Part shown: piece by piece, positions 1 through 26,026 of the stretch
Position numbering within the stretch: the first letter of the stretch is position 1
Layout of the letters: each line of letters opens with the position of its first letter
Virus record (IMG/VR): IMGVR_UViG_3300009001_003905
Span: 1 to 26,026 of that record
DNA length: 26,026 nucleotides
Reading direction: 5' to 3' (one strand)
Origin: a virus
The notes under the pieces: generated by a model
The model's database searches: none
What the model was told of the DNA's origin: nothing
Seen by the model: only the letters and a program-made list of their open reading frames with translations
Program-made: the position numbers and the translations under genes

Positions 1-276
1 GGAAGTGTTGAGGCTGGCGATAAGATCGTTATCGTTAAGATCAATCCTCAAGATGTTGTGAGTGTTCCTAGTGACTGTAATTGCGAGAAACTTCGTACTT
101 GCAGATATGAAGTAGTCGGTGAGTATCAAGGCGAATTGCTCAAACCACTTTACAAGAGCGAGTTTGCTGAAGATGAATACCATGATGATGAAGATGATAG
201 CATCTACGACCAGTATGATGAAGATTACTGGGATCAGTATGATGAAGATGACGAAGAAGAATACGACGATTATTGA
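1..276 (+). CDS. rIIB-like protein, C-terminal part (5' end outside window)
   Basis: The reading frame is open from base 1 and ends at TGA 274-276, so the N-terminus lies outside the window. The visible part holds the block NPQDVVSVPSDCNCEKLRTC followed by RYEVV. From memory this resembles the C-terminus of phage rIIB-like proteins (consensus roughly NPxDVVSVPxDxxxxKLRTCRYxV). T4 rIIB affects lysis inhibition and phage exclusion, but the biochemical role of distant relatives is unknown. After this block comes a low-complexity acidic tail of about 38 residues rich in Asp, Glu and Tyr, with QYDED repeated. A GTG at 58 could be read as a start, but it falls inside the conserved block, so I treat the gene as continuing upstream. 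Base composition here is visibly less AT-rich than in most of the window. Confidence 0.55.
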   Translation, partial: GSVEAGDKIVIVKINPQDVVSVPSDCNCEKLRTCRYEVVGEYQGELLKPLYKSEFAEDEYHDDEDDSIYDQYDEDYWDQYDEDDEEEYDDY

Positions 277-290
277 TTCTGTGATTGGAA

Positions 291-333
291 GGGTGAGCAT
301 TTTGGGCTATGGCGGTTCGATCCCGCCGCATCC
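291..333 (+). other. tRNA acceptor/T-arm-like hairpin
   Basis: Bases 311-327 read GGCGG-TTCGATC-CCGCC, a perfect 5-bp stem with a 7-base TTCGATC loop, matching the T-arm (B-box) pattern of tRNAs. An outer 5-bp stem GGGTG (291-295) with CATCC (329-333) can form around it, giving an acceptor/T-arm minihelix shape with a 15-base bulge where the D and anticodon arms would be. No full cloverleaf can be drawn: the matching 7-base acceptor strand is absent about 70 bases upstream. It could be a tRNA remnant, a tRNA mimic, or a chance GC hairpin between genes. Confidence 0.3.
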
Positions 334-402
334 TCTTGAGCCGCAAATGATGGTGGCGTTCACTGTCCCGGTTCTTTGGTTGATTTGATAGGAATTTGAA
401 TT

Positions 403-1713
403 ATGACTACTTTTAGTAATGACCTTGGTTTTAACCCTTTTGACAAGACTAATGATGGGGCTAGTGAAGTAATGGGCGGGAAATTTCTCGACTCATTCGA
501 TCAACAGCATATCTTTTGCTACAACGGAAGTCCACGCAAAAAGATTAGCAGTATGAAGCATACGCAAAATATTACAGAGGTTTATGAAGCAAATAAAAAC
601 TCTGGTTCTGATGCTTACTTCTATATTAATGGTGGACGTAAGCAGTATGCGATTGATAAAATCGTCGCATGTTTCTGCGACATGGATGCTGGGCGTGATG
701 AAGAAGGTAAGTATTTTAAGCCTAGTATAGTAATGAAGCATAAGGAGCGGTTCCTACAAAAGATCAATGAATTTCCTGTGCCTCCTAGTTGGGTTGTTGA
801 TACTCGCAACGGTTATCAGTGTTACTGGATTCTTAATGCAAATGATCGTCAAGTTAATAAAACAACATGGAAGGGTGTGCAGAAAAAGTTGGCTAATCAT
901 TTTGGTGGAGATCCTCTTGCCATTAAGATTAATCAGATTTTCAGGGTTCCTTATACTTGGTGGCGTAAAGGTTGGGAAGGTAAGGCTCCTTACTTTACCA
1001 GTATCCTCAAGGGTAGCACAGGTAATACTGTGGCATTTAATGATCTCAAGAACACTCTTGAAGGAACATCGGCAAATATTGACTATCGCAAGATCAACAA
1101 AAGCAGTAATGCTTGGTTTGATGCTTGGAAGGTAGTCTCCGACGAGGCTGCTGCTAATGGTACTCCAATAGAAAAAATGAGTTATCAAGATCAAAGAAAA
1201 TGGCATCGTAAAGTTGCTGATGTTGTTTTTCAAGCATCTTACGGTCAGGAAATGCCAAAACCAACACCAACCCCTATGCTTGAAGATTATCCTAAAGAAC
1301 AGTGGCCTGTTAATCAATTTGCTTTACATGATAATCTTGTAGACTATCGTAATCCTAATAATAGCGATTCTATTATTGATCATGCAATTACTGATCACGC
1401 AAAAGCTGTGCTTAAAAGATTAAGTCAGGAAAGGGTTGATGAATTAGTAAATAAGTATGAAAATAACAGAACCACTGGTGAACCTCAACCAGTAGCCACT
1501 CTCGCTGGTTCTGATATGCCTGTGTACGATCCACACAAGGTTCTGCCAAGCGTTGATTTAAACGCTGACACTCAGCAGACGTTCCTTTTAAAGAAAACCG
1601 TAGAGTTCCTCAACCAAGTCTCTACACCACTATGGTTCAGTAAGAATCACTTCCTGAGCCGAGCGGCTAGAGAACTGGCTGACGAGATTAGTGATAAGTT
1701 CTGTGTAGGTTGA
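403..1713 (+). CDS. RepB/AEP-like DNA primase
   Basis: A 436-aa protein whose N-terminal 200 residues resemble archaeo-eukaryotic primases of the RepB-like phage/plasmid type. FCDMDAG (91-97) supplies the DxD metal site (D93, D95). TRNGYQCYW (134-142) sits where the small-residue-x-His or GxGxQxYW motif is expected. DPLAIKINQIFRVP (170-183) supplies the third acidic residue and the conserved RVP stretch. Such enzymes make primers or start replication. The C-terminal half (after about 215) shows no motif I recognise and no Walker A, so no helicase is fused to it. An AGGA at about 390 precedes the ATG. The catalytic His of many AEPs is Gln139 here, a variant I believe occurs in phage relatives. 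Function is inferred from motifs only. Confidence 0.6.
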   Translation: MTTFSNDLGFNPFDKTNDGASEVMGGKFLDSFDQQHIFCYNGSPRKKISSMKHTQNITEVYEANKNSGSDAYFYINGGRKQYAIDKIVACFCDMDAGRDEEGKYFKPSIVMKHKERFLQKINEFPVPPSWVVDTRNGYQCYWILNANDRQVNKTTWKGVQKKLANHFGGDPLAIKINQIFRVPYTWWRKGWEGKAPYFTSILKGSTGNTVAFNDLKNTLEGTSANIDYRKINKSSNAWFDAWKVVSDEAAANGTPIEKMSYQDQRKWHRKVADVVFQASYGQEMPKPTPTPMLEDYPKEQWPVNQFALHDNLVDYRNPNNSDSIIDHAITDHAKAVLKRLSQERVDELVNKYENNRTTGEPQPVATLAGSDMPVYDPHKVLPSVDLNADTQQTFLLKKTVEFLNQVSTPLWFSKNHFLSRAARELADEISDKFCVG

Positions 1714-1738
1714 TTTTGAAGTGGCTACGGGGTATAAT
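1710..1738 (+). promoter_or_regulatory. sigma70-type promoter nested in a terminator
   Basis: TTGATT (1710-1715), a 17-base spacer, and a perfect TATAAT (1733-1738). The -35 overlaps the primase stop codon and the -10 lies at the end of the left arm of the terminator hairpin. The expected start, near 1745, would be inside the hairpin loop, so transcripts from here would not carry the full terminator stem. It would drive the 1788 gene and those after it. Confidence 0.5.
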
Positions 1739-1775
1739 GTAGTAGTCCGTTGTACCTCGTAGCCCTTCATTTTTT
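1723..1775 (+). terminator. Rho-independent terminator after primase
   Basis: GGCTACGGGGTA (1723-1734) pairs with TACCTCGTAGCC (1753-1764) through 12 bp with one G-T pair, around an 18-base loop. CTTCA and then TTTTTT (1770-1775) follow. It lies directly after the primase stop and before the ribosome binding site GGAG (1778-1781) of the next gene. Confidence 0.75.
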
Positions 1776-1787
1776 CTGGAGACAATT

Positions 1788-2195
1788 ATGCATCAAGACC
1801 CAGAACACAACGATTACGATGATGATGAATATAATTATTATCCAGAATATAATGATTATAGCTATCCATACGCTAAAAAATTTGATTTAAATTGGGCTGC
1901 TTGGGAAGAATGGCTGTCTGATGCAATCAAAGAAATTGCTAATGAAAAAGATAACGTATGGCTGTTTGGTGGGTATAAACCACTATCAAAAAAAGGCAAT
2001 CCAACAAGTAAAAAACTAGACGATAAGTATTTTATGTACCTTGGTAATAACCAATATGATGAAGCAGTTTGGAAAACAAAATATTTCGATATCAATGAAC
2101 TAGAACTACAATATAAAAATCATTTAGCCAGTAATGCATCTTATTTTTTGAAACAGCCAATGTATTACAGAGGAATGTTCGATAACCTAAATTAA
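1788..2195 (+). CDS. Acidic Tyr/Asp-rich small protein of unknown function
   Basis: A 135-aa protein I do not recognise. The first 30 residues are a low-complexity stretch of Asp, Glu, Tyr and Asn, similar in flavour to the acidic tail of the rIIB-like protein upstream. The rest is a compact Trp/Tyr-rich region with WAAWEEWLSDAIKEIA near residues 36-51 and a WLFGGYKPLSKKG stretch. There is no signal peptide or membrane segment. GGAG (1778-1781) lies 6 bases before the ATG, and the gene follows a terminator/promoter pair, so it probably heads a new transcript that continues through the small genes to ruvB. Confidence 0.7.
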   Translation: MHQDPEHNDYDDDEYNYYPEYNDYSYPYAKKFDLNWAAWEEWLSDAIKEIANEKDNVWLFGGYKPLSKKGNPTSKKLDDKYFMYLGNNQYDEAVWKTKYFDINELELQYKNHLASNASYFLKQPMYYRGMFDNLN

Positions 2196-2200
2196 GAGAC

Positions 2201-2638
2201 ATGAATATGAGTAATGGATGGTTAGAGGTTATGAACCTTGAAAAGCTGGTAAAATTTAGTCGTAAAGTAATCTACTATAATTTTGACGAAAGCCATAGTA
2301 AACTGGACGATGAAAGTTTCATGGAGAAAATAGAAAATATATCAAATAAAAAAGACGATGAAGAAATGGAACGAGTCTTGCCATATAAAGAAATAGAAGC
2401 AATATTTGGTGAATTCTTGCATAGAAAAATGAGTAAAGAAACAAAGAAAAAAGCATGGTTTATTAAAGAAAAAGACTACAATATAATTCTTGAACAATTA
2501 TCTGAACGTATGGTTTCTAACATTGTCAGGGGTTTAGTTAACAAGGGTTTGGTTGAGTCGGCTTTTGATGACGAAAAAAACGAATTTGTATTTTGGGTAA
2601 AAGGCAATGACAACAAAAGAAAAGAAAAAGAAAAGTAA
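2201..2638 (+). CDS. Hypothetical charged protein, possible winged-helix C-terminus
   Basis: A 145-aa Lys/Glu-rich protein. The stretch from about residue 90 to 133 (beginning YNIILEQLSERMVSNIVRGL, then a two-strand-like EFVFWV end) has the helix-helix-hairpin look of a small winged-helix domain, but no family is recognised. The ATG at 2201 or the one at 2207 (MSNGW) could be the start. The gene begins 5 bases after the previous stop. Its Lys-rich tail overlaps the start of the zinc-ribbon gene at 2607 by 32 bases, so the two are probably translated together. It could be a DNA-binding accessory factor, but that is a guess. Confidence 0.65.
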   Translation: MNMSNGWLEVMNLEKLVKFSRKVIYYNFDESHSKLDDESFMEKIENISNKKDDEEMERVLPYKEIEAIFGEFLHRKMSKETKKKAWFIKEKDYNIILEQLSERMVSNIVRGLVNKGLVESAFDDEKNEFVFWVKGNDNKRKEKEK

Positions 2639-3107
2639 AACAATAGTTTTAAAACCAGCTTCTAAAGATATATACTATGAGTATGTTTGTCCTAAGTGTG
2701 GATGCAATCATTGGATCAATCATAAAGAGGCGTGTACTAAAAATTTTAAAATTGTCTGCGATTGCGATATAACCATTCGGCCAAAAAGAATAGTTGACAC
2801 AAAAATAATCTACGCGAAATCTAAAAAACCAAGTAGTCCAGAACCAGTTGAGCCACTTGAAAATAATGAACCGCCAACAGATAATAAAACAGAAGATGTG
2901 GCAGAGAATTCTTCACATCAAAAAGAATCAGACATTAATTTGGATGATCATGTATTAAGTGAGGCTTCAAAGATTTTAGTTGGGTACGGATATGAAGATA
3001 ATGAAGCAGATGATTTGATTAGAAAAGCATTTGAGTTAGAAAAACAAAACGACATTTCTATATTGGTTAAAGCAGTATTAAAGGGAATTGGAGTAGATCA
3101 TGATTAA
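2607..3107 (+). CDS. Zinc-ribbon protein with RuvA domain III-like C-terminus
   Basis: A 166-aa protein in three parts. The N-terminal Lys-rich segment is followed by a probable zinc ribbon (VCPKCGC at 27-33, then CDCD at 51-54). A Pro/Glu/Asn-rich linker (about 74-110) follows. The C-terminal helical domain (about 114-163) contains LSEASKILVGYGYEDNEADD then LIRKAF, with a second helix ILVKAVLKGIG. This resembles the three-helix domain III of RuvA (pattern EALxxLGYxxxEAxxAL...IRxAL), which tethers RuvA to RuvB. The next gene is a RuvB and starts 8 bases before this stop, so translational coupling is likely. RuvA domains I and II, which bind the junction, are absent. I infer an adapter that loads or tethers the phage RuvB. 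The domain III call rests on pattern resemblance and context. Confidence 0.5.
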   Translation: MTTKEKKKKSKTIVLKPASKDIYYEYVCPKCGCNHWINHKEACTKNFKIVCDCDITIRPKRIVDTKIIYAKSKKPSSPEPVEPLENNEPPTDNKTEDVAENSSHQKESDINLDDHVLSEASKILVGYGYEDNEADDLIRKAFELEKQNDISILVKAVLKGIGVDHD

Positions 3108-3999
3108 TTCTATTAGGCCCACTAGTTTCGATGATATTATTGGTCAGGAAGATACCATAAAGCGTCTACGCATCATGTCTAATGGCTGTAAAAGTTCGGG
3201 TCAGGTGATGCCTCATATTTTAATAGATGGCCCTCCCGGCCTTGGTAAGACCACTATAGCGAGTGCTATAGCCAATGAGTTAGGTGTGAATCTGTATACG
3301 GTGAACGCTGCTGCTGTGCGAACTATAAAAAATATTATTCCGTATCTGATGAATTTAGAGCCAAGATCAGTTCTTTTTATAGACGAAATTCACAGGCTGC
3401 CAAAATTAGTAGAAGAATTTTTATATCCAGTTATGGAAGATTTCAGAATAGATATGCTAGTAGAGAATAAACCGGATAGTATTGATCTGCCGGTGTTTAC
3501 TATGGTTGGAGCAACTACTAGTGGTGGAAGTTTAAGCCAGCCATTTTATGATCGTTTCACAATGAAAGAGCATCTTTCTTTTTATAGCGATAATGTCTTA
3601 GCTAAACTGGTAAGGTCGAATGCGGATAAACTAGGACTATCTTTAACCGATAGTCAGATGGTTTCTATAGCCGAGCGAAGTAAAGGAACTCCTAGAATTT
3701 TAAATGCTAGGCTACAATGGTATAAAAATTATGTCGAATCTTATCCAGAAGATAAAGATGATATAGATAAAATTTTTAATAGTCAGGGTATTGACTCTAA
3801 TGGTTTTGACTGTAATGATAAGTTATATATTGAAATATTAAAAAAGAATAGAACTAATCCTTTAGGCTTAAAAGCTATATCCAGCATGACAGGTATTGCT
3901 ATGGAAACTATTGAAAACAGTATTGAGCCTTATATGGTTAGAAAGGGATATGTTATTAGAACACAAAAGGGTAGATTACTAAATACAAGAAATCTATGA
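3100..3999 (+). CDS. ruvB: RuvB-like Holliday junction branch-migration ATPase
   Basis: A 299-aa AAA+ ATPase that follows RuvB closely along its length. It shows RPTSFDDIIGQ (6-16), Walker A GPPGLGKT (44-51), Walker B LFIDEIHR (92-99), LYPVMEDFRID (108-118), sensor 1 VGATT (136-140), the arginine finger in YDRF (R152), sensor 2 GTPRI (196-200) and a C-terminal winged helix with IEPYMVRKGYVIRTQKGR (about 275-292). Bacterial RuvB, with RuvA, pumps DNA through Holliday junctions. The protein is about 35 residues shorter than bacterial forms. The hairpin between FRID and DLPVF, which contacts RuvA domain III in E. coli, is about four residues shorter. No RuvC is visible in the window. It lies downstream of the RuvA-III-like gene and overlaps the first sugar gene by an ATGA. 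Confidence 0.93.
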   Translation: MINSIRPTSFDDIIGQEDTIKRLRIMSNGCKSSGQVMPHILIDGPPGLGKTTIASAIANELGVNLYTVNAAAVRTIKNIIPYLMNLEPRSVLFIDEIHRLPKLVEEFLYPVMEDFRIDMLVENKPDSIDLPVFTMVGATTSGGSLSQPFYDRFTMKEHLSFYSDNVLAKLVRSNADKLGLSLTDSQMVSIAERSKGTPRILNARLQWYKNYVESYPEDKDDIDKIFNSQGIDSNGFDCNDKLYIEILKKNRTNPLGLKAISSMTGIAMETIENSIEPYMVRKGYVIRTQKGRLLNTRNL

Positions 4000-4808
4000 A
4001 AACCGCTCTCTGCTTATCTGGTCAATCAAGAACATTTGAAAAATGTTTTGAAAGTCAATATAATCATATTATTCAGCCACTAAATGCGGATGTTTTTATT
4101 CATACTTGGACTTTTAGTGGTCATTCAGACATACATTCTACACATAATAATAATTATGATATATTCAAATATAAAGAATATGTAGAATCATATAGTCATA
4201 TAACCCCTGTAGAAAATATAATTTCATGTTATAAGCCCAAGAAAATTTTAATAGAACATCCTGATTACGATTTTTTTATTCAAAAAATTAAGAAGTCTTA
4301 TAGACATAATAAAAAAACAAATGATTTTGAATATAAATTATTTGGTAATGAAAATAACTACAAATGGTTTAATGTATTGATGATGTATTACGGCATATAT
4401 ATGAGTAATAAATTGAAATGCAATTATGAAAAAAAGAAAAATATGCAATACGATTTAGTAATAAGGTCTAGGATGGATTTGTTTTTCGAAAAATTTAATA
4501 TAAATAATCAAGACAACCATAATATTACACTACCCCCTAATGAGGATATAGATATTGTCTTTGATGAACATATGAAAAAGCAATTATTAGATGTTGGTCC
4601 GAAATTTATGCCAAACGATAAATTTGCATATGGAGGATCAAAGCAAATGGATTATTATTCATCTGCATATTTATTTTTTGATAAAGATGTCGATTACTAC
4701 CCACACCACGGAGAGGCTGTCATTACAGAGCATTTATGGGATAAAAACCATTCAGAATATAAAGAAATAAACATTAATAACAATATAAGAATGAAAATTC
4801 AAAGATGA
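3996..4808 (+). CDS. Glycosyltransferase-like protein (ALCLSGQSRTF type)
   Basis: A 270-aa protein. It opens with a beta strand and loop ALCLSGQSRTF (4-14), then ADVFIHTW (31-38). The motif YDLVIRSRMDLFF (152-164) lies in the middle. Proteins with this layout occur in polysaccharide loci and in large viruses and are thought to be GT-A-like glycosyltransferases, with RSRMD near the donor site. The acceptor and donor cannot be told from sequence. The start ATG overlaps the ruvB stop (ATGA) and its own stop overlaps the next start (ATGA), placing it first in the sugar operon. It is very AT-rich and Asn/Lys/Tyr-rich like its neighbours. Confidence 0.6.
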   Translation: MKTALCLSGQSRTFEKCFESQYNHIIQPLNADVFIHTWTFSGHSDIHSTHNNNYDIFKYKEYVESYSHITPVENIISCYKPKKILIEHPDYDFFIQKIKKSYRHNKKTNDFEYKLFGNENNYKWFNVLMMYYGIYMSNKLKCNYEKKKNMQYDLVIRSRMDLFFEKFNINNQDNHNITLPPNEDIDIVFDEHMKKQLLDVGPKFMPNDKFAYGGSKQMDYYSSAYLFFDKDVDYYPHHGEAVITEHLWDKNHSEYKEININNNIRMKIQR

Positions 4809-5338
4809 TTCATAAATATATTACTGTTGGCGGCTCGGGAACTAGAATGAAAGATATATCCCATGTAGACAAACAAAATCTATATTATTATAATAAGCAA
4901 ATTATAGAATGGATATTAGAAATATTTCCCGATGCTAAAATTGTAGGCGAAAATAAAACTGAGTCAAGAAAAGAGACTTTAAAATTAATTCCGATAAAAG
5001 ATAATGTGCTAATTATAGACTGCGACATTATACCATTCGGTATTGATTTATCAAAAATCGATATTAACAGCAATTGTGTTTATGTTTTTAATTCTAATAA
5101 AGATAAATATGGATCTATTATATTAAAGGACAATAAGATTTACAAAACCAGTGAAAGAGATAATATATCAAATATTAAATGTAGCGGTATTTATTTTTGT
5201 AAAAATTTAGAAAAAAATATTGAAGAAATGGAAGATAATAGTATTGTATCTAGTATGAATGGAGCTAATGTTGTATTTGAAAATACATTTAAAAGGCTGG
5301 GCGACATACAAGATTATTATGAAGCAATAGGAATTTAA
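4805..5338 (+). CDS. Compact sugar/NTP nucleotidyltransferase
   Basis: A 177-aa protein with the nucleotide-binding signature GGSGTRM (9-15) of the NTP_transferase family. The strand LIIDCDI (69-75) follows, in which D72 or D74 is the probable metal ligand, then a core with KCSGIYFC typical of the second half of these folds. Such enzymes make CDP-, GDP-, UDP- or dTDP-activated compounds from a phosphorylated substrate and an NTP. The protein is shorter than the usual 230-290 residues, so it is a minimal version. The next gene encodes a phosphatase-kinase fusion, so a phosphorylate-then-activate pathway is plausible. The substrate is unknown. Confidence 0.7.
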   Translation: MIHKYITVGGSGTRMKDISHVDKQNLYYYNKQIIEWILEIFPDAKIVGENKTESRKETLKLIPIKDNVLIIDCDIIPFGIDLSKIDINSNCVYVFNSNKDKYGSIILKDNKIYKTSERDNISNIKCSGIYFCKNLEKNIEEMEDNSIVSSMNGANVVFENTFKRLGDIQDYYEAIGI

Positions 5339-5344
5339 TTATCG

Positions 5345-6310
5345 ATGAGAATAGTGGTATGTGTAGATTTTGACGGAACTTTAGCATTAGGTAATAAGGG
5401 ATATATTACACTAGCTGAACCAAATTATAAGTTAATTGAAAGATTGCAAAATCTAAAAAAAACTATAAATCCATATATCAAAATTGTTACGGCTAGAGGA
5501 GCTAAAAATAATCTTAAATACAAAGAAAAACAAAAAAAGTATCAGCACCTAATCGAGCAATTTTGTAATATGTATGATATTCCATATGACGAAATATCTT
5601 TTAATAAAGAATATGCTGATATTTATGTAGACGATATGACAATAGATCAACATTCAGAATTTACTGGACAAATCAGCCCTATAACTTTAAATAACATTAT
5701 ATTCACAGAGAAGGCTGTGATTAAGAAAAGCCAATCTTCTTTGTTTGAAAAACAGTGGTATGATCTGGCTAACAAGAAATTTAACACACCGCAAGTATTA
5801 TTTTGCAATGACGAAACAATTATTACAGAAAGATTACTTGATACCCAAAAGGTGGATATGCAAGATTATATTGATCTACTAAGACAATTCCAGAATTCAA
5901 CAATAAATAATTATAATTATGATACATATTTAAATAACATAATTATAGATGAAAATTTATCTAAAAATGGTAAAGATATTATCTTAGAAATTCAACACAA
6001 AGAATTAAAGCCAACTTTTTTCCATGGAGACTTCAGCGTAGATAATATATTAAAAGTTAATAATAGTTTATTTATGATAGATCCTAATTATAAATATATA
6101 TTTGGAAACTATATTACAGACGCTGCGAAACTTTATTTTTCTATTGTTGCATATGAAAAAAATATTCATAAAGCAGATCAACTTGTCAAAGAATTTGGTA
6201 AAGATGTAATGGCATATGCTATTCCAGAAGGGCTGAGAGTCTGTAAATATAAAAAGAACTACATTAGTATTGTTAATAATATTGCCGAAATATATAAGAG
6301 AGTAGGATAA
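5345..6310 (+). CDS. HAD phosphatase fused to APH-like small-molecule kinase
   Basis: A 321-aa two-domain protein. Residues 1-110 are a small HAD domain: DFDGT (8-12) with nucleophile D8, motif II VTARG (48-52), and the acidic motif YVDDM (94-98). Residues about 120-321 are an aminoglycoside phosphotransferase/choline kinase-like domain: catalytic loop HGDFSVDNIL (227-236) with D229 and N234, and the metal-binding MIDPN (244-248). Similar kinases in capsule loci phosphorylate sugars or small substrates before activation by a nucleotidyltransferase, and here such an enzyme is encoded immediately upstream. It starts 6 bases after that stop, and the DUF6065 gene starts directly after its own stop. 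Having both domains in one chain suggests they work on the same metabolite. The exact substrate is unknown. Confidence 0.75.
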   Translation: MRIVVCVDFDGTLALGNKGYITLAEPNYKLIERLQNLKKTINPYIKIVTARGAKNNLKYKEKQKKYQHLIEQFCNMYDIPYDEISFNKEYADIYVDDMTIDQHSEFTGQISPITLNNIIFTEKAVIKKSQSSLFEKQWYDLANKKFNTPQVLFCNDETIITERLLDTQKVDMQDYIDLLRQFQNSTINNYNYDTYLNNIIIDENLSKNGKDIILEIQHKELKPTFFHGDFSVDNILKVNNSLFMIDPNYKYIFGNYITDAAKLYFSIVAYEKNIHKADQLVKEFGKDVMAYAIPEGLRVCKYKKNYISIVNNIAEIYKRVG

Positions 6311-7066
6311 ATGAGCGATATAATAAAAGAAAACTGCATCGCACTGATAGCACATAATCATGCGTTTCAAACTCAGGAGAATATTGATAAATTATATTCA
6401 TCTCTAAAGGGTAATTTTAAACGAGACTGGTTCGTTAAACACGCATATTTCTGCCTACCTTTAGTTATGGGTAATCAGCATGGCTTTGTTCTTAAAAGTA
6501 TACATGATATAGAGGTAGAATGGTCTGGTGGAGATAGTCCAAACGATGTTAAAGTTACTTATTTAGATCCAGAAGATTTTGAAAAAAATAAAATAATACA
6601 ATCAATAAGTAGTCATTTCGGAATGGGTACTATCACGATACAAACAACATTTTCGTTGCGTACTCCAGATGGTGTTAATTTAATGACTATTAATCCACCA
6701 AATTCTTTTATTGATGGATTATATCATATGACAGGGGTGATAGAAACAGATAATCTAAGGAGGGATTTTACTTATAATATTAGGATTACAAGACCTAATT
6801 ATAAAATTAAAATATCTAAAGGAGATATTGTTGGTTGTGTAATACCATATCCAAGACACTTTATAGATCATTTTGAAATCAAAAATGGTGCAGATATATT
6901 ATCTCACGACCAGCTTGACGCAGAAATGAAATGCGGGGAAGCGCACGGTAATGAGAGAGGCGATTTAGACAAATACAAAAAGAACGGTAATGGTCGTAGA
7001 TATCATAACGGTGAAGATGTTTACGGCAATAAATTTAAAGATCACCAAACACATCTAGATGATTGA
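6311..7066 (+). CDS. DUF6065 family protein
   Basis: A 251-aa protein that fits my memory of DUF6065: AYFCLPLVMGNQHGF (45-59), EVEWSGG (68-74), a FGMGTITIQTTF stretch, RTPDGVNLM, then DGLYHMTGVIETD and SKGDIVGCVIPYPR. The beta-rich pattern suggests a single globular domain. The family has no known biochemistry that I can cite. The last 60 residues are a polar His/Asn/Gly/Lys-rich tail (from about 195) that looks disordered. The ATG follows directly on the upstream TAA. The downstream dioxygenase overlaps it by 8 bases. The pairing with a 2OG dioxygenase suggests the two act on the same metabolite. Confidence 0.7.
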   Translation: MSDIIKENCIALIAHNHAFQTQENIDKLYSSLKGNFKRDWFVKHAYFCLPLVMGNQHGFVLKSIHDIEVEWSGGDSPNDVKVTYLDPEDFEKNKIIQSISSHFGMGTITIQTTFSLRTPDGVNLMTINPPNSFIDGLYHMTGVIETDNLRRDFTYNIRITRPNYKIKISKGDIVGCVIPYPRHFIDHFEIKNGADILSHDQLDAEMKCGEAHGNERGDLDKYKKNGNGRRYHNGEDVYGNKFKDHQTHLDD

Positions 7067-7640
7067 AAGAGAGTTTATAGTTATGGAATTCCCTACAGTA
7101 TTTGAAAATATTACAAACGAAAACGATATTCAATTGTTGGTTGATTACTTAGATGGCAATAAAAAAGATTTTGGTAAATTAGATCCTGATAATTATTGGC
7201 AAGGCAGGACTTTATTTTATAGTCAAATAAAAGACAATAATGTTAAATCTATAATGTTAAATTCATTGAAAGTAGTAATAAATAAATTGCGAGAAGCAAC
7301 TGGTAAGAAAATTTTTTGTGAACATTTTAGTATAGCAAGATGGCCGGAGGGATATGATTTGCAGCCCCATGCGGACGCAGAAAATCCACCAGATTGCCCA
7401 GATCATGAATATCCTTGGCGAGATTTCGGTATGGTCACATTTTTAAATGAAAATTTCGATGGCGGTGTATTATATTATCCTGGAAGAAATCTAGAAATAA
7501 AACCTAAAAAGGGATATACCGCAGTACATACTGGTGGTATGGACTGTTTGCATGGTGTGACAAAAATAACTAAAGGATCAAGATATACCATAGCAGCTTT
7601 TTTAACATATAACCAAGCTAAAAGCAGTATAGATATATGA
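7059..7640 (+). CDS. 2-oxoglutarate/Fe(II) dioxygenase (prolyl-4-hydroxylase-like)
   Basis: A 193-aa protein with the double-stranded beta-helix metal site: HADAENP (104-110) gives H104 and D106, HGVTKITKGSRYTIAAFLT (165-183) gives the distal H165 and the 2OG-binding R175, and FDGGVLYYPG (133-142) is the usual GGxLxF-like strand. The family hydroxylates proteins, nucleobases or small molecules using O2 and 2-oxoglutarate. Phage homologues are common, with mostly unknown substrates. A second start at 7083 (MEFPTVF) has AAAGAGAG about 9 bases upstream and may be the true one, in which case the protein is 185 aa. Both starts lie at the DUF6065 gene end. The stop overlaps the next ATG. Confidence 0.85.
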   Translation: MIEREFIVMEFPTVFENITNENDIQLLVDYLDGNKKDFGKLDPDNYWQGRTLFYSQIKDNNVKSIMLNSLKVVINKLREATGKKIFCEHFSIARWPEGYDLQPHADAENPPDCPDHEYPWRDFGMVTFLNENFDGGVLYYPGRNLEIKPKKGYTAVHTGGMDCLHGVTKITKGSRYTIAAFLTYNQAKSSIDI

Positions 7641-7936
7641 TTATTTATGTTGATATAGATGACACTATTTGTAAACTACCACCAAATAGTCAAGACTATA
7701 ATCAAGCCACCCCAATTTATGATAGAATAGCCAAGATAAATGACCTTTATGATAATGGGCATATAATTATTTATTGGACTGCTAGAGGCACTAAAACCGG
7801 TAAAGATTGGAGGAAAATAACAGAAGCTCAGTTTAATAAATGGATTGTTAAGTACCATGAAATAGTTTTTAATAAGCCTATATACGATTTATTTATAGAT
7901 GATAAAAACATAAGCTCAGAAGATTACTTTAAATGA
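7637..7936 (+). CDS. Small HAD phosphatase, capsule-biosynthesis type
   Basis: A 99-aa minimal HAD domain: VDIDDT (5-10) with nucleophile D6 and acid D8, motif II WTARG (47-51), and DLFIDDK (84-90) as the acidic motif. There is no cap domain. Similar short proteins are annotated as capsule biosynthesis phosphatases in bacterial and phage sugar clusters and would remove phosphate from a small phosphorylated compound. It overlaps both neighbours by ATGA-type junctions. It is the second of three HAD domains in the window, the others being in the 5345 fusion and in the gene at 21220-21579. Confidence 0.75.
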   Translation: MIIYVDIDDTICKLPPNSQDYNQATPIYDRIAKINDLYDNGHIIIYWTARGTKTGKDWRKITEAQFNKWIVKYHEIVFNKPIYDLFIDDKNISSEDYFK

Positions 7937-9036
7937 AATATGATTTTATCTTAGCAGTATTAGTATCTACAGCAAATGAAAAATATATACAAAGACTAAA
8001 AGACTTTATACAGATATACGGCTTTAAGTTTACTAACAAATATAATATTAGTTTTAAGATAGTATTTTTAGCTGGCGAATCTGAACCAAATTTTTTAAAA
8101 GACATTATCACTATAGAATACGAATGGTATCAACTAAAAGACACCCCAATCGCTCAGAGGTTTCTAGATTATATCTATACTCAGCCCATTGACTATAAGT
8201 GGATATTTCAGGTTGATGATGACTCTAGCACAGACATAGATCGCACATATGAAATATTAACAGATTTTTATGATTATAAAGATCCAATGTGTTTAATATC
8301 CGGAAGAACCGGAGATATGTGTATTAAACAACAATGTATCTTAAGAGATATGAAAATCAGGAACGTATTTTTTGGCAAATCAGATTTAAATGGTCATGAA
8401 GGACCGCCCATGTTTGTGTATGCTCGGGAAGCGACACTATACTCTTATAGTGCCGTACAAAAAATTAAACTTCATAACAGAACAGGCGAATATATCTCAT
8501 TAATACGTAAGCATAAAGTTTTGTGGGGAGATAATGGGGCGTCAGTCTTAGCTAAAATATGTAAAGTCCCTATAGTGGAAAGCACGTTTTTTGACAGTGG
8601 AGCTAGTTTGTATAAAGAATATTCGGCAATTAATCCTGAAGGTAGATTAACACATATACATTATATTTTAGATTCCTGGGTGCATTATGCAGATTGTGTA
8701 GAAACAATAAAAGCAAATAAAGATAAGATATTTAAGACGGATTATATCGATTTAGATACTAACATAGAGTTATGGGAGTTCAGTAGTATCAACACAAGCA
8801 CGGGTGATAGAAATTTAAATGGATATATGGAGTTAAGAAAAGATGGTACTATAGGCGTATATAATAATGATAATGAGAAATATTGGGAAAAAAGTCGGGA
8901 AAACGTAATAACATTATTCGATAAAGAAAAAAAACCCACATCTTTATTATTTCCGCAAAATAATGAATTATATTTAGGTGATTTTTTGTTGGATAAACAG
9001 AATCAAATCAGGCACGAACTGAAGAAATTAGAATGA
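7933..9036 (+). CDS. Glycosyltransferase, GT-A fold, DDD motif (fringe/GT31-like)
   Basis: A 367-aa protein. The N-terminal strand DFILAVLVSTANE is followed by KWIFQVDDDSSTD (89-101), where DDD is the metal/nucleotide-sugar site placed as in beta-1,3-glycosyltransferases. Then come CLISGRTGDM, a GPPMFVYAREA acceptor-side segment, and GDNGASVLAKI near residue 197. The last 90 residues (from about 280) form a separate beta-rich unit (ELWEFSS... GYMELRKDGTIGVYNNDN) resembling small C-terminal domains seen on some glycosyltransferases. Donor and acceptor are unknown. The start overlaps the HAD gene stop, and the stop overlaps a 44-aa ORF at 9033. Confidence 0.65.
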   Translation: MKYDFILAVLVSTANEKYIQRLKDFIQIYGFKFTNKYNISFKIVFLAGESEPNFLKDIITIEYEWYQLKDTPIAQRFLDYIYTQPIDYKWIFQVDDDSSTDIDRTYEILTDFYDYKDPMCLISGRTGDMCIKQQCILRDMKIRNVFFGKSDLNGHEGPPMFVYAREATLYSYSAVQKIKLHNRTGEYISLIRKHKVLWGDNGASVLAKICKVPIVESTFFDSGASLYKEYSAINPEGRLTHIHYILDSWVHYADCVETIKANKDKIFKTDYIDLDTNIELWEFSSINTSTGDRNLNGYMELRKDGTIGVYNNDNEKYWEKSRENVITLFDKEKKPTSLLFPQNNELYLGDFLLDKQNQIRHELKKLE

Positions 9037-9167
9037 CAAATAAAACAAAAATTATTGCTAAAATATGCAATAATAATAATGCAATGGTTAGAGAAAAATG
9101 GTTTAAGATACGGTGGGAAAGTAGGTATTCTAGAAATACCAATGAGCAGAAGATTTCAAATAGATAA
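9033..9167 (+). CDS. Short basic ORF, 44 aa
   Basis: ATG 9033 overlaps the upstream stop (ATGA), and the frame runs 44 codons to TAA 9165-9167. The peptide is basic and Asn-rich (MTNKTKIIAKICNNNNAMVR, then a REKWFKIRWESRY stretch). It has no recognisable domain. The overlapping start, identical in style to the other operon junctions, is the only support. It could be a real small protein ending the sugar operon, or the remnant of a larger gene. Confidence 0.4.
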   Translation: MTNKTKIIAKICNNNNAMVREKWFKIRWESRYSRNTNEQKISNR

Positions 9168-9207
9168 ATATAATAAATCTAGCATTAATTAAAAAATACT
9201 AAAATAA

Positions 9208-9219
9208 GTGTATTTATAC
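9208..9219 (+). promoter_or_regulatory. GTGTAT-box upstream of the membrane protein/actin-like unit
   Basis: GTGTATTTATAC, within the imperfect palindrome AAGTGTATTTATACTT (9206-9221), lies 15 bases before the ATG at 9235. It shares GTGTAT plus an AT-rich -10-like part with boxes at 12218, 15543, 23219 and 23167 (minus). It is proposed as a phage promoter or operator element. It is followed at once by the ribosome binding site GAGG (9223-9226). Confidence 0.4.
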
Positions 9220-9234
9220 TTTGAGGTATTAATT

Positions 9235-9537
9235 ATGCTAGATCAATTAATAGTATGTGTTCTGTTATTGTTTGTTTTTATATCTGGAATAGTATTTGAT
9301 AGATATATTCTGAATAATAATATAAAAGAATACGAAAAACCAGAAAGTTTTTTTAGTAAGCAAAGAAACTCGGAGAAGGTGTATAAAAATAATATAGAAA
9401 TAGACGATAAAAAAATAGTAATGGGTGTTGAAACGGTGAATATGGAATCTAAGCACGATGGCTTAGGTAAAACAACAGAATCGAAAGATAATACACAATC
9501 GGCTATAAATAAGCTAAAAAGCATGAAAGGTAAATAA
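9235..9537 (+). CDS. Small single-pass membrane protein
   Basis: A 100-aa protein starting MLDQLIVCVLLLFVFISGIV, an N-terminal transmembrane helix of about 20 residues, then a polar Lys/Glu/Asp-rich tail of about 75 residues ending KLKSMKGK. The start at 9235 is set by GAGG (9223-9226) 8 bases upstream. An in-frame GTG at 9208 lies inside the promoter-like box and would put charge before the helix. By the positive-inside rule the tail is probably cytoplasmic. The actin-like ATPase begins 2 bases after its stop, so the two are co-expressed and it may anchor that protein to the membrane. That link is inferred from position only. Confidence 0.75.
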   Translation: MLDQLIVCVLLLFVFISGIVFDRYILNNNIKEYEKPESFFSKQRNSEKVYKNNIEIDDKKIVMGVETVNMESKHDGLGKTTESKDNTQSAINKLKSMKGK

Positions 9538-9539
9538 TT

Positions 9540-10541
9540 ATGAGTAAAGGCTTAGATGTTGGTACTAGCTTTATTATAATGAGTAAATATAATGAGGATA
9601 AAATTGTATTTAAAGATTTCAGGGACGCTTTTTATATTATAAAGCCTAACACTCCTATTGCTACCAAAATGATAGAAAAGGGTTTGGCTGGTAAAACTTT
9701 TGTTAAAGATAGTGATGGTTCTTTTATTATACTGGGTAAAGACGCTATTGAAAAAGCAGTAGAAAGAAATGAAACTGCTCGTAGACCTATGTATAGGGGC
9801 GTTGTATCAGTAAAAGAAAAAGAAGCAAAAAGAGTGCTCGCTTATATACTAAAAGAAGTAGTCGGGAAAGCTTCGGAGCCCGGTGAAAAATTAGTGTTCT
9901 GTGTTCCTGCTCAACCGGTAGATCAAGAAGATGATGATTTTGATGTTGGATATCATGAAGATGTAGTAAAAACTATCCTGGCAGAAACCGGGCATGATGC
10001 TAGAGCTATTAACGAAGCGGAAGCATTATGTTACTCAGAACTAGAGGACACAGATTATACCGGTATCGGTATTAGTTGTGGTGCTGGCATGACCAACGTA
10101 TGCGTTATGCTAAACGGTGAACCCACAGTAGTCTTTAGCACAACCAAGTCTGGCGACTGGGTTGATCGTATGAGTGCTGTGGCTACCGGAGAGCCCGATA
10201 GTGTTGTTCAGGTAGAGAAAGAGGGCGGTGGATTTAAAGTTGGCGAATCTAACGAAAATCCTGTATTAAATGCTGTGTCTTCATATTACGAAAGGCTTAT
10301 AGAATATACAGCAAAACAATTATCAGCTGCTCTTGATGGTCATAAAGCATTACCTAAATTTAAAGAACCTATTAGAATTGTTGTTGCTGGAGGAACATCC
10401 CAAGCTGATGGGTATATTGAAAAATTAAATGAAAAATTAAATGAATCTAATTTTCCATTAGCTATTCAAGAGGTTAAGCACGCATCTGACCCTTTGCATG
10501 CTGTTTCTAAAGGTTGTTTAATAGCTGCCAGTATTCTTTGA
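9540..10541 (+). CDS. Actin/MreB-like ATPase
   Basis: A 333-aa protein with the actin-Hsp70 nucleotide-binding signatures in order: phosphate-1 GLDVGTSF (4-11), connect-1 INEAEAL (157-163), phosphate-2 GIGISCGAGMTN (175-186), and the adenosine motif IVVAGGTSQADGY (280-292). Length fits prokaryotic actin homologues such as ParM or MreB (320-350 aa). Such proteins polymerise for plasmid segregation, cell shape or phage DNA positioning. Some are non-polymerising ATPases, and the sequence cannot tell which. It pairs with the membrane protein 2 bases upstream. No ParR-like DNA-binding partner is evident next to it. Codon and base composition are like those of its neighbours. Confidence 0.8.
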   Translation: MSKGLDVGTSFIIMSKYNEDKIVFKDFRDAFYIIKPNTPIATKMIEKGLAGKTFVKDSDGSFIILGKDAIEKAVERNETARRPMYRGVVSVKEKEAKRVLAYILKEVVGKASEPGEKLVFCVPAQPVDQEDDDFDVGYHEDVVKTILAETGHDARAINEAEALCYSELEDTDYTGIGISCGAGMTNVCVMLNGEPTVVFSTTKSGDWVDRMSAVATGEPDSVVQVEKEGGGFKVGESNENPVLNAVSSYYERLIEYTAKQLSAALDGHKALPKFKEPIRIVVAGGTSQADGYIEKLNEKLNESNFPLAIQEVKHASDPLHAVSKGCLIAASIL

Positions 10542-10551
10542 AGTATAATAA
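10541..10551 (+). promoter_or_regulatory. TATAAT-containing box before Cys-rich gene 1
   Basis: AAGTATAATAA lies directly after the actin-like gene stop and 3 bases before AAAGGAG (10554-10560). It resembles the -10-like half of the GTGTATAAT boxes elsewhere in the window but lacks the full GTG part. No clear -35 is seen, so it is a weak promoter candidate. Confidence 0.25.
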
Positions 10552-10566
10552 TTAAAGGAGAAAAAA

Positions 10567-11901
10567 TTGAGTAATTATAATCCTAGATTTAAATATAGCC
10601 AGATAGTGTCTTGTAGACTTCCTGAGCCACGGGGTGTTAATGAAGATGGTTTTATACCATGGGTTACTCCTGATGGTCAAGAATTATTTGTTACTAGAGA
10701 CTACGTTGTAAATAACCCGTATTGGAGATATTATTTTCCAGACACCGGTAGTGTAACTAATAATGTAGTGACAAGTCTGGGTGGTAATATATCTAAAACA
10801 TCAAAAAAGGGCTCTCGGGTTACTAGGGTATCTAAAGATAATAGTAGTTTGCAACCGGCGACAAAAAACAGGAAAACAATTATTTATACAGAAGAACCTA
10901 CGGGTAGTTCATCGCCTAAAGATGGTGTCGTGCTGATTCAGTCAGGTCGTAGCAAATTCAATATGTATGAAGCTAAACAAGAAAGAACCCCTAATACCGT
11001 TTCGTTTAAAGGGTCTGGTGATACTCCAATATCTAGCAATAGAGAAGGAAGCGATGCCGATTGTCAAGAAAAACCCGACAATCTATGCATTAAATGTGTT
11101 GATGGTAAGCTAATTGATTTAAATGACCAATTAGCTCCATGTAAAGGTTGTGAACCTGGTTCTGGTAAAATATTTGATATATACAGTACAACAAACCCTT
11201 GTGCAACTTGCGATCCTATTAAGGGTATTATAGATACTTGTGCAGATATGGGACCAGACTATGAGTGTGACACTCTTACTGGTGGGTGCAGACTAAAAGA
11301 TGGTGCTAGCAGTGGTAATAACTCATGTGCTGGTGTGGGACCATGCTATAATTGTGTAGAAACAGGACCAAATCCAGGCGATGTAGAAGTGACCCCAAAA
11401 TGTGATCGAGGAACAAGCTGTATAGAATTCGGTGATAATGGATTTTATTGTACCTGTCAGGGTCAGTGTCCGCCTCCGACACGAAGATATGACGATAGTG
11501 GTTGTAGGTGTGAGTGTAGAGACCCTGGTTGTACCAATGGTCAAAGTTTTGTCTTTGAGCGTGGCTCGAGCGGATCACCCGGAGCTTGTGGTTGCTACTG
11601 CCCAAATTACAACTGGGGAGGTAGACCAGAGTACCGTGGTCAAAGTCGTTGTGGCAAGTACGAATTAGTCAATGGCTCTAATTGTCAGTGTGAGTGTGTT
11701 ATTAATGATAGTAAATGTCCAGGTAATTTATCTGCAGATTTTAATACTTGTACATGCGTATGTGATAAAAGCAAAGTATCATGTCCTGATGGACAAAGTC
11801 CAAGCGATGATTGCGTTTGCGTTGATGACGAAGACGATGGTGGTGGTAGCAGTACTGGTTATGGTGCGGGTTTAGCTCACTTTAATAATCTCTTGCCGTA
11901 A
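10567..11901 (+). CDS. Cysteine-rich protein 1 (possible virion surface protein)
   Basis: A 444-aa protein starting at TTG, chosen because AAAGGAG (10554-10560) sits 6 bases upstream. Residues 1-160 are Cys-poor with a GGNIS motif (about 78-82) and basic Ser/Thr-rich linkers. Residues about 165-430 hold about 36 cysteines in EGF-like or knottin-like spacing, with repeated CxCxC units (CRCEC, CGCYC, CQCEC, CTCVC) and the phrase CATCDPIKGI. It ends with an acidic/Gly linker and FNNLLP. There is no signal peptide. It shares GGNIS, CDPxKG and a similar C-terminal ending with the protein at 13091, so the two look like paralogues. I infer a disulfide- or metal-stabilised virion appendage. No family is recognised. 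Confidence 0.75.
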   Translation: MSNYNPRFKYSQIVSCRLPEPRGVNEDGFIPWVTPDGQELFVTRDYVVNNPYWRYYFPDTGSVTNNVVTSLGGNISKTSKKGSRVTRVSKDNSSLQPATKNRKTIIYTEEPTGSSSPKDGVVLIQSGRSKFNMYEAKQERTPNTVSFKGSGDTPISSNREGSDADCQEKPDNLCIKCVDGKLIDLNDQLAPCKGCEPGSGKIFDIYSTTNPCATCDPIKGIIDTCADMGPDYECDTLTGGCRLKDGASSGNNSCAGVGPCYNCVETGPNPGDVEVTPKCDRGTSCIEFGDNGFYCTCQGQCPPPTRRYDDSGCRCECRDPGCTNGQSFVFERGSSGSPGACGCYCPNYNWGGRPEYRGQSRCGKYELVNGSNCQCECVINDSKCPGNLSADFNTCTCVCDKSKVSCPDGQSPSDDCVCVDDEDDGGGSSTGYGAGLAHFNNLLP

Positions 11902-12215
11902 TGTGGCCTTTTTGTAGTAAGAAAATTCGTTACGCTGTTCGATCTCCCGGTTGGGCAGCGTTGCGAAAAAAGCACATAGAAAAACAGCCCTGTTGTCAGG
12001 CTTGTGGGTCTTGTAAAAAACCAGAAGTGCATCACATAATACCAGTACATTTAGATCCTTCTAAAGAATTAGACCCAGGCAATCTTATTACTCTTTGTGA
12101 TAAGTATTGTCATTTTGTTTTTGGTCATTTTATGAATTATAAAAGCTGGAATAAAAATGTAGTTAGAGATGCTTGGTGGTATCTTAATCAGAAAAAAAAT
12201 AGACCGCATAAATAA
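11901..12215 (+). CDS. HNH endonuclease
   Basis: A 104-aa protein with the zinc-bound HNH fold: CCQACGSC (31-38), then PEVHHIIPVHLDP (41-53) with the catalytic His pair, GNLITLCDKYCH (60-71) with the Asn and the second zinc pair, and FGH (74-76). Phage HNH proteins of this size are either packaging-associated nickases near terminase genes or free-standing homing enzymes. No terminase is nearby, so its role is open. The ATG shares one base with the upstream stop (TAATG), which couples it to Cys-rich protein 1. Confidence 0.85.
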   Translation: MWPFCSKKIRYAVRSPGWAALRKKHIEKQPCCQACGSCKKPEVHHIIPVHLDPSKELDPGNLITLCDKYCHFVFGHFMNYKSWNKNVVRDAWWYLNQKKNRPHK

Positions 12216-12217
12216 CG

Positions 12218-12230
12218 GTGTATTATAATA
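12218..12230 (+). promoter_or_regulatory. GTGTATTATAATA box upstream of the protease gene
   Basis: GTGTATTATAATA begins 2 bases after the HNH stop and 49 bases before the protease ATG. It contains TATAAT and matches the GTGTAT boxes at 15543, 23219 and 23167 (minus). It is a likely promoter for the secreted protease. Confidence 0.45.
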
Positions 12231-12266
12231 AGGTAAATAAACTCTTCTAGTATGGAGGGTATTCTT

Positions 12267-13040
12267 ATGAAATACCTTATTTTTAGTCTTTTTATTATAT
12301 TTTCTTGCATCGCCAACGGTGGAACTATAGACCCTAATGTTCAAGATAGTAAATATCTAGAATATGGAGCAAAGCATAAATGTGTATTGCCTATCATGGG
12401 TATACTTGATGATGGCCTTAATTCTAATTTCAGAGGGTCTTGTGTTCTTATAGACAGGTATCACATCTTAACAGCCGCGCACATAGTAGCTGATTCTATT
12501 ACACAGCATGTTATATATGATAATGAAGCATACTCTTGCCGTATTGTGGCTATGCACTCTAAATTTGATAGTAAAAAGACTGGCATGTACGATATAGCTA
12601 TAGCAAAATTACAAAGACCTATAGAATTAGATTTTTATCCAGAATTATATGGTGATGGGGATGAAAAGGGTAAGGTTTGTAGTATAGCTGGATATGGTTA
12701 TACTGGTAATTTTAAAACTGGCTATAACGTAAAAAAATATGACAATAAAAAAAGAGCAGGATCTAATATAATTTCAGGTATAGAAAATGATGTTTTGGTT
12801 TTTAATCTAAGAGATAATCCTCAAACCACCCTTGAATTTATGATATGTCCTGGGGATAGCGGTGGTGGTTTATTTATAGATAACAAACTAGCTGGAATTA
12901 ACTCTTTTATATATGCTAAAGATGGAAACGCTAATGCTAATTACAATGATAGTGGCTGTTGTACAAGAATTAGTGTATATACTGATTGGATAGAGGATAC
13001 TAAAAAAATTATAGAAAAAATAGAAGCTTCTAATAAATAA
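12267..13040 (+). CDS. Secreted trypsin-like serine protease (S1 family)
   Basis: A 257-aa protein with the chymotrypsin-fold triad: His72 in LTAAHIV (68-74), Asp109 in YDIAIAKL (108-115), Ser198 in CPGDSGGGLF (194-203). The N-terminus MKYLIFSLFIIFSCIANGG is a signal peptide. IFSC could also be a weak lipobox at Cys14, which would make it a lipoprotein. The start at 12267 is set by GGAGGG (12254-12259) 7 bases upstream. An in-frame ATG at 12252 would place charged residues in front of the signal and overlap that site. The protease should act in the periplasm or outside the cell. It lies between two Cys-rich proteins, which are candidate substrates. A secreted S1 protease is unusual cargo for a phage. 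Confidence 0.9.
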   Translation: MKYLIFSLFIIFSCIANGGTIDPNVQDSKYLEYGAKHKCVLPIMGILDDGLNSNFRGSCVLIDRYHILTAAHIVADSITQHVIYDNEAYSCRIVAMHSKFDSKKTGMYDIAIAKLQRPIELDFYPELYGDGDEKGKVCSIAGYGYTGNFKTGYNVKKYDNKKRAGSNIISGIENDVLVFNLRDNPQTTLEFMICPGDSGGGLFIDNKLAGINSFIYAKDGNANANYNDSGCCTRISVYTDWIEDTKKIIEKIEASNK

Positions 13041-13050
13041 TATTTTAGGT

Positions 13051-13078
13051 TTATCTTAGTATATGCATATATAGATAA
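13051..13078. promoter_or_regulatory. Palindromic element upstream of Cys-rich gene 2
   Basis: The perfect 12-base palindrome TATATGCATATA (13060-13071) is flanked by TTATCT (13051-13056) and its complement AGATAA (13073-13078), slightly off-centre. This fits a dimeric operator or a promoter region. The ribosome binding site GAGG follows at about 13080-13083 and the ATG at 13091. A similar ATATGCATA occurs in the divergent intergenic region near 23200. Confidence 0.35.
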
Positions 13079-13090
13079 AGAGGTATAAAC

Positions 13091-14605
13091 ATGGCGAATA
13101 ACCCGTACAATCCTATTCTGCATACAGGAGGTAATATATCTTCTAGAGATAAAATATACCACAGGGATGTTACAGATGGCGGAAACATTAGTAATACGGT
13201 GCCTACAGATCCGGATATTAAAATAAATAATAATTCTATATCTTATGTTAATTCGTCAAATGTCGTGGTGGATAGGAAGAGACAGAATGAGCAAAGTTTA
13301 GAATTTCCAGCTGCCTATGATGCTGGCGGGATAGTGTATAAGAAGGATACTGCTTCAGCGAATGGGCCATATAAACGACCACAAACGGTTAATGGTCCAT
13401 TAATTAGTCCATTAGTCATTGCTCAAGTATGGACACCTCCTCAAAGGTCGGGTAATTTACCATACCTTGGAGACCCTTGCGACTTGGCTGATGACGGGAA
13501 GGAGGATCCAGCAAACCCATGTTTTGTGTGCTATAGTGGATACTGGCTACATATGAATGAAATACGTTCTCTAGGTATCTGCGGAGAATGGATAGAAACG
13601 TGGGATCCGTTCCGTGGAAAGGAATGTGAAGAGCATAGGTATGATTTTGGCGCATGTTTTAAGTGTGATCCTACAAAAGGAGTAGAACCTCTATGTCACA
13701 GCGACTGCGAAGAGTGTGTTGTAGGAGGGAATGGAAGGGGAGCGTGTCGGTCTAAATGTCAGTACGCATGTCTAGAAGGTGGTGTTTGCGTAGAGCCGTG
13801 TATCGAAGGGGTTCCAGAAGGAGCATTAGTAAAACCTAACCCAAAAACATGTAATAAGAACTTATGTGAAGAGTGTGGCTTAGTGGGAACATATCAAGGT
13901 CCAGGCGTAAAAGCATGCGTAAGCTATTGCGGACCGTTCCAAACTTGTGTAAATGGCGAGTGTAAAGATAGATGCTCACCGCATTGCCTTTCCTGTGAAG
14001 AATGTGTTTTCAGGGATGGGGTGTGGGGATGTAGGCTGTCTCCAGTATTTACTGACGATGGATCCTCCACTCGCACTCTTGAATCTGAAGGTTATGGCGT
14101 GGTTTGTTGTCAGCCGGAACCGGAGTCTAGAGGAGAGGTTGTGCAGTGGAGGCCTGGATGTGAATCTCTTGGCCCTAATTGTACAGTGGTAGACGAATGT
14201 GCGGCGCAGAACAAGATATGTGACGAGACTTACGATCGAGTTACAGAAACCTACACATTTGCCTGTAAAGACAAATGCAAGCTAGATAGTGATTGTGGCC
14301 CTTGTAAGTTTTGTAATGATAATCGAGAATGTGAGAGTATTTGCAAGGGTTTTGAGGTCTGCGTAAACGATGAGTGTGTATATGTGTCAGACCACATAGA
14401 ATGCAAACAAAATTGTGAAGCCCTTGAATTTCATTGTACAAACTGTGATCCGTGCGACATAACCGATCCGGCATGTTGGGAATGTGTGGATCGGTGCCCG
14501 CAAGATGTATTACCTCTAAAATGTTTACCTGTTGCTGGTGGTTTCCCTGGGCAACACGCGTGTCAATATCAAGAAACGGTCATATTAGCTAATATTATGC
14601 CTTGA
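13091..14605 (+). CDS. Cysteine-rich protein 2 (possible virion surface protein)
   Basis: A 504-aa protein. Residues 1-125 are Cys-free and Asn/Ser-rich with two GGNIS motifs (HTGGNIS and DGGNIS). From about residue 128 onward there are about 52 cysteines in short-spaced clusters such as CHSDCEEC, CSPHCLSCEEC and CGPCKFC, and the phrase CFKCDPTKGV matches CDPIKGI in Cys-rich protein 1. It ends ILANIMP, echoing the LLP end of protein 1. No signal peptide is present, so disulfides would have to form after lysis or in the virion, unless the cysteines bind metal. The region is clearly less AT-rich than its neighbours (many GGA, GTG and CGG codons), hinting at a different origin or different selection. 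No known family is recognised. Confidence 0.75.
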   Translation: MANNPYNPILHTGGNISSRDKIYHRDVTDGGNISNTVPTDPDIKINNNSISYVNSSNVVVDRKRQNEQSLEFPAAYDAGGIVYKKDTASANGPYKRPQTVNGPLISPLVIAQVWTPPQRSGNLPYLGDPCDLADDGKEDPANPCFVCYSGYWLHMNEIRSLGICGEWIETWDPFRGKECEEHRYDFGACFKCDPTKGVEPLCHSDCEECVVGGNGRGACRSKCQYACLEGGVCVEPCIEGVPEGALVKPNPKTCNKNLCEECGLVGTYQGPGVKACVSYCGPFQTCVNGECKDRCSPHCLSCEECVFRDGVWGCRLSPVFTDDGSSTRTLESEGYGVVCCQPEPESRGEVVQWRPGCESLGPNCTVVDECAAQNKICDETYDRVTETYTFACKDKCKLDSDCGPCKFCNDNRECESICKGFEVCVNDECVYVSDHIECKQNCEALEFHCTNCDPCDITDPACWECVDRCPQDVLPLKCLPVAGGFPGQHACQYQETVILANIMP

Positions 14606-14630
14606 ATAAAAGAAAAATAGAGGTGCTACG

Positions 14631-15536
14631 ATGAGAGATAATGCATTTTTATTGCCATATAAATCTGAAGATTTTTTTGGTCTATCCCCTAATGATCCAC
14701 AGCTTAAAGGCTGGGAAATTACAAAATTTAATGTAGATAAACAATGGGTTAAGAGCACTGGCAGGGGTGTTAGGGTAGCGGTAATAGATACTGGATGCGA
14801 TATTAATCATCCGGATATAAAAAATAATATAGAAGGCGAATATAATTTTGTAAATGATAATACTAGCGCCATGGATGATAATGGTCATGGTTCTCATGTT
14901 GCTGGTACAATTGCCGCATGTAACAATAATAGGGGCATGGTTGGTGTTGCTCCTGATGCAAAAATTTTAGCACTAAAAGCATTAGATAAAAATGGTGGTG
15001 GTAATTTAACAAATGTTGCCAAAGCTATAGATTATGCTGTTAAAGAAAAAGTAGATATTATCACTATGTCTTTAGGGTCCCGCGGTTCCTCACTTACTGT
15101 AAAAAGAGCTGTAAAAAGAGCTCACGATAGTGGCTGCTTAATATTCTGTGCTGCTGGCAATTCTGGTCCAAATGTTGATATTATGTTTCCAGCAAAATAT
15201 CCAGAAACTATCAGTATCGGAGCTATAGATGAAAATTTAAATAGAACAAATTTTACATGTAGTGGTCCTAGCCTTGATTTTTTAGCTCCAGGTCATAATA
15301 TAATGAGTATAATACCAGGTGGTAGATATGCTTTAATGAGTGGCACAAGCATGAGCAATCCTTTTGCTGCTGGTGTTGCTGCTTTGTATCTATCCTATTA
15401 TAGACAAAAATACAATAAAAAACCAAATAGAGAAGAAATGATAGAAATCTTAAAAAAACACGCAATTAGCATAAAAAATGAAGCATTTAAATCTAAAAAA
15501 TATCAAGGATATGGCATAATTAATCCTATAATTTAG
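14631..15536 (+). CDS. Intracellular-type subtilisin (S8) protease
   Basis: A 301-aa protein with the complete subtilisin triad: Asp53 in VIDTGCD (51-57), His86 in DDNGHGSHVAGT (82-93), Ser240 in MSGTSMSNPFAAG (236-248), and oxyanion Asn177 in AAGNSG (174-179). There is no signal peptide and no large prodomain. The N-terminus FLLPYKSEDFF (6-16) resembles the short LIPY-type inhibitory extension of Bacillus intracellular subtilisins. The following GRGVRVAVIDTGCDINHPD also fits that subgroup, so it probably acts in the cytoplasm or inside the virion. GAGGTG lies about 6 bases upstream of the ATG. It follows Cys-rich gene 2, so virion protein maturation is a reasonable but untested role. Confidence 0.93.
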   Translation: MRDNAFLLPYKSEDFFGLSPNDPQLKGWEITKFNVDKQWVKSTGRGVRVAVIDTGCDINHPDIKNNIEGEYNFVNDNTSAMDDNGHGSHVAGTIAACNNNRGMVGVAPDAKILALKALDKNGGGNLTNVAKAIDYAVKEKVDIITMSLGSRGSSLTVKRAVKRAHDSGCLIFCAAGNSGPNVDIMFPAKYPETISIGAIDENLNRTNFTCSGPSLDFLAPGHNIMSIIPGGRYALMSGTSMSNPFAAGVAALYLSYYRQKYNKKPNREEMIEILKKHAISIKNEAFKSKKYQGYGIINPII

Positions 15537-15542
15537 TTTTAA

Positions 15543-15552
15543 GTGTATAATA
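15543..15552 (+). promoter_or_regulatory. GTGTATAATA box upstream of a small structural-like gene
   Basis: GTGTATAATA begins 6 bases after the subtilisin stop and 48 bases before the ATG at 15591. It is nearly identical to the boxes at 23219 and 12218 and contains TATAAT, so it is a promoter candidate. Confidence 0.45.
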
Positions 15553-15590
15553 GGTTATATAAGTTTTATTCATATAAAGGAGATAAATTC

Positions 15591-15914
15591 ATGGCATTTG
15601 ATCCAGCACCTTCAGGTTGGTTTCCTGGTGTAACTAATTCTGCTACAGAATTGACCATACCATTCACAGCCCTTAATCAATTAACGCAAGCAGATACAGA
15701 TCCATCTACTGGTGATGTCAGAGAAATAGTTTATAATTTTTGCGAAGCTTTTAGTGATAAGTGGGCCAACACTGCTGACGCAGATAGGCCAGATAGGGCA
15801 ACAATCAGCACTACAACATCAGTACAAACTGTGAGTGGAAGTGAAGTACTAACTAAGATTTATACAATACGAGTTGAATTGGATGTAGACGTTGTAGATG
15901 TATCAGACGAGTAA
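15591..15914 (+). CDS. Small hypothetical protein, possibly virion structural
   Basis: A 107-aa protein (MAFDPAPSGWFPGVTNSATE ...) with the phrase FCEAFSDKWANTADADRP and a C-terminal beta-rich stretch of alternating Thr/Val (TKIYTIRVELDVDVVDV). Similar short proteins occur near structural genes in environmental phages, from memory, but I cannot name a function. The start is set by AAAGGAG (15576-15582) 8 bases upstream. An in-frame GTG at 15543 lies within the promoter-like box and is rejected. It stands as a single gene with its own promoter box and strong ribosome binding site, so high expression is likely, which fits a virion protein. Confidence 0.65.
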   Translation: MAFDPAPSGWFPGVTNSATELTIPFTALNQLTQADTDPSTGDVREIVYNFCEAFSDKWANTADADRPDRATISTTTSVQTVSGSEVLTKIYTIRVELDVDVVDVSDE

Positions 15915-15941
15915 TACATAATATTATATCCACCCAACCTG

Positions 15942-15949
15942 TATAAATA
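15942..15949 (+). promoter_or_regulatory. TATAAATA late-promoter-like box
   Basis: TATAAATA (15942-15949), in the context CTGTATAAATATAG, is an exact match to the T4 late-promoter consensus and lies 26 bases before the ATG at 15976. It is also a GTATAA variant of the boxes elsewhere in the window. An 8-base AT-rich match can arise by chance in DNA this AT-rich. Confidence 0.35.
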
Positions 15950-15975
15950 TAGATCTAGGACATAGGACAGTCAAG

Positions 15976-16833
15976 ATGAAAATATACACAATGGTATCAA
16001 AGTCTCATCAATATTTATCCGATGAGTATTTTGCTAAAAGCGTTAAGGAATTTGAACCAAATGCTGAGATTATATTTGAGGAACAAAAACAAATATGTCA
16101 ATCTGGCGAATATTATTCTGACGGATGGAAAGAATCTATGCGCCAAAAAGTGGAAATATACGAAAAAGCCATATCGTCAAATGAGGAATATTTTATATGG
16201 TCAGATGTTGATATAGAATTTTATAAGCCATTCATAGAAACCTGCATACAAGAGCTTGGCGAATACGATATAGCTTTCCAAGAAGGAGTTGGTGGTGAAT
16301 ATTGTGCTGGATTTTTTATAGCTAAAATTAATGAAAGAACAAAAAAGTTTTTCCAACTATTAAAAGAAAAATACGATCTATATTCTTGTGATCAAGAAGC
16401 TATTAATAGGAACATAAAATTAGTAAAAGCTAAATTTTTATCGCATATTTTCTTAAATATATCTTTTCAGCATAGGCATTGGAATGGACAGCCATTTAAA
16501 ATTGAAAATGAACTCATTATGTTTCATGCTAATTATACAGTTGGTCTACAAAATAAAATCAACCTATTGAATATGGCTAAAAAATATAATGAAAAAATTA
16601 AATACAATATTTTAGAGAAAGAAAATATTGAAATTTTAGAAGCTTACTACGGATCTGTTACTGACGTTACTGATATTTTACAAAAATCAACAGATAAAAT
16701 ACACGCAACAACAGTTTTTTTAGAAACAGACCCTATGCCAGGATTATTTAAGTATATGTATTTATTTGACAAAAATAATCAATTAATTTCTCCAGCTATA
16801 GATGAAGGCTCATTTATTTTTTTTAATGATTAG
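15976..16833 (+). CDS. Nucleotide-diphospho-sugar transferase (DVD motif)
   Basis: A 285-aa GT-A-like protein. YFIWSDVDIEFYKPF (72-86) carries the DxD metal motif (D77, D79), EYCAGFFIAK (108-117) is the CxGFF-type strand, and SCDQEAINR (137-145) is the distal catalytic/substrate segment. This order matches the nucleotide-diphospho-sugar transferase family (PF03407-like, GT77-related). Sugar and acceptor are unknown. The last 70 residues are less conserved in type. It heads the right-hand glycan block on the + strand, and its end overlaps the fucosyltransferase start by 8 bases. Confidence 0.75.
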   Translation: MKIYTMVSKSHQYLSDEYFAKSVKEFEPNAEIIFEEQKQICQSGEYYSDGWKESMRQKVEIYEKAISSNEEYFIWSDVDIEFYKPFIETCIQELGEYDIAFQEGVGGEYCAGFFIAKINERTKKFFQLLKEKYDLYSCDQEAINRNIKLVKAKFLSHIFLNISFQHRHWNGQPFKIENELIMFHANYTVGLQNKINLLNMAKKYNEKIKYNILEKENIEILEAYYGSVTDVTDILQKSTDKIHATTVFLETDPMPGLFKYMYLFDKNNQLISPAIDEGSFIFFND

Positions 16834-17671
16834 CTGTTCTGCTTTAGGCCATAGAGATTATGGAAGATTTGGAAATCAGATTTTTCAGTATTCTCTATGC
16901 AAGGTACTGTCCATAATTCATAACCAGCCCTTCTATCTTAATCCGCCTGACCATTTTTTAAATTTTTTTGATAGGGAGTGGCTAAGTTTTAACAGGGCTG
17001 ATGTGTTTGACCAAAACAAATATATCGAAAATAATGCCTACAGTTTTGATAGTACCATATTTAAGCGTAAAAATATTGATCTTATTGGCTTTTTCCAAAA
17101 CTTATCATATTATGAAAATTATTTATCAGAAATTATTACAGAACTACGACCAAATCCAAAAATATTAAATCAATCATACAATTATATTGTAGATAATATT
17201 GGTGAACAAAATATAGACAATACAATATGTGTACACGTCAGACGTGGAGATTACAAAAATCTCCAAAATCTATATGGATATCTAGATACTAATTATTTTA
17301 ATTATATAATAAAAAGTATAGAACCATCATATATTTTCATTATCAGCGATGAAATAGATTTAGTGAAACATGAGTTTATTGATTGTAAAGAGCTAAAAAA
17401 GCACAAAAAGGTAATCTTTATTGATAATCTTGACATTTATCATGAATTCTATATAATGTATTTATGCAGACATGGCATCATATCTAATAGTAGTTTTTCA
17501 TGGTGGTCAAAAGTTTTATCCAATTATCTAAATGATAAAATTATTTATATACCCAAACCATGGCTGCGCGCATCTACAAACCATGAAAATATTAACCTAT
17601 ATCCCAAAAACTGCAAAAACATTAATAGGTCAAATGCGTTGTGGGATAATCTTTTTACAACAACGGTGTAA
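16826..17671 (+). CDS. GT11 alpha-1,2-fucosyltransferase-like
   Basis: A 281-aa protein with the GT11 signature set: GRFGNQIFQY (13-22), close to GGLGNQMFQYA, the donor-binding HVRRGDY (137-143) and SNSSFSWWS (220-228). GT11 enzymes transfer L-fucose from GDP-fucose, usually in an alpha-1,2 link. The start at 16826 is preferred because family members begin just before the FGNQ motif and the ATG overlaps the upstream stop region. An in-frame ATG at 16802 would add 8 residues. No GDP-fucose synthesis genes (gmd, fcl) are in the window, so the donor would come from the host or elsewhere in the phage. The stop is TAATG-coupled to the 58-aa gene. Confidence 0.88.
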   Translation: MISCSALGHRDYGRFGNQIFQYSLCKVLSIIHNQPFYLNPPDHFLNFFDREWLSFNRADVFDQNKYIENNAYSFDSTIFKRKNIDLIGFFQNLSYYENYLSEIITELRPNPKILNQSYNYIVDNIGEQNIDNTICVHVRRGDYKNLQNLYGYLDTNYFNYIIKSIEPSYIFIISDEIDLVKHEFIDCKELKKHKKVIFIDNLDIYHEFYIMYLCRHGIISNSSFSWWSKVLSNYLNDKIIYIPKPWLRASTNHENINLYPKNCKNINRSNALWDNLFTTTV

Positions 17672-17847
17672 TGATGAGTAATGATTTTTCCAATAACGAA
17701 AGAAAGAAAAATAAAGAAAACCATAAAAACAAACCCAAAAAATATGCCGATGAAAAATTCAAGCATAAAGAAGTAGTAAATTTCAAAAAACACAAAATGC
17801 AAGAAGATGAAAAAGACTGGGATTACTGGAAAGAGTATTATAAATGA
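17671..17847 (+). CDS. Small Lys-rich protein, 58 aa
   Basis: ATG 17671 shares one base with the GT11 stop. 58 codons run to TGA 17845-17847, overlapping the next start (ATGA). The peptide is very rich in Lys, Asn, Glu and His and ends in an aromatic acidic tail (DEKDWDYWKEYYK). There is no hydrophobic core, so it is probably disordered. Its two coupled junctions favour a real gene. It could bind nucleic acid or a neighbouring enzyme, but no function is known. Confidence 0.6.
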   Translation: MMSNDFSNNERKKNKENHKNKPKKYADEKFKHKEVVNFKKHKMQEDEKDWDYWKEYYK

Positions 17848-18680
17848 AATACATGTTCTTTAACTCATATCCTGGAGCAGAAAATGGAATAGATATATCT
17901 AGAAAATTTAATGGGATATATAGACACTGCCCAAAAGGATGGGCGTCGAATCAGATGAAATTAGCTAGAGAAGTTTCAGAAATAGATGTTGTTATAATAT
18001 GGAATGCTCTTGAACCATGTACTGAATGGATTAAAAAGTTATGTTACAAATACCATAAGCCGTGGCTAGCGCTAGAATATGGCTTTATTCCCCAAAGAGG
18101 ACACTACCATCTGGATAATAAAGGCCTTATTTCTGAATCTTCTTTAAATGACAATCTGAGTTGGTTAACCTCACAAATGATCGATGAGGCGGAGAATTAC
18201 TTTGAACAATTTTTTAAGAAAAAAAAATGGCAGCACAAGAAAGAAGGTAATTATATCTTATGCCCATTACAATTACCATGGGATACATCTATTTATTTAT
18301 GTTCTGATTATCATAGTATGGACCAGTTTATACAAGATGTAATTGTAAACTTCCCCAAACAAAAAATTATTGTAACGCCACACCCACTCAATAAAACCCC
18401 GCAATGTCTTTCTAAAAAGATACATGACCAGATTACATTTATTAATAATCAATCAACTATGGAGTTAGCTCAAAATGCTACTAAAATTGTCGGCATAACT
18501 TCTACAGTATTATATGAAGCTCTAGCTTTAGGTGTGGATACGATAGCGCTCGGTAAATGTCCAATTAATACACATAACGGAAATAGAAATGTTGCCAGAG
18601 CTGCTTTCCATAGGCAATTCCATCATAGAGATTTTGATAAATTTGATAGATTAGTACATTCTTTGCTAAATATTACTTGA
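17844..18680 (+). CDS. Capsule polysaccharide biosynthesis-type glycosyltransferase
   Basis: A 278-aa protein of GT-B-like layout. ALEYGFIPQRGHYHLD (76-91) resembles the region of capsule synthesis proteins (KpsC/KpsS-like, Capsule_synth) that binds the acceptor. IIVTPHPLNK (175-184) and GITSTVLYEALALG (217-230) match the donor-binding HP and TSTVxxEAL motifs of that family. KpsC/S add Kdo residues to lipid-linked capsule starters. This short single-domain relative could use another sugar. It ends tail-to-tail with the minus-strand aminotransferase, overlapping by 8 bases, with no terminator visible between them. Confidence 0.75.
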   Translation: MKYMFFNSYPGAENGIDISRKFNGIYRHCPKGWASNQMKLAREVSEIDVVIIWNALEPCTEWIKKLCYKYHKPWLALEYGFIPQRGHYHLDNKGLISESSLNDNLSWLTSQMIDEAENYFEQFFKKKKWQHKKEGNYILCPLQLPWDTSIYLCSDYHSMDQFIQDVIVNFPKQKIIVTPHPLNKTPQCLSKKIHDQITFINNQSTMELAQNATKIVGITSTVLYEALALGVDTIALGKCPINTHNGNRNVARAAFHRQFHHRDFDKFDRLVHSLLNIT

Positions 18681-19494
18681 TATCAGTTTGCGTCGAGAGC
18701 TTATTTTTTATTTGAGAAGCCACGGCTTCTGCAACAGGGCAGTGGCCAGTAATATTTTTTTTCATATACGCCTTTTGGTTATACACTACCTCTGGGTAAT
18801 GCCCTTGTGATGGTCCTCTCAACCCTAATTCAGCCTCAATACCCTTCATATGAAATTTCATTTGCTCATATGCCATAAGACATAATGGTTCTGCAAGTCT
18901 GAAATTAAAGCCTACATATTCATGATTATACCTTCCCACTTGACCTTGGTCACAAATAGCTCTAATCTTAGAGCCGTTTAATTTTGATCCTTTGGGTATA
19001 CAAATCATACCCCCTTCAAAAGTAGATATATTCTTTGTTTTATAAAAACTAAAAGCACCAGCATCAGACATCATACCAGCAAAGCCCGCGGAACATTGAG
19101 CCCCAAAAGCTTGCGCTGCATCTTCTATAATAACTAAATTATGATCCAAAGCTATCTGTATAATTTTATTCATATTACAAATACGACCATATAAATGCAC
19201 AGGTAAAATAGCTTTAGTATTTTTTGTAATTTTACTTTCTATCAGATCGGGATTGATTAATAAGGTCTCTGGATCTATATCAACAAATACTGGTTTAGCC
19301 CCAGCAATTAATATAGCGTTTGATGTAGCTATAAAAGTAAAAGGCGTTGTAATAATTTCGTCTTCAGGCTTTAAATCTAATGACCATAAAGTGGCAATTA
19401 AAGCTGATGTGCCATTATTAACAGCTATACAATCTTTCAGATTATAGGTGTCTTTTACATAGTCTTCAAATAATTTTCTAACTATTTGTGGCAT
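18673..19494 (-). CDS. DegT/DnrJ/EryC1/StrS aminotransferase, shortened
   Basis: A 273-aa PLP-dependent sugar aminotransferase. It shows NNGTSAL (26-32), TTPFTFIATSNA (49-60), VIIEDAAQAFGA (121-132) with D125 for the PLP ring nitrogen, SFYKTKNIS (149-157) with the Schiff-base lysine K154, and GGM. The family normally runs about 360-400 residues. Here the chain jumps from YEQMKFHMKGIEAELGLRG to HYPEVVYNQKAYMKK and GHCPVAEAVASQI, so most of the small C-terminal domain seems deleted while its last segment is kept. The N-terminal arm is also short. It may be inactive, or need a partner. It is the last gene of the minus operon and overlaps the ATP-grasp gene by 13 bases. Confidence 0.85.
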   Translation of the reverse strand: MPQIVRKLFEDYVKDTYNLKDCIAVNNGTSALIATLWSLDLKPEDEIITTPFTFIATSNAILIAGAKPVFVDIDPETLLINPDLIESKITKNTKAILPVHLYGRICNMNKIIQIALDHNLVIIEDAAQAFGAQCSAGFAGMMSDAGAFSFYKTKNISTFEGGMICIPKGSKLNGSKIRAICDQGQVGRYNHEYVGFNFRLAEPLCLMAYEQMKFHMKGIEAELGLRGPSQGHYPEVVYNQKAYMKKNITGHCPVAEAVASQIKNKLSTQTDIK

Positions 19495-20543
19495 AATAAA
19501 TCCATTTCTTGTTGAGTGAATAATTGCGGCTCTCTATCTATACCTCTGATCCAATAATATTGTTTATCTATAGAATTAATTTGTATATTGCTAATTGTAT
19601 TATTTAGTATTGTTTCTATATAAACATATGGTGTGTTTACGTTGAGAGTAGCAAAAAAATCTGAAGTAGTAAAAAATCTCCCATAATTAATTTCTATAGG
19701 AATAATTTCATTATTAATATTAGTTTTTAAATCTACACAATAAATACCATTAGGTCTTGGATTAAGAGATAAAATAGCATTTTTTGCTATGTTATATACT
19801 TTAGAATCTTTAATGGTCACTGCTACTGAAGGAGTAGAGCTTTGTCCACTGGGCATAATATTTCCAAAAAAATAAACCAGTCTTTGTCTTGCTTGTGCAT
19901 GTATCATATTTCCATCAATCCAAAATGTTTGTACTCCATATTCTGGACCTGGCAAAAATTCTGATACCATAAAATCTTCAATAGAACAATTAGTTGTATT
20001 AATCCAATGATTTGCCCAGCTTTGAGCGTCTATTAATGATAATACTGGTAGTGCCGCTTTTGAACCTGCACCTCTGATCATTCTAATCCAAACCTTATTC
20101 TGATTGCTTGTGAGATTATTCCATAAAATATTATTTTTGATTACATCGCCTAGAGTATAAGATATAAAACCTAGATTTAATTTAGCGATCCATTTTTTTG
20201 CACATAATAACTTATTAGAAAATAGATTCCATTCATCAATATTATGATCAAATACGAAACATTCGATACGGTCTTGATTTTTACATAAAAATTTAACCTC
20301 TGAATCTGGTTGCGCATGTATTGCATCTATTTTGTATTTGTTTATATTTGCATTAATTGTTTTAATTTTATTATGCGTGTCTTGATTGTTTATTAATATT
20401 TTTATATCAGAGTTACTAGAAGCAAGTTTATATATGTCTGTATCAAAGCCAACAATAGTCATATTTGGATCAGCCATTTTAATGCTCTTGACAAAATTAA
20501 TACCAGCATTACCTCCGCAGCCTAGCAACCCTATAGTTTTCAT
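19482..20543 (-). CDS. ATP-grasp carboxylate ligase-like protein
   Basis: A 353-aa protein starting with a Rossmann-like loop LLGCGGNAGINFV (6-18), as in PylC/CarB-type ATP-grasp proteins. The ATP-grasp core follows: SEFLPGPEYGVQTFW (194-208), GIYCVDLK (267-274) and IPIEINYGRF (281-290), where E284 and N286 would bind Mg-ATP. The family joins carboxylates to amines or thiols through an acyl-phosphate. In sugar loci such enzymes may attach amino acids to sugars. Overlaps of 13 bases downstream and 4 bases upstream show it is part of the minus operon. The substrate is unknown. Confidence 0.8.
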   Translation of the reverse strand: MKTIGLLGCGGNAGINFVKSIKMADPNMTIVGFDTDIYKLASSNSDIKILINNQDTHNKIKTINANINKYKIDAIHAQPDSEVKFLCKNQDRIECFVFDHNIDEWNLFSNKLLCAKKWIAKLNLGFISYTLGDVIKNNILWNNLTSNQNKVWIRMIRGAGSKAALPVLSLIDAQSWANHWINTTNCSIEDFMVSEFLPGPEYGVQTFWIDGNMIHAQARQRLVYFFGNIMPSGQSSTPSVAVTIKDSKVYNIAKNAILSLNPRPNGIYCVDLKTNINNEIIPIEINYGRFFTTSDFFATLNVNTPYVYIETILNNTISNIQINSIDKQYYWIRGIDREPQLFTQQEMDLLCHK

Positions 20544-21247
20544 ATTTTTTCTACCTCTGCGAATAGTTCCGCTCCATAAAATTTATTCAGACCGATGATT
20601 CCGATTTGTTCTGCTGTGCGAGCTAATGCTCGAAATTTTGTTGCAAAAAAACTCATTTGCGTATTAGAAGCAAACTTAAAAGAAGAAGAGCCTATCGCGT
20701 TGACTTTAAATGAATACTGCTTGCAAAAGCTATCAATTTCCTGCATAAATGTTTGCTGGTTATAAAATATTTTGTGTCCTATTGCATAATCTTGTTCTGC
20801 TAGTTCTTGTAAATCATTAATTAATCCTAGTTCAAGTCCTAATAGTCTGTGAAAACTAGTGGCATTGGGTACTGTAATAAAAATTTTTTTAGCTTGTCGA
20901 AAATTGGACAGAAAAGAACTTCTATCTTCTAGATGCTCTAATACACCCAAAATAGTAATATAATCATAAGAAGTAATATCTGGTTCAGATATATTATGAA
21001 AAATTGTTCTGTAGATATTTTTATTTTCTGCTATTGTCCTTAATTCACGGTCTGGTTCTACGCCATCTATTATTGGTATTAAATCTATGCCATCGAAAAC
21101 ATCTCCGGATCCGCAACCTATATCTAATATTTTTTGAGTCTTATCTAAAGATTGTATAGAGGAAAAGCTTATTTTTTCTTTTCTTAAGTATTGTTCTATT
21201 ATTGTTTGAGGCTCTTGGCCTATGTTTGTAATTTCTCTTTTATCCAT
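20540..21247 (-). CDS. SAM-dependent methyltransferase (class I)
   Basis: A 235-aa protein. Motif I ILDIGCGSGDV (40-50), the acidic loop GVEPD (62-66) at the end of strand 2, and ILGVLEHLED (99-108) as motif IV/post-motif mark a class I methyltransferase of the Methyltransf_11/23 type. The C-terminal part (from about 150) carries its own helical region and ends in FYGAELFAEVEKI. It probably methylates a sugar or small molecule made by this operon. Its start overlaps the HAD gene by 28 bases and its end overlaps the ATP-grasp start. Confidence 0.85.
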   Translation of the reverse strand: MDKREITNIGQEPQTIIEQYLRKEKISFSSIQSLDKTQKILDIGCGSGDVFDGIDLIPIIDGVEPDRELRTIAENKNIYRTIFHNISEPDITSYDYITILGVLEHLEDRSSFLSNFRQAKKIFITVPNATSFHRLLGLELGLINDLQELAEQDYAIGHKIFYNQQTFMQEIDSFCKQYSFKVNAIGSSSFKFASNTQMSFFATKFRALARTAEQIGIIGLNKFYGAELFAEVEKI

Positions 21248-21579
21248 TGTTTTGTGTCATCCCAGTTTTCAAATCTATAACCTTTATTATCTATATATAA
21301 ATCTACTCTAGGTTTAGTATAAAATAGTATGTAATCATAAGTAATCTTGTTTGTTTTTAGAATATTTTCCATATATTGACGATGATAGTCTGGTCTACAG
21401 GTATAAATTAAAATCTCAAAACCATTTTCGTGTAATTCTTTAGTGGTTTCTGATGCGCCATTTAAAGCTTTTAAAGGCTTATCGAGTTCAAAGTCTTTAT
21501 TAATGTCCAAACTATCTTCGACCAGCGTGCCATCAAAATCAATTGCTATTCTCTTGTGTTTAAAGATATTATTGCTCAT
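21220..21579 (-). CDS. Small HAD-superfamily phosphatase
   Basis: A 119-aa capless HAD domain: IDFDGTL (13-19) with nucleophile D14 and acid D16, motif II YTCRP (59-63), and DLYIDNKGYRF (93-103). In the last, the second acidic residue of the usual DD is Asn98, so metal binding may be altered. Relatives in sugar clusters are annotated as hydrolases of phosphorylated sugars. It overlaps the oxidoreductase gene upstream by 11 bases. It is the third HAD domain in the window and differs from the other two. Confidence 0.75.
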   Translation of the reverse strand: MSNNIFKHKRIAIDFDGTLVEDSLDINKDFELDKPLKALNGASETTKELHENGFEILIYTCRPDYHRQYMENILKTNKITYDYILFYTKPRVDLYIDNKGYRFENWDDTKQWIKEKLQT

Positions 21580-22408
21580 TATTTTGATTATTCTGTTTTG
21601 ATAACTGTAGTAATAACATGTGAGAAGCTTGGAAATCTATATGTTCTGGAGTGTCAGAAAATAGATTATTATGTTCATTTTCTATAGCAGAAGATTTCTC
21701 TACATATATAGATCTCGATATGTGATCTTTTTGTGACCCAAAGTGCATTACTACCGATTGTTCTTGTAAATCAACTTCATAGGTGCAGTCTGTTTGTCTT
21801 ACTATGATTTTACGCTCTTTGAAAAATGTATCTTTACTCCATATCATTCTGATGATAGGAGTATCGCAAGAAAATAGTGTTGTATTTTTTTTATGAATAA
21901 TATTGCAATTTTGTATACTATGAGCAGCGGCACCTAGTAGAAAAAACATAAGATCTAGATCGTGTATTCCAATATCTTCTATAGTAGATACGTTCCTGCA
22001 AGCATCCGCAACGCAACACCTACTAAAATCTATATTGATAATTTTATCCAAGTCTATAATATTTTTTAAAGTTTGTACTGCAGGATTGAATCTCTCTACC
22101 ATTCCTATAATAGCTTTGCTATCTTGACTTATTTCTAATATGTGTGAATCTGAAATAGCTGCTGGTTTTTCTATAAATACATAGTTTTGATATCCACTAT
22201 CCCGAATAGTTTTATAGTTTTCATAATGCTTATCTTCTGGAGAACATATTAATATTCTATCAAAATTATTTAGTGTTTTTATCTCTGCTTTTTTGTCTTT
22301 TGGTCCAGTATTATATGGATCGTACCAAAACCAGTCTATATTATTTTTATCTAAATATTTAGCATGAATTTTAGCAATATTTCCATAACCTATTATAAGA
22401 CACTTCAT
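21569..22408 (-). CDS. Gfo/Idh/MocA-family oxidoreductase
   Basis: A 279-aa NAD(P)-dependent oxidoreductase: the Rossmann start CLIIGYGNIAKIHAKYL (3-19), EKPAA (80-84) with the conserved Lys81, and the active-site helix EDIGIHDLDLMF (144-155) with D145 and H149. The family oxidises or reduces sugar hydroxyls. In nucleotide-sugar loci WlbA-type members make 3-keto sugars that a DegT aminotransferase then aminates, and such an aminotransferase lies four genes downstream here. Length is at the short end (usual 330-360), with a reduced C-terminal sheet. It overlaps the GT gene by 4 bases. Confidence 0.85.
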   Translation of the reverse strand: MKCLIIGYGNIAKIHAKYLDKNNIDWFWYDPYNTGPKDKKAEIKTLNNFDRILICSPEDKHYENYKTIRDSGYQNYVFIEKPAAISDSHILEISQDSKAIIGMVERFNPAVQTLKNIIDLDKIINIDFSRCCVADACRNVSTIEDIGIHDLDLMFFLLGAAAHSIQNCNIIHKKNTTLFSCDTPIIRMIWSKDTFFKERKIIVRQTDCTYEVDLQEQSVVMHFGSQKDHISRSIYVEKSSAIENEHNNLFSDTPEHIDFQASHMLLLQLSKQNNQNNEQ

Positions 22409-23133
22409 TTTGCAAAATTTACTACAGTATTGTAAAAGTCATAAACATATTGATCCTTGTATAGATAATTATATAGCCATTCTTTTTCCACTGCTTTGAA
22501 TTGCCATCTACCCCCATTCGTATTCCAGTTACCACCATGGATAATACCAAGCCAGTCATTACTATGTATATCAGTATGTGTATATTTAATTTTGTGTTTG
22601 CGCCATTGATTCACCATATTTCTATCTTCTCCAGCCTTAATCGATTCATTCCATTTAAATTTTTTGGCAATGTGCATATCTATTACAAACATACCGCCAT
22701 AAGACGCAGATGTATCAATATTAGCGTGTAGTACAGTGTCACTGTTTATATTAGATAGTTTTATATAATTAGCTCTACTCATATTGATTGCTTGGAGACT
22801 GTTTTCTTGCATAAATCTTATACATTTGCTAATATACATAGGACTATAGTAATCATCACTGCTAGCTAACACAACATAATCATAATTATCTGGAATATAA
22901 TCCATAGCAAAATTTATTTTTCTACCTATACTCATTGGTTTTAATTTATCAATTTTGACAACATTAAAATGATCATTAAATTGATGTTTCCAGTCTACAT
23001 TGATCATATATTTTTCGATAAAAATATTAATAGAATAATTACTATATTTTTGATTTGTCCATAAATGATTATAAATAGGAACAAAATGATTCCTATATCT
23101 CCATGGAGTAAGGACAAAAACTTTTGGCTCCAT
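22405..23133 (-). CDS. GT-A glycosyltransferase-like protein
   Basis: A 242-aa protein. VFVLTPWRYRNHFVPIY (5-21) is the first strand and helix, VVLASSDDYYSPMY (87-100) carries the SSDD metal motif of GT2-like enzymes, GGMFVID (146-152) is the following strand, and AGEDRNMVNQW (167-177) is the ED base motif. The start at 23133 is set by GGAGG (complement of CCTCC at 23141-23145). An upstream in-frame ATG at 23187 would include the promoter region. It is the first gene of the six-gene minus operon and is divergent from the cupin gene. Confidence 0.75.
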   Translation of the reverse strand: MEPKVFVLTPWRYRNHFVPIYNHLWTNQKYSNYSINIFIEKYMINVDWKHQFNDHFNVVKIDKLKPMSIGRKINFAMDYIPDNYDYVVLASSDDYYSPMYISKCIRFMQENSLQAINMSRANYIKLSNINSDTVLHANIDTSASYGGMFVIDMHIAKKFKWNESIKAGEDRNMVNQWRKHKIKYTHTDIHSNDWLGIIHGGNWNTNGGRWQFKAVEKEWLYNYLYKDQYVYDFYNTVVNFAK

Positions 23134-23166
23134 TAACAAACCTCCACAAGTAAAGTATATAAAATA

Positions 23167-23178
23167 ATAATACACCAA
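23167..23178 (-). promoter_or_regulatory. TTGGTGTATTAT box, minus strand
   Basis: Read on the minus strand, TTGGTGTATTAT differs in one base of 12 from TTGGTGTATAAT at 23219-23230 on the plus strand. It lies 34 bases upstream of the minus operon start at 23133, with GGAGG between, as expected for that operon's promoter. Confidence 0.5.
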
Positions 23179-23218
23179 CTTATACACCCTAATGCCATAT
23201 GCATACTTTACAAGATTA

Positions 23219-23230
23219 TTGGTGTATAAT
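23219..23230 (+). promoter_or_regulatory. TTGGTGTATAAT box, plus strand
   Basis: TTGGTGTATAAT contains a consensus TATAAT and pairs as an inverted copy with the minus-strand box 52 bases away. It would drive the cupin-DUF3431-methyltransferase-GT unit. The -35 region shows no strong TTGACA, which suggests that the TTGGTG part itself is the recognition element. Confidence 0.5.
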
Positions 23231-23313
23231 CTGATTGCATGCTGTCTTGCTGCATAAATGCTAATGGATTAAAAATATTAGTTATTTTTATTATATTTAT
23301 ATAGGATATTTAA

Positions 23314-23670
23314 ATGGATTATACTCAAGGTAAGATTTGGGGTGTCACCAGACAGATATTTAATCAAAATAATGTAGAAATACATAGGATAGAAATCAAT
23401 AAAGGTTACAAATGCTCTAAACATGTACATAATCATAAATACAATATATTCTTTGTCGAGAGCGGGAAAATACTGGTCAGAGAATGGAAAAATGAATATA
23501 GTCTAATTGATGAAACCACATTATCAAAAGAGCAGATGTGTATCATAAAACCTGGTAACTATCATGAGTTTCATGGCTTAGAAAACTCTATAGTTTATGA
23601 AATATATTATGTAACCTTAAATACTGATGACATACTTAGAGAAAATACGGGATCTAAAATAGATATATGA
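23314..23670 (+). CDS. Cupin-domain protein
   Basis: A 118-aa single cupin: GYKCSKHVHNHKYNIFFVES (31-50) then G51 as motif 1, with H37 and H39 as metal ligands, and IIKPGNYHEFHGLE (77-90) as motif 2 with H84. The glutamate of the usual HxH(x)4E pattern seems to be Asn44, so the metal site is altered or absent. It resembles the C-terminal cupin of ManC-type isomerases and stand-alone sugar-locus cupins. It could be an isomerase, an epimerase or a sugar-binding protein. It is the first gene of the right-hand plus operon. The following gene overlaps it by 4 bases. Confidence 0.75.
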   Translation: MDYTQGKIWGVTRQIFNQNNVEIHRIEINKGYKCSKHVHNHKYNIFFVESGKILVREWKNEYSLIDETTLSKEQMCIIKPGNYHEFHGLENSIVYEIYYVTLNTDDILRENTGSKIDI

Positions 23671-24350
23671 CAGATATAGTTATTGCTCATTATAATGAAA
23701 ATTTATCATGGCTACAAAAATTAAGTAAAAAATATATCAATAAAATTTATATTTATTCAAAATATGAAGATGATCAAAACCAAAATGGGATAAGGCTTAA
23801 AAATATAAATCTAGAATTTCTTAAAGAAGAATATTTTAAGTCATTAAGCTCCAAGGTTACATATTATCATATACCTAATGTGGGTAGGGAGTCAGAGACT
23901 TATCTAAGGTATTGTGTAGAGCAATACAACAATTTAGCTGAACATACTCTGTTTTTGCAGGGCGAACCCCATATGAGCTTAGACCATATAAATAGCCTAT
24001 TGCAGCAATTTCATGATAAGAAATTAAATATATCTGATAATTTTGAATATTTTGATGGTATATTTTTAGATGATGGGCACTTATCAGATTGGTACGGTCA
24101 AACAGAGCTATCTGATTATAATTTTTACACATGGTTCAGAACTTATGTGGACCAGGAAATGCACGTATTAAATGGCTTAAAAGTATACTTTGGGGCTTGC
24201 TTTGGCGTTAGCAAAAAACACATACAAAGCAGAAGTATTGAATTCTATCAACAAATTATTGACGAAACACTAAAAACTCGCAATCCAGAAACCGCCCATT
24301 TTTTAGAAAGGCTATGGTTTTATATTTTTAATTGCCATATAATTACCTAA
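23667..24350 (+). CDS. DUF3431 family protein (glycosyltransferase-like)
   Basis: A 227-aa protein fitting DUF3431 as I remember it: DIVIAHYNENLSWL (3-16), PNVGRESETYLRYCVEQYNN (70-89), HTLFLQGEPHM (93-103), a YTWFRTYV segment, and YFGACFGVSKKHIQSRSIEF followed by a terminal AHFLERLWFYIF. DUF3431 proteins are frequent in fungi and also in large viruses and capsule loci, and are thought to be glycosyltransferase-like. The reaction is not known to me. ATGA overlap with the cupin and TAATG overlap with the methyltransferase place it in the same operon. Confidence 0.75.
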   Translation: MTDIVIAHYNENLSWLQKLSKKYINKIYIYSKYEDDQNQNGIRLKNINLEFLKEEYFKSLSSKVTYYHIPNVGRESETYLRYCVEQYNNLAEHTLFLQGEPHMSLDHINSLLQQFHDKKLNISDNFEYFDGIFLDDGHLSDWYGQTELSDYNFYTWFRTYVDQEMHVLNGLKVYFGACFGVSKKHIQSRSIEFYQQIIDETLKTRNPETAHFLERLWFYIFNCHIIT

Positions 24351-25021
24351 TGAATCAATATATTAAATTAATACATGGTTATGACATATACAAAAATTTT
24401 GATTTGGATAAATATCCATGCAGAATTAATGGTTGGAATGTCAACCCCCCTCTATATGAGATGCTGATTATTCAAACTAAACCTAAAATAATTATAGAAC
24501 TTGGTAGCTGGCTCGGTGCTTCAGCAATTGCTATGGCTCAAATTATAAAAAAAAATAATCTAGACACTACTATTATATGTATCGACACTTGGCTTGGTTC
24601 TGCTGAATTTATAGGACTTCACGAAAGTGATGCCTCTCGATCATTAATGTCCGCATACGGTTACCCAAATGTATATTATCAATTTTTGTCTAATGTATTA
24701 CACAACCAGGTCTCTGATATTATAGTACCTTTTCCAAATACATTTCAGCACGCTTGCGACTGGCTTCTCACCAAAGACATCGAAGCTCAATTGATATATT
24801 CAGACGGAGATAACGCTATAGCCAGTGTTTTTAATGACCTAACTTACATATGGCCCCTATTATCTATTAACGGGATAGTATTTGGAGACGATCTTAATCA
24901 TATGGGGTTGCCAGGTATTAAGATGGGTTTAAATGAATTTTGTCTTGATTATAATGTAAGATATAAGACTATTAAAGAGCACAATAATTTTTGGATGATT
25001 GAAAAAAAACACTTATTATAA
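24350..25021 (+). CDS. SAM-dependent methyltransferase (Methyltransf_24/CmcI-like)
   Basis: A 223-aa protein: motif I IIIELGSWLGASAI (47-60), CIDTWLGS (77-84) at the second strand, LIYSDGDN (148-155) and VFGDDLNHMG (177-186), typical of macrocin O-methyltransferase/CmcI and Methyltransf_24 proteins, which often need a divalent metal (D152, D180 and D181 are candidates). It probably O-methylates a sugar. Start 24350 is preferred because its ATG shares one base with the upstream TAA. An in-frame ATG at 24332 would add six residues. Confidence 0.8.
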   Translation: MNQYIKLIHGYDIYKNFDLDKYPCRINGWNVNPPLYEMLIIQTKPKIIIELGSWLGASAIAMAQIIKKNNLDTTIICIDTWLGSAEFIGLHESDASRSLMSAYGYPNVYYQFLSNVLHNQVSDIIVPFPNTFQHACDWLLTKDIEAQLIYSDGDNAIASVFNDLTYIWPLLSINGIVFGDDLNHMGLPGIKMGLNEFCLDYNVRYKTIKEHNNFWMIEKKHLL

Positions 25022-25027
25022 ACAAAA

Positions 25028-25726
25028 ATGTCTGTTAAATATATAGTTACAACTGTTAGCGAAAAATATTCACAAGCCTTACATCATCTATTAAATAGTA
25101 TGATATACCATGGAATAAATCAAGACGATATATTTATATCAGCACAAAATATGAGAGCGAGAAACTTAAAATTTAATAAGCAATCTTTTAAAAATGCGCC
25201 ACAAGGTCTTGTGTGTGTAAATATTCCTCAAAAAATATATGAATATTCTTTTTTTATCACGGCTAAAGGATTATTGGATTCTCGTTTAGTTAGTGCATCA
25301 GATTGGTTTTTTCTTATACATGATACATCGATAATTGGCTTGGATCATATAAAATATATAGAAAATGCTATGGAAAACTATAGCCAAGATTATGATATTA
25401 TTTATGGAGATCATACAGGAAGGCATAATATAGGTTTATATAATTATAAAAGTATTAATATTGGCTATAACATTTGGAAAAAATATAAAACTATCAGTAA
25501 GCAATTAGCTATAGATATAGAACATAATAATGCTAACTCTATATATTCTATTAAAAAATGCAATAGATTAAATATTTTTTATCCTAATAATTCTTGGATA
25601 GATATCGACAAAGTTAAAGTATATAATAGTAAAATCAAAAGAAATGTTAGTCGTATATCTTTTTTTGATATAGACAAATATTATATTTTTATCGCATCTC
25701 AAGATCAACACCCTAATATAGTCTAA
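25028..25726 (+). CDS. Putative glycosyltransferase-like protein
   Basis: A 232-aa protein. KYIVTTVSEKYSQALHHLLN (4-23) looks like the first strand and helix of a GT-A fold, and SDWFFLIHDTSIIG (91-104) occupies the place of the metal motif, with HDT instead of DxD. Family resemblance is only to uncharacterised phage and bacterial proteins with an xFLIHDT motif, from memory. The C-terminal region has a SWIDIDKVKVYNS beta segment. It starts 6 bases after the methyltransferase and shares one base with the poly-Thr gene, so it could glycosylate that product. Function is inferred. Confidence 0.45.
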   Translation: MSVKYIVTTVSEKYSQALHHLLNSMIYHGINQDDIFISAQNMRARNLKFNKQSFKNAPQGLVCVNIPQKIYEYSFFITAKGLLDSRLVSASDWFFLIHDTSIIGLDHIKYIENAMENYSQDYDIIYGDHTGRHNIGLYNYKSINIGYNIWKKYKTISKQLAIDIEHNNANSIYSIKKCNRLNIFYPNNSWIDIDKVKVYNSKIKRNVSRISFFDIDKYYIFIASQDQHPNIV

Positions 25727-26026
25727 TGTCTTTATTTAGAGATATCATTCGTGGCGGAATATTAAAATTTGGCCATGAGGCTTTTACGAAATTTAAACAT
25801 GCTCAGCCAGATAACCTTAGGTTATGCTGTTGTGATACAACCACGACGACAACAACCACAACGACCACAACCCCAACGACCACAACGACCACAACCCCAA
25901 CGACCACAACGACCACAACCCCAACGACCACAACGACCACAACCACAACGACCACAACCACGACAACCACAACGACCACAACCACAACAACCACGACAAC
26001 AACGACCACCACCCCAACGACCACAA
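25726..26026 (+). CDS. Thr/Pro-rich mucin-like protein, N-terminal part (runs off window)
   Basis: The ATG shares one base with the previous TAA. A 37-residue N-terminus (MSLFRDIIRGGILKFGHEAF, later LRLCCCD) is followed by an uninterrupted tract of 63 codons to the window end: 59 Thr and 4 Pro, with Pro at residues 50, 58, 66 and 97. The three first prolines are spaced by exactly eight codons. Thr/Pro tracts like this are classic O-glycosylation sites in eukaryotes and linkers in phage fibre proteins. The CCC cluster before the tract could be structural or a lipid or metal site. The neighbouring glycosyltransferase genes make glycosylation an attractive but unproven role. The 3' end is outside the window. 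Confidence 0.7.
   Translation, partial: MSLFRDIIRGGILKFGHEAFTKFKHAQPDNLRLCCCDTTTTTTTTTTTTPTTTTTTTPTTTTTTTPTTTTTTTTTTTTTTTTTTTTTTTTTTTTTTPTTT
25857..25935 (+). repeat. 24-base tandem repeat within the Thr tract
   Basis: The 8-codon unit ACGACCACAACG-ACCACAACCCCA (TTTTTTTP) recurs about three times, from roughly 25861 to 25923, followed by degenerate variants without CCA. From 25837 to the end of the window (190 bases) the plus strand contains no thymine, because Thr is written only as ACA, ACC and ACG and Pro as CCA. Confidence 0.8.

Follow-up and report, generated by a model that had tools for sequence, protein, structure and literature searches.

In a phage genome we found a gene for a RuvB motor that overlaps, at its start, a gene encoding a small zinc-ribbon protein whose C-terminal domain corresponds to domain III of RuvA (RuvA-III). 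The window, by which we mean the entire stretch that was analysed, is a 26-kb IMG/VR virus record, and the same composition is conserved in many related viral contigs; no RuvA core is recognisable in 20 related records. Because this phage RuvB usually adjoins a zinc-binding protein that ends in RuvA-III, the motor has possibly been rewired to a new target, away from the four-way DNA junction with bound RuvA on which RuvB usually acts. Our preferred explanation, to which we assign a probability of roughly 0.6, is that the RuvA-III tether has been moved onto a zinc-ribbon head that recruits and activates the RuvB motor of the phage, with recombination-dependent replication as the probable context.

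Cellular RuvB is known to work through RuvA, in which domain III holds the motor in place and also sets its timing. A natural system with domain III but no junction-binding core separates recognition from the tethering and timing of the motor. The phage pair would make it possible to study the effect of an isolated domain III on RuvB, and to ask if the motor can be directed to other DNA structures. In addition, a widespread uncultured phage group gains a recombination motor that was reported missing from surveyed jumbo phages. The features of the locus are collected in Table 1.

Table 1. Features of the phage ruvB locus, with positions in the window
Feature	Position	Strand	Description
Possible RepB/AEP-type primase	403..1713	+	PF16793 weak, 0.0074-0.024, 6/19 members; clustered in 27/51 loci
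Acidic protein	1788..2195	+	135 aa; position conserved, 47/51 loci
Winged-helix-like protein	2201..2638	+	145 aa; AF2 pLDDT 81.6; weak MarR/SarA-like matches
Zinc-ribbon protein	2607..3107	+	166 aa; basic N-tail, zinc ribbon, disordered linker, C-terminal RuvA-III-like domain
Zinc ribbon	2688..2765	+	residues 28-53; four invariant Cys; AF2 pLDDT about 95
RuvA-III-like domain	2937..3104	+	residues 111-166
Phage RuvB	3100..3999	+	299 aa; AAA+ large domain, lid, winged helix
RuvB pre-sensor-1 hairpin	3442..3489	+	residues 115-130

The phage RuvB

Judged by its sequence, the product of the last gene is a complete RuvB in which the catalytic residues are kept. The Pfam families RuvB_N (8e-48), AAA_lid_4 (7e-8) and RuvB_C (1e-16) match in this order along the ORF, its best matches among PDB sequences are the solved structures of bacterial RuvBs (4e-66), and it aligns with E. 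coli RuvB at 39% identity. Walker A lies at residues 44-51 (GPPGLGKT), Walker B at 92-99 (LFIDEIHR), the arginine finger at R152 (E. coli R174) and sensor 2 at R199, exactly as initially annotated; the annotated winged helix is present too, and both Walker motifs and both arginines are shared with E. coli RuvB. The arginine finger and the sensor 2 arginine are invariant across 80 bacterial and 29 phage RuvBs. In the wing, R287, K290 and R292 align with the P. aeruginosa RuvB wing residues R314, R317 and R319 (PMC10071043), and the DNA-contact positions of the winged-helix hairpin in the phage RuvBs are R/K, K/R and R, the middle one being mostly K.

Two further positions set the phage proteins apart. 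At the positions of E. coli R163 and R172, 79 of the 80 sampled bacterial RuvBs have arginine in each case, whereas all 29 phage RuvBs have S or C at the first (residue 141, window positions 3520-3522) and Y at the second (residue 150, 3547-3549). The R163 position may, by approximate numbering, be a candidate equivalent of the T. thermophilus Arg147 DNA contact (PMC10272136).

A zinc-ribbon protein that ends in RuvA domain III

The adapter and ruvB genes lie at the coordinates initially annotated and overlap by 8 bp. The zinc ribbon proposed for the adapter is also well founded, in that C28, C31, C51 and C53 are kept in all 35 aligned relatives; K16 and P17 of the basic N-tail, G128 and E133 are equally invariant. 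These 35 diverse proteins, which were reached only via their ruvB neighbours, are 28-52% identical to the window protein, and the linker between their ribbon and their C-terminal domain ranges from 13 to 61 residues. AlphaFold2 models the ribbon and the three-helix end of the window protein confidently and the linker as disordered. A single-sequence search with this protein gave no match in Pfam, the PDB or phage records, both the zinc-ribbon and the winged-helix family have weak matches to assorted PHROGs, and none of the loci inspected showed a natural fusion of the zinc-ribbon protein to RuvB.

As the window protein alone has no Pfam match, most of the similarity to RuvA-III required a family profile. 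When the profile of the zinc-ribbon family was searched against all PDB sequences, RuvA-III took the top four places (0.0019 to 0.044). RuvA_C is, among all Pfam families, the one matched by most members (9 of 35), and the most-matched of all NCBIfam families is ruvA, with 17 of 35 members and a best value of 1.2e-4; the window protein itself matches NCBIfam ruvA at 0.0041, along RuvA positions 138-202. A profile match above 80% to RuvA-III had been named beforehand as a check, and hhalign against RuvA-III of E. coli and 43 other bacteria reached 97.0% with a score of 46.2, compared with a mean of 7.2 and a maximum of 12.5 in 100 column shuffles. When full-length proteins were aligned to each other by hhalign, RuvA 152-203 alone aligned.

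The fold searches with the C-terminal domain point the same way. All of the top 12 Foldseek matches are RuvA (E 0.3 to 1.6, probability 0.92-1.00), and so are VIA ranks 1-13 (Z 7.4 to 5.9), with designed, CUE and UBA domains ranking lower. A VIA Z below 8 is not decisive by itself; it is the agreement with the sequence profiles that decides the identity as RuvA-III. The residues L167, L170, G171 and E176 of E. coli RuvA correspond to L124, Y127, G128 and E133 of the window protein, and these positions are L/M, Y/L/F, G and E in every one of the 35 zinc-ribbon proteins. Alanine mutants of E. coli RuvA L167 and L170 abolish RuvB activity (PMC2628435). The resemblance to RuvA-III that had been claimed for the C-terminus is thus borne out by sequence profiles, hhalign and fold search alike.

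The same is true of the claim that RuvA domains I and II are missing. They are not in the gene, and RuvA_N was found in none of 20 related viral records of 42-238 kb (a control was positive in 10 of 14 genomes). The one RuvA_C match in related records at E up to 1 (0.008) lies at the coordinates of the zinc-ribbon gene itself. Since a zinc ribbon stands in place of domains I and II, the protein is not filed as RuvA.

Gene neighbourhood

Across 51 non-redundant loci the gene order is rIIA-like, rIIB-like, RepB-primase-like (a weak assignment), acidic, winged-helix-like, zinc-ribbon and RuvB. The first two are presumably relatives of rIIA and rIIB, as their names were read off their sequences; in most relatives these T4 rIIA-like (884 aa) and rIIB-like (285 aa) genes lie about 3.4-6.2 kb upstream of ruvB, and the first ORF of the window (58-276) has weak RIIB PHROG matches (0.009). 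The 436-aa protein encoded next is well conserved and has no PDB profile match, and its RepB_primase match is weak; it is possibly a divergent AEP-type primase. The winged-helix-like ORF overlaps the zinc-ribbon gene by 32 bp. In fold searches with its product (Foldseek best E 0.17, VIA Z below 5) no single PDB fold stands out.

The winged-helix-like gene, the third of the overlapping set and one that the initial annotation did not mention, is more constant than the zinc-ribbon gene. It is present in 48 of the 51 non-redundant loci, and the zinc-ribbon gene, counted by BLAST cluster, in 39; among 226 further loci, 218 of the 219 with more than 1 kb upstream have the winged-helix-like gene. In both sets together 209 loci have the zinc-ribbon gene and 64 lack it, some contigs being counted twice. 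Where it is absent from the further loci, the winged-helix-like gene abuts ruvB, with a gap of -46 to 56 bp, compared with a median of 379 bp where it is present. On these counts, the constant pair consists of the winged-helix-like gene and RuvB, and the third part, the zinc-ribbon protein, is common but can be lost; this modifies the picture first drawn.

The loci without the zinc-ribbon gene look like repeated losses. Homologous phage ruvB genes without this neighbour had been named initially as evidence against the pairing. They do occur, at about a quarter of the loci, but about three quarters carry the zinc-ribbon gene; the losses, together with a docking hairpin that is relaxed more often where they occurred (see below), fit a real but losable partner. 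In records that have no copy beside ruvB the gene was not found elsewhere, although these records are possibly incomplete and the second search had no positive control.

The docking hairpin and the zinc-ribbon gene

In cellular systems, RuvA-III docks on the pre-sensor-1 hairpin of RuvB (PMC9477746), which in E. coli RuvB comprises L135-L152 (PMC2628435). This hairpin is present (at about residues 117-130) and hydrophobic in the window RuvB, and is four residues shorter than in bacterial RuvBs. Residues 119 and 121 correspond to E. coli I137 and I139, which are hydrophobic in all 80 sampled bacterial RuvBs. In our first set, both residues are hydrophobic in every one of the 39 unique RuvBs that have the zinc-ribbon gene beside them, but in just 1 of the 11 that lack it, and out of 299 columns these two are the most strongly associated with the gene. 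When labels were permuted over lineage clusters in this set, the best of all columns reached only P=0.087, and the sum over the hairpin 0.004.

The new loci gave a weaker contrast, with both residues hydrophobic in 65 of 70 RuvBs with the zinc-ribbon gene versus 22 of 28 without. Counted as held-out clusters, the hydrophobic pair was kept in 32 and lost in 4 with the gene, and kept in 13 and lost in 6 without (p=0.08). For all clusters the corresponding numbers are 54 kept and 4 lost versus 14 kept and 10 lost (Fisher p=4e-4), where the clusters are related by descent, some hold both states, and the pooled data include the set that suggested the association. Because the association is weaker on new loci, we treat it as supporting evidence, not proof: the hairpin hydrophobics appear to be lost more often without the zinc-ribbon gene, and the direction of this effect holds while its strength does not.

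Recombination and replication genes in related records

RecA is encoded in 12 of 13 large related records and endonuclease VII in 8 of 13. RuvC was found in none of the 20 related viral records, and RusA and a beta clamp in none of the 13 large ones; these absences are not proof, since the related records may be fragments. One record of 195 kb encodes a Pol III alpha finger domain, PHP, an exonuclease, Toprim, RecA proteins and a gp41-like helicase. We considered a T4-like replisome for this record and rejected it, as only the helicase match points there and is weak, the gp44 match is RuvB itself, and Pol III alpha finger, PHP, Toprim and RecA are found instead.

The phage group and the remainder of the window

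A first scan returned 91 viral stretches with a relative of the window RuvB, the best 80 of the 91 being 63-100% identical to it, and a second query for relatives returned 221 viral stretches. Hundreds of viral contigs carry this RuvB, and they represent a large, uncultured phage group. A maximum-likelihood tree that includes 81 bacterial RuvBs groups the phage RuvBs in one separate clade (100/100) on a long branch, which in this unrooted tree adjoins Planctomycetota. Planctomycetota also supply the sampled cellular RuvBs closest to the phage ones (38-42% identity), including the best four cellular matches among those listed (40-42%). A DUF1559 protein in one related record, which we take to belong to a planctomycete family, points likewise to this phylum. 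That the host belongs to Planctomycetota is our guess.

Several other genes of the window deserve mention in their own right. The product of 9540-10541 has a full-length match to Volactin (PF25216, 2.9e-66), no PDB sequence match and no clear PHROG, and a homologue is present in 40 of 51 non-redundant ruvB loci. We take Volactin to be an archaeal actin-like protein, and this product presumably to be a phage actin-like protein of that family. Two long cysteine-rich, repeat-like proteins (10567-11901 and 13091-14605) are encoded near a subtilase (14631-15536) and a trypsin-like protease (12252-13040), which is unusual for a phage. Many genes in 3996-8000 and 15976-25726, some on the minus strand, resemble glycosyltransferases and sugar or nucleotide-sugar enzymes. 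At the contig end, 25803-26026 is a low-complexity repeat whose minus-strand frame is a valine run.

Proposed mechanism and alternatives

We propose that the RuvA-III part of the zinc-ribbon protein would dock on the pre-sensor-1 hairpin of phage RuvB and, by analogy with RuvAB, would tether the RuvB hexamer and stimulate its ATPase and nucleotide exchange. Tethering and ATPase stimulation are known from RuvAB (PMC9477746, PMC10272136). The ribbon, possibly in concert with the winged-helix-like protein encoded next to it, would be a different targeting head used instead of the tetramer of RuvA domains I and II; it is in this sense that we infer that the ribbon replaces the junction-binding core. 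RuvB would then pump duplex DNA; the likeliest purpose is to migrate branches or remodel forks during recombination-dependent replication, where phage RecA and, in those phages that have it, endonuclease VII may act together with the motor. Counting against the recruitment of RuvB by the zinc-ribbon protein are the loci that have no zinc-ribbon gene, the 14 of 24 such clusters that keep the hairpin hydrophobics, and the shortened hairpin. A wider picture, to which we would give somewhat less than even odds, is that RuvA-III was uncoupled from junction recognition and attached to a zinc ribbon, with the result that what loads RuvB is not a Holliday junction with bound RuvA but another DNA structure or a protein, adapter-less lineages loading it via the winged-helix-like neighbour or host RuvA, in a phage group that apparently infects planctomycetes.

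The main rival explanation is replication initiation or helicase loading, in which the winged-helix-like and primase-like proteins mark an origin or fork, the adapter recruits RuvB to that site for DNA opening or remodelling, and recombination is not the main role. The conserved order from the primase-like gene to ruvB suits such a module, as does the constancy with which the winged-helix-like gene neighbours phage ruvB, and one can add the weak RepB_primase match and the few members that match the PHROG 'replication initiation protein' at 0.003. However, the primase and winged-helix assignments are themselves weak, a Toprim primase and a gp41-like helicase are encoded elsewhere in one related record, and the phage RuvB keeps the residues of a duplex translocase. 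We therefore consider this explanation unlikely, if the most serious of the competitors. It is improbable that the zinc-ribbon protein is instead a decoy, whose RuvA-III occupies host RuvB and shuts off host RuvAB while the adjacency to phage ruvB is incidental. A RuvA-III without domains I and II would be expected to compete with RuvA, but the genes overlap or nearly overlap at most loci and the phage RuvB hairpin varies with the presence of the zinc-ribbon gene.

The other two alternatives concern what the proteins are. The C-terminal domain could be a generic UBA-like three-helix bundle with a convergent similarity to RuvA, given that CUE and UBA domains follow RuvA in the fold ranking at Z 5.1 and lower, and that the Foldseek E-values exceed 0.1. 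Yet RuvA-III comes first in the whole-library PDB profile, Pfam and NCBIfam searches and holds the leading VIA ranks, and the gene adjoins ruvB, so this idea was already disfavoured and we think it slightly less probable still than a decoy. Finally, the best PHROG matches of phage RuvB are annotated as clamp loader. This reading was rejected as extremely improbable, as the full RuvB lid and winged helix are present, no beta clamp was found in the 13 records, and the 195-kb record has no match to T4 gp45 or gp62.

Comparison with known systems

The initial annotation knew of no comparable phage RuvB, and our searches of open-access journal literature likewise brought up neither such a phage RuvB nor a protein that combines a zinc ribbon with RuvA-III. 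For 224 jumbo phages, a survey noted RuvC without a RuvB-like ATPase (PMC7824862). Described phages in INPHARED do include records with a RuvB-like ATPase, but all of these are below 60% identity to the phage RuvB, the full-length ones listed being at 33-39%, and the zinc-ribbon protein is not in any INPHARED phage with a RuvB match. T4 UvsW and T5 D10 resemble the system described here in providing a phage-encoded branch-migration function, although they belong to a helicase superfamily different from that of RuvB; uvsW has no match in the 195-kb record. Branch migration has been described for T5 D10 (PMC5180179).

The RuvABC resolvasome differs in its nuclease, as endonuclease VII appears in related phage records and RuvC does not. 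Bacterial RuvAB is the closest parallel in the RuvB motor with all its catalytic residues, in a RuvA domain III with the key hydrophobic residues kept, and in an adapter gene directly upstream of ruvB, the same order as in ruvA-ruvB. In contrast to bacterial RuvAB, the phage RuvB has a hairpin four residues shorter and S/C and Y at the positions of the E. coli R163 and R172 arginines, and the phage adapter has, in place of RuvA domains I and II, a zinc ribbon as its head.
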